A stretch of 64,000 bases of DNA, taken from the NCBI GenBank assembly GCA_964019135.1, contig OZ025258.1:2232001-2296000 (forward strand), written 5' to 3'. The position numbers and the translations under genes are program-made. Of the stretch, positions 1 to 64,000 are shown piece after piece. Origin of the DNA: Arenicola marina (Eukaryota; Annelida; Polychaeta; Arenicolidae). How positions within the stretch are numbered: position 1 is the stretch's first letter; each line of letters starts with the position of its first letter. Below the pieces are notes generated by a model that saw nothing but the letters and a program-made list of their open reading frames with translations, had not been told where the DNA came from and did not search any database.

Positions 1-1910
1 TATAGTGAACCACTAGATGCATCATTACTCTTTGGCCTAGGGTAGTGTACGGGGGTACAGTTAGGTATTCTGTATAGTGAAACACTAGATGCATCATTAC
101 TCTTTGGCCTAGGGTGGTGTACGGGGGTACAGTTAGGTATTCTATATAGCGAAACACTAGATGCATCATTACACTTTGGCCTAGGGTAGTGTACGGGGGT
201 ACAGTTAGGTATTCTATATAGTGAAACACTAGATGCATCATTACTCTTTGGCCTAGGGTGGTGTACGGTGGTACAGTTAGATATTCTGTATAGTGAAACA
301 CTAGATGCATCATTACTCTTTGGCCGAGGGTAGTGTACGGGGGTACAGTTAGGTATTCTGTATAGTGAAACACTAGATGCATCATTACTCTTTGGCCTAG
401 GGTAGTGTACGGGGGTACAGTTAGGTATTCTATATAGTGAAACACTAGATGCATCATTACTCTTTGGCCTAGGGTGGTGTACGGGGGTACAGTTAGATAT
501 TCTGTATAGTGAAACACTAGATGCATCATTACTCTTTGGCCTAGGGTGGTGTACGGTGGTACAGTTAGATATTCTGTATAGTGAAACACTAGATGCGTCA
601 TTACTCTTTGGCCTAGGGTAGTGTATGATGGTGCAGTTAGGTATTCTGTATAGTGAAACACTAGATGCATCATTACTCTTTGGCCTAGGGTAGTGTACGG
701 GGGTACAATTAGGTATTCTATATAGTGAAACACTAGATGCATCATTACTCTTTGGCCTAGGGTGGTGTACGGGGGTACAGCAAGATATTCTGTATAGTGA
801 ACCACTAGATGCATCATTACTCTTTGGCCTAGGGTAGTGTACGGGGGTACAGTTAGGTATTCTGTATAGTGAAACACTAGATGCATCATTACACCTTTGG
901 CCTAGGGTAGTGTACGGGGGTACAGTTAGGTATTCTGTATAGTGAAACACTAGATGCATCATTACACCTTTGGCCTAGGGTAGTGTACGGGGGTACAGTT
1001 AGGTATTCTGTATAGTGAAACACTAGATGCATCATTACTCTTTGGCCTAGGGTAGTGTACGGGGGTACAATTAGGTATTCTATATAGTGAAACACTAGAT
1101 GCATCATTACTCTTTGGCCTAGGGTGGTGTACGGGGGTACAGCAAGATATTCTGTATAGTGAACCACTAGATGCATCATTACTCTTTGGCCTAGGGTAGT
1201 GTACGGGGGTACAGTTAGGTATTCTGTATAGTGAAACACTAGATGCATCATTACTCTTTGGCCTAGGGTGGTGTACGGGGGTACAGTTAGGTATTCTATA
1301 TAGCGAAACACTAGATGCATCATTACACTTTGGCCTAGGGTAGTGTACGGGGGTACAGTTAGGTATTCTATATAGTGAAACACTAGATGCATCATTACTC
1401 TTTGGCCTAGGGTAGTGTACGGGGGTACAGTTAGGTATTCTGTATAGTGAAACACTAGATGCATCATTACTCTTTGGCCTAGGGTAGTGTACGGGGGTAC
1501 AGTTAGGTATTCTATATAGTGAAACACTAGATGCATCATTACTCTTTGGCCTAGGGTGGTGTACGGGGGTACAGTTAGATATTCTGTATAGTGAAACACT
1601 AGATGCATCATTACTATTTGGCCTAGGGTGGTGTACGGTGGTACAGTTAGATATTCTGTATAGTGAAACACTAGATGCGTCATTACTCTTTGGCCTAGGG
1701 TAGTGTATGATGGTGCAGTTAGGTATTCTGTATAGTGAAACACTAGATGCATCATTACTCTTTGGCCTAGGGTAGTGTACGGGGGTACAATTAGGTATTC
1801 TATATAGTGAAACACTAGATGCATCATTACTCTTTGGCCTAGGGTGGTGTACGGGGGTACAGCAAGATATTCTGTATAGTGAACCACTAGATGCATCATT
1901 ACTCTTTGGC
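1..1910. repeat. 72-bp minisatellite array
   Basis: About 26 head-to-tail copies of a 72-bp unit with few substitutions. A marker variant (gcgtcattac followed downstream by tgtatgatgg) occurs near 596 and again near 1676. The interval is 1080 bp, or 15 units, so a block of about 15 units was itself duplicated. Because 72 is a multiple of three, long frames stay open on the minus strand with a 24-residue period. Two minus frames are open at once, so this alone is not evidence of coding. The array may run left of the window. It lies at the 3' side of the secreted-protein gene. Confidence 0.95.
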
Positions 1911-1964
1911 AGTGTCTGGGGCCCGGTCTGGGGTGCAGACAAGTAGTTTCCTGGTGTGGAGGTG

Positions 1965-2034
1965 TTAAGGGTGACACGGGCACTCCTCAGCCCCATCCCA
2001 GCTTGCGTATTCAATACACCATCTCTCATAGTAG
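1965..2034 (-). CDS. possible terminal exon of the secreted-protein gene
   Basis: Read on the minus strand just left of the N gap, one frame gives a protein-like tail containing YYERWCIEYASWDG and EECPCHP before a TAA stop at 1965-1967. An AG acceptor lies just upstream (CACACAG then AAAG). The phase-1 frame expected from exon 10 instead gives a different peptide (STMRDGVLNTQAG), which runs on into the 72-bp array as in-frame 24-residue repeats. Which frame is real cannot be settled, because exons may be missing in the gap. The Cys- and Trp-rich tail looks more like a natural secreted-protein end. Confidence 0.3.
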
Positions 2035-2064
2035 ACCTTTCTGTGTGCTGATTTTTTTTTCGGT

Positions 2065-2264
2065 NNNNNNNNNNNNNNNNNNNNNNNNNNNNNNNNNNNN
2101 NNNNNNNNNNNNNNNNNNNNNNNNNNNNNNNNNNNNNNNNNNNNNNNNNNNNNNNNNNNNNNNNNNNNNNNNNNNNNNNNNNNNNNNNNNNNNNNNNNNN
2201 NNNNNNNNNNNNNNNNNNNNNNNNNNNNNNNNNNNNNNNNNNNNNNNNNNNNNNNNNNNNNNNN
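2065..2264. other. assembly gap (200 N)
   Basis: Exactly 200 N, so probably a placeholder of arbitrary size. The right edge opens directly into a duplicated exon-10 donor copy (2265 onward), which suggests the gap hides further tandem copies of that junction. Confidence 0.98.
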
Positions 2265-2330
2265 GGCTTACCGCTGGGGTCCATGCCGGGGGGGGGGCTT
2301 ACCGCTGGGGTCCATGCCGGTGGGCATCAT
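2265..2330 (-). repeat. tandem copies of the exon 10 end plus its 5' splice site
   Basis: The plus-strand string ggcttaccgctggggtccat occurs twice, at about 2265 and 2298. On the minus strand each copy reads as the end of exon 10 (ATGGACCCCAGCG) followed by the donor GTAAGCC. The right-hand copy is contiguous with the exon. The left-hand copy abuts the N gap, so the array may be longer than seen. Confidence 0.75.
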
Positions 2331-5300
2331 GTCGCTGCCGGCTGGCGTCATCATGTCGCGCAGTGGCTTCAGACACGACTCGATTCCTCGTTCCTGAGCT
2401 GTAAGTAACATTAAAACGAGGATCATCACACACATTGCTCACGTTTTACTCGGGTCTAGGATCAAAGCCGTAGGAAGGGTTTCATAGTGGTACGGCCACG
2501 GGTAAGCGTTCAAAGGGCACAACCCTGCTAGAGGGTCCAGAGGATCCCCCCTCATCCCAAGATAATGTCTATAAGTGAAGGTCCCAAATGGCCCCTTTGT
2601 AAAGCATTTTTAGCTCGGTAAAGAAATTAACTTGTTTAAGCTAATTGATTATGTATACAATTATAATTGGCTATGTAGCTTTCATAACTTGTAATGGAAT
2701 GTTGCGATTGTAATAACCACATCAGATACCAAGAAAGCGTTGGATATTAGAAACTGGCAAAATAACATGCTGATCCATTCACTTAGAACCTAGAGCCTGC
2801 CCAGTTCCTCCAGGTATTCATACATAACCTGTGACACTAGCTGGCCTGCCCAGTTCCTCCAGGTATTCCATACATAACCATGTTACAGTTAGGCTACACA
2901 TAATATAGAAGTGGGGGTTGGGGTCCACACCTAAAATGGCGTACAGCTTGCATAGAACATTGGAACAGAATGAAAACAAGACAATTAGCGCTATCTAGAA
3001 CCTGGCGAGGTTACCTTCATGCATAAGCTCCTCCTTCTTCTCCTTCAGGTATTTGTCGAAGCAGTACTTCCGGTACCAGACTGACCCTGTAACATGGTAT
3101 AGACAAGTCAAATCTAGGGTATTATCGCCCCCACGTGCTCGTGCTCTTACGTCATGCTTCATAGACATGTATACTGTCTGGATGTTGATAATTTACTGTG
3201 ACTTGCCTACCAGTTGTCGTCTCTTACCATAGTAACTGCGGCATATCTCATCCCCTGTAAAGACAAAGGTAAAGAACAATTACATTATCACACATCGTTG
3301 TGAACACCCACCGTGATGATACCCACAACATGGCAATGAGGAGAATCAACAGGTACGACCGACAGCTGAGTGTCACGTCATATGGTGCAACCGAATAATA
3401 TACACAACTATCGCTACTTGGGAGTAAAGCACATATCAGACCTTGGGGTTTGTATAGAGGTCATCGCATGAGACTAGCCCTGATTGGTGGAGTGCTTACC
3501 GTACATGACAGCTCTCGTGATGAGCTCGTGGCCATCAATAATGACCGCATTGGCTCCCATCTTCACTTCCCAGAATGCCTCGCGAAAGGCATGGACGGCG
3601 CCAGGCAGGTTGTCGCCTGGGAACATAGACACAAAGTGGGATCAAAACCGTCAAGTGAACGCTCTGCGGTCAATAAGGAAGATTTTATTGGAGGAAGGTC
3701 GGGTTCAAAAACCGCCGTGAGAGGACTAGAGTGACGTCACTGAGGTCAGTGTGGTGTCTGACCTGTGCCGTGAGAGGACTAGAGTGACGTCACTGAGGTC
3801 GGTGTGGTGTCTGACCTGTGCCGTGAGAGGACTAGAGTGACGTCACCGAGGTTTGTGTGGTGTCTGACCTGGGCCGTGAGAGGACTAGAGTGACGTCACT
3901 GAGGTCGGTGTGGTGTCTGATCTGCGCCGTGAGAGGACTAGAGTGACGTCACTGAGGTCGGTGTGGTGTCTTACCTGCGCCGTGAGAGGACTAGAGTGAT
4001 GTCACTGAGGTCGATATGGTGTCTGACCTGCGCCGTGAGAGGACTAGAGTGACGTCACTGAGGTCGGTGTGGTGTCTGACCTGCGCCGTGAGAGGACTAG
4101 AGTGACGTCACTGAGGTCGGTGTGGTGTCTGACCTGCGCCGTGAAAGGACTAGAGTGACGTCACTGAGGTCGGTGTGGTGTCTGACCTGCGCCGTGAGAG
4201 GACTAGAGTGACGTCACTGAGGTCGGTGTGGTGTCTGACCTGGGCCGTGGGAGGACTAGAGTGACGTCACTGAGGTCGGTGTGGTGTCTGACCTGTGCCG
4301 TGAGAGGACTAGAATGACGTCACTGAGGTCGGTGTGGTGTCTGACCTGGGCCGTGGGAGGACTAGAGTGACGTCACTGAGGTCGGTGTGGTGTCTGACCT
4401 GGGCCGTGGGAGGACTAGAGTGACGTCACTGAGGTTTGTGTGGTGTCTGACCTGGGCCGTGGGAGGACTAGAGTGACGTCACTGAGGTTTGTGTGGTGTC
4501 TGACCTGGGCAGTGGGAGGACTAGAGTGACGTCACTGAGGTCGGTGTGGTGTCTGACCTGTGCCGTGAGAGGAGTAGAGTGACGTCACTGAGGTCGGTGT
4601 GGTGTCTGACCTGGGCCGTGAGAGGACTAGAGTGACGTCACTGAGGTCTGTGTGGTGTCTGACCTGTGCCGTGGGAGGACTAGAGTGACGTCACTGAGGT
4701 CGGTGTGGTGTCTGACCTGCACTGTAGACCCCGCCGGCGCCGTTGAAGAGGACCGCCTGCAGGCCGGTGTACACGTCCAGGAACTGGCCGAGGAAGGTGT
4801 ACAGCTCCTGGTCCGTCAGGTCTGCGGACAACAGGCAACACGGCTATAGCACTCCGAGACAGCCTCACATGATAAGGGGCTCCATGGTTGTCTATCACAA
4901 GTACACAGTGGAATGTTATCTGACGGGATCTGTAGGCCCACAGCTCATTGATGGTATTATTCTACTGGGAGGTCCACAGAAAATTAATAACTATCAACAC
5001 TATGGCAATTAAAATGGAGCCTACCCTTAATTGAATAACCTTCATCTGCAATAAACATTGACAAGTACAGTAAATAATCAGTCCTTTAAGTTAACGGGTT
5101 GCCCGGTATCCCACAATCCTTTACCGGCTTCCCGCTTGAAAGGTGACCGATGCTTGGGCGGCTTCCATTCCCACCGAGGCAGCTGAAAGTAACAAGCAAG
5201 GCACCTCAGTCAGCAAGGAATCAGCACTCCATCCCCCAGTCAGCAAGGAATCAGCACCCCGACCTCCCGTCAGCAAGAAATCAGCACCCTACCCCCAAGT

Positions 5301-8300
5301 TAGCAAGGAGTCAGCACCCCACCCCCAGTCAGCAAGGAGTCAGCACTCCACCCCCCAGTCAGCAAGGAGTCAGCACCCCACCCCCCAGTCAGCAAGGATT
5401 CAGCACCCCACCCCTAGTCAGCAAGGAGTCAGAACCCCACCCCCAGTGGTGCTGATTTGCCCAGTCAGCAAGGAGTCAGCAAACCACCCCCAGTTAGCAA
5501 GGAGTCAACACCCCAACCCCAAGTCAGCAATGAGTCTGCACCCCCCCCCCCGCTGTCAGCAAGGAGTCAGCACCCTCACCTCCTGTCAGCAAGGAATCAG
5601 CAACCCACCCCCAGTCAGCAAGGAATCAGCACCCACCCCCAGTCAGCAAGGAATCAGCACTTCCACCCCCAGTCAGCAAAGATTCCGCACCCCCACCCCC
5701 AGTCAGCAAGCAGTCAGCACCCCACCCCCCCAGTCAGCACCCACACCCCCCAGTCAGCAAGCAGTCAGCACCCCACCCCCCAGTCAGCACCCCGCCCCCC
5801 AGTCAGCAATGAGTCAGCACCCCACCCGCCAGTCAGCACCCCCACCCCCCAGTCAGCAAGGATTCAGCACCCCACCCCTAGCCAGCAAGGAGTCAGGACC
5901 CCACCCCCAGTAGTGCTGACTTGCCCAGTCAGCAAGGGGTCAGCAAACCACCCCCAGTTAGCAAAGAGTCAACACCCCACCCCCAAGTCAGCAATGAGTC
6001 TGCACCCCCACCCCCTGTCAGCAAGGAGTCAGCACCCCCACCTCCTGTCAGCAAGGAATCAGCAACCCACCCCCAGTCAGCAAGGAATCAGCACCCCCAC
6101 CCCCAGTCAGCAAGCAGTCAGCACCCCCCCCCCAGTCAGCACCCACACCTCCAGTCAGCAAGCAGTCAGCACCCCACCCCCCAGTCAGCACCCAGTCAGC
6201 AAGCAGCCAGCACCCCACCCCCCCACCCCCCAGTCAGCACCCCACCCGCAGTCAGCAAGGAGTCAGCACCCCACCCCCAGTCAGCAAGGAGTCAGCACCC
6301 CACCCCAGGAGTCAGGACCCCATCCCCAGTAGTGTTGATTTGCCCAGTCAGCAAGGAGTCAGCAAACCACCCCCAGTTAGCAAGGAGTCAACACCCCACC
6401 CCCAAGTCAGCAATGAGTCTGCACCCCCACCCCCTGTCAGCAAGGAATCAGCAACCCACCCCCAGTCAGCAAGGAATCAGCACCCCCACCCCCAGTCAGC
6501 AAGCAGTCAGCACCCCCCCCCCCCAGTCAGCACCCACACCCCCAGTCAGCAAGCAGTCAGCACCCCCCCCCCCAGTCAGCACCCACACCCCCAGTCAGCA
6601 AGGAATCAGCACCCACCCCCAGTCAGCAAGGAATCAGCAACCCACCCCCAGTCAGCAAGGAATCAGCACCCCCACCCCCAGTCAGCAAGCAGTCAGCACC
6701 CCACCCCCCCCCCCAGTCAGCACCCACACCCCCCAGTCAGCAAGCAGTCAGCACCCCACCTCCCAGTCAGCACCCTCACCCCCCAGTCAGCACCCCGCCC
6801 CCCAGTCAGCAATGAGTCAGCACCCCACCCCCCAGTCAGCACCCCCACCCCCCAGTCAGCAAGGATTCAGCACCCCACCCCTAGCCAGCAAGGAGTCAGG
6901 ACCCCACCCCCAGTAGTGCTGACTTGCCCAGTCAGCAAGGGGTCAGCAAACTACCCCCAGTTAGCAAGGAGTCAGGACCCCACCCCAAATCAGCACCCCC
7001 ACCCCCCAGTCAGCAAGGATTCAGCACCCCACCCCTAGCCAGCAAGGAGTCAGAACCCCACCCCCAGTAGTGCTGATTTGCCCAGTCAGCAAGGAGTCAG
7101 CAAACCACCCCCAGTTAGCAAAGAGTCAACACCCCACCCCAAGTCAGCAATGAGTCTGCACCCCCACCCCCTGTCAGCAAGGAGTCAGCACCCCCACCTC
7201 CTGTCAGCAAGGAATCAGCACCCACCCCCAGTCAGCAAGGAATCAGCACCGCCCCCCCCAGTCAGCACCCACACCCCCCAGTCAGCAAGCAGTCAGCACC
7301 CCACCCCCCAGTCAGCAAGCAGTCAGCACCGCCCCCCCCAGTCAGCACCCACACCCCCTAGTCAGCAAGCAGTCAGCACCCCACCCCCCAGTCAGCACCC
7401 CCACCCCCCAGTCAGCAAGGATTCAGCACCCCACCCCTAGCCAGCAAGGAGTCAGGACCCCACCCCCAAGTCAGCAATGAGTCTGCACCCCAACCCCCTG
7501 TCAGCAAGGAGTCAGCACCCCCACTTCCTGTCAGCAAGGAGTCAGCACCCCCACCTCCTGTCAGCAAGGAGTCAGCAAACCACCCCCAGTTAGCAAAGAG
7601 TCAACACCCCACCCCAAGTCAGCAATGAGTCTGCACCCCCACCTCCTGTCAGCAAGGAATCAGCACCCACCCCCAGTCAGCAAGGAATCAGCACCCCCAC
7701 CCCCAGTCAGCAAGCAGTCAGCACCGCCCCCCCCCAGTCAGCACCCACACCCCCCAGTCAGCAAGCAGTCAGCACCCCACCCCCCAGTCAGCACCCCCAC
7801 CCCCCAGTCAGCAAGGATTCAGCACCCCACCCCTAGCCAGCAAGGAGTCAGGACCCCACCCCCAAGTCAGCAATGAGTCTGCATCCCCACCCCCTGTCAG
7901 CAAGGAGTCAGCACCCCCACAGCCTGTCAGCAAGGAGTCAGCACCCCCACCTCCTGTCAGCAAGGAATCAGCAACCCACCCCCAGTCAGTAAGGAATCAG
8001 CACCCCCACCCCCAGTCAGCAAGGAATCAGCACCCTCCCCCCCACCCCCAAGTCCTGGTTCACGCTTCGTTATATTCCTCCACCCATGAGTTATACCAGT
8101 GAGGGGAAGCTTGGCCATACCATTGTCGTTGATTGAGTTTATAGCAGAACGGGCAATAACCGAGCGGGTATCTGTCACCCAGACGACCTGCCGCCTCACA
8201 CAGCACACACGTGCCTTCCGCAAGAAGAATTCTCTGCAGTTTAACTTCATGGTAACATTTTACATTTGGACCATTAGCATCACCATGACAGCGGACAGTA

Positions 8301-11300
8301 CAAGGTGCCACTCCAATCCCCACTCCTATTTCTTCGTAGCGTTATCCGCCGAGCATGGATGAGCTTTGGTGCCATGTAGAAATCACAATGATGTATTATG
8401 CCTCCATCTGAACATTAAAACTGAGTATTGAAATAATAATTTGGGATTGTTAGCACCATTTATGAAATGTCTGAATGGACATTCGCATTACGAGGGCGGA
8501 CTTAAGATGGTCAATGTCTTCATGTAATTTAGTGTTTACTGTCTTCAGTTTCCCGTGTAATCAGTCCGGGTACTTATGTTCAAGGGGTCGGGTTGGGACA
8601 AGCCAAAGAACCGATCCGCCATGGCACCAAGGAGGCGATGCTACTCTTTATTAATGTCAGTCATGCATTGTTGGTAAAATAAACAAATCAATCAAAAATG
8701 AAATTAATCAAAAGTCTATACCAATTATAATGACAGGGTGACATTATTTTTTTTAAATTGCGGAACATATCTAAAGTGGCCCCTAATTTTAGAAGTGTTC
8801 GTTGGCTTACAACGCGACGGACATATATGGGAACCTAAATTAGTTAAGTAGCCTAGCCTATAAACCCACCGCCCACATGCCACCATTGTGAACTCTGGGG
8901 TTCACGTTCATTGTGCGGGTTGTGACAATGCCCCCCCCCCCCACCAACCACCCCCGTACAGACACCTATCGGTCCACGCTAGAACGTAGCTAAAGTAAAT
9001 TAATACTTGGCTGTAATTGAAGTTGTCCTCGGCAGGCCCCAGGCACGCTGCCCACACCTCAGTGAGTTTCCCACTGGTGTCTACAAAGATACGCCTCCTT
9101 GGCAAATATTGGCCTCAGGCTCTTTGCATGGCTGACGAGACTTAAATGCGACTGAATCAGTTCCAGAAATAGACTGTGTCAATCTATGGAATATCTTATA
9201 TAACGTCGTGCAGGCAGGGCACGTTGACCTTCCAGTGACCCGCCAAACTGCTGTCGGCATGCGACATCTCGCTGACATCCCGCGAGACCCAATGTTTAGC
9301 ACGAAGATTATTTGAGGTTTTCGTGGCACCAACATAACATAATAACACTCATTTTTGCAACTGTCGCGTTATACGACGACCCAGTCTCAAACCTGGGTTG
9401 CTTTATGGTAGTACATCGTCTTGTTGAAAGAGGGCAATAACAGCCTTGTCAGGAGGTAATCATGCAAGGGAGGAATCAGCCGATGTCTAATGGTGTCTAA
9501 TGGTGTCTAATGATGTAATAGGGCATGTGACTTCAGTGTCTAAAAGGCCGCACCCAGCACGTCCTGACGTGTCTAGAGGGCGGCACCCAGCACGTCCTGA
9601 CGTGTCTAGTGGGCGGCACCCAGCACGTCCTGACGTGTCTAGAGGGCCGCACCCAGCACGTCCTGACGTGTCTAAACGGCCGCACCCAGCACGTCCTGAC
9701 GTGTCTAGAGGGCGGCACCCAGCACGTCCTGACGTGTCTAGTGGGCGGCACCCAGCACGTCCTGACGTGTCTAGAGGGCCGCACCCAGCACGTCCTGACG
9801 TGTCTAGAGGGCCGCACCCAGCACGTCCTGACGTGTCTAGTGGGCGGCACCCAGCACGTCCTGACGTGTCTAGAGGCCGCAACGAGCACGTCCTGACGTG
9901 TCTAGAGGGCCGCACCCTGCACGCCCTGACGTGTCTAGAGGGCCGAACCCAGCACGTTCTGACGTGTCTAGAGGGCCGCTCCCAGCACGTCCTGACGTGT
10001 CTGGAGGGCCGCACCCAGCACGTTCTGACGTGTCTAGAGGGCCGCACCCAGCACGTCCTGACGTGTCTAGAGGGCCGCACCCAGCACGTCCTGACGTGTC
10101 TAGAGGGTAGCACCAAGCACGTCCTGACGTGTCTAGAGGGCCGGGCCCAGCACGTCCTGACGTGTCTAGAGGGCGGCACCCAGCACGTCCTGACGTGTCT
10201 AGAGGGCCGCACCCAGCACGTCCTGACGTGTCTAGAGGCCGCACCCAGCACGTCCTCACGTGTCTAGAGGGCCGGGCCCAGCACGTCCTTACGTGTCTAG
10301 AGGGCCGCACCCAGCACGTCCTGACGTGTCTAGAGGCCGCACCCAGCACGTCCTGACGTGTCTAGAGGGCCGCACCCAGCACGTCCTGACGTGTCTAGAG
10401 GGCGGCACCCAGCACGTCCTGACGTGTCTAGAGGCCGCACCCAGCACGTCCTGACGTGTCTAGAGGGCCGCACCCAGCACGTCCTGACGTGTCTAGAGGG
10501 CGGCACCCAGCACGTCCTGACGTGTCTAGAGGCCGCACCCAGCACGTCCTGACGTGTCTAGAGGGCCGCACCCAGCACGTCCTGACGTGTCTAGAGGGCC
10601 ACACCCAGCACGTCCTGACGTGTCTAGAGGGCCGCACCCAGCACGTCCTGACGTCTCTAGAGGGCCGCACCCAGCACGTCCTGACGTGTCTAGAGGCCGC
10701 ACCCAGCACGTCCTGACGTGTCTAGAGGCCGCACCCAGCACGTCCTGACGTGTCTAGAGGGCCGCACCCAGCACGTCCTGACGTGTCTAGAGGCCGCACC
10801 CAGCACGTCCTGACGTGTCTAGAGGCCGCACCCAGCACGTCCTGACGTGTCTAGAGGGCCGCACCCAGCACGTCCTGACGTGTCTAGAGGGCCGCACCCA
10901 GCACGTCCTGACGTGTCTAGAGGGCCGCACCCAGCACGTCCTGACGTGTCTAGAGGGCCGCACCCAGCACGTCCTGACGTGTCTAGAGGCCGCACCCAGC
11001 ACGTCCTGACGTGTCTAGAGGGCCGCACCCAGCACGTCCTGACGTGTCTAGCGGGCGGCACTCAGCACGTCCTGACGTGTCTAGAGGGCCGCACCCAGCA
11101 CGTCCTGACGTGTCTAGAGGGCCGCACCCAGCACGTCCTGACGTGTCTAGAGGGCCGCACCCAGCACGTCCTGACGTGTCTAGAGGGCCGCACCCAGCAC
11201 GTCCTGACGTGTCTAGAGGGCCGCACCCAGCACGTCCTGACGTGTCTAGAGGGCCGCACCCCAGCACGTCCTGACGTGTCTAGAGGGCCGCACCCAGCAC

Positions 11301-13708
11301 GTCCTGACGTGTCTAGAGACCGCACCTAGCACGTCCTGACGTGTCTAGAGGCCGCACCTAGCACGTCCTGACGTGTCTAGAGGGCCGCACCCAGCACGTC
11401 CTCACGTGTCTAGAGGGCCGCACCCTGCACGTCCTGACGTGTCTAGAGGGCCGCACCCAGCACGTCCTGACGTGTCTAGAGGGCCGCACCTAGCACGTCC
11501 TGACGTGTCTGGAGGGCCGGGCCCAGCACGTCCTGACGTGTCTGGAGGGCCGCACCCAGCACGTCCTGACGTGTCTAGAGGGCCGCACCCAGCACGTCCT
11601 GACGTGTCTGGAGGGCCGCACCCACCACGTCCTGACGTGTCTAGAGGGCCGCACCCAGCACGTCCTGACGTGTCTAGAGGGCCGCACCCAGCACGTCCTG
11701 ACGTGTCTAGAGGGCCGCACCCAGCACGTCCTGACGTGTCTAGAGGGCCGCACCCAGCACGTCCTGACGTGTCTAGAGGGCCGCACCCAGCACGTCCTGA
11801 CGTGTCTAGAGGCCGCACCTAGCACGTCCTGACGTGTCTAGAGGGCCGCACCCTGCACGTCCTGACGTGTCTAGAGGGCCGGGCCCAGCACGTCCTCACG
11901 TGTCTAGAGGGCCGCACCCAGCACGTCCTGACGTGTCTTGAGGCCGCACCCAGCACGTCCTGACGTGTCTAGAGGGCCGCACCCAGCACGTCCTCACGTG
12001 TCTAGAGGGCCGCACCCTGCACGTCCTGACGTGTCTGGAGGGCCGCACCCACCACGTCCTGACGTGTCTAGAGGGCCGCACCCAGCACGTCCTGACGTGT
12101 CTAGAGGGCCGCACCCAGCACGTCCTGACGTGTCTAGAGGGCCGCACCCAGCACGTCCTGACGTGTCTAGAGGGCCGCACCCAGCACGTCCTGACGTGTC
12201 TAGAGGGCCGCACCCAGCACGTCCTCTCGTGTCTAGAGGCCGCACCTAGCACGTCCTGACGTGTCTAGAGGGCCGGGCCCAGCACGTCCTGACGTGTCTA
12301 GAGGGCCGCACCCACCACGTCCTGACGTGTCTAGAGGGCCGCACCCAGCACGTCCTCTCGTGTCTAGAGGCCGCACCTAGCACGTCCTGACGTGTCTAGA
12401 GGGCCGGGCCCAGCACGTCCTGACGTGTCTAGAGGGCCGCACCCACCACGTCCTGACGTGTCTAGAGGGCCGCACCCAGCACGTCCTGACGTGTCTAGAG
12501 GGCCGCACCCAGCACGTCCTGACGTGTCTAGAGGGCCGCACCCACCACGTCCTGACGTGTCTAGAGGGCCGCACCCAGCACGTCCTGACGTGTCAAGAGG
12601 GTCATCAACCCTTATTTTCCTATTTTCGCCCTGAACCTTGCCTTGGTTTGTCATAGTGGGTCCGTTCAGGCCCAAACCGTCCTCGCCGGTGACGTCTTTC
12701 ACTTTGCTGCGAAGTCATTTCATTCAAGATAGACCATGCTCAGATAAACTTTATTACATCCTGATTTGATATCGATATCTAACTTTTATACTAAAAAAAT
12801 CCATACAAAATAATTTCATCAGCCTATTTTGACGTTTTTGATGTTCAATCATGAGAGTTAACTATGTGGTCACTAAGATGGAGTTTTTTGGTTAAACGAG
12901 GCATCCAAACTAGGCATTGACAGTCATGGAAAAGTATATAGAGGTTAATTATTTGAACACTTTGGAATATAGAGCCTTCAAATGCAATATAAAACTGCAA
13001 TTAAGAAAAAAAACTTTAATCTAGATAGAAACATCGAGAAGACTTGCAGAAAACTTTCTCTCAAGTGCCGGCGCAGATATTTGAGAGAAACTTCTGCTCT
13101 ATATGTATATGTACCCTGTCATACTTGGCCGACCCCCTATATATACATGGTTTCTTCATATGGTCTCAACAACTCTTCATTAGAGTTGTATATTCACCAC
13201 GTTTCAACCAATTCTAGTCAGATCGCGTCAACGGGAGAGGGAAGGGAAGAGCGGACCACAGCGGGACTCGAACCCCCAAGCCACGTGCGCGCGCTCTAAC
13301 CCACTGGGCTATCGGGGCGGGCCGCATCTCTTCATTAGAAGACTTTAAAAGGGTTATCAACGATGCAGTCGTTTTTGGGATCAAGTAATAAACGCCATAG
13401 TGGGCCAAAGAAGGGCCAAAGAAGGTAGACATGATGGGTGTTGTTCTCAGCACTCGAAGCCCCTCTGTAGGCCGTAAACCAGAGTATGATAAGCTGCATG
13501 TTGGCACTCTCTATTACGTTGATGATGATAAAGATGATAATGTTATTGATCGTCTCACCTCCTTCTCTTCCTCCTGTGCCTGTGCCATGCCTCCCCAGGC
13601 CCTGGCCTCCACCACGGCCACGCCTATCAGGCACGCCAGCACCAACACCTGCATCCCCACTGCCATATCAACCAGAGCCGGAATCCCGCGATCCGACTGA
13701 CTGAACAA
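2303..13708 (-). CDS. predicted secreted protein of unknown family, 10 exons recovered
   Basis: Exons in transcription order: 13559-13666 (or from an upstream ATG at 13708), 12637-12706, 9007-9080, 8084-8233, 5125-5182, 4717-4821, 3500-3616, 3228-3254, 3015-3086, 2303-2398. All have AG/GT borders and the phases join without a break (0, 1, 0, 0, 1, 1, 1, 1, 1, 1), giving about 292 codons before the gap. Exon 1 encodes a hydrophobic signal peptide (MAVGMQVLVLACLIGVAVVEARA). Exon 2 is basic. Exon 4 has CVLC and YCPFC cysteine pairs. Exons 6-9 contain DLTDQELYTFLGQFLDVYTG, GANAVIIDGHELITRAVMYG and DEICRSYYG; exon 8 is a 27-bp microexon. I do not recognise the family. Exons 6-10 are the most secure. 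Exons 2-4 rest on phase consistency, and exon 4 uses a weak donor (TGG before GTGGAG). The 3' end is lost in or beyond the N gap. Confidence 0.6.
2399..3014. other. intron 9 of the secreted-protein gene
   Basis: Mostly unique AT-rich sequence. It contains one small duplication: cagttcctccaggtattc occurs twice, near 2801 and 2849. No other coding signal was seen. Confidence 0.5.
3714..4716 (-). repeat. 53-bp array carrying the exon 6 donor and a CRE palindrome
   Basis: About 19 copies of a 53-bp unit fill intron 6. On the minus strand each unit contains (A/G)CAG then GTCAGACACC, the same sequence as the true exon 6 donor at 4716/4717 (TGCAG then GTCAGACACC). The array therefore begins at the splice site and repeats it. 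Almost every unit also has GTGACGTCAC, which contains the perfect cAMP-response-element palindrome TGACGTCA. One unit near 4000 has TGATGTCA. Confidence 0.95.
5195..8045. repeat. C-rich array of about 27-30 bp units in intron 4
   Basis: Irregular tandem copies built from AGTCAGCAAGGAGTCAGCA plus a CCCCACCCCC run. Copies differ by indels, and longer blocks are repeated (for example the segment with GTGCTGA(T/C)TTGCCCAGTCAGC near 5450, 5920, 6330, 6915 and 7070). The plus strand is C-rich with runs of 5-10 C. The transcribed pre-mRNA (minus sense) is therefore G-rich, with closely spaced G-runs. All long frames here are repeat artefacts. Confidence 0.93.
8234..9006. other. intron 3 of the secreted-protein gene, unique sequence
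   Basis: AT-rich, non-repetitive, with a C homopolymer near 8930. No gene, SINE box or array seen. Confidence 0.45.
9081..9534. other. unique part of intron 2
   Basis: No repeat until a short GTCTAATG triplication near 9484-9512. A protein-like frame (HADSSLAGHWKVNVPCLHD, about 9215-9270, minus) lacks a convincing acceptor, so I do not call an exon. Confidence 0.35.
9535..12600. repeat. 33-bp array with CACGTC-CT-GACGTG inverted repeat
   Basis: About 94 copies of a 33-bp unit, with a frequent 31-bp variant lacking GG after TCTAGAG, lie in intron 2. Each unit has the dyad CACGTCCTGACGTG and usually a TCTAGA palindrome. Open frames on both strands arise because 33 is a multiple of three. The 31-bp variants shift the frame, which explains the staggered open frames. 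The right end stops about 36 bp before the exon 2 donor. Confidence 0.95.
13225..13322 (-). mobile_element. tRNA-derived SINE or tRNA pseudogene
   Basis: On the minus strand, an A box (TAGCCCAGTGGGTTAGAGC, 13293-13311) and a B box (GGTTCGAGTCC, 13265-13275) sit at tRNA-like spacing. The 5' end GCCCCGA and the 3' side do not pair into a 7-bp acceptor stem, so this is not a functional tRNA. It lies in intron 1 of the secreted-protein gene. Confidence 0.65.
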
Positions 13709-13756
13709 CGACGACGCCGACGGTCCTCAATCTGGAAGCTCTTCCTGTGCGCACTT

Positions 13757-13765
13757 CTATTTATC
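13757..13765 (-). promoter_or_regulatory. possible TATA box of the secreted-protein gene
   Basis: GATAAATAG on the minus strand lies about 90 bp before the signal-peptide ATG at 13666. A start about 30 bp downstream, near 13730, would leave a 5' UTR of roughly 65 nt. It was chosen only by position and resemblance. Confidence 0.4.
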
Positions 13766-14319
13766 GGCAACACGTCGTGATTTTCGGTGTTTGTTCATTA
13801 CGTGACCTTTGGTAGCTGATGGGACAGCATGACGGGTGGATAGATTTCGAGACCCGGGTGGGGGCGTTGGGGGGGGGGGGGGGCTAGGGGTCAGCGGCAG
13901 AGGGCACGAGTGCCGTAGCAAAGGTCTAAGCCAGCCGGCAGACTGTCCTTTAGGGGAAGGAGCCAGCAGCACTTGACGAAGTCCCATTCCCCGCCAGGTG
14001 GACGGCACTTATCATCATGACTCAGCCAAATGCTTCATTCAACAGCTTCTAGTTGCTAGCCTCTAAACTTTAATTTCAATTAACAAAAACCATAATACAA
14101 TAGGAATAATCCTGCGCCAACAGGGCTATAAAACTAGGGAAATATACCATCGACCTCTGTTTTATTGACGCCAGCCAATTTTCTCTGCGAGAACCGTTGC
14201 ATATTTATAAAGATCTGTCTGGTTCGGGGAAAACATACCTAAAGTTAAAAATATGTGGCGACCTCGGGATGTGCTTCATAGGTCAACTGGTAGCAATCGA
14301 AAATGTGTACGCGCTTACC

Positions 14320-14800
14320 GAGTAGCTTACCTTTGCTCGTTAGACCCACGTGATCAAGTAGCTTACACTTGCTCGTTAGACCCACGTGATAAAGCAGCTT
14401 ACTTTGCTCGTTAGACCCACGTGATCAAGTAGCTTATCTTTGCTCGCTGGACCCACGTGACCAAGTAGCTCACCTTTGCTCGTTAGACCCACGTGATCAA
14501 CTAGCTTATCTTTGCTCGTTAGACCCACGTCATCAAGTAGCTTATCTTTGCTCGTTAGACCCACTTGATCAAGTAGCCTATCTTTGCTCGTTAGATCCAC
14601 GTGATCAAGTAGCTTACCCTTGTTCGTTAGACCGTGATCAAGTAACTTACCTTTGCTTGTTAGACCCACGTGATCAAGTAGTTTACCTTCGCTCGTTAGA
14701 CCCACGTGATCAAGCAGCTTACCTTTGCTCGTTAGACCCACGTGATCAAGCAGCTTACCTTTGCTCGTTAGACCCACGTGATCAAGTACTTTATCCTTGT
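14320..14800. repeat. 36-bp array with an E-box in nearly every unit
   Basis: About 13 copies of a 36-bp unit lie 0.6-1.1 kb upstream of the predicted start of the secreted-protein gene. Most units carry CACGTG within CCCACGTGATCAAG. On the minus strand each unit also has a donor-like CAAAG-GTAAGC. One unit has CACGTCATC and another CACTTGATC, so a few E-boxes are lost. Confidence 0.9.
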
Positions 14801-15980
14801 TCGATTCTGTCTGGGGAAGTGGGAGTTGTACTCAAACATGGAGGGCACTTTGACTCAAATTCTCTCCTTTATTGAAGCTTATTAAGTATGGCAGCAACGG
14901 TTCCTGAGCATTATTTGTAAGAACAGACATTGCGCTTGGAACTTAATGTAGAATAAAGGGCGGGTCTAGGATTTTGGGCTTTAGCAGTCCTTAACATCCG
15001 GTTAAACACCCCCCCCCCCCCAACCTCCCTCTTGGATCGGCCTTTGGGCATCTACGAAATGTCACTTTCCGACGTATTTCGTCGGAAAGCCAGACTTCTA
15101 TAGTGTTTGCTCAAGTTCCGAAAAAGGGGCGGGGGTGGGGGGGGGGGGGGTCCCTAACCCCCCTCTCTACATCCGCCCCTGAGAAAACCTCAAATTCTTG
15201 ACCAACACGTAACTAGTTCTGGGCGGAATATTCAAGGCATGCATCAATTTTAAACCCGCCATTTTAGAGGCGTAACTTCGATATGCCGATATGAAATACA
15301 TGCGACCTGTAAGGGCCCGATGCTCCGACACATTGGCAATGTGGTTAGACTTTTGTATAAACAATAATATTACTGACTTTGATAGTCTTGGCTGTTGTAT
15401 GGTACGGTAGTGGAGAAGATTTTGCCGAAAGAGGACGTACATAATTCTTCCTCTATTAATAACAAACATGTAACATTTGTAACATAATAAAAATTAAGTT
15501 TGCCAATCCGTATAATTGTTTTATGGAGAACCTTCCGATGGTAAATTATGCGAAGTTAAGTGATAACAAATTAAATGGTTGATTAATAAAAAAAAAGATG
15601 TGTATTGCTTACAAAATGTACACTTGACGTATGTTAGGCATTTTGCAAAATCAGTTATGTCGATGCGCAAAAAAATACATTTATTTTTCGATGCAAGTTG
15701 GTGACCTTCTCAAAACAGAAACAGAATTCACTATCATAGCATTAACTTTGTCAGAAGACCTGTATGTTGACTGGATGAACCACACCAAACATCCACCAGC
15801 GACCGCGGACAACTGACTTAATGTGTCAGGATGTGTCACAGACCCTTACGTGAATCATGCCGCCGTGACTGGTGGCGGCACCTAGTGGACACACGGGGCA
15901 GCGACGAGCGCCCTCTGTCAACGGAGAATGACTTGTATCCAAAAGAAGAACGAGCAAGTAGAATTTGACATTTGCTGTAT
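14801..15980. other. intergenic sequence, no gene recognised
   Basis: Contains C and G homopolymer tracts (near 15008 and 15137) and AT-rich unique DNA. Short frames show no family resemblance. Confidence 0.4.
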
Positions 15981-16059
15981 GTCACTGTATATTTGCATTA
16001 GCTATATTGAGAACAATCCCCCAGGAAGCGTTCCACGTAACAGAAGGCGTGCCCTGCCG

Positions 16060-19000
16060 TGATGTAGCCCCGCTGTGGTGTAGCCATGCTGTGGTGTAGC
16101 CCCGCTGTGATGTGGCCATGCTGTGATAGAGCCCTGCTGTGATGTAGCCCCGGTGTGGTGTAGCCTTGCCGTGATGTAGCCCTGCTGTGATGTAGCCCCG
16201 CTGTGATGTAGCCATGCTGTGATGTAGCCATGCTGTGATGTAGCCCTGCTGTGATGTAGCCCCGGTGTGATGTGGCCATGCTGTGATAGAGCCCCGCTGT
16301 GATGTAGCCATGCTGTGATGTAGCCCCGCTGTGATGTAGCCATGCTGTGATGTAGCCATGCTGTGACGTAGCCATGCTGTGATGTAGCCCTGCTGTGATG
16401 TAGCCCCGCTGTGATGTAGCCATGCTGTGATGTAACCCCGCTGTGATGTAGCCATGCTGTGATGTAGCCATGCTGTGACGTAGCCATGCTGTGATGTAGC
16501 CCTGCTGTGATGTAGCCCCGCTGTGATGTAGCCATGCTGTGATGTAGCCATGCTGTGATGTAGCCCTGCCGTGATGTAGCCCCGCTGTGATGTAGCCATG
16601 CTGTGATGTAGCCCCGCTGTGATGTAGCCCTGCTGTGATGTAGCCATGCTGTGATGTAGCCATGCTGTGATGTAGCCCCGCTGTGATGTAGCCATGCTGT
16701 GATGTAGCCATGCTGTGATGTAGCCCTGCTGTGGTGTAGCCATGCTGTGATGTAGCCATGCTGTGATGTAGCCATGCTGTGATGTAGCCATGCTGTGATG
16801 TAGCCCCGCTGTGATGTAGCCATGCTGTGATGTAGCCCTGCTGTGATGTAGCCCTGCTGTGGTGTAGCCATGCTGTGATGTAGCCATGCTGTGATGTAGC
16901 CCTGCTGTGGTGTAGCCATGCTGTGATGTAGCCCCGCTGTGATGTAGCCATGCTGTGATGTAGCCCTGCTGTGGTGTAGCCATGCTGTGATGTAGCCATG
17001 CTGTGATGTAGCCATGCTGTGATGTAGCCATGCTGTGATGTAGCCCCGCTGTGATGTAGCCATGCTGTGATGTAGCCCTGCTGTGATGTAGCCCTGCTGT
17101 GGTGTAGCCATGCTGTGATGTAGCCATGCTGTGATGTAGCCCTGCTGTGGTGTAGCCCCGCTGTGATGTAGCCATGCTGTGATGTAGCCCTGCTGTGATG
17201 TAGCCCTGCTGTGGTGTAGCCATGCTGTGATGTAGCCATGCTGTGATGTAGCCCTGCTGTGATGTAGCCATGCTGTGATGTAGCCCCGCTGTGATGTAGC
17301 CATGCTGTGATGTAGCCCTGCTGTGATGTAGCCCTGCTGTGGTGTAGCCATGCTGTGATGTAGCCATGCTGTGATATAGCCCTGCTGTGATGTAGCCCCG
17401 CTGTGATGTAGCCATGCTATGACGTAGCCATGCTGTGATGTAGCCCTGCTGTGATGTAGCCATGCTGTGATGTAGCCATGCTGTGATGTAGCCATGCTGT
17501 GATGTAGCCCTGCTGTGATGTAGCCCCGCTGTGATGTGGCCATGCTGTGATAGAGCCCCGCTGTGATGTAGCCATGCTGTGATGTAGCCCCGCTGTGATG
17601 TAGCCATGCTGTGATGTAGCCATGCTGTGACGTAGCCATGCTGTGATGTAGCCCTGCTGTGATGTAGCCCCGCTGTGATGTAGCCATGCTGTGATGTAGC
17701 CATGCTGTGATGTAGCCCTGCCGTGATGTAGCCCCGCTGTGATGTAGCCATGCTGTGATGTAGCCCCGCTGTGATGTAGCCCTGCTGTGATGTAGCCATG
17801 CTGTGATGTAGCCATGCTGTGATGTAGCCCCGCTGTGATGTAGCCATGCTGTGATGTAGCCATGCTGTGATGTAGCCCTGCTGTGGTGTAGCCATGCTGT
17901 GATGTAGCCATGCTGTGATGTAGCCATGCTGTGATGTAGCCATGCTGTGATGTAGCCCCGCTGTGATGTAGCCATGCTGTGATGTAGCCCTGCTGTGATG
18001 TAGCCCTGCTGTGGTGTAGCCATGCTGTGATGTAGCCATGCTGTGATGTAGCCCTGCTGTGGTGTAGCCATGCTGTGATGTAGCCCTGCTGTGATGTAGC
18101 CATGCTGTGATGTAGCCCCGCTGTGATGTAGCCATGCTGTGATGTAGCCCTGCTGTGATGTAGCCCTGCTGTGGTGTAGCCATGCTGTGATGTAGCCATG
18201 CTGTGATATAGCCCTGCTGTGATGTAGCCCTGCTGTGATGTAGCCATGCTGTGATGTAGCCATGCTGTGATGTAGCCCTGCTGTGATGTAGCCATGCTGT
18301 GATGTAGCCATGCTGTGGTGTAGCCCCGCTGTGATGTAGCCCTGCTGTGATGTAGCCATGCTGTGATGTAGCCCTGCTGTGGTGTAGCCCCGCTGAGATG
18401 TAGCCATGCTGTGATAGAGCGCCGCTGTGATGTAGCCATGCTGTGATGTAGCCCCGCTGTGATGTAGCCATGCTGTGGTGTAGCCATGCTGTGACGTAGC
18501 CATGCTGTGATGTAGCCCTGCTGTGATGTAGCCCCGCTGTGATGTAGCCATGCTGTGATGTAGCCCCGCTGTGATGTAGCCCCGCTGTGATGTAGCCATG
18601 CTGTGATGTAGCCATGCTGTGACGTAGCCATGCTGTGATGTAGCCCTGCTGTGATGTAGCCCCGCTGTGATGTAGCCCTGCTGTGGTGTAGCCATGCTGT
18701 GGTGTAGCCATGCTGTGGTGTAGCCCCGCTGTGATGTAGCCCTGCTGTGATGTAGCCCCGCTGTGGGGTAGCCCCGTTGTGATGTAGCCCCGCTGTGATG
18801 TAGCCCTGCTGTGATGTAGCCATGCTGTGATGTAGCCCCGCTGTGATGTAGCCCTGCTATGATGTAGCCATGCTGTGATGTAGCCATGCTGTGATGTAGC
18901 CCCGCTGTGGTGTAGCCCCGCTGTGATGTAGCCCCGCTGTGATGTAGCCATGCTGTGATGTAGCCATGCTGTGATGTAGCCATGCTGTGATGTAGCCCCG

Positions 19001-19515
19001 CTGTGATGTAGCCCCGCTGTGATGTAGCCCCGCTGTGATCTAGCCCTGCTGTGATGTAGCCATGCTGTGGTGTAGCCCTGCCGTGATGTAGCCCCGCTGT
19101 GGTGTAGCCATGCCGTGATGTAGCCCTGCTGTGATGTAGCCCCGTTGTGATGTAGCCATGCTGTGATATAGCCCCGCTGTGATGTAGCCCTGCTGTGATA
19201 TAGCCCCGCTGTGATGTAGCCATGCTGTGATGTAGCCATGCTGTGATGTAGCCATGCTGTGATGTAGCCCTGCTGTGATGTAGCCCCGCTGTGATGTAGC
19301 CATGATGTGATGTAGTCCCGCTGTGATGTAGCCATGCTGTGATGTAGTCCCGCTGTGATGTAGCCATGATGTGGTGTAGCCCCGCTGTGATGTAGCCATG
19401 CTGTGATGTAGCCATGCTGTGATGTAGCCCCGCTGTGATGTAGCCATGCTGTGATGTAGCCATGCTGTGATGTAGCCCCGCTGTGGTGTAGCCATGCTGT
19501 GGTGTAGCCATGCTG
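16060..19515. repeat. 16-bp array with three unit types
   Basis: About 215 copies of GCTGTGATGTAGCC plus a variable pair, so the junctions read CATG, CCCG or CCTG before CTG. The order of the three types is not random. A stretch with GTGGCCATGCTGTGATAGAG begins near 16271 and recurs near 17535, an offset of 1264 bp or 79 units, with matching flanking order. All three minus frames stay open with a 16-residue period (48 nt), giving frames over 1000 codons that are artefacts. Confidence 0.96.
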
Positions 19516-19726
19516 TTTCGGGTAGGTGGCTTGGCTGGCCTAAAGGTAGAAAGGCGCCAGCCGGGGCCGCGTGCCCCCTATAAACGTGCTCAGTATGGCC
19601 GGAGAAAGTGCAACGGTTTTTGAGCGCGTCCTATACAAAAATAATTCCCTAATAATAATAATAAAAAATAAATGTTTTCCATACATAAAAGCTATTCGGA
19701 GACCGGGTCGCCACCAGACAAGGCTG

Positions 19727-20608
19727 TGTGTGTGTCACAGGCAGCCAATCAATCAAGGCTGTATGTGTGTCACAGGCAGCCAATCAATCAAGGCTGTATG
19801 TGTGTCACAGGCAGCCAATCAATTAAGGCGGTATGTGTGTCACAGACAGCCAATCAATCAAGGTTGTATGTGTCACAGGCAGCCAATCAATCAAGGCTGT
19901 ATATGTGTCACAGGCAGCCAATCAAGCAAGGCTGTATGTGTGTCACAGGCAGCCAATCAATCAAGGCTGTATGTGTGTCACAGGCAACCAATCAATCAAG
20001 GCTGTATGTGTGTCACGGGCAGCCAATCAATCAAGGCTGTATGTGTGTCACTGGCAGCCAATCAATCAAGGCTGTATGTGTCACAGGCAGCCAATCAATC
20101 AAGGCTGTATGTGTGTCACAGGCAGCCAATCAATCACGGCTGTATGTGTGTCACAGGCAGCCAATCAATCAAGGCTGTATGTGTGTCACAGACAGTCAAT
20201 CAATCACGGCTGTATGTGTGTCACAGGCAGCCAATCAATCAAGGCTGTATGTGTGTCACGGGCAGCCAATCAATCAAGGCTGTATGTGTGTCACAGGCAG
20301 CCAATCAATCACGGCTGTCTGTGTGTCACAGGCAGCCAATCAATCAAGGCTGTATGTGTCACAGGCAGCCAATCAATCAAGGCTGTATGTGTGTCACAGG
20401 CAGCCAATGAATCAAGGCTGTATGTGTGTCACCAGCAGCCAATCAATCACGGCTGTATGTGTCACAGGCAGCCAATCAATCAAGGCTGTCTGTGTGTCAC
20501 AGGCAGCCAAGCTGTCTGTGTGTCACAGGCAGCCAATGAATCAAGGCTGTATGTGTCACAGGCAGCCAATCAATCAAGGCTGTATGTGTGTCACAGGCAG
20601 CCAATCAA
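19727..20608. repeat. 35-bp array, left part
   Basis: About 25 copies of a 33-35-bp unit containing AATCAATCAAGGCTGTATG and TGTCACAGGCAGCC. Its continuation at 21591-21700 is separated by a LINE, so this is one array split by an insertion. Confidence 0.95.
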
Positions 20609-21597
20609 TAATAATAATAATCAGTTTATTGCCAAAAGAAAACACAAATTACATTCATTGAGTACATCTTTACAATACATTTATAGTGGCAAGAGCAGAA
20701 GCCAAAGGCTTATTCGCTGGTATATGGTGAACGTGGTTAGAGTTGAAATTGATTTGCCAGCAAGCTAACAGAGAAAGAAAGCGAGAAGAGAACAGTCAAA
20801 AGTAAATAATTAAATAAATAAACATAAAAGTAAAGGAGCCATTGAATGTTGATTAACGTCTAGCACAGCTAGCCACAGTAAAAAAAAAAAAAAAAAAAAT
20901 GTAAAGATGTAAAGGCAACAGACTATTCAACAGTGACCGTGTTTAATATAATGCGTTTAACTTCTTTCTTAAACATGTATTTTGACGTGCAAAAATTTAC
21001 CTTTCTAAGCCATTTATTAAATATCCTGGGACCCGTGGTTCTTATTCCCTTCTCAGATAAAGTAGTCTTTGGTTTATGTACCCGCAGATGAGTAGACGCC
21101 CTTGTATTATAACTGTGTACTTGCGACGTTGGAGTAAATATATCAGCGATAGTCCTGGGAATTGTACCTTGGTAGTAATTATACATAGTTATAACTATTT
21201 TATATTCATTTAGATAAACAATTGGTATCAAATTATACTTTAAGAAAAGTGGTTTTGTGTGTGAAAGCCTTGGTACTCCCGATATTATTCTAATGGCTCT
21301 TTTCTGCAACGTAATGAGAGGTTTTAAATATTTATGACATGTACCGCCCCAAACTTCGTTGGCATAGTCAAGGTAAGGGTAAATAAAGCTGGAGTACAAG
21401 GTGCGTAGGGTGTCGCTGTTTAACAGCTTTCTTGCTTTCACCAAAATACCTATTCCCCGAGCAACCTTTCCCTTAATATATTGGATATGTTCATTCCATG
21501 TTAAATTAGCATCTAGTTGAACTCCTAAGAATTTCAGACTTGATACTTGCATAATTGTCTCTCCTGCAAGCCTAACCTCACCTAACCTAACAATCAA
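20603..21597 (-). mobile_element. 5'-truncated LINE, CR1/L2/Jockey-type, inserted into the 35-bp array
   Basis: A minus-strand frame (20923-21597, 224 codons, uninterrupted) encodes the thumb end of a non-LTR reverse transcriptase: FLGVQLDANLTWNEHI, LYSSFIYPYLDYANEVWG and LQKRAIRIISGVPR. The 3' end reads GGCAATAAACTGATT then ATT repeats (plus 20608-20632) instead of a poly-A tail, as in CR1/L2-like elements. CAATCAA flanks both ends and looks like a 7-bp target-site duplication, though the array itself contains that string. The 5' end is truncated inside the reverse transcriptase. Confidence 0.85.
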
Positions 21598-21700
21598 GGC
21601 TTAATGTGTGTCACAGGCAGCCAATCAATCACGGCTGTATGTGTCACAGGCAGTCAATCAAGGCTGTATGTGTGTCACAGGCAGCCAATCAATCAAGGTG
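21591..21700. repeat. 35-bp array, right part
   Basis: About three further copies of the unit seen at 19727-20608, resuming immediately after the LINE. Confidence 0.9.
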
Positions 21701-22077
21701 TCCACACAGCTGCGATGGCTGCACATTTGGACAGCAAGAGTCGTGTATGGGTTGTACATGTGAATACCTGTCTGATCCCTCAAGCCTATCCTCCGCACAC
21801 GGTCACAATACCCACCACCGTCTGTACCTCCATACGGGACAGCCTCTTGGACTGGTCTCCTGCGCGCGGGTTACAGTCAAGAAAAGAAGCACGAGTTCAG
21901 ACAACATATTAAACTGTTTATTAACCTTGTCGTGAGTCACATATACAGTGACGGTTTCGATTTACCGAGGCCCGCAAGGAGAATAGACACATTGATGAGG
22001 CGTGTGTCATATGAGTGTTCACGGCTTAGTAAGGACCGCATAGATTGGACAAATAAATCGAATATCTACATTTCCAC
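21701..22077. other. spacer downstream of TRMT44
   Basis: Unique sequence between the 35-bp and 24-bp arrays. It probably contains the TRMT44 polyadenylation site (see 21917-21922). No coding signal. Confidence 0.4.
21917..21922 (-). terminator. candidate TRMT44 polyadenylation signal
   Basis: AATAAA on the minus strand, followed downstream by a GT-rich stretch (TATGTTGTCTG). It is the first such hexamer I noticed after the TRMT44 stop. If used, the 3' UTR would include the whole 24-bp array, about 1.5 kb. Confidence 0.4.
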
Positions 22078-23431
22078 GCTGTACAGGTTACCCGCTAGCA
22101 CGCTGTACAAGTTGCCCTCTAGCACGCTGTACAGGTTGCCCGCTAGCACGCTGTACAAGTTGCCCGCTAGCACGCTGTAAAAGTTGGCCGTTAGCACACT
22201 GTACAGGTTGCCCGCTAGCACGCTGTACAGGTTGCCCCCTAGCAAGCTGTACAAGTTGCCCGCTAGCACGCTGTACAGGTTGCCCGCTAGCACGCTGTAC
22301 AAGTTGCCCGCTAGCACGCTGTACAAGTTGCCCGCTAGCACGCTGTACAGGTTGCCCGCTAGCACGCTGTACAAGTTGCCCGCTAGCACGCTGTACAGGT
22401 TGCCCGCTAGCACGCTGTACAACTTGCCCGCTAGCACGCTGTACAAGTTGCCCGCTAGCACGCTGTACAACTTGCCCGCTAGCACGCTGTACAAGTTGCC
22501 CGCTAGCACGCTGTACAAGTTGCCCGCTAGCACGTTGTACAGGTTGCCCTCTAGCACGCTGTACAAGTTGCCCTCTAGCACGCTGTACAAGTTGCCCGCT
22601 AGCACGCTGTACAGGTTGCCCGCTAGCACGCTGTACAAGTTGCCCGCTAGCACGCTGTACAAGTTGCCCTCTAGCACGCTGTACAAGTTGCCCGCTAGCA
22701 CGTTGTACAGGTTGCCCTCTAGCACGCTGTACAAGTTGCCCTCTAGCACGCTGTACAAGTTGCCCTCTAGCACGCTGTACAAGTTGCCCTCTAGCACGCT
22801 GTACAAGTTGCCCGCTAGCACGCTGTACAAGTTGCCCTCTAGCACGCTGTACAAGTTGCCCGCTAGCACGCTGTACAAGATGCCCGCTAGCACGCTGTAC
22901 AAGTTGCCCGCTAGCACGCTGTACAGGTTGCCCGCTAGCACGCTGTACAAGTTGCCCGCTAGCACGCTGTACAAGTTGCCCGCTAGCACGCTGTACAGGT
23001 TGCCCGCTAGCACGCTGTACAGGTTGCCCGCTAGCACGCTGTACAAGTTGCCCGCTAGCACGCTGTACAGGTTGCCCGCTAGCACGCTGTACAAGTTGCC
23101 CGCTAGCACGCTGTACAAGTTGCCCGCTAGCACGCTGTACAGGTTGCCCGCTAGCACGCTGTACAGGTTGCCCGCTAGCACGCTGTACAAGTTGCCCGCT
23201 AGCACGCTGTACAAGTTGGCCGTTAGCACACTGTACAGGTTTCCCGCTAGCACGCTGTAAAAGTTGGCCGTTAGCACACTGTACAGGTTGCCCGCTAGCA
23301 CGCTGTACAAGTTGGCCGTTAGCACACTGTACAGGTTTCCCGCTAGCACGCTGTAAAAGTTGCCCGCTAGCACGCTGTACAGGTTGCCCGCTAGCACGCT
23401 GTACAGGTTGCCCGCTAGCACGCCACCCGTA
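22078..23431. repeat. 24-bp array beginning in the last codons of TRMT44
   Basis: About 56 copies of a 24-bp unit, on the minus strand GCGTGCTAGCGGGCAACTTG plus TACA. The TRMT44 stop codon lies in the copy joined to the exon: GCG TGC TAG encodes Ala-Cys-stop at 23415-23423. Variants with GGCCGTTAGCACAC form a minor second type at both ends. Because 24 is a multiple of three, all minus frames are open; none is a protein. Confidence 0.95.
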
Positions 23432-23635
23432 AGTCCTCTTCCCCGTGGGCGAAGCGACACGACTCGGCCGGAAGCGGACAGCCATCAGGGTGATGCATAT
23501 TCATGTAACAGAGACGCTTCTTGGTCTGGACAGCTGCTTCCTTCTTTGACTTCGGCTTGCCTCGCTTGGGGTTGAAGCGGCGCTGCAGGTAGACATCGGA
23601 GGCCCAGTCACGCAGCTCCACAGCGCCCCCTTGAA
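23415..23635 (-). CDS. TRMT44: TRMT44 exon 12: C-terminal CCCH zinc finger, stop
   Basis: The exon opens TTCAAGGGGGCGCTGTGGAG, continuing Lys-Val-Gln-Gly from exon 11, and carries the finger CYMNMHHPDGCPLPAESC followed by RFAH. Its first 17 nt and acceptor are the source (or first copy) of the 52-bp array. Its last three codons belong to the 24-bp array, so both edges of this exon are array units. Confidence 0.93.
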
Positions 23636-26600
23636 CTGGGAGACAAGACAACAGTCAATTAATTCTACATCACAGCGCCCCCTTGAACTGGGAGACAAGA
23701 CAACAGTCAATTAATTCTACATCACAGCGCCCCCTTGAACTGGGAGACAAGACAACAGTCAGTTAATCCTACATTACAACGCCCCTTCAACTGGGAGACA
23801 AGACAACAGTCAGTTAATCCTACATTACAACGCCCCTTCAACTGGGAGACAAGACTACAGTCAGTTAATCCTACATTACAACGCCCCCTTCAACTGGGAG
23901 ACAAGACAACAGTCAGTTAATCCTACATTACAACGCCCCCTTCAACTGGGAGACAAGACAACAGTCAGTTAATCCTACATCACAGCGCCCCCTTGAAGTG
24001 GGAGACAAGACAACAGTCAGTTAATCCTACATCACAGCGACTCCTTGAACTGAGAGACAAGACAGGAGTCAGTTAATCATACATCACAGCGCCCCCTTGA
24101 AGTGGGAGACAAGACAACAGTCAGTTAATCCTACATCACAGCGCCCCCTTGAAGTGGGAGACAAGACAACAGTCAGTTAATCCTACATCACAGCGCCCCC
24201 TTGAACTGGGAGACAAGACAACAGTCAGTTAATCCTACATCACAGCGCCCCCTTGAAGTGGGAGACAAGACAACAGTCAGTTAATCCTACATCACAGCGA
24301 TTCCTTGAACTGAGAGACAAGACAGGAGTCAGTTAATCCTACATCACAGCGCCCCCTTGAAGTGGGAGACAAGACAACAGTCAGTTAATCCTACATTACA
24401 ACGCCCCCTTGAACTGGGAGACAAGACAACAGTCAGTTAATCCTACATTACAACGCCACCTTCAACTGGGAGACAAGACAACAGTCAGTTAATCCTACAT
24501 TACAACGCCCCCTTGAAGTGGGAGACAAGACAACAGTCAGTTAATCCTACATTACAACGCCCCCTTCAACTGGGAGACAAGACAACAGTCAGTTAATCCT
24601 ACATTACAACGCCCCCTTCAACTGGGAGACAAGACAACAGTCAGTTAATCCTACATTACAACGCCCCCTTCAACTGGGAGACAAGACAACAGTCAGTTAA
24701 TCCTACATCACAGCGCCCCCTTGAAGTGGGAGACAAGACAACAGTCAGGTAATCCTACATCACAGCGCCCCCTTGAAGTAGGAGACAAGACAACAGTCAG
24801 TTAATCCTACATCACAGCGCCCCCTTGAAGTGGGAGAAAAGACAACAGTCAGTTAATTCTACATCACAGCGCCCCCTTGAAGTGGGAGACAAGACAACAG
24901 TCAGTTAATCCTACATCACAGCGCCCCCTTGAAGTGGGAGACAAGACAACAGTGAGTTAATCCTACATCACAGCGCCCCCTTGAAGTAGGAGACAAGACA
25001 ACAGTCAGTTAATCCTACATCACAGCGCCCCCTTGAAGTGGGAGACAAGACAACAGTCAGGTAATCCTACATCACAGCGCCCCCTTGAAGTAGGAGACAA
25101 GACAACAGTCAGTTAATACTACATCACAGCGCCCCCTTGAACTGGGAGACAAGACAACAGTCAGTTAATCCTACATTACAACGCCCCCTTGAAGTGGGAG
25201 ACAAGACAACAGTCAGTTAATCCTACATTACAACGCCCCCTTCAACTGGGAGACAAGACAACAGTCAGTTAATCCTACATCACAGCGCCCCCTTGAACTG
25301 GGAGACAAGACAACAGTCAGTTAATCATACATCACAGCGCCCCCTTGAACTAGGAGACAAGACAACCGTCGGTTAATCCTACATCACAGCGCCCCCTTGA
25401 ACTGGGAGACAAGACAACAGTCAGTTAATCCTACATCACAGCGCCCCCTTCAACTGGGAGACAAGACAACAGTCAGTTAATCCTACATCACAGCGCCCCC
25501 TTGAAGTGGGAGACAAGACAACAGTCAGTTAATACTACATCACAGCGCCCCCTTGAAGTAGGAGACAAAACAAGTTAGTTAATCGTACATCACAGCGCCC
25601 CCTTCAACTAGGAGACAAGACAACAGTCAGTAAATCCTACATCACAGCGCCCCCTTGAAGTGGGAGACAAGACAACAGTCAATTATTTCTACATCACAGC
25701 GCCCCCTTGAAGTGGGACACAAGACAACAGTCAGTTAATACTACATCACAGCGCCCCCTTGAACTGGGAGACAAGACAACAGTCAGTTAATACTAAATCA
25801 CAGCGCCCCCTTGAACTGGGAGTCAAGACAACAGTCAGTTAATCCTACATTACAACGCCCCCTTGAACTGGGAGACAAGACAACAGTCAGTTAATCCTAC
25901 ATTACAACGCCCCCTTGAAGTGGGAGACAAGACAACAGTCAGTTAATCCTACATTACAACGCCCCCTTGAACTGGGAGACAAGACAACAGTCAGTTAATC
26001 CTACATCACAGCGCCCCCTTCAACTGGGAGACAAGACAACAGTCAGTTAATCATACATCACAGCGCCCCCTTGAAGTGGGAGACAAGACAACAGTCAGTT
26101 AATCCTACATTACAACGCCCCCTTGAAGTGGGAGACAAGACATGAGTCAGTTAATCCTACATCACAGCGCCCCCTTGAACTGGGAGACAAGACAACAGTC
26201 AGTTAATCATACATCACAGCGCCCCCTTGAAGTGGGAGACAAGACAACAGTCAGTTAATCCTACATCACAGCGCCCCCTTGAACTGGGAGACAAGACAAC
26301 AGTCGGTTAATACTACATCACAGCGCCCCTTTGAACTAGGAGACAAGACAACAGTCAGTTAATCCTACATCACAGCGCCCCCTTGAACTGAGAGACAAGA
26401 CAGAAGTCAGTAAATCTTACATCACAGCGCCCCTTTGAACTGGGAGACAAGACAACAGTCAGTTAATCCTACATCACATCGCCCCCTTGAACTGAGAGAC
26501 AAGACAGAAGTCAGTAAATCTTATATCACAGCGCCCCTTTGAACTGGGAGACAAGACAACAGTCAGTTAATCCTACATCACAGCGCCCCTTTGAACTAGG

Positions 26601-29600
26601 AGACAAGACAACCGTCGGTTAATCCTACATCACAGCGCCCCCTTGAACTGGGAGACAAGACAACAGTCAGTTAATCCTACATCACAGCGCCCCCTTCAAC
26701 TGGGAGACAAGACAACAGTCAGTTAATCCTACATCACAGCGCCCCCTTGAAGTGGGAGACAAGACAACAGTCAGTTAATACTACATCACAGCGCCCCCTT
26801 GAACTGGGAGACAAGACAACAGTCAGGTAATACTACATCACAGCGCCCCCTTGAACTGGGAGACAAGACAACAGTCAGTTAATCCTACATCACAGCGCCC
26901 CCTTCAACTGGAAGACAAGACAACAGTCAGTTAATCCTACATCACAGCGCCCCCTTGAAGTGGGAGACAAGACAACAGTCAGTTAATCCTACATTACAAC
27001 GCCCCCTTGAACTGGGAGACAAGACAACAGTCAGTTAATCCTACATCACAGCGCCCCCTTGAAGTGGGAGACAAGACAACAGTCAGTAAATCCTACATTA
27101 CAACGCCCCCTTGAACTGGGAGACAAGACAACAGTCAGTTAATCCTACATCACAGCGCCCCCTTGAAGTGGGAGACCAGACAACAGTCAGTTAATACTAC
27201 ATCACAGCGCCCCCTTCAACTGGGAGACAAGACAACAGTCAGGTAATACTACATCACAGCGCCCCCTTGAACTGGGAGACAATACAACAGTCAGTTAACC
27301 CTACATCACAGCGCCCCCTTGAAGTGGGAGACAAGACAACAGTCAGTAAATCTTACATTACAACGCCCCCTTGAACTGGGAGACAAGACAACAGTCAGTT
27401 AATCCTACATCACAGCGCCCCCTTGAAGTGGGAGACAAGACAACAGTCAGTTAATACTACATCACAGCGCCCCCTTGAACTGGGAGACAAGACAACAGTC
27501 AGGTAATACTACATCACAGCGCCCCCTTGAACTGGGAGACAAGACAACAGTCAGTTAATCCTACATCACAGCGCCCCCTTCAACTGGGAGACAAGACAAC
27601 AGTCAGTTATTTCTACATCACAGCGCCCCCTTGAACTGGGAGACAAGACAACAGTCAGTTAATCCTACATCACAGCGCCCCCTTGAAGTGGGAGACAAGA
27701 CAACAGTCAGTTAATCCTACATTACAACGCCCCCTTGAACTGGGAGACAAGACAACAGTCAGTTAATCCTACATCACAGCGCCCCCTTGAACTGGGAGAC
27801 AAGACAACAGTCAGTTAATCCTACATCACAGCGCCCCCTTGAAGTGGGAGACAAGACAACAGTCAGTAAATCCTACATCACAGCGCCCCCTTGAAGTGGG
27901 AGACAAGACAACAGTCAGTTATTTCTACATCACAGCGCCTCCTTGAAGTGGGACACAAGACAACAGTCAGTTAATACTACATCACAGCGCCCCCTTGAAC
28001 TGGGAGACAAGACAGAAGTCAGTAAATCTTACATCACAGCGCCCCCTTGAAGTGGGAGACAAGACAACAGTCAGTAAATCCTACATCACAGCGCCCCCTT
28101 GAAGTGGGAGACAAGACAACAGTCAGTTAATCCTACATCACAGCGCCCCCTTGAACTGGGAGACAAGACAACAGTCAGTTAATCCTACATCACAGCGCCC
28201 CCTTGAAGTGGGAGACAAGACAACAGTCAGTAAATCCTACATCACAGCGCCCCCTTGAACTGGGAGACAAGACAACAGTCAGTTAATCCTACATCACAGC
28301 GCCCCCTTGAACTGGGAGACAAGACAACAGTCAGTTAATCCTACATCACAGCGCCCCCTTGAAGTGGGAGACAAGACAACAGTCAGTAAATCCTACATCA
28401 CAGCGCCCCCTTGAACTGGGAGACAAGACAACAGTCAGTTAATCCTACATCACAGCGCCCCCTTGAACTGGGAGACAAGACAACAGTCAGTTAATTCTAT
28501 ATCACAGCGCCCCCTTGAAGTGGAGACAAGACAACAGTCAGTTAATACTACATCACAGCGCCCCCTTGAACTGGGAGACAAGACAACAGTCAGGTAATAC
28601 TACCTCACAGCGCCCCCTTGAACTGGGAGACAAGACAACAGTCAGTTAATCCTACATCACAGCGCCCCCTTGAACTGGGAGACAAGACAACAGTCAGTTA
28701 ATCCTACATCACAGCGCCCCCTTGAAGTGGGAGACAAGACAACAGTCAGTAAATCCTACATCACAGCGCCCCCTTGAACTGGGAGACAAGACAACAGTCA
28801 GTTAATCCTACATCACAGCGCCCTCTTGAACTGGGAGACAAGACAACAGTCAGTTAATCATACATCACAGCGCCCCCTTGAAGTGGGAGACAAGACAACA
28901 GTCAGTTAATCCTACATTACAACGCCCCCTTGAAGTGGGAGACAAGACAACAGTCAGTTAATCCTACATCACAGCGCCCCCTTGAACTGGGAGACAAGAC
29001 AACAGTCAGTTAATCATACATCACAGCGCCCCCTTGAAGTGGGAGACAAGACAACAGTCAGTTAATCCTACATCACAGCGCCCCCTTGAACTGGGAGACA
29101 AGACAACAGTCGGTTAATACTACATCACAGCGCCCCTTTGAACTAGGAGACAAGACAACAGTCAGTTAATCCTACATCACAGCGCCCCCTTGAACTGAGA
29201 GACAAGACAGAAGTCAGTAAATCTTACATCACAGCGCCCCTTTGAACTGGGAGACAAGACAACAGTCAGTTAATCCTACATCACATCGCCCCCTTGAACT
29301 GAGAGACAAGACAGAAGTCAGTAAATCTTATATCACAGCGCCCCTTTGAACTGGGAGACAAGACAACAGTCAGTTAATCCTACATCACAGCGCCCCTTTG
29401 AACTAGGAGACAAGACAACCGTCGGTTAATCCTACATCACAGCGCCCCCTTGAACTGGGAGACAAGACAACAGTCAGTTAATCCTACATCACAGCGCCCC
29501 CTTCAACTGGGAGACAAGACAACAGTCAGTTAATCCTACATCACAGCGCCCCCTTGAAGTGGGAGACAAGACAACAGTCAGTTAATACTACATCACAGCG

Positions 29601-32600
29601 CCCCCTTGAACTGGGAGACAAGACAACAGTCAGGTAATACTACATCACAGCGCCCCCTTGAACTGGGAGACAAGACAACAGTCAGTTAATCCTACATCAC
29701 AGCGCCCCCTTCAACTGGAAGACAAGACAACAGTCAGTTAATCCTACATCACAGCGCCCCCTTGAAGTGGGAGACAAGACAACAGTCAGTTAATCCTACA
29801 TTACAACGCCCCCTTGAACTGGGAGACAAGACAACAGTCAGTTAATCCTACATCACAGCGCCCCCTTGAAGTGGGAGACAAGACAACAGTCAGTAAATCC
29901 TACATTACAACGCCCCCTTGAACTGGGAGACAAGACAACAGTCAGTTAATCCTACATCACAGCGCCCCCTTGAAGTGGGAGACCAGACAACAGTCAGTTA
30001 ATACTACATCACAGCGCCCCCTTCAACTGGGAGACAAGACAACAGTCAGGTAATACTACATCACAGCGCCCCCTTGAACTGGGAGACAATACAACAGTCA
30101 GTTAACCCTACATCACAGCGCCCCCTTGAAGTGGGAGACAAGACAACAGTCAGTAAATCTTACATTACAACGCCCCCTTGAACTGGGAGACAAGACAACA
30201 GTCAGTTAATCCTACATCACAGCGCCCCCTTGAAGTGGGAGACAAGACAACAGTCAGTTAATACTACATCACAGCGCCCCCTTGAACTGGGAGACAAGAC
30301 AACAGTCAGGTAATACTACATCACAGCGCCCCCTTGAACTGGGAGACAAGACAACAGTCAGTTAATCCTACATCACAGCGCCCCCTTCAACTGGGAGACA
30401 AGACAACAGTCAGTTATTTCTACATCACAGCGCCCCCTTGAACTGGGAGACAAGACAACAGTCAGTTAATCCTACATCACAGCGCCCCCTTGAAGTGGGA
30501 GACAAGACAACAGTCAGTTAATCCTACATTACAACGCCCCCTTGAACTGGGAGACAAGACAACAGTCAGTTAATCCTACATCACAGCGCCCCCTTGAACT
30601 GGGAGACAAGACAACAGTCAGTTAATCCTACATCACAGCGCCCCCTTGAAGTGGGAGACAAGACAACAGTCAGTAAATCCTACATCACAGCGCCCCCTTG
30701 AAGTGGGAGACAAGACAACAGTCAGTTATTTCTACATCACAGCGCCTCCTTGAAGTGGGACACAAGACAACAGTCAGTTAATACTACATCACAGCGCCCC
30801 CTTGAACTGGGAGACAAGACAGAAGTCAGTAAATCTTACATCACAGCGCCCCCTTGAAGTGGGAGACAAGACAACAGTCAGTAAATCCTACATCACAGCG
30901 CCCCCTTGAAGTGGGAGACAAGACAACAGTCAGTTAATCCTACATCACAGCGCCCCCTTGAACTGGGAGACAAGACAACAGTCAGTTAATCCTACATCAC
31001 AGCGCCCCCTTGAAGTGGGAGACAAGACAACAGTCAGTAAATCCTACATCACAGCGCCCCCTTGAACTGGGAGACAAGACAACAGTCAGTTAATCCTACA
31101 TCACAGCGCCCCCTTGAACTGGGAGACAAGACAACAGTCAGTTAATCCTACATCACAGCGCCCCCTTGAAGTGGGAGACAAGACAACAGTCAGTAAATCC
31201 TACATCACAGCGCCCCCTTGAACTGGGAGACAAGACAACAGTCAGTTAATCCTACATCACAGCGCCCCCTTGAACTGGGAGACAAGACAACAGTCAGTTA
31301 ATTCTATATCACAGCGCCCCCTTGAAGTGGAGACAAGACAACAGTCAGTTAATACTACATCACAGCGCCCCCTTGAACTGGGAGACAAGACAACAGTCAG
31401 GTAATACTACCTCACAGCGCCCCCTTGAACTGGGAGACAAGACAACAGTCAGTTAATCCTACATCACAGCGCCCCCTTGAACTGGGAGACAAGACAACAG
31501 TCAGTTAATCCTACATCACAGCGCCCCCTTGAAGTGGGAGACAAGACAACAGTCAGTAAATCCTACATCACAGCGCCCCCTTGAACTGGGAGACAAGACA
31601 ACAGTCAGTTAATCCTACATCACAGCGCCCTCTTGAACTGGGAGACAAGACAACAGTCAGTTAATTCTATATCACAGCGCCCCCTTGAAGTGGAGACAAG
31701 ACAACAGTCAGTTAATCCTACATCACAGCGCCCCCTTAAAGTGGGAGACAAGACAACAGTCAGTTAATCCTACATCACAGCGCCCCCTTGAAGTGGGAGA
31801 CAAGACAACAGTCAGTTAATCCTACATCACAGCGCCCCCTTGAACTGGGAGACAAGACAACAGTCAGTTAATTCTACATCACAGCGCCCCCTTGAACTGG
31901 GAGACAAGACAACAGTCAGGTAATACTACATCACAGCGCCCCCTTGAACTGGGAGACAAGACAACAGTCAGTTAATCCTACATCACAGCGCCCCCTTCAA
32001 CTGGAAGACAAGACAACAGTCAGTTAATCCTACATCACAGCGCCCCCTTGAAGTGGGAGACAAGACAACAGTCATTTAATCCTACATTACAACGCCCCCT
32101 TGAACTGGGAGACAAGACAACAGTCAGTTAATCCTACATCACAGCGCCCCCTTGAAGTGGGAGACAAGACAACAGTCAGTTAATACTACATCACAGCGCC
32201 CCCTTCAACTGGGAGACAAGACAACAGTCAGGTGATACTACATCACAGCGCCCCCTTGAACTGGGAGACAATACAACAGTCAGTTAACCCTACATCACAG
32301 CGCCCCCTTGAAGTGGGAGACAAGACAACAGTCAGTAAATCTTACATTACAGCGCCCCCTTGAAGTGGGAGACAAGACAACAGTCAGTTAATCCTACATC
32401 ACAGCGCCCCCTTGAAGTGGGAGACAAGACAACAGTCAGTTAATACTACATCACAGCGCCCCCTTGAACTGGGAGACAAGACAACAGTCAGGTAATACTA
32501 CATCACAGCGCCCCCTTGAACTGGGAGACAAGACAACAGTCAGTTATTTCTACATCACAGCGCCCCCTTGAACTGGGAGACAAGACAACAGTCAGTTAAT

Positions 32601-35600
32601 CCTACATCACAGCGCCCCCTTGAAGTGGGAGACAAGACAACAGTCAGTTAATCCTACATTACAACGCCCCCTTGAACTGGGAGACAAGACAACAGTCAGT
32701 TAATCCTACATCACAGCGCCCCCTTGAACTGGGAGACAAGACAACAGTCAGTTAATCCTACATCACAGCGCCCCCTTGAAGTGGGAGACAAGACAACAGT
32801 CAGTAAATCCTACATCACAGCGCCTCCTTGAAGTGGGAGACAAGACAACAGTCAGTTATTTCTACATCACAGCGCCTCCTTGAAGTGGGACACAAGACAA
32901 CAGTCAGTTAATACTACATCACAGCGCCCCCTTGAACTGGGAGACAAGACAGAAGTCAGTAAATCTTACATCACAGCGCCCCCTTGAAGTGGGAGACAAG
33001 ACAACAGTCAGTAAATCCTACATCACAGCGCCCCCTTGAAGTGGGAGACAAGACAACAGTCAGTTAATCCTACATCACAGCGCCCCCTTGAACTGGGAGA
33101 CAAGACAACAGTCAGTAAATCCTACATCACAGCGCCCCCTTGAAGTGGGAGACAAGACAACAGTCAGTAAATCCTACATCACAGCGCCCCCTTGAACTGG
33201 GAGACAAGACAACAGTCAGTTAATCCTACATCACAGCGCCCCCTTGAACTGGGAGACAAGACAACAGTCAGTTAATTCTATATCACAGCGCCCCCTTGAA
33301 GTGGAGACAAGACAACAGTCAGTAAATCCTACATCACAGCGCCCCCTTCAACTGGGAGACAAGACAACAGTCAGTTAATCCTACATCACAGCGCCCCCTT
33401 GAACTGGGAGACAAGACAACAGTCAGTTAATCCTACATCACAGCGCCCCCTTGAAGTGGGAGACAAGACAACAGTCAGTAAATCCTACATCACAGCGCCC
33501 CCTTGAACTGGGAGACAAGACAACAGTCAGTTAATCCTACATCACAGCGCCCCCTTGAACTGGGAGACAAGACAACAGTCAGTTAATTCTATATCACAGC
33601 GCCCCCTTGAAGTGGAGACAAGACAACAGTCAGTTAATACTACATCACAGCGCCCCCTTGAACTGGGAGACAAGACAACAGTCAGGTAATACTACCTCAC
33701 AGCGCCCCCTTGAACTGGGAGACAAGACAACAGTCAGTTAATCCTACATCACAGCGCCCCCTTGAACTGGGAGACAAGACAACAGTCAGTTAATCCTACA
33801 TCACAGCGCCCCCTTGAAGTGGGAGACAAGACAACAGTCAGTAAATCCTACATCACAGCGCCCCCTTGAACTGGGAGACAAGACAACAGTCAGTTAATCC
33901 TACATCACAGCGCCCCCTTGAACTGGGAGACAAGACAACAGTCAGTTAATTCTATATCACAGCGCCCCCTTGAAGTGGAGACAAGACAACAGTCAGTTAA
34001 TCCTACATCACAGCGCCCCCTTAAAGTGGGAGACAAGACAACAGTCAGTTAATCCTACATCACAGCGCCCCCTTGAAGTGGAGACAAGACAACAGTCAGT
34101 TAATCCTACATCACAGCGCCCCCTTGAACTGGGAGACAAGACAACAGTCAGTTAATTCTATATCACAGCGCCCCCTTGAAGTGGAGACAAGACAACAGTC
34201 AGTTAATCCTACATCAGAGCGCCCCCTTGAAGTGGAGACAAGACAACAGTCAGTAAATCCTACATCACAGCGCCCCCTTGAAGTGGAGACAAGACAACAG
34301 TCAGTTAATCCTACATCACAGCGCCCCCTTGAAGTGGGAGACAAGACAACAGTCAGTTAATCCTACATCACAGCGCCCCCTTGAAGTGGGAGACAAGACA
34401 ACAGTCAGTTAATCCTACATCACAGCGCCCCCTTGAAGTGGGAGACAAGACAACAGTCAGTTAATCCTACATCACAGCGCCTCAGACAACAGTTCGTGTT
34501 AGGGCAGGGCGAGGACACGGGTGAAAACGACTGAGCTGCCAAGTTAAGTCTACTAACACTCTCCCACAGGCAGACACCTACTGAACCCACTGATGTTGAT
34601 AGCAGGGCAGCCAGGTAACAGAAGATGGAACTGATGCCCTTTCAAAGACATTGTGACACTCACTTGAATGTGACCTATTGTACATCATGTCCGGCATAAG
34701 ACGTCCCGCCACTGGCTTCGCACTTCTACCCAGAGCAGGATATGATGTGTGTGTTAAACCCATCCACCACGACAAGTAATGCCGTATGAGGCCAGCCTGC
34801 CATGTCATATGGTGGTCCCCTGGGGCCAGCCTGCCATGTCATATGGTGGTCTCCTGAGGCCAGCCTGCCATGTCATATGGTGGTCCCCTGAGGCCAGCCT
34901 GCCATGTCATTTGGTGGTCCCCTGAGGCCAGCCTGCCATGTCATATTGTGGTCCCCCTGAGGCCAGCCGGCCATGTCATATGGTGGTCCCCTGAGGCCAG
35001 CCTGCCATGTCATATGGTGGTCCCCTGAGGCCAGCCTGCCATGTCATATGGTGGTCCCCTGAGGCCAGCCTGCCATGTCATATGGTGGTCCCCTGAGGCC
35101 AGCCTGCCATGTCATATGGTGGTCCCCCTGAGGCCAGCCTGCCATGTCATATGGTGGTCCCCTGGGGCCAGCCTGCCATGTCATATGGTGGTCCCCTGAG
35201 GCCAGCCTGCCATGTCATATGGTGGCCCCTGAGGCCAGCCTGCCATGTCATATGGTGGTCCCCTGAGGCCAGCCTGCCATGTCATATGGTGGTCCCCCTG
35301 AGGCCAGCCTGCCATGTCATATGGTGGTCCCCTGAGGCCAGCCTGCCATGTCATATGGTGGTCCCCCTGAGGCCAGCCTGCCATGTCATATGGTGGTCCC
35401 CCTGAGGCCAGCCTGCCATGTCATATGGTGGTCCCCCTGAGGCCAGCCTGCCATGTCATATGGTGGTCCCCTGAGACCAGCCTGCCATGTCATATGGTGG
35501 TCCCCTGGGGCCAGCCTGCCATGTCATATGGTGGTCCCCTGAGGCCAGCCTGCCATGTCATATGGTGGCCCCTGAGGCCAGCCTGCCATGTCATATGGTG

Positions 35601-38600
35601 GTCCCCTGGGGCCAGCCTGCCATGTCGTATGGTGGTCCCCTGAGGCCAGCCTGCCATGTCATATGGTGGTCCCCTGAGGCCAGCCTGCCATGTCATATGG
35701 TGGTCCCTGAGGCCAGCCTACCATGTCATATGCTGGTCCCCTGAGGCCAGCCTGCCATGTCGTATGGTGGTCCCCTGAGGCCAGCCTGCCATGTCATATG
35801 GTGGTCCCCTGAGGCCAGCCTGCCATGTCGTATGGTGGTCCCCTGAGGCCAGCCTGCCATGTCATATGGTGGTCCCCTGAGGCCAGCCTGCCATGTCATA
35901 TGGTGGCCCCTGAGGCCAGCCTGTCATGTCGTATGGTGGTCCCCTGAGGCCAGCCTGCCATGTCATATGGTGGTCCCCTGAGGCCAGCCTGCCATGTCAT
36001 ATGGTGGTCCCCTGAGGCCAGCCTGCCATGTCATATGGTGGTCCCCCTGAGGCCAGTCTGCCATGTCATATGGTGGTCCCCTGAGGCCAGCCTGCCATAT
36101 CATATGGTGGTCCCCTGAGGCCAGCCTGCCATGTCATATGGTGGCTTCTGAGGCCAGCCTGCCATGTCATATGGTGGTCCCCTGAGGCCAGCCTGCCATG
36201 TCGTATGGTGGTCCCCCTGAGGCCAGTCTGCCACTAGCTATATGCCCCACCTTTGAAGACGTAGTGATAGTTTCTCAGCAGGGTCTGCAGACCGCCGCAT
36301 TGGTTCTTCAGCAGCTGCAAGGTGTCGGCGTCAAACAGACCGACCAACTCGACCAGCGGCACGCTTCCTGCAACACACATAGGCAAGGGTTAACGGGAAC
36401 GGAAACATCCCAATGACATGACCTGGAGGTCAAGGGCAGGAACTGGAAGACAAGGACATGACCTAGAGCTCAATGACTAGGTTCGGAGGACAATGACATA
36501 ATCTAGAGGTCAAGAACATGGTGCCGAGGTCAATGACATGATCTAGAGGTCAAGGACATGATATACAGGACAATGACATAACCTAGAGGTCTAGGACATG
36601 ATCCGGAGCTCAAGGACATGATCTAAATTTCAAGGACCTGTTTCGGAGGTCAGTGACCTGATCTACAGGTCAAGGACATGACATGGAGGACAATAACAGT
36701 CTAGAGGTGCATGACATGGTCCGGGGGTCAATGACATGATCTAGAGATCAAGGACATGGTCCGGAGGTCAATGACATGATCTAGAGGTCAAGACCATGGT
36801 TCAGAGGTCAATGACATGATCTACATCCACATCCATATCTCTTGCTAGGACACCATAAGAACTACAGCCATATCTCTTGCTAGGACACCATAAGAACTAC
36901 AGCCATATCTCTTGCTAGGACACCATAAGAACTACAGCCATATCTCTTGCTAGGAAACCATAAGAACTACAGCCATATCTCTTGCTAGGAAACCATAAGA
37001 ACTACAGCCATATCTCTTGCTAGGAAACCATAAGAACTACAGCCATATCTCTTGCTAGGAAACCATGACAACTACAGCCATATCTTTTGCTGGGAAACCA
37101 TAAGAACTACAGCCATATCTCTTGCTAGGAAACCATAACAACTACAGCCATATTTCTTGCTAGGAAACCAAAACAACTACAGCCATATCTCTTGCTAGGA
37201 AACTATAACAACTACAGCCATATCTCTTGCTAGGACACCATAATAACTACAGCCATATCTCTTGCTAGGAAACCATAACAACTACCGCCATATCTCTTGC
37301 TAGGAAACCATGACAACTACAGCCATATCTTTTGCTGGGAAACCATAACAACTACAGCCATATCTCTTGCTAGGAAACCATAAGAACTGCAGCCATATCT
37401 CTTGCTAGGAAACCATAAGAACTACAGCCATATCTCTTGCTAGGAAACCATGACAACTACAGCCATATCTCTTGCTAGGAAACCATAACAACTACAGTCA
37501 TATCTCTTGCTAGGAAACCATAAGAACTACAGCCATATCTCTTGCTAGGAAACCATAAGAACTACAGCCATATCTCTTGCTAGGAAACCATGACAACTAC
37601 AGCCATATCTTTTGCTGGGAAACCATAACAACTACAGCCATATCTCTTGCTAGGAAACCATAAGAACTGCAGCCATATCTCTTGCTAGGAAACCATAAGA
37701 ACTACAGCCATATCTCTTGCTAGGAAACCATGACAACTACAGCCATATCTCTTGCTAGGAAACCATAACAACTACAGTCATATCTCTTGCTAGGAAACCA
37801 TAAGAACTACAGCCATATCTCTTGCTAGGAAACCATAAGAACTACAGCCATATCTCTTGCTAGGAAACCATAAGAACTACAGCCATATCTCTTGCTAGGA
37901 AACCATAAGAACTACAGCCATATCTCTTGCTTGGACACCATAAGAACTACAGCCATATCTCTTGCTAGGAAACCATAAGAACTACCGCCATATCTCTTGC
38001 TAGGACACCATAATAACTACAGCCATATCTCTTGCTAGGAAACCATAAGAACTACAGCCATATCTCTTGCTAGGACACCATAATAACTACAGCCATATCT
38101 CTTGCTAGGAAACCATAACAACTACCGCCATATCTCTTGCTAGGAAACCATAATAACTAGAGCCATATCTCTTGCTAGGAAACCATAAGAACTACAGCCA
38201 TATCTCTTGCTAGGACACCATAATAACTACAGCCATATCTCTTGCTAGGAAACAATAACAACCACATCCATGTTGCTTGCTCCACGACATCACATTATAG
38301 GACACACAACATACTGATTCCTACCTCCTTTCCGCCACGTCCTGCCCTGAGGAAGCTCCAACACGCCGCCATCTTGTTCCAGCAGCTTCCAGAAGACCTT
38401 GGCCGCCATGTTGTCCTTCACGTCTCTGGCCATACTGACACAGTTTCTGGTCGTCACCACCGCGCTTCTCGGCAGGAAGTCGCTGGCCGAGTGCTGAGCG
38501 AGCGCCCCGCCCCCTGAGGCCATAAGGCAAGGAAAGGACTTCATTACAGACAACGTAAGCGGCAGCTACTCCTGTCCCAACCGACACACTATACGCACAG

Positions 38601-41600
38601 TAACTAACGCTTACCATGGTGACAGTACTTGGTCTTACTGCCAGTGCTATGTTTACCATGGTGACAGTACTTGGTTTTACTGCCAGTGCTATACTTGCCA
38701 TGGTTACAGTACTTGGTCTTACTGCCATTGCTATACTTGCCATGGTGACAGTACTTGGTATTACTTCCAGTGCTATACTTGCCATGGTTACAGTACTTGG
38801 TCTTACTGCCATTGCTATACTTGCCATGGTGACAGTACTTGGTATTACTTCCAGTGCTATACTTGCCATGGTGACAGTACTTGGTATTACTTCCAGTGCT
38901 ATACTTGCCATGGTTACAGTACTTGGTCTTACTGCCATTGCTATACTTGCCATGGTGACAGTACTTGGTATTACTTCCAGTGCTATACTTGCCATGGTTA
39001 CAGTACTTGGTCTTACTTCCAGTGCCATACTTGCCATGGTGACAGTAAGTCTTAAATTCAGATTCCACTACCCACCTGTCCCCTGGTGAGCCGCTGTGTC
39101 CCGCCCCGAAGGGTCTAGGGGTGAGGCTGGTGGGGGGCGTTGGTCTGGCGGACGCTGTTCCGGGGTTGGTGGAGGCCGGGGCCGACTGTCGATGTACGCC
39201 TGCATCCGGGATCTGACGACCGACTGGCCTTCCGGATACGCCCTCTTCTGGCCAATGAAGCACACCTGGAGCGGAAGCCATACACGGGCGTCATGTAGGC
39301 CGGGGTTAGACATGTAGGCCGGAGTTAGACATGTAGGCCGGGGTTAGACATGTAGGCCGGAGTTAGACATGTAGGTCGGGATTAGACCTGTAGGCCGGGG
39401 TTAGACATGTAGGCCGGTGTTAGACATGTAGGCCGGTGTTAGACATGTAGGACGAGGTTAGACATGTAGGCCGGTGTTAGACATGTAGGCTGGTGTTAGA
39501 CATGTAGGCCGGGGTTAGACATGTAGGCCGGGGTTAGACATGTAGGCCGGTGTTAGACATGTAGGCCGATGTCAGCCATGTAGGCCGGTGTTAGACATGT
39601 AGGCCGGTGTTAGACATGTAGGCCGGTGCTAGACATGTAGGCTGGTGATAGACATGTAGGCCGGTGTTAGACATGTAGGTCGGAGTTAGACATGTAGACG
39701 GTAGACCTACCCTCTTGGTGGACGGGATCCTCAGAGTGTCCTCCTCCACGCTGAAGCCACAGACCTGACCCACCTCCCGGACATAGTTGAGGTAGGTGCG
39801 ATACTGACTGAGGCCAGCCGTCTTCTTGTTGAACTTGGCGAAGAAGTCCCAGGGACAGCATGGCAGCACAAAGAAGCGGCAGTCAGGGGCCGACCTGGAG
39901 GATGACAAGGGACAGCTCTCTCACTCTCCTCGCACACCTGCCCGCCATGGGGACGCGACACCTCATCCACCTGGCGGTGAAACCTGCCCGCCAGGGGGAC
40001 GCTACACCTCATCTAGCCCTGTTGCATGCCCCTCCCTGGCTTATCCGCTCTGGGGAGCGGGCCGGAGGGCCATGAAGCCAGTGTCGGTTGCGATTGTTGA
40101 TTTAAAAATCAGCGCCCTTCGGCCGTCGATTGCAGAAAGTACAGAAATAAACGGTCCTTATCAATTTGTCAAGTTGTTCTTCATACCTTTATAGTTCCAA
40201 GGGCAATGAGATTGAAAACAAACAAAATCCACCACTTTCTGTACTGGTGAAAGTTTTCAACAACAATTTTCAACAACTCTCCCCGCCGCCATGTCGCTGT
40301 TACGTCACAGTTCTCGTCGATCTCCCGGCAGAGGGCGTTACGCTTACGCCATAGTCCGAGGAAAAATTGTGATGCGAGGAACGAGCTCCGTCTGCCGGGA
40401 GATCGACGAGAACTGTGACGTGACGATTGTTTTCAATCTCATTGCCCTTGGAACTATAAAGGTATAAAGAACAACTTGACAAATTGATCAGGACCGTTTA
40501 TTTCTGTACTTTCTGCAATCGACGGCCGAAGGGCGCTGATTTTTAAATCAACGCTCACAACCGAAACTGGCTTCATGGCTCTCTCTCGTCTCCTTTAGGT
40601 GCGAGGTCAAGAGAGCCATGTGTCAAGGCTACACCTCATCCACCTGGCGGTGAAACCTGCCGGCCAGGGGGACGCTACATCTCATCCACCTGGCGGTGAA
40701 ACCTGCCCACCAGGGGGACGCTACACCTCATCCACCTGGCGGTGAAACCTGCCCGCCAAGGGAACGCGACAATGGAGCTCACCTGGAGGCGATTACTGGT
40801 AGCCACAGTGTCAGTAGACAATGGAGCTCACCTGGAGGCGATTACTGGTAGTCACAGTGTCAGTAGACAATGGAGCTCACCTGGAGGCGATTACTGGTAG
40901 TCAGTGTCAGTAGACAATGGAGCTCACCTGGAGGCGATTACTGGTAGCCACGGTGTCAGTAGACAATGGAGCTCACCTGGAGGCGATTACTGATAGCCAC
41001 GGTGTCAGTAGACAATGGAGCTCACCTGGAGGCGATTACTGGTAGTCACTGTGTCAGTACACAATGGAGCTCACCTCGAGGCGATTACTGGTAGCCACGG
41101 TGTCAGTGGGCAATGGAGCTCACCTGGAGGCGATTACTGGTAGTCACAGTGTCAGTAGACAAGAGAGCTCACCTGGAGGCGATTACTGGTAGTCAGTGTC
41201 AGTAGACAATGGAGCTCACATGGAGGCGATTACTGGTAGCCACGGTGTCAGTAGACAATGGAGCTCACCTGGAGGCGATTACTGGTAGCCACGGTGTCAG
41301 TGGGCAATGGAGCTCACCTGTAGGCGATTACTGGTAGTCAGTGTCAGTAGACAATGGAGCTCACCTGGAGGCGATTACTGGTAGTCACAGTGTCAGTAGA
41401 CAAGAGAGCTCACCTGGAGGCGATTACTGGTGGTCAGTGTCAGTAGACAATGGAGCTCACCTGGAGGCGATTACTGGTAGCCACGGTGTCAGTAGACAAT
41501 GGAGCTCACCTGGAGGCGATTACTGGTAGCCACGGTGTCAGTGGGCAATGGAGCTCACCTGGAGGCGATTACTGGTAGCCACGGTGTCAGTAGACAATGG

Positions 41601-44600
41601 AGCTCACCTGGGGGCGATTACTAGTAGCCACGGTGTCAGTAGACAATGGAGCTCACCTGGGGGCGATTACTGGTAGCCACAGTGTAACTAGACAATGGAG
41701 CTCACCTGGAGGCGATTACTGGTAGCCACGGTGTCAGTAGACAATGGAGCTCACCTGCAGGCGATTATTGGTAGTCACAGTGTCAGTGGACAATGGAGCT
41801 CACCTGGGGGCGATTACTGGTAGTCACAGTGTCAGTGGACAATGGAACTCACCTGGAGGCGATTACTGGTAGTCACAGTGTCAGTAGACAATGGAGCTCA
41901 CCTGGGGGCGATTACCGGTAGCCACGGTGTCAGTGGGGAATGGAGCACACCTGGGGGCGATTACTGGTAGTCACAGTGTCAGTAGACAATGGGAGCTCAC
42001 ATGGAGGCGATTACCGGTAGCCACGGTGTCAGTGGGCAATGGAGCACACCTGGGGGCGATTACTGGTAGCCACGGTGTCAGTAGACAATGGAGCTCACCT
42101 GGAGGCGATTACTGGTAGTCACAGTGTCAGTAGACAATGGAGCTCACCTGTAGGCGATTACTGGTAGCCACGGTGTCAGTGGGCAATGGAGCTCACCTTG
42201 AGGCGATTACTGGTAGCCACGGTGTCAGTTCGTCGCTGTGATTGCCTATCAACCAGTCGTAACCGGGAAACAATTGGTCTCCGGTGGGCTGAATGGCTTC
42301 TTCCTGAACAGACACCATGTTTACTGGTCACACACAATGGACTGGAGTCACTGAGTGGTTAATCACGAACTACTGTGTTGGTCAAAGCAGGGTCAGTGTG
42401 AGGGCGATGGCGAGGGTCAGTGTGAGGGTCAGCGTTAGGTCGAGGATCAGGGCGAGGGTCAGGGAAATTGCCGGATATCGTACGCAAATTACTTCGATAT
42501 TGATACTTCAAGGGGTAAAGTACATTGTAAAGTACATTGTAAAGTACATTGTAGAGTATATTACGTACAAGAATTAAAAACCCACAAGCTGGCATAATAA
42601 TACAGGTGACACGAACCAAAGTCAGTGCAACTGTACCCAAGGGTGGATACGATTTCGAAAAAAGAATGATGCTGTTTAGTCGCAGTTTGCTTAGGTCTAG
42701 GTCATCACTATGATAGGTAGAGACGGGATCTCACCTTGAGGTTGAACTTGGGTCCGTACCAGTCCCATATCTTCCGTCGCCGTACATCCAGTCCAAGCCC
42801 ACGGTGCTGGAGGACGGACACACACACAGACATCAAATTGGGTGAGCCCAACGACAATAGCTGTGGCAACCGATATCACTTTACGTCACTTTACCAGCTC
42901 GCCACTTTAAAACATGCGGAGGTGTAAGGGGAAACGATACATTCAAAACCCATGACGGTCGATTGTAAACTAACTGAGCGACTTATATGAATGTATTAAT
43001 GCATGGCGTAAAATGGACTCACCCCTTCTGATGCCAAGATGTAGACGAGCAATCCGTTTCCACAACCCAGATCCACAAACGATTGCTTTTGGCAGAGCTT
43101 CTTCTGTCTGCGCTCTTCCTCCCACAACACCTTGAAATAAAACATGAAAACTGTCACAACTTTCACAAGGTTCCGTACCACGAAGGTGATAAGTAAGAAC
43201 AAAAACCGACAGTTGGCCATCTTCAGACGTGAGAGGCGTACATAACCACAAGGAGGATACGCAGACGTGAGAGGCGTACATAACCACGAGGAGGATACGC
43301 AGACGTGAGAGGCGTACATAACCACAAGGAGGATACGCAGACGTGAGGCGTACATAACCACAAGGAGGATACGCAGACGTGAGAGGCGTACATAACCACA
43401 AAGAGGATACGCAGACGTGAGGCGTACATAACCACAAGGAGGATACGCAGACGTGAGAGGCGCACATAACCACAAGGAGGATACGCAGACGTGAGGCGTA
43501 CATAACCACAAGGAGGATACGCAGACGTGAGGCGTACATAACCACAAGGAGGATACGCAGACGTGAGAGGCGTACATAACCACGAGGAGGATACGCAGAC
43601 GTGAGGCGTACATAACCACGAGGAGGATACGCAGACGTGAGAGGCGTACATAACCACTAGGAGGATACGCAGACGTGAGAGGCGTACATAACCAAAAGGA
43701 GGATACGCAGACGTGAGAGGCGTACATAACCACGAGGAGGATACGCAGACGTGAGAGGCGTACATAACCACAAGGAGGATACGCAGACGTGAGGCGTACA
43801 TAACCACAAGGAGGATACGCAGACGTGAGAGGCGTACATAACCACGAGGAGGATACGCAGACGTGAGGCGTACATAACCACGAGGTGGATACGCAGATGT
43901 GAGAGGCGTACATAACCACAAGGAGGATACGCAGACGTGAGAGGCGTACATAACCACGAGGAGGATACGCAGACGTGAGAGGCGTACATAACCACAAGGA
44001 GGATACGCAGACGTGAGGCGTACATAACCACAAGGAGGATACGCAGACGTGAGAGGCGTACATAACCACAAGGAGGATACGCAGACGTGAGAGGCGTACA
44101 TAACCACAAGGAGGATACGCAGACGTGAGAGGCGTACATAACCACGAGGAGGATACGCAGACGTGAGGCGTACATAACCACGAGGTGGATACGCAGATGT
44201 AAGAGGCGTACATAACCACGAGGTGGATACGCAGATGTGAGAGGCGTACATAACCACAAGGAGGATACGCAGACGTGAGAGGCGTACATAACCACGAGGA
44301 GGATACGCAGACGTGAGGCGTACATAACCACGAGGAGGATACGCAGACGTGAGGCGTACATAACCACAAGGAGGATACGCAGACGTGAGACGTACATAAC
44401 CACGAGGAGGATACGCAGACGTGAGAGGCGTACATAACCACAAGGAGGATACGCAGACGTGAGAGGCGTACATAACCACAAGGAGGATACGCAGTAAGTA
44501 ATTTGCATTCCTGAGTTCGAATCAGGCCTCGGGCACCTAAGCTGGAACATGTTCCATTCATTCATCCGTCATCGTCCTTGGAGGTTCCTCGGCCAAGTTT

Positions 44601-47600
44601 AGTCCTTGTGTGCACAAAAGCGGCATAAAATACCAATTCATTTAATAATTGGCGGTCCCTGACACCTACCAAGAGGTATGAAGCGATAGCAACGTCTTCA
44701 AACACGAACTTCTGGGGATCTGTGGTTTCCGGCCAAATCTGCGGTATTCAAAAATAGTAACGTTTTGGGCATCATTCACTGAGAGTGGAATCTGACAGAA
44801 TAAAAGCAGGTTAGTCATCATAACTTAAACACGAATATCTAAAAGATCTGATGAGATGCAAGTGATCCTCTTGTACTGTTATACAGCATTGTCCAGCACA
44901 TAAATATATAAATGATCTAATGAGATAAAAGTGATCCCTTTGCACTGTTATACAGCATTGTCCAGCACATAAATATATAAATGATCTAATGAGATGAAAG
45001 TGATCCCTTTGTACTGTTATACAGCATTGTCCAGCACATAAATATATAAATGATCTAATGAGATGAAAGTGATCCCTTTGTACTGTTATACAGCATTGTC
45101 CAGCACATAAATATATAAATGATCTAATGAGATGAAAGTGATCCCTTTGTACTGTTATACAGCATTGTCCAGCATATAAATATATAAATGATCTAATGAG
45201 ATGAAAGTGATCCCTTTGTACTGTTATACAGCATTGTCCAGCACATAAATATATAAATGATCTAATGAGATGAAAGTGATCCCCTTGCACTGTTATACAG
45301 CATTGTCCAGCACATAAATATATAAATGATCTAATGAGATGAAAGTGATCCCTTTGTACTGTTATACAGCATTGTCCAGCACATAAATATATAAATGATC
45401 TAATGAGATGAAAGTGATCCCTTTGTACTGTTATACAGCATTGTCCAGCACATAAATATATAAATGATCTAATGAGATGAAAGTGATCCCTTTGTACTGT
45501 TATACAGCATTGTCCAGCATATAAATATATAAATGATCTAATGAGATGAAAGTGATCCTTTTGTACTGTTATACAGCATTGTCCAGCACATAAATATATA
45601 AATGATCTAATGAGATAAAAGTGATCCCTTTGCACTGTTATACAGCATTGTCCAGCATATAAATATATAAATGATCTAATGAGATGAAAGTGATCCCTTT
45701 GTACTGTTATACAGCATTGTCCAGCACATAAATATATAAATGATCTAATGAGATGAAAGTGATCCCCTTGCACTGTTATACAGCACTGTCCAGCACATAA
45801 ATATATAAATGATCTAATGAGATGAAAGTGATCCCTTTGTACTGTTATACAGCATTGTCCAGCACATAAATATATAAATGATCTAATGAGATGAAAGTGA
45901 TCCCCTTGCACTGTTATACAGCATTGTCCAGCACATAAATATATAAATGATCTAATGAGATGAAAGTGATCCCTTTGTACTGTTATACAGCATTGTCCAG
46001 CACATAAATATATAAATGATCTAATGAGATGAAAGTGATCCCTTTGTACTGTTATACAGCATTGTCCAGCACATAAATATATAAATGATCTAATGAGATG
46101 AAAGTGATCCCTTTGTACTGTTATACAGCATTGTCCAGCATATAAATATATAAATGATCTAATGAGATGAAAGTGATCCCTTTGTACTGTTATACAGCAT
46201 TGTCCAGCACATAAATATATAAATGATCTAATGAGATAAAAGTGATCCCTTTGCACTGTTATACAGCATTGTCCAGCATATAAATGATCTAATGAGATGA
46301 AAGTGATCCCTTTGTACTGTTATACAGCATTGTCCAGCACATAAATATATAAATGATCTAATGAGATGAAAGTGATCCCCTTGCACTGTTATACAGCATT
46401 GTCCAGCACATAAATATATAAATGATCTAATGAGATGAAAGTGATCCCTTTGTACTGTTATACAGCATTGTCCAGCACATAAATATATAAATGATCTAAT
46501 GAGATGAAAGTGATCCCTTTGTACTGTTATACAGCATTGTCCAGCACATAAATATATAAATGATCTAATGAGATGAAAGTGATCCCTTTCTACTGTTAGA
46601 CATCATTGTCCAGCACATAATGATAGACCGACAATAATTGCACTTAGAAGGCAGTGTGGGGCAGTCACCTGGACAAGAGGCAGGCCGTATTTGACCTTGA
46701 GCTCTTGGTAGAGCTCGTTGTAGCGTTCCAAGGACACCAGTTTGAGCGAGGTGACCTCTGTGTTGAGCGCGGCCTCCTCGCTCCAGCGCGCCAGCTTGTG
46801 GAGGAGGGTGTCCGCCAGCCACGTGTCCGTGTACCCCAGCGTGTTGCCGGGCTGGTACTGGGCCGCGGCCCCGCGCACCGACAGCGCGATACTGCAGCAA
46901 TGGACACCCACACCGTGCCGGTCACATACATGCAGCACCAACGGCGCAGCCTGCCCACCGCCGCCACATCACCCAGACATCACACCAATGTATGCCACAC
47001 AGCACCAAATACTAAGGTCAAGCAGTGGGCTGGAGAGCGCTATTAATACAGAATCCTGATCGCATAATATAGCAATAACAATAGCACATTCATAAGTCCA
47101 TGATGACATCATTACAGAGAGGAGCCGCAACCCAAGGTCCTATTGATCCGGCTTTAGACGGGGCATACCCAGCCACGGCCAAGATACCGCGACTCACGCA
47201 GTCACTGGTCACACCCACGTCATCTGGTAGCTAAACGCGGCACTGTGGGGGCGCTGACCGTGCTATGACCATCGAGACCTGTGTGTAGCACGCTTGCTCA
47301 CCTGCTCTCCGGCCCTTGGTGCTCGAGCTGGTAACCCAGATCAGCCTCATACGCTGTCGTGGTCTTGTCCGGGTTGATGTGTTGTAACGGTATAAACGAC
47401 GCAGTCGCATTATTTCTATCTGCACAAATATAACATGTTTAATCAACTAACATCAATATATTGCGACCATCTGACATAGAATTTAGCTCCCAGTGCCACA
47501 TAATATTGTATTACAATCCAACTTTCACTTCGATATTTTAAATAACCAATATGTTCTACAGGGCATGAAATCAAGCCTTTGGCACGGACTCAGATTGTGT

Positions 47601-48087
47601 TCAGCTGCCTGCAGCTTTTTCTTAGTCAAATTACTGTGTAATACTATCATTCAACCATAAACTTACCGATAACTACCAGTTCGCGAAGTGTGGGAAATTT
47701 ATCAATTGACTTGGGGATTAGATCTCTCAGGTAAAGTTGCAATGTCTGTTGGTGAGCTTGTGTTGGCGGGCAGTGGGCGGTGATTGGACTGTGGCCGGCA
47801 CATGGCTCACTGGCGGGGACACGGCCGCCAAATGTTGTGTCTAACTGACGGCAGAGGTCACTGGCCAACAAGTGACGTTGGGCGGACAGGCGGATGTCCC
47901 TGAGCACCTCCTGGACGTGTCGGTCCCCGCACTGCCCCTCCCACAGCGGCTGCGCGCCGCACAGACGCCGGTTGACGACATGCGGCTTGCGCAGCCAGAT
48001 GCAGCAGGCCTGGAGGAAGGTCTCTGCGGTGCCCCGTGTGGACACAATACAGGCAGGGACCCAGCCATCACCACCCACATTGGTCAT
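23415..48087 (-). CDS. TRMT44: tRNA (uracil-O(2)-)-methyltransferase, TRMT44/METTL19 family
   Basis: Twelve exons: 47667-48087, 47302-47419, 46669-46891, 44670-44738, 43023-43130, 42735-42806, 42197-42303, 39711-39894, 39076-39265, 38325-38513, 36251-36367, 23415-23635. All borders are GT-AG, phases are continuous, and the product is 672 residues (the human protein, from memory, is about 757). The family 2'-O-methylates U44 of tRNA-Ser. Visible marks are the N-terminal WLRKPHVVNRRLCGAQ, the SAM-binding FVDLGCGNGLLVYILASEG (residues 295-313), RGLGLDVRRRKIWDWYGP, the family motif NHSDELTPWLPVIASR (358-373), CRFFVLPCCPWDFF, RIPSTKRVCFIG and CGGLQTLLRN. A C-terminal CCCH finger has Cys642, Cys652, Cys659 and His663. 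The Met at 48087 precedes sequence that aligns with the vertebrate N-terminus. No broken exon is seen, although most introns are arrays. Confidence 0.93.
23619..34490 (-). repeat. 52-bp array carrying the exon 12 acceptor, filling intron 11
   Basis: About 208 copies across 10.9 kb. On the minus strand the unit reads TTGTCTTGTCTCCCAG followed by TTCAAGGGGGCGCTGTG, exactly the polypyrimidine tract, AG and first 17 nt of exon 12. Units fall into two classes: plus-strand gaactggg or caactggg keeps the AG, whereas gaagtggg turns CCCAG into CCCAC and kills the acceptor. The classes are interspersed. A 2807-bp block (26046-28852, about 54 units) is repeated directly next to itself (28853-31659) with very few differences, including rare variants such as catcgccccc at 26477 and 29284. 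Part of the block recurs again after 31.7 kb. Confidence 0.97.
34795..36235. repeat. 35-bp array next to the exon 11 donor
   Basis: About 41 copies of a unit containing TGAGGCCAGCCTGCCATGTC and ATATGGTGGTCCCC. The copy nearest exon 11 is degenerate and runs to within about 15 bp of the donor at 36250. Confidence 0.95.
36405..36832. repeat. degenerate array, GAGGTCAAGGACATGATCTA-like
   Basis: Roughly 19-20-bp and double-length units with many substitutions, in TRMT44 intron 10. More diverged than its neighbours, so probably older. Confidence 0.8.
36835..38270. repeat. 35-bp array in TRMT44 intron 10
   Basis: About 41 copies of AGCCATATCTCTTGCTAGGA plus AACCATAAGAACTAC. Sub-variants (tcttttgctggg, accgcc, gacacc) recur in order. 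A block containing ctgcagccat appears near 37387 and 37668, which points to block duplication. Confidence 0.95.
38612..39050. repeat. 42-bp array in TRMT44 intron 9
   Basis: About 10 copies of CATGGTGACAGTACTTGGTC plus TTACTGCCAGTGCTATACTTGC. Two unit types (ttactgccattg and ttacttccagtg) tend to alternate, so an 84-bp higher-order unit is likely. Confidence 0.9.
39296..39705. repeat. 18-bp array filling TRMT44 intron 8
   Basis: About 22 copies of GTTAGACATGTAGGCCGG. The array starts within about 15 bp of the exon 8 donor (GTAGGTCTACCG...) and ends about 30 bp short of the exon 9 acceptor, so the 445-bp intron is nearly all array. Confidence 0.95.
39940..40015. repeat. 46-bp array, left part
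   Basis: Between one and two copies of a unit containing CACCTCATCCACCTGGCGG and AAACCTGCCCGCCAGGGGGA. More copies lie at 40628-40765 beyond an inserted fold-back element. Confidence 0.75.
40070..40579. mobile_element. fold-back (MITE-like) element in TRMT44 intron 7
   Basis: About 510 bp with inverted arms of roughly 150 bp. The left arm opens CCATGAAGCCAGTGTCGGTT. The right arm (40430-40579) is its near-perfect reverse complement and ends AACCGAAACTGGCTTCATGG. The centre also folds back (CAGTTCTCGTCGATCTCCCGG near 40311 against its complement near 40395). No transposase frame. Target-site duplication not resolved. It sits inside the 46-bp array. Confidence 0.85.
40628..40765. repeat. 46-bp array, right part
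   Basis: Three copies of the unit seen at 39940-40015, leading directly into the 49-bp array. Confidence 0.85.
40768..42240 (-). repeat. 49-bp array carrying the exon 7 end and 5' splice site
   Basis: About 30 copies. On the minus strand the unit reads CTGACACCGTGGCTACCAG, then TAATCGCCTCCAG, then the donor GTGAGCTCCATTG. The first 32 or so nt match the last codons of TRMT44 exon 7, those for the conserved LTPWLPVIAS. The true exon ends TCAAG before GTGAGC, whereas decoys mostly read TCCAG before GTGAGC, a slightly better consensus donor. Some units changed CCACGG to TCACAG, which would put a stop in the exon frame, so the copies are not kept for coding. Confidence 0.95.
42197..42303 (-). 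CDS. TRMT44: TRMT44 exon 7: conserved NHSDELTPW motif
   Basis: Encodes EEAIQPTGDQLFPGYDW followed by LIGNHSDELTPWLPVIAS, a signature block of the family. Its 3' third and donor are repeated as the neighbouring 49-bp array. The acceptor (TGTTCAG before GAAGAAGCC) is outside the array. Confidence 0.93.
43225..44495. repeat. 38/36-bp array in TRMT44 intron 4
   Basis: About 34 copies of CAGACGTGAGAGGCGTACAT plus AACCACAAGGAGGATACG. A variant lacking two bases (GTGAGGCG) and a cacgaggtgg variant recur in blocks. No splice-junction match seen. Confidence 0.95.
44500..44645 (+). mobile_element. possible SINE remnant beside the 38-bp array
   Basis: A B-box-like GAGTTCGAATCAGG (44513-44526) is followed by about 110 bp of non-repeat sequence ending in an AT-rich tail. 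No A box is visible because the array begins just upstream. Weak call. Confidence 0.3.
44840..46615. repeat. 69-bp AT-rich array in TRMT44 intron 3
   Basis: About 26 copies with very low divergence. Each has ATAAATATATAAATGATC and TGTTATACAGCATTGTCCAG. Variants (ctttgt/ccttgc, cagcac/cagcat, gagata/gagatg) recur together. The long minus-strand frame is an artefact, since 69 is a multiple of three. Confidence 0.95.
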
Positions 48088-49820
48088 TGCGGATCAATGA
48101 CAGCCAACAATAGACAGCTGACAATGCCTTATGATGACGTTTAGAGATGCAGAAACAGGAGAGGCACTGCAATATTAATAAAAAGGAAACAAGATGAAGA
48201 AATTGCACAAATTTAACAATATTAACTTCAGAAACACAGAATGTTGAAAATATTGTATATTGACCATCTATCTTCTTTTAACGATGGCTACACATTGAAC
48301 AATCTTTGCAACCATTTGTACAAAACTGTGCTATTTGAGGACAACCACATGAGATTGGTTCGATAGCCACCATGTTTGCGAAATGATACAAACTATAGCA
48401 GAAAACATATCAATCCATAATCCTGGATCCACAGCCTTCCAGTTGATGCATTAAGGCAGGTGTTCAACCTAATCTAATCATGATTGGCACCAAAAGTTTA
48501 CAAGATTAAATTGGTGAGTGTTAACGCTTCGTTTCGGCCAAATGGTAAGGAGAAAAAATTAGAGAAACCCGCCCCTATCAATGTCAAGCAGCGAGCCATT
48601 TTGCCAGAGCAAAAGACTTATATTGTGACCCTTCATGTGGCGCCGCCTTACATTATAATTGGAAGTTATTTCAAGGTAGCCGTTGATATATATATTCGCT
48701 ATCAGTAACCTCGTTAAAGAAAATAAATGTTTATACAAAAAAAAGAGGAAACTATTTACAGTGGAGGTACCCTTCAGGGAAAACGTGTGAAATGAGAGAT
48801 CAGGGTCGTGATTTACGGATGAATTGCGGCAGTTTCAAGCTGAGCACCAAACCACGATATTAGTATTTCATGTAAAATAGCATCCAAACAAATTGATAGA
48901 CATCCTGTGACGATTGTCTCCTTACAAAAGCCATGATTGGAGTTTGAATCGCAGCTATTTATATTAGCGATGATCACACGCTCTTGATTTGCTCACACAT
49001 GAAGAAATATTGTTTATGTCATAAAAAAGGATAACATGGCAGTACAAATGTAAGTTTGGTATCATTAAAATTGCCCTGTGTTGCTTTGTTACGTCAGTGA
49101 TTTTTAGAGCGATCGCAGTACAATCGCGGAAAATATAGGCCGAAACGTAAGTCTACGGCATTTATGACTTTGACTGTAGGTATTGACATGATTGAGCAAT
49201 CGCAACGGAGATGAGCGATAATAGGCCAATTCAACAGAAGGTCCCGAGGCAGACAGTATTAAACCGAACATAATTGCCCTCAACTGTCCTATGTATAACA
49301 AACGCTAAATAAACATTACATTCAGCATAAAAATCCTCTAAGTCGATGTTTCTGAATAAAAATGATCAAAGTTGCCACCACCCACGAAAAGTGATACTGC
49401 AGCGGGAGACATGCTGGTGCACACCAATAAATGTTTAGAAAGTAAGGAGGAACATTTTCGACAACAAAAAAACTCACCTTGATTGAATAGTTGTAACTGG
49501 GCTAAACAGGCAATACTTATCCTGACACAAAATATTTAGAGTAGTGGGAAACTACAACGGCATTCGCTGTGTGATTGTAAATAGATCTATAATTTACCGG
49601 ATATATATCTAGTACAAGGAGAGAATGACTAGTTTCCCCTAGTGTCAGGAGAGGGTACGGAATCAATTAATGGGTATCACAGAACAAGGTGAGAAGGGCA
49701 TGAGATTGCCAGAAGAGCGTAAATAGAGAATATAAGTGTCATAAGTGAATGAGGAGCACATGACGGTGCCAATTAATAGAGGAAAAACAGGAAATGGAGG
49801 TGTCAGCAAGGAGAGGACGA
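48088..49820. other. intergenic, upstream of TRMT44
   Basis: AT-rich unique DNA. It should contain the TRMT44 promoter, since the first coding exon ends at 48087, but I see no clear TATA box or CpG-rich block. A short frame near 48484-48708 resembles nothing I know. Confidence 0.4.
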
Positions 49821-49824
49821 AAGG

Positions 49825-52800
49825 ACTGCAACTCTCGTGGATTCTTTAAAAACTACAGACCAATCACGCTATCTAATGTTGATTATAAGATCCTGTGGTG
49901 GGTTTCACAAAGATGGTATTAGGTAATACCAGTATTAACTTTAATACCGGCAATTTTTGTAATACCGACTCGTAATACCGTTTCACAAACGCAAATAAAG
50001 ACGGTATTAGCTGTGACCGGTATTAGGCGATTCAATACCGACTTTAATACCGATCAGTGACGTCACAACATATCGCGACAAAATGCTTAACGTAAACGTG
50101 GTATAGTTTATACGTTTCGATTTCTAAATCGAACTGTTTTTACCCACCAATGGGTCAGATTCGGGCAAACTTACCTCATTTAGGTAATATGTGTGGTCTA
50201 ACGCTATATTAAACCAACGCTTTATTCCAAGGCGCCGCGTGAAGGATTACACACGGTTGACAAATATTTAACTTTTCACATACATGCTGGTATGGAAGTA
50301 TAATCATGGCAAAAGTGACCTCGAGGTGGTTATATCCATCGTAAAACTCTTCTTTCAGCTATCGAATAAATGTTATCAATGTTTTGCCCATCTGTTTCGA
50401 GATCAATAAAACATCTACATCTATGTGGCATGATGTTTATCGCATCGGTCTGGAGGCTGAGGTGAACTACGAGTACAGCTTGACCTATATCCTGCTGTGA
50501 GGCAATATATAAGCGCAACAATGTAATACAAAGTTTCTAGCTCTATGACGACATGAACTCGCCACATGAACATATGACGCAGGCCACGGTCAATTATGCT
50601 CATGAAAGCGTAACTTGCTAGATCGTGGCTCGATCTGTTTGTAAATGTGGCATCGGTATGGAATGATTTCCAACTGCTTAGATTTACCGCCATACTCGTC
50701 TGTTTTATTTTAAATCATAAGGCATAGAACACGAAAAGTCTATGTCACAATAAATCTTGAAACGATGACACAGACAAAACCGGATTGCCTGCCCATATGA
50801 ATGTGCCGTCGACTGCATTTATGGCCATCAAATCAAAGGACTTGTGCCAAGTTGTGGCTCCTCAATAGGTCGGTGTTATCAGCGCTAAACCTGCTACGAC
50901 TCGGTATTAAAGTTAATACCGAGTTTAATACCGACATGCTCTTAATACCGTCTTTGTGAAACACGTCATAAAGTTGGTCTTAAGTTAATACCTATTTCAT
51001 ACCGGTATTAGCGTTAATACCGGTATTAAAAAGCTTTGTGAAATCCACCACAGGCACAAGCGCTCGCCCGGCGTCTTAAATCAGTCATATCTAGTATTAT
51101 AAGCCCAGATCAAACTGGATATATACCAAAACGGTTTATAGGTTGCAATGTCCGTATGATGCAAGACGTTATAGATTATGCAAATCGTAAACATGTCAGT
51201 GGTATTCTTCTATTTTTGGACTTCGAGAAAGCTTTTGACAGTTTAGAATGGGATTTTCTATAGTCGCTGAAAAAATTTGAGTTTGGAAAATCATTCATCC
51301 AATGGGTCCGACTGTTGTATAAAGATTGTGCGGGTCAAAAACAACGGTCACCTTTCAAATCCTGTTAACTTGTCTCGCGGTATAAAGCAGGGCTGTCCAC
51401 TCTCGGCGATGCTGTTCGTCATAGCTATTGAATTGCTGGCCATTAATTTAAAAAACAATAAGGGTATAAAGGGTTTCAAGGTTCGAATCAGACAGCAAGA
51501 GCACGAGCTAAAGGTATCCCAATATGCTGACGACTTGACACTACTTCTACAAAACGCCGAACAAATTACAGGGGTGCTCGATGAATTAAATAAATTTGAA
51601 AAAGTGGCAGGACTAAAACCAAAACCTAGCAAAAACCATGTGTATGAATGTCGGTCCCAGCGGGAATAAAAAAGAGGTAACCCCCCACGGTATAGCAATA
51701 TTGGAAGAGCCTGTGAAGTGTCTCGGCGTGTATATCGGAAATGATAGTGAAGAGTGTAATAATTTAAACTGGACTAACAAACTACTATCCATAGAGAAAG
51801 TTTTAAGTACCTGGAAAAAAAGGAAGTTAACACTCTTTGGCAAGCTAACTGTAATAAAAGCCTTAATTATCCGAAATATATCGTTTATTGCAACCTGCGT
51901 TATAGTGCCACCCGACGTAGTTAAGAAACTTAACAAGCTATACTGTATAATTTTATCTGGAATAGAACGGAACGTATTAAACGTAATGTATTGATGTCAC
52001 CAAAAGTGTATGGCGGAGTGGCAATGATAGACTTAGACTCGTATATTGACTCCCTGAAAGCCAAGTGGCTGATAAGACTACTTGCAGATGAAAATAATGC
52101 AAATTGGGCTGTCCTAGGTAAAGGATATTGCGAGCAGTTTCAAACACCAATCATTGACATGTGCTTCAGTGAAAAAAGTCCCTTGCCTGAGTTATCCAAA
52201 TTGCCCACCTTCTATTCAAATATCATAAGTGTGTACGCGAAAGCCAATGTTCGACCGAAGCCACAAGATATCGAGAGTTTACTTACTGAGTCTTTATGGG
52301 GAAACCAAAACGTAAGCCTAATGTTAGGTAACAGGAATGTAAAAACATGCCTACTCTTTAATTCGTTTATTAAGGTTGGTATCACTAAAGTACACCATTT
52401 GAAATTCACAAATGGAAGTGTCGATGAAACCTACCTGTACCATATGATAAATGACCAGAGATATACTGCGTCAAATCAAGTTACTAAAGAAAGCTCTATA
52501 TCCATATAGAGATATAATGTTAAAGATACGCGATGTCATGACTATTTTACCTTGTGTAACTACAGGCTCTATTACATGTTTAAACAATAATATCAAATCT
52601 AAAGACATATATAAAGCGTTAGTAAGCTGTAAGTACGAGGTTAAAAAACCTCTGAAGGCGTTAGGCAATTGGTGTCTGCTACCTGCTGAGGAAGATACAT
52701 TGGCAGCTTTTAGTCGAAATGTGATTGACATCACGGACTCTAAATTGTCAGAATTTAACTGTAAGATTTTGCACAATATTTTAACTTGTAACTACAATCT

Positions 52801-53232
52801 GAAGAAAATGAAACGGACTATTGTCCTTCCTGTCGCGATTCTCATACCATACCTCACACGTTATTCTGGTGTGATTATATCAATAACATTTGGAAAGCTG
52901 TTTCATTCGTAATGTGTAGAACTGTTACACCAGCCGACATCGTAACTGGTTGAAACAGCTATATAGATAACTTTGGAATAACTGTATGCAGCTATATGAT
53001 ATACAAAATCTACCTGATACTTAACCAAAGAGAAACTAGATGTATTCACTCCGATATCAAAAACTAAAATTAAAAATATATGTAACTGGCTTGAGAAACT
53101 AAACATTGCATTGACGTAAACAATGTCTTTTCTTTCTCCATCATGTTTTATTGTTGTTGTGAATAAGTCAATTGGACTTGATGTACCTATGTACCGCACT
53201 TTTATTTTGAAAAAAAAAAAAAAAAAAAAAAA
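49825..53232 (+). mobile_element. degraded L1/Tx1-like LINE, interrupted by a MITE-like element
   Basis: Reverse-transcriptase blocks are present in order: FFKNYRPITLSNVDYKI (49841-49893), then after the inserted element LDFEKAFDSLEWDFL (about 51218-51260), LSRGIKQGCPLSAMLF (51370-51417) and YADDLTLLL (51522-51548), then thumb/C-terminal blocks WKKRKLTLFGKLTVIKA, GGVAMIDLDSYIDSLKAKW and beyond. It ends in a poly-A tail (53210-53232). A stop after WDFL near 51260 and several frame changes (about 51310, 51660, 51990, 52480) show it is dead. Upstream parts (endonuclease) are missing, so it is 5'-truncated; the exact 5' end is uncertain. Confidence 0.85.
49896..51050. mobile_element. 1.16-kb non-autonomous DNA transposon inside the LINE
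   Basis: Terminal inverted repeats TGGTGG(G/A)TTTCACAAAG at both ends. Subterminal regions are full of TAATACCG and CGGTATTA in both orientations, and a second GTTTCACAAA is near 49980 and 50955. Removing it rejoins the LINE codons ...TyrLysIleLeu to AlaGlnAlaLeu, which fixes the insertion point within 3 bp. Flanking CTG and CAG would be an imperfect 3-bp duplication. The interior has no transposase that I recognise, so the superfamily is unassigned. Confidence 0.85.
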
Positions 53233-54787
53233 TCTAGACTTAGGTCTCCATTTAAGGTGGCAATTGCCATAGCTGTCACTGAAGACTGGACAAACTGTTG
53301 ATCTCCACGCCTACCAATTAAGACACCAGTCATATATTCAGAATATTTGAAATAAAATAAAATAGGAAATAAAATGGTAGCGACATAAGTCGGTGAGAAT
53401 AATTATATACACTGGTCTATTGTGGAATTGTTAGTGGTTACATACACACATTTATATAATCTTTCAGCCGCTCCAACATCTGACATTGTAAATTGCCACA
53501 CGTTCGCTATCTGGCTGATGATTTTCTTCCATTTTAGTTGTCGAACCCCAAACGAGGACTTCATTTAAAGACATTATAATCATTACGAAATAATCGACTT
53601 TTACCCACAAAGGAGCGCGCGGTAAGGGAATGTCTGAAGTAACTAGAAGCCATAAGTAGTCACTCGATATACATAAGTATATACATCTGGTATATTTATA
53701 TACAGCGAAACATCAACACATTGTATATAACAGACCTGTGATCTATAAAAAATTAGAACTATTCATACTAACCTTGAGAATCTAATTGATGAGGTTCCAA
53801 TAATACTGTCCCCACAGAATAGCAAAGGGTTTGACCTTGTGTTGGCAGACGACAGGCAATTAATGTGTACAATAAAAGACTCCGCACGGCTGTCAACACA
53901 CGGCCATGTAACCCAGCACACCTGTTTGCATTAAAGCCATTCTTACAACCCTTCATTCCATTAGGGTACCATACAGTACTACAAAAATAGTCTTTATACA
54001 AATGTGACGATATATCAATATACATATGGTTCAACAGTGAAGCTTGGACCAGAGTAATGGCGAACATTGGTTGAGCGGGAAGCCTTGACAACAGCCACAA
54101 CAGGAATATCATATCGCTTGTTACACACCGCTTTGATCCCAGCAGTTACAAAACCACCGAAAGCGGTTAAATATAGGAAACATTAATCTTGCAGCGATAA
54201 CAGGTATATAATTTATAACAGGTATATAATTTAGCTTATTAGTAAAACTACAGCAATAACCTAAGCAGAACTGGTTTTAATGGAAAACGTTAGACTATTA
54301 TGCTAAAATGAACAGAAACTTTTTGTCAAGATACAAGAGAAACTATGACTAGTATAAAAATCTAGATTAATAAAACCTAAAACCCCCAATAGAGTATAAC
54401 ATTTAGTTGACATAACACTTGTCATACAATAAATCTTCTGTTCCATTCAAGTGAAGAACTAATACAGTAGTATTTTCTGTTAATAATTGAGATCGATATA
54501 GGCTGGTACAAAAAGTGTATAACAGCTGTGAACGCCAGTTTGTATTAATTACATCGTATGATCTTACCGAGGGCTTCTAAAGCGCGTAAATTTAGATTCA
54601 GTAACCGAGGCTACATATTTTCTTGTCAATTCATCCTTTTGGGCTTGACCTAACAGCAGTATATCGGCATTTTGTACCAGATCAGAACCCCTAGATCAAC
54701 AGTCGTTAAACAGGCGTACGTTGGCCTATGAGGACGCGACAGTCTTGTGTTTCACAGGTGGATTGGGGCGTGGGCCGAATTAGATTT
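53233..54787. other. intergenic between the LINE and the phosphatase gene
   Basis: AT-rich and non-repetitive. The right-hand part is probably the phosphatase 3' UTR. No clear AATAAA on the minus strand was found. No gene recognised. Confidence 0.4.
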
Positions 54788-57700
54788 TCACTGAGATAAA
54801 TTCTTCCTGAGGGCGGCCTGGTCGTCCTTGTTGAAGCCAAGCGCTTCCAAGTAGTTTGTGAGGGACCCGTATCTGCATTAAACAAACCAGTGTCAGTACA
54901 TATGGCAATTAAGCCGCCATGAACACAGCTATGAGCAAAAGAAAAGTGGCCATGCCGTAACCAATTTATTTAGCACATTCATTTAACAATATTACCGACC
55001 ATGAGACAAAATTTACACTGGGTATCAGGCAGCGAAAAGTCCTTGTTACTCAGTAGCTATCAAATGTCAGAACTGAAGTCTAGCTCCTGGATATGTAACG
55101 CTTCATGAAAAAACTTACTCATTTTCGATAGAAGTAAGAAGCTCCATCATCGTCTCTGCTCTAGCAGTAAGGAATGATTCACACATATGGAACTTCTTCA
55201 CAACCTCTTCATAAAGTCGTTCTTTCATCGGCAATAGTTCAGCCTATTAGAAAAGAAATATGCAGTTTAGATATTTAAAATAGTTGCTCGATCAATTTCG
55301 ATTGTCACCAATTAGGATTTGCGTGTCTTAATTTGCATGTAACACTTTTGGAATAATCAAATCATTTGTTGCTTTAAACAGTATCCCTGATACCCATATC
55401 TTACCTCTGACTGAGCATAGTCCAAAGAAATGCGTTCCTTGGACTCCCCGAAACACACCAAGACCATGGCTGTCACCAAGCCTGTTCGGTCCTTGCCATG
55501 AGCACAGTTCAGCATTGCAGGCACATTGGATGGATCAAGCATCAGCTTCAGTGCTATATTATAGAATGAAAACAAATGGTGCAGAGTATAACTTTCTGGG
55601 CAGCATATAATTGGGGATATCATCTCTCTATCAGCTATTGGGTATAGCTGATCCAAATATAGAAGAAGAATACATATATACACAAAAAAGACTAGCCATT
55701 CCCATCTATTTACTTGTTGCCTTGCACTTCTTCAACAGGGGTCAGGGACAGATATTAACTGTGGATGTCGCCTGTCCTGTCACACATGGTGTTGAGATTG
55801 ACCTGCCCCTTTTAAGAAAACAATGACATCCCTGCAAGAAATATAGGCTGAAAGCAAGACATTACTGTAATAAAACAGATCTTATAAAAGCCTTATGACA
55901 ATAATTAATGCCATGCTAACAGAAATGGAACCCTGTACCACTGTACTGGATAACAATAAGTAGGTTTGGTTTCGTTTTAGTTCCTTTAGCTTAGTGATAC
56001 TGTTAAAAAAAAATTATATAGGGAAATATTCTACTTTAGTAGCTGAACCATTTAAAGTTTCTTTTATATTGAGCAGCAGTTTTACACTTATTCTTTTACT
56101 ACAGAACAGTATAGTATAACAGTATATGAAGTATTGTAAACTGCCTTTTTGAAGCTGCGGCTTCTATTATGAAGTTGCTTGATGCACTTTTCAGGTTTGA
56201 CCGCAAATTCGCGGTGCAGCTTTAAATACAACATTTTGCCGATTTCAAGTGAGGATAGCAAGGGGGTGAGGTGCATTTGAGGGGGGAGGTGAAATACAGA
56301 AATGGACAGAGCCAAAATAGAGTAAAGAGTAATCTGCTTTGTTTGCTGGATAGGAGTATGATAAGCCGGGCCCCAGGAAAGGGCGCCGTATAGCAGAGAG
56401 GGAGAGGTGGTAGCAGGGATGAGAGGTGAGGGGAGGGGTTCCAGAGAGGCCAAGTCCAGGCGCGGCTTAAGGGGCACCGTATAGCAGAAAGGGAGAGGTG
56501 GTAGCAGGGATGAGAGGTGAGGGGAGGGGTTCGAGAGAGGCCAAGTCCAGGCGCGGCTTAAAGGGCACTGTATAGCAGAAAGGGAGAGGTGGTAGCAGGG
56601 AGAGGTGAGGGGAGGGGTTCGAGAGAGGCCAAGTCCAGGCGCGGCTTAAAGGGCACCGTATAGCAGAGAGGGAGAGGTGGTAGCAGGGAGAGGTGAGGGG
56701 AGGGGTTCGAGAGAGGCCAAGTCCAGGCGCGGCTTAAAGGGCACTGTATAGCAGAAAGGGAGAGGTGGTAGCAGGGATGAGAGGTGAGGGGAGGGGTTCC
56801 AGAGAGGCCAAGTCCAGGCACGGCTTAAAGGGCACCGTATAGCAGAGAGGGAGAGGTGGTAGCAGGGAGAGGTGAGGGCAGGGGTTCCAGAGAGGCCAAG
56901 TCCAGGCGCGGCTTAAAGGGCACCGTATAGCAGAAAGGGAGAGGTGGTAGCAGGGAGAGGTGAGGGGAGGGGTTCCAGAGAGGCCAAGTCCAGGCGCGGC
57001 TTAAAGGGCACCGTATAGCAGAAAGGGAGAGGTGGTAGCAGGGAGAGGTGAGGGGAGGGGTTCCAGAGAGGCCAAGTCCAGGCGCGGCTTAAAGGGCACT
57101 GTATAGCAGAAAGGGAGAGGTGGTAGCAGGGATGAGAGGTGAGGGGAGGGGTTCGAGAGAGGCCAAGTCCAGGCGCGGCTTAAAGGGCACTGTATAGCAG
57201 AAAGGGAGAGGTGGTAGCAGGGATGAGAGGTGAGGGGAGGGGTTCGAGAGAGGCCAAGTCCAGGCGCGGCTTAAAGGGCACTGTATAGCAGAAAGGGAGA
57301 GGTGGTAGCAGGGATGAGAGGTGAGGGGAGGGGTTCGAGAGAGGCCAAGTCCAGGCGCGGCTTAAAGGGCACTGTATAGCAGAAAGGGAGAGGTGGTAGC
57401 AGGGATGAGAGGTGAGGGGAGGGGTTCGAGAGAGGCCAAGTCCAGGCGCGGCTTATAATATGTAGTTTTCTGGAAATGGTTCTGGCCGCATGCCGACCCG
57501 GTTTGGAGGCCAAAGTCAGGGGCCACTTCTAATATGTGTGCGGCTTCAAACAGGCAGTTTACAGTATAGTTTCTACAATATTCAGCTGTGAAAATAAAAA
57601 TACTGATTGTAAATCAATTATTATAAATATATAAATGATATTATACTTCATCTACTTATTTTTTACTCTTTAAACCAGTGTAACTCATAATTATATCTAT

Positions 57701-58422
57701 AGATCTACAGATTAAAAATTATACCAGCTTTTATTGACATTTATATGTATATTGAAGTTATTACCTGAACAAATAGGTCCTTGGCTATGGTTGATAATAT
57801 CCTTGTATTGGCCAATAAGGCCTTTCTTGTTCAATACATTCTTTGCAAATACTCTCACAAAGTAATTAAATCCAGTATTCAATACAATATCAATACATAA
57901 GATAAATAGTGAGTAAAGTTTGATATACCATGGAGCTCTATTAAATACAGTCCAGATATAATTCATTTTGAAAAAATCAATTAGGAAATGATTCCTTTTC
58001 AAATCTGATAATTCCAAATTGCTTTCTACATCATTTTTAATTATACTGTTATCTTCCAATTCACTTTCTTCCGCAGATAGCAATGGCTTCATTTCTTCAG
58101 CAGGTTTTGAACTCTTTTTGTTGGAACTTGTATCTTTGTTGACCTGCTGGAGTGCTACATATTTAACCTCTTCGCCAGGCTTGAATTTGCCAACAGGACT
58201 CTTCACTTTGAACAGAGAATATGATTGGTCCAGCAGCTTTGCACCATTGGCCTTTTTATATTCCTTGGCTGAGCGACAGTCAATGATGGAAGCAAACCCT
58301 GTGCTGTGATAGAGAGCGACCTCCTGCTCTGTCAACAGATCCGGACGCGAAGATCGAAATAATTTCAACGGCCTGATGTTGTTAAAATCAGATCCAACGT
58401 ACACTTGCCGAAAATTTGGCAT
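54788..58422 (-). CDS. IphP-like protein tyrosine phosphatase (Y_phosphatase3 type)
   Basis: Exons: 57765-58422, 55405-55553, 55119-55243, 54788-54872. All have GT-AG borders and continuous phase, and the product is 338 residues. The family dephosphorylates phosphotyrosine and sometimes phosphoserine or phosphoinositides. Marks are the N-terminal NFRQVYVGSD and FRSSRPDLLTEQEV, IIDCRSAKEY, the signature loop LNCAHGKDRTGL (Cys236, Arg242; the P-loop Lys-Asp is typical of this group) and the C-terminal YGSLTNYLEALGF. The usual His before the catalytic Cys is Asn. About residues 85-200 form an acidic/Lys-rich insert followed by a hydrophobic stretch (WYIKLYSLFILCIDIVLN), so membrane attachment is possible. 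I prefer the Met at 58422. An upstream in-frame Met at 58467 would add residues read from a B-box-like stretch. Confidence 0.85.
56380..57455. repeat. about 90-bp array in phosphatase intron 1
   Basis: About 12 copies of a unit of roughly 85-92 bp containing AGAAAGGGAGAGGTGGTAGC and AGGCCAAGTCCAGGCGCGGC. Units alternate in having or lacking GAT in GCAGGGATGAGAGG. Strongly purine-rich on the plus strand. Confidence 0.93.
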
Positions 58423-58434
58423 TGAAGGGAATCG

Positions 58435-58620
58435 AACCCGCGCTTCTCCCGCAACCGTAACCCCCATACTCTATTTGTGGCTTCGCTGACGAACGATATA
58501 GTGTAAATCCCAAAAAATAAGCTTAGGTGCTAAACAATAAGATCCATAGCCTCACGGCCAGCGCACTCGCTCTCCGCTCACAGTTCAACAGTCCGTTCGA
58601 CAATATGTCAGACCTCTGCC
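58435..58620. mobile_element. possible tRNA-SINE traces near the phosphatase start
   Basis: Two separate hints. On the minus strand there is a B-box-like GCGGGTTCGATTCCC at about 58427-58441. On the plus strand there is an A-box-like TAGCCTCACGGCCAGCGC (58547-58564) with a weak B-box-like CGTTCGAC about 30 bp further on. Neither makes a tRNA fold that I can defend. Confidence 0.3.
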
Positions 58621-59450
58621 CAGACTCAGAATAGGGGCTGAGTAGTCACATGACCCAAATCAGCGGCCGAAGCACTCTCTGCCTTCGACCGCTAAAGCGG
58701 AGCTTGCGTGGCGCCACTGTGCGGGGAGCTTGCGGCGACTCGCTCGGTTTGACTGGTTCCCATATCCCTCTGGTTTTACAGAGAAGAATGTTCAGTACCC
58801 ACAAAATATATTTAATTATAAGCTTAATTTCAATCACCTTAGCAAGTTAAACCCCCGGTGTAGATCGGACATACGGTTGGTATGTACCATATAAAACTTC
58901 TTCTACTGCATTAAAGCAATAATTCTTCAGAATCCATTTATACAGAGATCTAAAGGTCACGAACTGGAAAGTATGGTACATGCTGTGGCTCGGAAGTCTA
59001 ACCTGTTAACCGACCTCTCGCATTCCAGGACATTTGCGGAGGTAGTACAGTCAGTTAATTTCCCTGATGCTTTTTTGCAACATGGTCAATGTAGATCTAT
59101 TTATAATTTGGAAAGAAGCGCATAACATAATTAAATAACATTTTTATAACATAAATCGTGATACTGCATAAAACGAACTGTGATTTATCACAAAAAGTGT
59201 TACATATAGTCAATTACTATATTTACTGCTGTTAATTATGGATGTTTTTGACGATTTAAAGAGCATTATATACTGAGCTTAAAAGTGAAAGACAAATATA
59301 TATGCTCGTTAAAGAGCTGGAAACATTTCAGTTAGGGGCCTCAACATCAGTTTCGATATAGGTTTAGCATATATTGCAATAGGATTTTTATTACACGTGA
59401 TGCGTTAGCGGAAAAAACCAGACTGTTGGGATATCTACATGTCCATAATT
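58621..59450. other. intergenic between the phosphatase and SLX1
   Basis: AT-rich unique DNA; likely contains the divergent promoters. Nothing specific recognised. Confidence 0.35.
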
Positions 59451-59452
59451 AA

Positions 59453-59718
59453 TAGACCGATCCACACTCCGACACTAAGCTCCCCCCACGCTTGAATCCT
59501 TTTTCATTAAGCGTGAGTCCGAAATATTGACAACCATTGCTGATGGTAGGTAAAGTGAGCAGTACTTATCTCTGAAATTGACAACAAAGTGACATGCTAC
59601 TTTGTTTGTCCGACTTGTTTGTCCGATATGACGCACGTGGAAAACCTTTTTTGGCCATATGATTGGATGCAAACAATAGTGACGTCAGTGAATGATTGAC
59701 AGCCTGGATCGGTCTATT
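59453..59718. mobile_element. about 265-bp MITE with TA-type ends
   Basis: Inverted ends GACCGATCCA (left, from about 59455) and TGGATCGGTC (right, to about 59715), each flanked by TA as in mariner-like insertions. No coding capacity. The ends match for only 10-13 bp. Confidence 0.6.
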
Positions 59719-60276
59719 GTCACCAGTGATAAATGGGAAATTTATTAGCTGTATAACGAGCTTAGTGACATATATATATTTGTTTTCCATTTTTGAGTTC
59801 AGTACATAGTTCTTTTCAATGGTGTGAAAATTATAATAATCTGGAAAAACAAGTGTATCATACATCCTCAAATATGTATCTCTGTCATTGCCAAGAATGG
59901 GTTGGGGTACCAGCTTAATATTCACAGTCAAGCATTGCAAAGCCACAACAGAGGTTTCCGTAGATCCGCGAAAACTAAACAAACCACAGGCGCACCAATG
60001 TGCTTCGGGGGTTCTGTCAGCAGATCTGAGCGCCTGTGAAACGAACCCTAGTTCAACAAATTAAACGCGGTCCGCTCCCAAGTTGGATATACAGAGTCTA
60101 GTGTGGCTGGACTAAACAAAGCCGTGTCCGTTTGACAGACAGCCGTTAGCCTGGCGTACCGGACACCGGTATTTATCAACTGTATATGTTACGATTGTAA
60201 AATTGTCTATAATAAAGATATAAACTAGGTAGACTGTATATCGACAAATTCAGGTCCCACATGACTGAGACGTTTT

Positions 60277-60840
60277 ATGTGCAAAATGGTTCATGAAATT
60301 GAAAACTTTTTTGGGGTTTACTTACTTTATTGTAAGAACCCGCAGTACGAGGGACAAACGTACATTGGGTTCACAGTGGACCCCAACCGCAGGGTGACAC
60401 AACATAACAAGGGATCACATGCTGGCGGTGCAAAACGCACCAGTGGCAGAGGACCATGGTATTTATCACATGTTTTCTAATAATGTAAGCTTATAGTATA
60501 GAACCCAAGCAATTGCCAACAATCTAAATGATCTATTTTTTTACATCTAAGTTATAAGCTTAGATCTATAATTAGTTTCATCTGAAATGATCTGCATATC
60601 AATATCTAAAACTAATTTTATTATTGTAAGAGGTATAAAAAGTAAATCTGTATATATTTCTTACTTATATGACTGATCAAATTATAGCATATATTTGGAG
60701 AAATGTTAATATAATCTGTATAGATCTATATAGTTTATAAAATGAGATACAATATAAGGTTCATATTGATTTTATATAATTTCTCTAGGGATATGGTATT
60801 GACTGTTCATGGATTTCCTAATAAGATATCAGCCCTTCGT
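60277..60840 (+). CDS. SLX1: structure-specific endonuclease subunit SLX1, exons 1-2 (continues past the window)
   Basis: Exons 60277-60458 and 60789-60840 join at phase 2 (ATG before GTATTT; TTCTCTAG before GGATATGG) and encode 77 codons; exon 2 ends at a good donor, GTAAGTATC. SLX1 is the GIY-YIG nuclease that, with SLX4, cuts Holliday junctions and other branched DNA in the nucleus. The GIY and YIG motifs are FFGVYLLYC and TYIGFTVDP, the likely catalytic Arg is in RRVTQHN (Arg39), and [12 protein letters not shown] plus [12 protein letters not shown] match the vertebrate protein. The catalytic Glu and the C-terminal RING-like part must lie in exons beyond 64000. The start is the first Met, 10 residues before FFGVY, close to the family's usual short leader. 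Confidence 0.92.
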
Positions 60841-61109
60841 GTAAGTATCATATCAATTATATTGTAATTTAACAATGCCATAAGGTATAGCTAGATAGGC
60901 TGACCTTGCTATAGCCTTTCTGATAGGACTATTCAATGTATTTGTATAATATAGGTATTGTATAATCAAGGTTAACACTCACATATATTGGCATTAAGGC
61001 CAGGTGATTGTTTGGCAAACTCATGAAATTGTAGATGTAATACAATGTATACATAACTATTGACCTAAACTCACATCTCTATCATCTATATCTCCCTGTT
61101 GTCACAATT
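60841..61109. other. 5' part of SLX1 intron 2, unique sequence
   Basis: AT-rich, no further exon seen before the array begins. Confidence 0.5.
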
Positions 61110-64000
61110 TTAAACCTCTCTGTGGTCACTGTCCTCCACCTCTCTGTGGTCACTGTCCCCCACCTCTCTGTGGTCACTGTCCCCCACCTCTGTGGTCACT
61201 GTCCCCCACCTCTCTGTGGTCACTGTCCTCCACCTCTCTGTGGTCACTGTCCTCCACCTCTCTGTGGTCACTGTCCCCCACCTCTCTGTGGTCACTGTCC
61301 CCCACCTCTCTGTGGTCACTGTCCTCCACCTCTCTATGGTCACTGTCCCCCACCTCTCTGTAGTCACTGTCCCCCATCTCTCTGTGGTCACTGTCCCCCA
61401 CCTCTGTGGTCACTGTCCCCCACCTCTCTGTGGTCACTGTCCTCCACCTCTCTGTGGTCACTGTCCCCCACCTCTCTGTGGTCACTGTCCTCCACCTCTC
61501 TGTGGTCACTGTCCCCCACCTCTCTGTGGTCACTCTCCTCCACCTCTCTGTGGTCACTGTCCCCCTCCTCTCTGTGGTCACTGTCCTCCACCTCTCTGTG
61601 GTCACTGTCCCCCACTTCTCTGTAGTCACTGTCCTCCACCTCTCTGTGGTCACTGTCCTCCACCTCTCTGTGGTCACTGTCCTCCACCTCTCTGTGGTCA
61701 CTCTCCTCCACCTCTCTGTGGTCACTGTCCTCCACCTCTCTGTGGTCACTGTCCCCCACCTCTCTGTGGTCACTGTCCTCCACCTCTCTGTGGTCACTCT
61801 CCTCCACCTTTCTGTGATCACTGTCCTCCACCTGTCTGTGGTCACTGTCCTCCACCTCTCTGTGGTCACTCTCCTCCACCTCTCTGTGGTCACTGTCCTC
61901 CACCTCTCTGTGGTCACTGTCCCCCACCTCTCTGTCGTCACTGTCCTCCGCCTCTCTGTAGTCACTGTCCCCCACCTCTCTGTGGTCACTGTCCCCCACC
62001 TCTCTGTGGTCACTGTCCCCCACCTCTCTGTGGTCACTGTCCTCCACCTCTCTGTGGTCACTGTCCTCCACCTCTCTGTGGTCACTGTCCTCCACCTCTC
62101 TGTGGTCACTGTCCTCCACCTCTCTGTGGTCACTGTCCCCCACCTCTCTGTGGTCACTGTCCCCCACCTCTGTGGTCACTGTCCCCCACCTCTCTGTGGT
62201 CACTGTCCTCCACCTCTCTGTGGTCACTGTCCCCCACCTCTCTGTGGTCACTGTCCCCCACCTCTCTGTGGTCACTGTCCTCCACCTCTCTATGGTCACT
62301 GTCCCCCACCTCTCTGTAGTCACTGTCCCCCATCTCTCTGTGGTCACTGTCCCCCACCTCTGTGGTCACTGTCCCCCACCTCTCTGTGGTCACTGTCCTC
62401 CACCTCTCTGTGGTCACTGTCCCCCACCTCTCTGTGGTCACTGTCCTCCACCTCTCTGTGGTCACTGTCCCCCACCTCTCTGTGGTCACTCTCCTCCACC
62501 TCTCTGTGGTCACTGTCCCCCTCCTCTCTGTGGTCACTGTCCTCCACCTCTCTGTGGTCACTGTCCCCCACTTCTCTGTAGTCACTGTCCCCCACCTCTC
62601 TGTGGTCACTCTCCTCCACCTCTCTGTGGTCACTGTCCTCCACCACTCTGTGGTCACTGTCCCCCACCTCTCTGTCGTCACTGTCCTCCACCTCTCTGTA
62701 GTCACTGTCCCCCACCTCTCTGTGGTCACTGTCTCCAACCTCTATGTGCTCACTGTCCCCCACCTCTCTGTGGTCACTGTCCTCCACCTCTCTGTGGTCA
62801 CTGTCCTCCACCTCTCTGTGGTCACTGTCCTCCACCTCTCTGTGGTCACTGTCCCCCTCCTCTCTGTAGTCACTGTCCCCCACCTCTCTGTAGTCACTGT
62901 CCTCCACCTCTCTGTGGTCACTGTCCTCCACCTCTCTGTGGTCACTGTCCTCCACCTCTCTGTGGTCACTGTCCTCCACCTCTCTGTGGTCACTGTTCCC
63001 CACCTCTCTGTGGTCACTTTCCCCCACCTCTCTGTGGTCACTGTCCTCCACCTCTCTGTGGTCACTGTCCTCCACCTCTCTGTGGTCACTGTCCCCCACC
63101 TCTATGTGGTCACTGTCCTCCACCTCTCTGTGGTCACTGTCCCCCACCTCTCTGTGGTCACTCTCCTCCACCTCTCTGTGGTCACTGTCCCCCTCCTCTC
63201 TGTGGTCACTGTCCTCCACCTCTCTGTGGTCACTGTCCCCCACTTCTCTGTAGTCACTGTCCCCCACCTCTCTGTGGTCACTCTCCTCCACCTCTCTGTG
63301 GTCACTGTCCTCCACCACTCTGTGGTCACTGTCCCCCACCTCTCTGTCGTCACTGTCCTCCACCTCTCTGTAGTCACTGTCCCCCACCTCTCTGTGGTCA
63401 CTGTCTCCAACCTCTATGTGCTCACTGTCCCCCACCTCTCTGTGGTCACTGTCCTCCACCTCTCTGTGGTCACTGTCCTCCACCTCTCTGTGGTCACTGT
63501 CCTCCACCTCTCTGTGGTCACTGTCCCCCTCCTCTCTGTGGTCACTGTCCCCCACCTCTCTGTAGTCACTGTCCTCCACCTCTCTGTGGTCACTGTCCTC
63601 CACCTCTCTGTGGTCACTGTCCTCCACCTCTCTGTGGTCACTGTCCTCCACCTCTCTGTGGTCACTGTTCCCCACCTCTCTGTGGTCACTTTCCCCCACC
63701 TCTCTGTGGTCACTGTCCTCCACCTCTCTGTGGTCACTGTCCTCCACCTCTCTGTGGTCACTGTCCCCCACCTCTATGTGGTCACTGTCCTCCACCTCTC
63801 TGTGATCACTGTCCTCCACCTCTCTGTGGTCACTGTCCTCCACCTCTCTGTGGTCACTGTCCTCCACCTCTCTGTGGTCACTGTCCCCCACCTCTCTGTG
63901 GTCACTGTCCTCCACCTCTCTGTGGTCACTGTCCCCCACCTCTCTGTAGTCACTGTCCCCCACCTCTCTGTGGTCACTGTCCCCCACCTCTCTGTGGTCA
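61110..64000. repeat. 24-bp pyrimidine-rich array in SLX1 intron 2
   Basis: About 120 copies of CACCTCTCTGTGGTCACTGT plus CCCC or CCTC, running off the window. Block duplication is evident: the rare gtctccaacctctatgtgct occurs at about 62731 and 63403, 672 bp or 28 units apart, with matching flanks. Frames stay open on both strands as an artefact. In the SLX1 sense direction the unit is pyrimidine-rich and lacks AG, except in rare GTAGTCAC variants. Confidence 0.95.

Follow-up and report, generated by a model that had tools for sequence, protein, structure and literature searches.

A minisatellite resembling the amphioxus 'mirages' spans the predicted acceptor of the final TRMT44 coding exon

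Minisatellites at exon edges

Minisatellites that carry splice sites have been reported before: Canestro et al. 2002 is said to be a source on those of amphioxus (the 'mirages'), and Turri et al. 1995 reportedly described a minisatellite in the human 6-16 (IFI6) gene that provides multiple splice donors. In the excerpts available of two sources (PMC3087553, PMC3902484), mirages are tandem repeats of a minisatellite-like kind that extend across an exon-intron boundary, at either the donor or the acceptor, with the AG or GT present in many but not all copies; the copies at the boundary escape homogenisation, and the arrays are unstable in length, also somatically. The examples given there are Adh3 (units of 10-72 bp), the globins BflGb6 (haplotypes with 6 and 3 units of 150-160 bp) and BflGb9 (one duplicate), TnC and PGBD5, and the range as described is that of the cephalochordates; the Adh3 data and RT-PCR of the globins suggested that regular splicing is left undisturbed (PMC3087553, in part). 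Minisatellite expansion that alters gene structure is also described for variable internal tandem repeats at human exon-intron boundaries (PMC2812944, in part), and the available part of a study of earthworm metallothionein genes reports intronic minisatellites as well as fourth-exon duplications that are absent from the transcript (PMC12783039).

The array described here lies in an intron of TRMT44 within the window (i.e. the whole stretch of 64,000 nucleotides that was analysed) and, judged by its unit, is a minisatellite of the mirage kind, so that a named class does exist for minisatellites seeded by a splice junction (PMC3087553, PMC3902484, as far as the excerpts go), of which the initial annotation knew none. 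As in mirages, its 52-bp unit spans the exon-intron boundary (identity of 0.96-0.98 up to +17, then 0.29), the AG is kept in many, but not all, of the decoys (122/208), and both 5' and 3' exon edges are affected in this genome (the 52-bp acceptor array on the one hand; a 49-bp TRMT44 donor array at 40768-42229, L026 and L081 on the other), one difference being the number, with 209 copies against 6 and 3 in BflGb6. The multiplication of a splice site by a minisatellite is shared with 6-16 (IFI6), where donors in the transcript are reportedly concerned, whereas the 52-bp unit multiplies putative acceptors; the 49-bp array likewise multiplies a donor, the use of its copies being putative. The human boundary repeats are also a minisatellite expansion at exon edges, but with units averaging 30 bp (times four) that lie in segmental duplications and were found by comparison with RNAs (PMC2812944, in part). 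The earthworm arrays are similarly long and lie within an intron of an annelid gene, with the difference that the available part of the source reports no splice-site copies in them (PMC12783039). As to the animal itself, the best protein matches that carry a name come from lophotrochozoans, and the name Branchiostoma occurs neither among the 120 listed of 1,521 nor in the 51 of 51, which argues against a cephalochordate and led to amphioxus being dropped as the source; with weak trees that contain no cephalochordate row, the placement is probably lophotrochozoan, perhaps annelid.

The 52-bp array and its terminal copy

A 52-bp minisatellite of about 208 copies had been proposed, and both programs agree with it: TRF places the array at 23619-34481 on the minus strand (period 52, 209.2 copies, 94% matches), and wraparound alignment gives 209 full copies and a partial one of 9 nt, with zero insertions. 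The minus-strand unit reads ATGTAGGATTAACTGACTGTTGTCTTGTCTCCCAG followed by TTCAAGGGGGCGCTGTG, comprising a branch-point-like motif, a pyrimidine tract, the AG and the first 17 nt of the exon, i.e. 35 intron nt and 17 exon nt have been multiplied in tandem. That the unit contains an acceptor and the first 17 exon nt, as annotated, was confirmed by comparing it with the exon edge. Averaged over the other 208 copies, identity to the terminal copy is 0.84 at -35..-21, 0.96 at -20..-1, and 0.98, 0.98 and 0.96 across exon bases 1-17, after which it collapses to 0.29 at +18..+37; the match thus crosses the AG and stops sharply after +17. A parallel profile on 163 copies, chosen by exact match beside the AG, gave the same picture. 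With a 29-nt pattern from the unit and at most 2 mismatches, 192 matches were found in the 867-Mb assembly and 192 in the window, which means that at this threshold the unit is limited to the TRMT44 locus and rules out a genome-wide satellite, just as stops in all three frames of the 52-bp consensus rule out an in-frame protein repeat.

The TRMT44 model (minus strand) consists of 10 coding exons in phase and an N-terminal exon that is out of phase with them; the model is thus short of at least one exon, and the number 12 annotated for the last coding exon is tentative. Five upstream coding exons (46950-46669, 44738-44670, 43130-43023, 42806-42735 and 42303-42197) each have tblastn matches, and the joined product of the upstream exons matches PF07757 (Pfam, E 2.5e-33). 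Three more coding exons follow, of which 39894-39711 and 38513-38325 have tblastn matches and 39265-39076, placed by the gene model, has none with 7 homologues. From the donor of the preceding coding exon at 36251..36367 (AAAG/GTGGGG; phase, tblastn), an intron of 12,615 nt leads to the presumed real acceptor, the AG at 23636..23637 in the terminal copy of the array, and to the last coding exon at 23415..23635, which encodes a CCCH-like tail and ends in TAG (phase, tblastn). Phase and the alignment, in which 119/120 homologues are of equal length across the last-exon junction, bear out the earlier claim that the real acceptor is the exon-side copy, last in the sense of transcription; tblastn with 7 homologues points the same way, the match starting at 23636 in 6 of them and at 23726 in one. 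The last exon has an intact frame with 36-44% identity to 7/7 homologues tested, a conservation which rules out a pseudogene, and the terminal acceptor is thus presumably the one in use.

Three further minisatellites, all on the minus strand, belong to the same gene. A 34-bp array (34787..36233) begins 17 nt past the donor of the 12,615-nt intron and contains no splice site. The 49-bp array (40768..42229) covers the splice donor that ends coding exon 42303-42197, includes 33 exon nt, and has the GT intact in 30/30 copies. The 24-bp array (22075..23423) begins in the last codons and the stop codon (9 nt coding) and has 56 in-frame stops, followed by AATAAA at 21922.

Decoy acceptors and the choice among them

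The expectation of about 200 near-identical acceptors upstream of the real one holds in part: the AG is retained in 122/208 upstream copies (123 including the terminal one) and the other 86 read AC, so that there are 122 AG decoys and not some 208. The nearest decoy, 52 nt upstream, equals the real acceptor in all 52 nt, and the last two copies also share a T at unit position 13 that occurs in 3/209 copies of the one assembled haplotype. Since the AG is present in all six decoys closest to the real site, the nearest rivals are not silenced. In fact, 81/208 decoys do not differ from the real site anywhere in -20..+3, which makes scores built on that stretch alone equal, and transcription reaches the earliest AG decoy 10.5 kb ahead of the real site. 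It had also been argued that each 52-nt step shifts the frame; 52 is indeed not a multiple of 3, but the point is moot, because translation from all 122 AG decoys stops within the first unit, after 5-9 residues (7 in 118, 5 in two and 9 in two). With 15 different tails, the commonest being VQGGAVM (67/122), the decoys would yield near-identical truncated proteins and not many frames.

As the real acceptor and its neighbour cannot be told apart by anything within the unit, the splicing machinery would have to use what follows. Hairpin masking of the decoys is not supported: when the last 15 copies were folded in a single run, the real site was not predicted to be more open than those beside it. 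The terminal copy is probably picked through downstream exon definition, in which the real site would be marked by the remainder of the coding exon together with the poly(A) end. On balance, we consider it fairly likely that this is a mirage-type array, in which a chance founder was enlarged by turnover, the terminal copy is real and chosen by downstream context, and the decoys are noise; any occasional use of them would yield a truncated protein lacking the CCCH-like tail, and would be tolerated as such.

Alternatively, the decoys could be in regular use, the array then acting as a switch: its many acceptors would increase the output of a truncated isoform in which the methyltransferase domain is retained but the CCCH-like tail is missing. 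The number of intact AGs, the identity of so many decoys at -20..+3, their head start in transcription and the short tail that all of them encode would suit such a role, which is nevertheless unlikely given that the last exon is conserved and that amphioxus mirages reportedly leave regular splicing undisturbed (PMC3087553, PMC3902484, in part). A second possibility is that selection disabled the decoys, i.e. that AG-to-AC spread since false acceptors were thereby removed. Among the 52 unit positions, variation is highest at the G of the AG (86/209), which could point to selection against decoys instead of drift; for two positions named beforehand, we put the chance of one of them ranking first at 2 in 52. 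Still, AC is the sole mutant type, which fits a single event propagated by turnover; the six closest decoys have kept their AG; an AC unit still offers an AG six nt on (CAAG); and the GT is intact throughout the donor arrays (the 49-bp one and L026), which together make such selection quite improbable.

Recurrence and origin of the arrays

Other splice-junction arrays exist elsewhere in the same genome. In the window, a 53-bp minisatellite (3714..4719, minus strand) contains the donor CAG/GTCAGA of a putative exon in a second gene, with GT in 18/19 copies and just 3 exon nt. Outside it, 60 Mito_carr regions were taken in order from a 141-row list (omitting the ladder, small contigs and several rows with stops), and on reading the DNA a splice-edge array was found in 4/60 (L058, L081, L084, L085), although these are not 60 independent exons, as a paralogue set (L039-L045, L052) is among them. 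Additional to these is L026, a donor array of 19 copies in a mitochondrial carrier (GT in 19/19); L046 (donor, at most ~2 exon nt), L059, L061 and L077 were left uncounted. An automatic edge finder proved weak: with strict scores it gave 41 edges and flagged 4 (L031, L059, L081, L084), of which L081 and L084 stood on reading the DNA, and with looser scores it flagged 11 rows. Matches to PF00069 were mostly long single frames and thus uninformative as a second exon family.

Whether such arrays are more frequent at exon edges than chance allows can be judged against random founders placed in the collapsed gene. Demanding at least 10 nt on each side of the edge, 1.46 of 12 arrays are expected there, with P(2 or more)=0.44 and P(3 or more)=0.17; the mean varies with the overlap demanded (2.07 at 5 nt, 0.95 at 15 nt). 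In the sampled genome, minisatellites make up 44,196/200,000 bases (about 22%). No excess at exon edges was found, either in TRMT44 against random founders or in the carrier sample, where the 4/60 exon regions (at most 2 edges each) compare with a local repeat in 143/585 intronic 30-mers near the sampled exons, a rough comparison since the units differ. The likely cause is therefore general minisatellite growth that happened to catch the junction, and a targeting of splice sites is disfavoured. Splice junctions could still be preferred seeds through a transcription- or splicing-coupled process, considering that splice sites lie within two TRMT44 arrays and the stop codon within another, and that further cases occur among the carriers, but with this background, and with arrays overlapping the carrier match in 5/60 regions and lying 1-56 nt off in 17 others, we give that idea very little chance. 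Under incidental growth, a founder repeat would have straddled the junction by chance, turnover of the array (block duplication, variant spread) would then have enlarged it, and purifying selection would have held the terminal copy to the reading frame. That the natural array is short and owes its length to the assembly is hardly credible, for although 51 consecutive copies recur exactly at a lag of 54 copies (so that the copy number may be wrong by ~54 if this block is an assembly error), the array holds 61 distinct full units, interspersed, sits in a 43-Mb contig of a genome in which sampled minisatellite arrays are frequent, and would sustain the finding even if short.

What is new here is the extreme copy number, the identity of the nearest decoy over the full unit and the recurrence in the same genome, as well as, apparently, a mirage-type array outside amphioxus, in a non-chordate animal. 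It may be, although we regard this as doubtful, that junction minisatellites are routine in this probably lophotrochozoan animal, that more than 100 near-identical acceptors are rejected only via the context beyond them, and that, with the AG decoys leading to nearly one truncated isoform, array length could tune two TRMT44 proteins. Most work on splice-site choice involves a single competing site or a small number of them; here, a natural intron contains 122 AG decoys, and since the nearest matches the real acceptor in all 52 nt, any preference for the last copy must stem from downstream context. If the placement of the animal holds, the known range of mirages reaches beyond amphioxus, and the findings suggest that mirage repeats are a by-product of a minisatellite-rich genome.

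The last TRMT44 acceptor and its repeat unit

TRMT44, a tRNA (uracil-O2-)-methyltransferase gene, lies on the minus strand of the window, where 10 of its coding exons join in phase to encode 512 residues (PF07757 at E 2.5e-33). The phase of an N-terminal exon (48087-47667) does not fit the others, and therefore at least one exon must be missing from the model. The last coding exon (23415-23635, minus strand) is separated from the preceding one (36251-36367, minus strand) by a 12,615-nt intron that consists largely of a 52-bp minisatellite (23619-34481). In the minus-strand sense its unit reads ATGTAGGATTAACTGACTGTTGTCTTGTCTCCCAG/TTCAAGGGGGCGCTGTG, with the slash at the exon edge. Identity of the 208 other copies to the terminal copy is 0.84 at -35..-21, 0.96 at -20..-1 and 0.96-0.98 over exon bases 1-17, and only 0.29 beyond these (+18..+37), which bears out the initial annotation, both in that the unit consists of an acceptor plus the first 17 exon nt and in that it matches across the exon edge.

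When 36251 is joined to 23635, the product across the junction reads GGLQTLLRNYHYVFK-V-QGGAVELR and is 24 residues long. Of 120 homologues, 119 share this length and one has 26 residues. The tblastn matches of seven homologues start at 23636 in six cases and at 23726 in the seventh. Both the junction length and the tblastn starts support the earlier proposal that, as judged from sequence, the terminal copy holds the real acceptor (AG at 23636..23637).

Decoy acceptors and their predicted products

Of the claimed ~208 near-identical acceptors, the copy number holds (209 full copies), but AG is kept by only 122 of the upstream copies (decoys), or 123 with the real site, the other 86 having AC. 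Among the 52 unit positions, 18 are invariant and the greatest variability falls on the G of this AG. AG is kept at the real site and in all six nearest decoys, and 81 of the 208 decoys are identical to the real site at -20..+3. The adjacent decoy is identical over 52/52 nt, and therefore the branch region, tract, AG and first 17 exon nt cannot separate the real site from it. Nor was the real site predicted to be more open than its neighbours (one folding run, last 15 copies). A 51-copy run is repeated exactly at a lag of 54 copies, reflecting either a recent block duplication or an assembly error.

The claim that each 52-nt decoy step shifts the frame loses its force: whatever the decoy, the stop falls within the first unit (122 of 122 AG decoys). 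In 118 of them 7 residues precede the stop, in two 5 and in two 9. There are 15 distinct tails, VQGGAVM being the most frequent (67/122). A decoy product is predicted to retain the methyltransferase domain but not the tail C-x9-C-x6-C-x3-H, which we take to be CCCH-like and for which Pfam gave no match.

Minisatellites and exon edges in the window and the genome

Minisatellite sequence occupies 60.8% of the window, compared with 22.1% of a 200-kb genome sample (twenty hand-placed 10-kb regions on eleven chromosome-scale contigs). Over the donor of TRMT44 exon 42303-42197 lies a 49-bp array of 30 copies (GT in 30/30), and with any of its decoys, translation that continues beyond the real donor yields SR followed by a stop. 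At its start, a 24-bp minisatellite (22075-23423) takes in the final TRMT44 codons with the stop, which it repeats 56 times in frame, and it is followed by an AATAAA poly(A) signal at 21922. A 53-bp minisatellite (3714-4719, minus strand) holds the donor of a putative exon, with only 3 exon nt, of a second minus-strand gene that weakly matches enoyl-CoA hydratase (E 0.1). A 36-bp minisatellite (14321-14788) has a donor-like unit on the minus strand (CAAAG/GTAAG); no exon was recognised among the adjoining open frames. The open frame 20926-21600 (minus strand) resembles a piece of a retrotransposon reverse transcriptase (PF00078 in 4 of 12 homologues), with no Pfam match of its own.

In the assembly (867 Mb, 762 contigs), a 29-nt pattern of the 52-bp unit, allowing at most 2 mismatches, has 192 matches, equal to the 192 counted in the window, and a 201-nt stretch of the TRMT44 exon has one. 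A search for the mitochondrial-carrier family gave 141 matches, some of them spaced 91 bp apart as a ladder on contig C1, where the last 82 nt of a carrier exon plus GTGAGTGAC are repeated (L026, G000:C1:2034600-2037700) in a donor array of 19 copies, 98% alike, with GTGAGT in 19/19. Sixty further carrier-exon regions were taken in list order, blind to repeats, counting arrays in which the splice site is conserved and 9 or more exon nt are included, at edges predicted from reading frame and consensus. Four of the 60 have such an array: acceptor arrays in L084 (41 bp, 6 or more copies, ~15 exon nt), which closely resembles the TRMT44 52-bp array, L085 (99 bp, 2 copies, ~33 exon nt) and L058 (94 bp, at least 3 copies, ~9 exon nt), and a donor array in L081 (~42 bp, 6 or more copies, all with GT, preceded by T in one). 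In each of the carrier genes L039-L045 and L052, a 38-bp array lies 5-13 nt beyond the carrier match and, in L040, includes the stop codon.

No preference of minisatellites for exon edges was seen, either in a null model of TRMT44 or around the 60 carrier-exon regions. In the former, every array was reduced to a single unit, placed at random (exon-internal placements being re-drawn), by which 1.46 of 12 units are expected to span an edge with 10 nt on each side of it (2.07 at 5 nt, 0.95 at 15 nt). Two or more units do so at 10 nt in 44% of trials, and three or more, the relevant number if the stop-codon array is counted, in 17%. Of 585 random 30-mers from introns near the sampled carrier exons, 143 (24%) have a local repeat (shuffled control 0/120), versus arrays in 4/60 exon regions (at most two edges each), a rough comparison of differing units whose conclusion is therefore limited to no exon-edge preference being seen.

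Elsewhere in the assembly, C3 has a cluster of dozens of kinase matches at ~14-57 Mb, each in a single frame (~300 codons), and five more kinase copies lie at C5:5402476-5437356 (spacing ~8.5 kb). On contigs C232, C330, C443, C465, C497, C504 and C652, kinase matches contain TAG/TAA in frame but lack TGA, and these are perhaps contaminant DNA of an organism reading TAA/TAG as an amino acid, e.g. a ciliate.

Relation to the mirages of amphioxus

The best TRMT44 matches among those listed are molluscan (48-52% identity), and a nemertean match reaches 62% over half of the query. For the neighbouring phosphatase, Capitella is the closest of the named matches (310 bits; Lottia 274, Owenia 265), two others scoring higher. 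Neither protein has a Branchiostoma-named match among the matches listed, and in trees, which contain no cephalochordate row, the window either falls with lophotrochozoans at low support or has no resolved position. The host is probably an annelid.

Judging by its title, Turri et al. 1995 concerns a minisatellite in humans that carries multiple splice donors. The initial annotation knew of no named class for such repeats, which has to be withdrawn, since tandem repeats spanning exon-intron boundaries in amphioxus have been named mirages (PMC3087553, PMC3902484). PMC3902484 places mirages also in PGBD5 and TnC, and PMC2812944 describes exon-edge repeats in human duplicated genes. Among the matches listed in a literature search (sparse on subscription journals), mirage as a word for such repeats occurred only in the two amphioxus papers, and no other splice-junction repeat case was recognised under other terms.

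Judged by its sequence, the TRMT44 array shares the structural features of mirages, and its host appears to lie outside their described range. The array is real and striking, of a known kind but larger, and is one of several such arrays in the genome. It apparently extends mirage-type repeats to a new animal branch.
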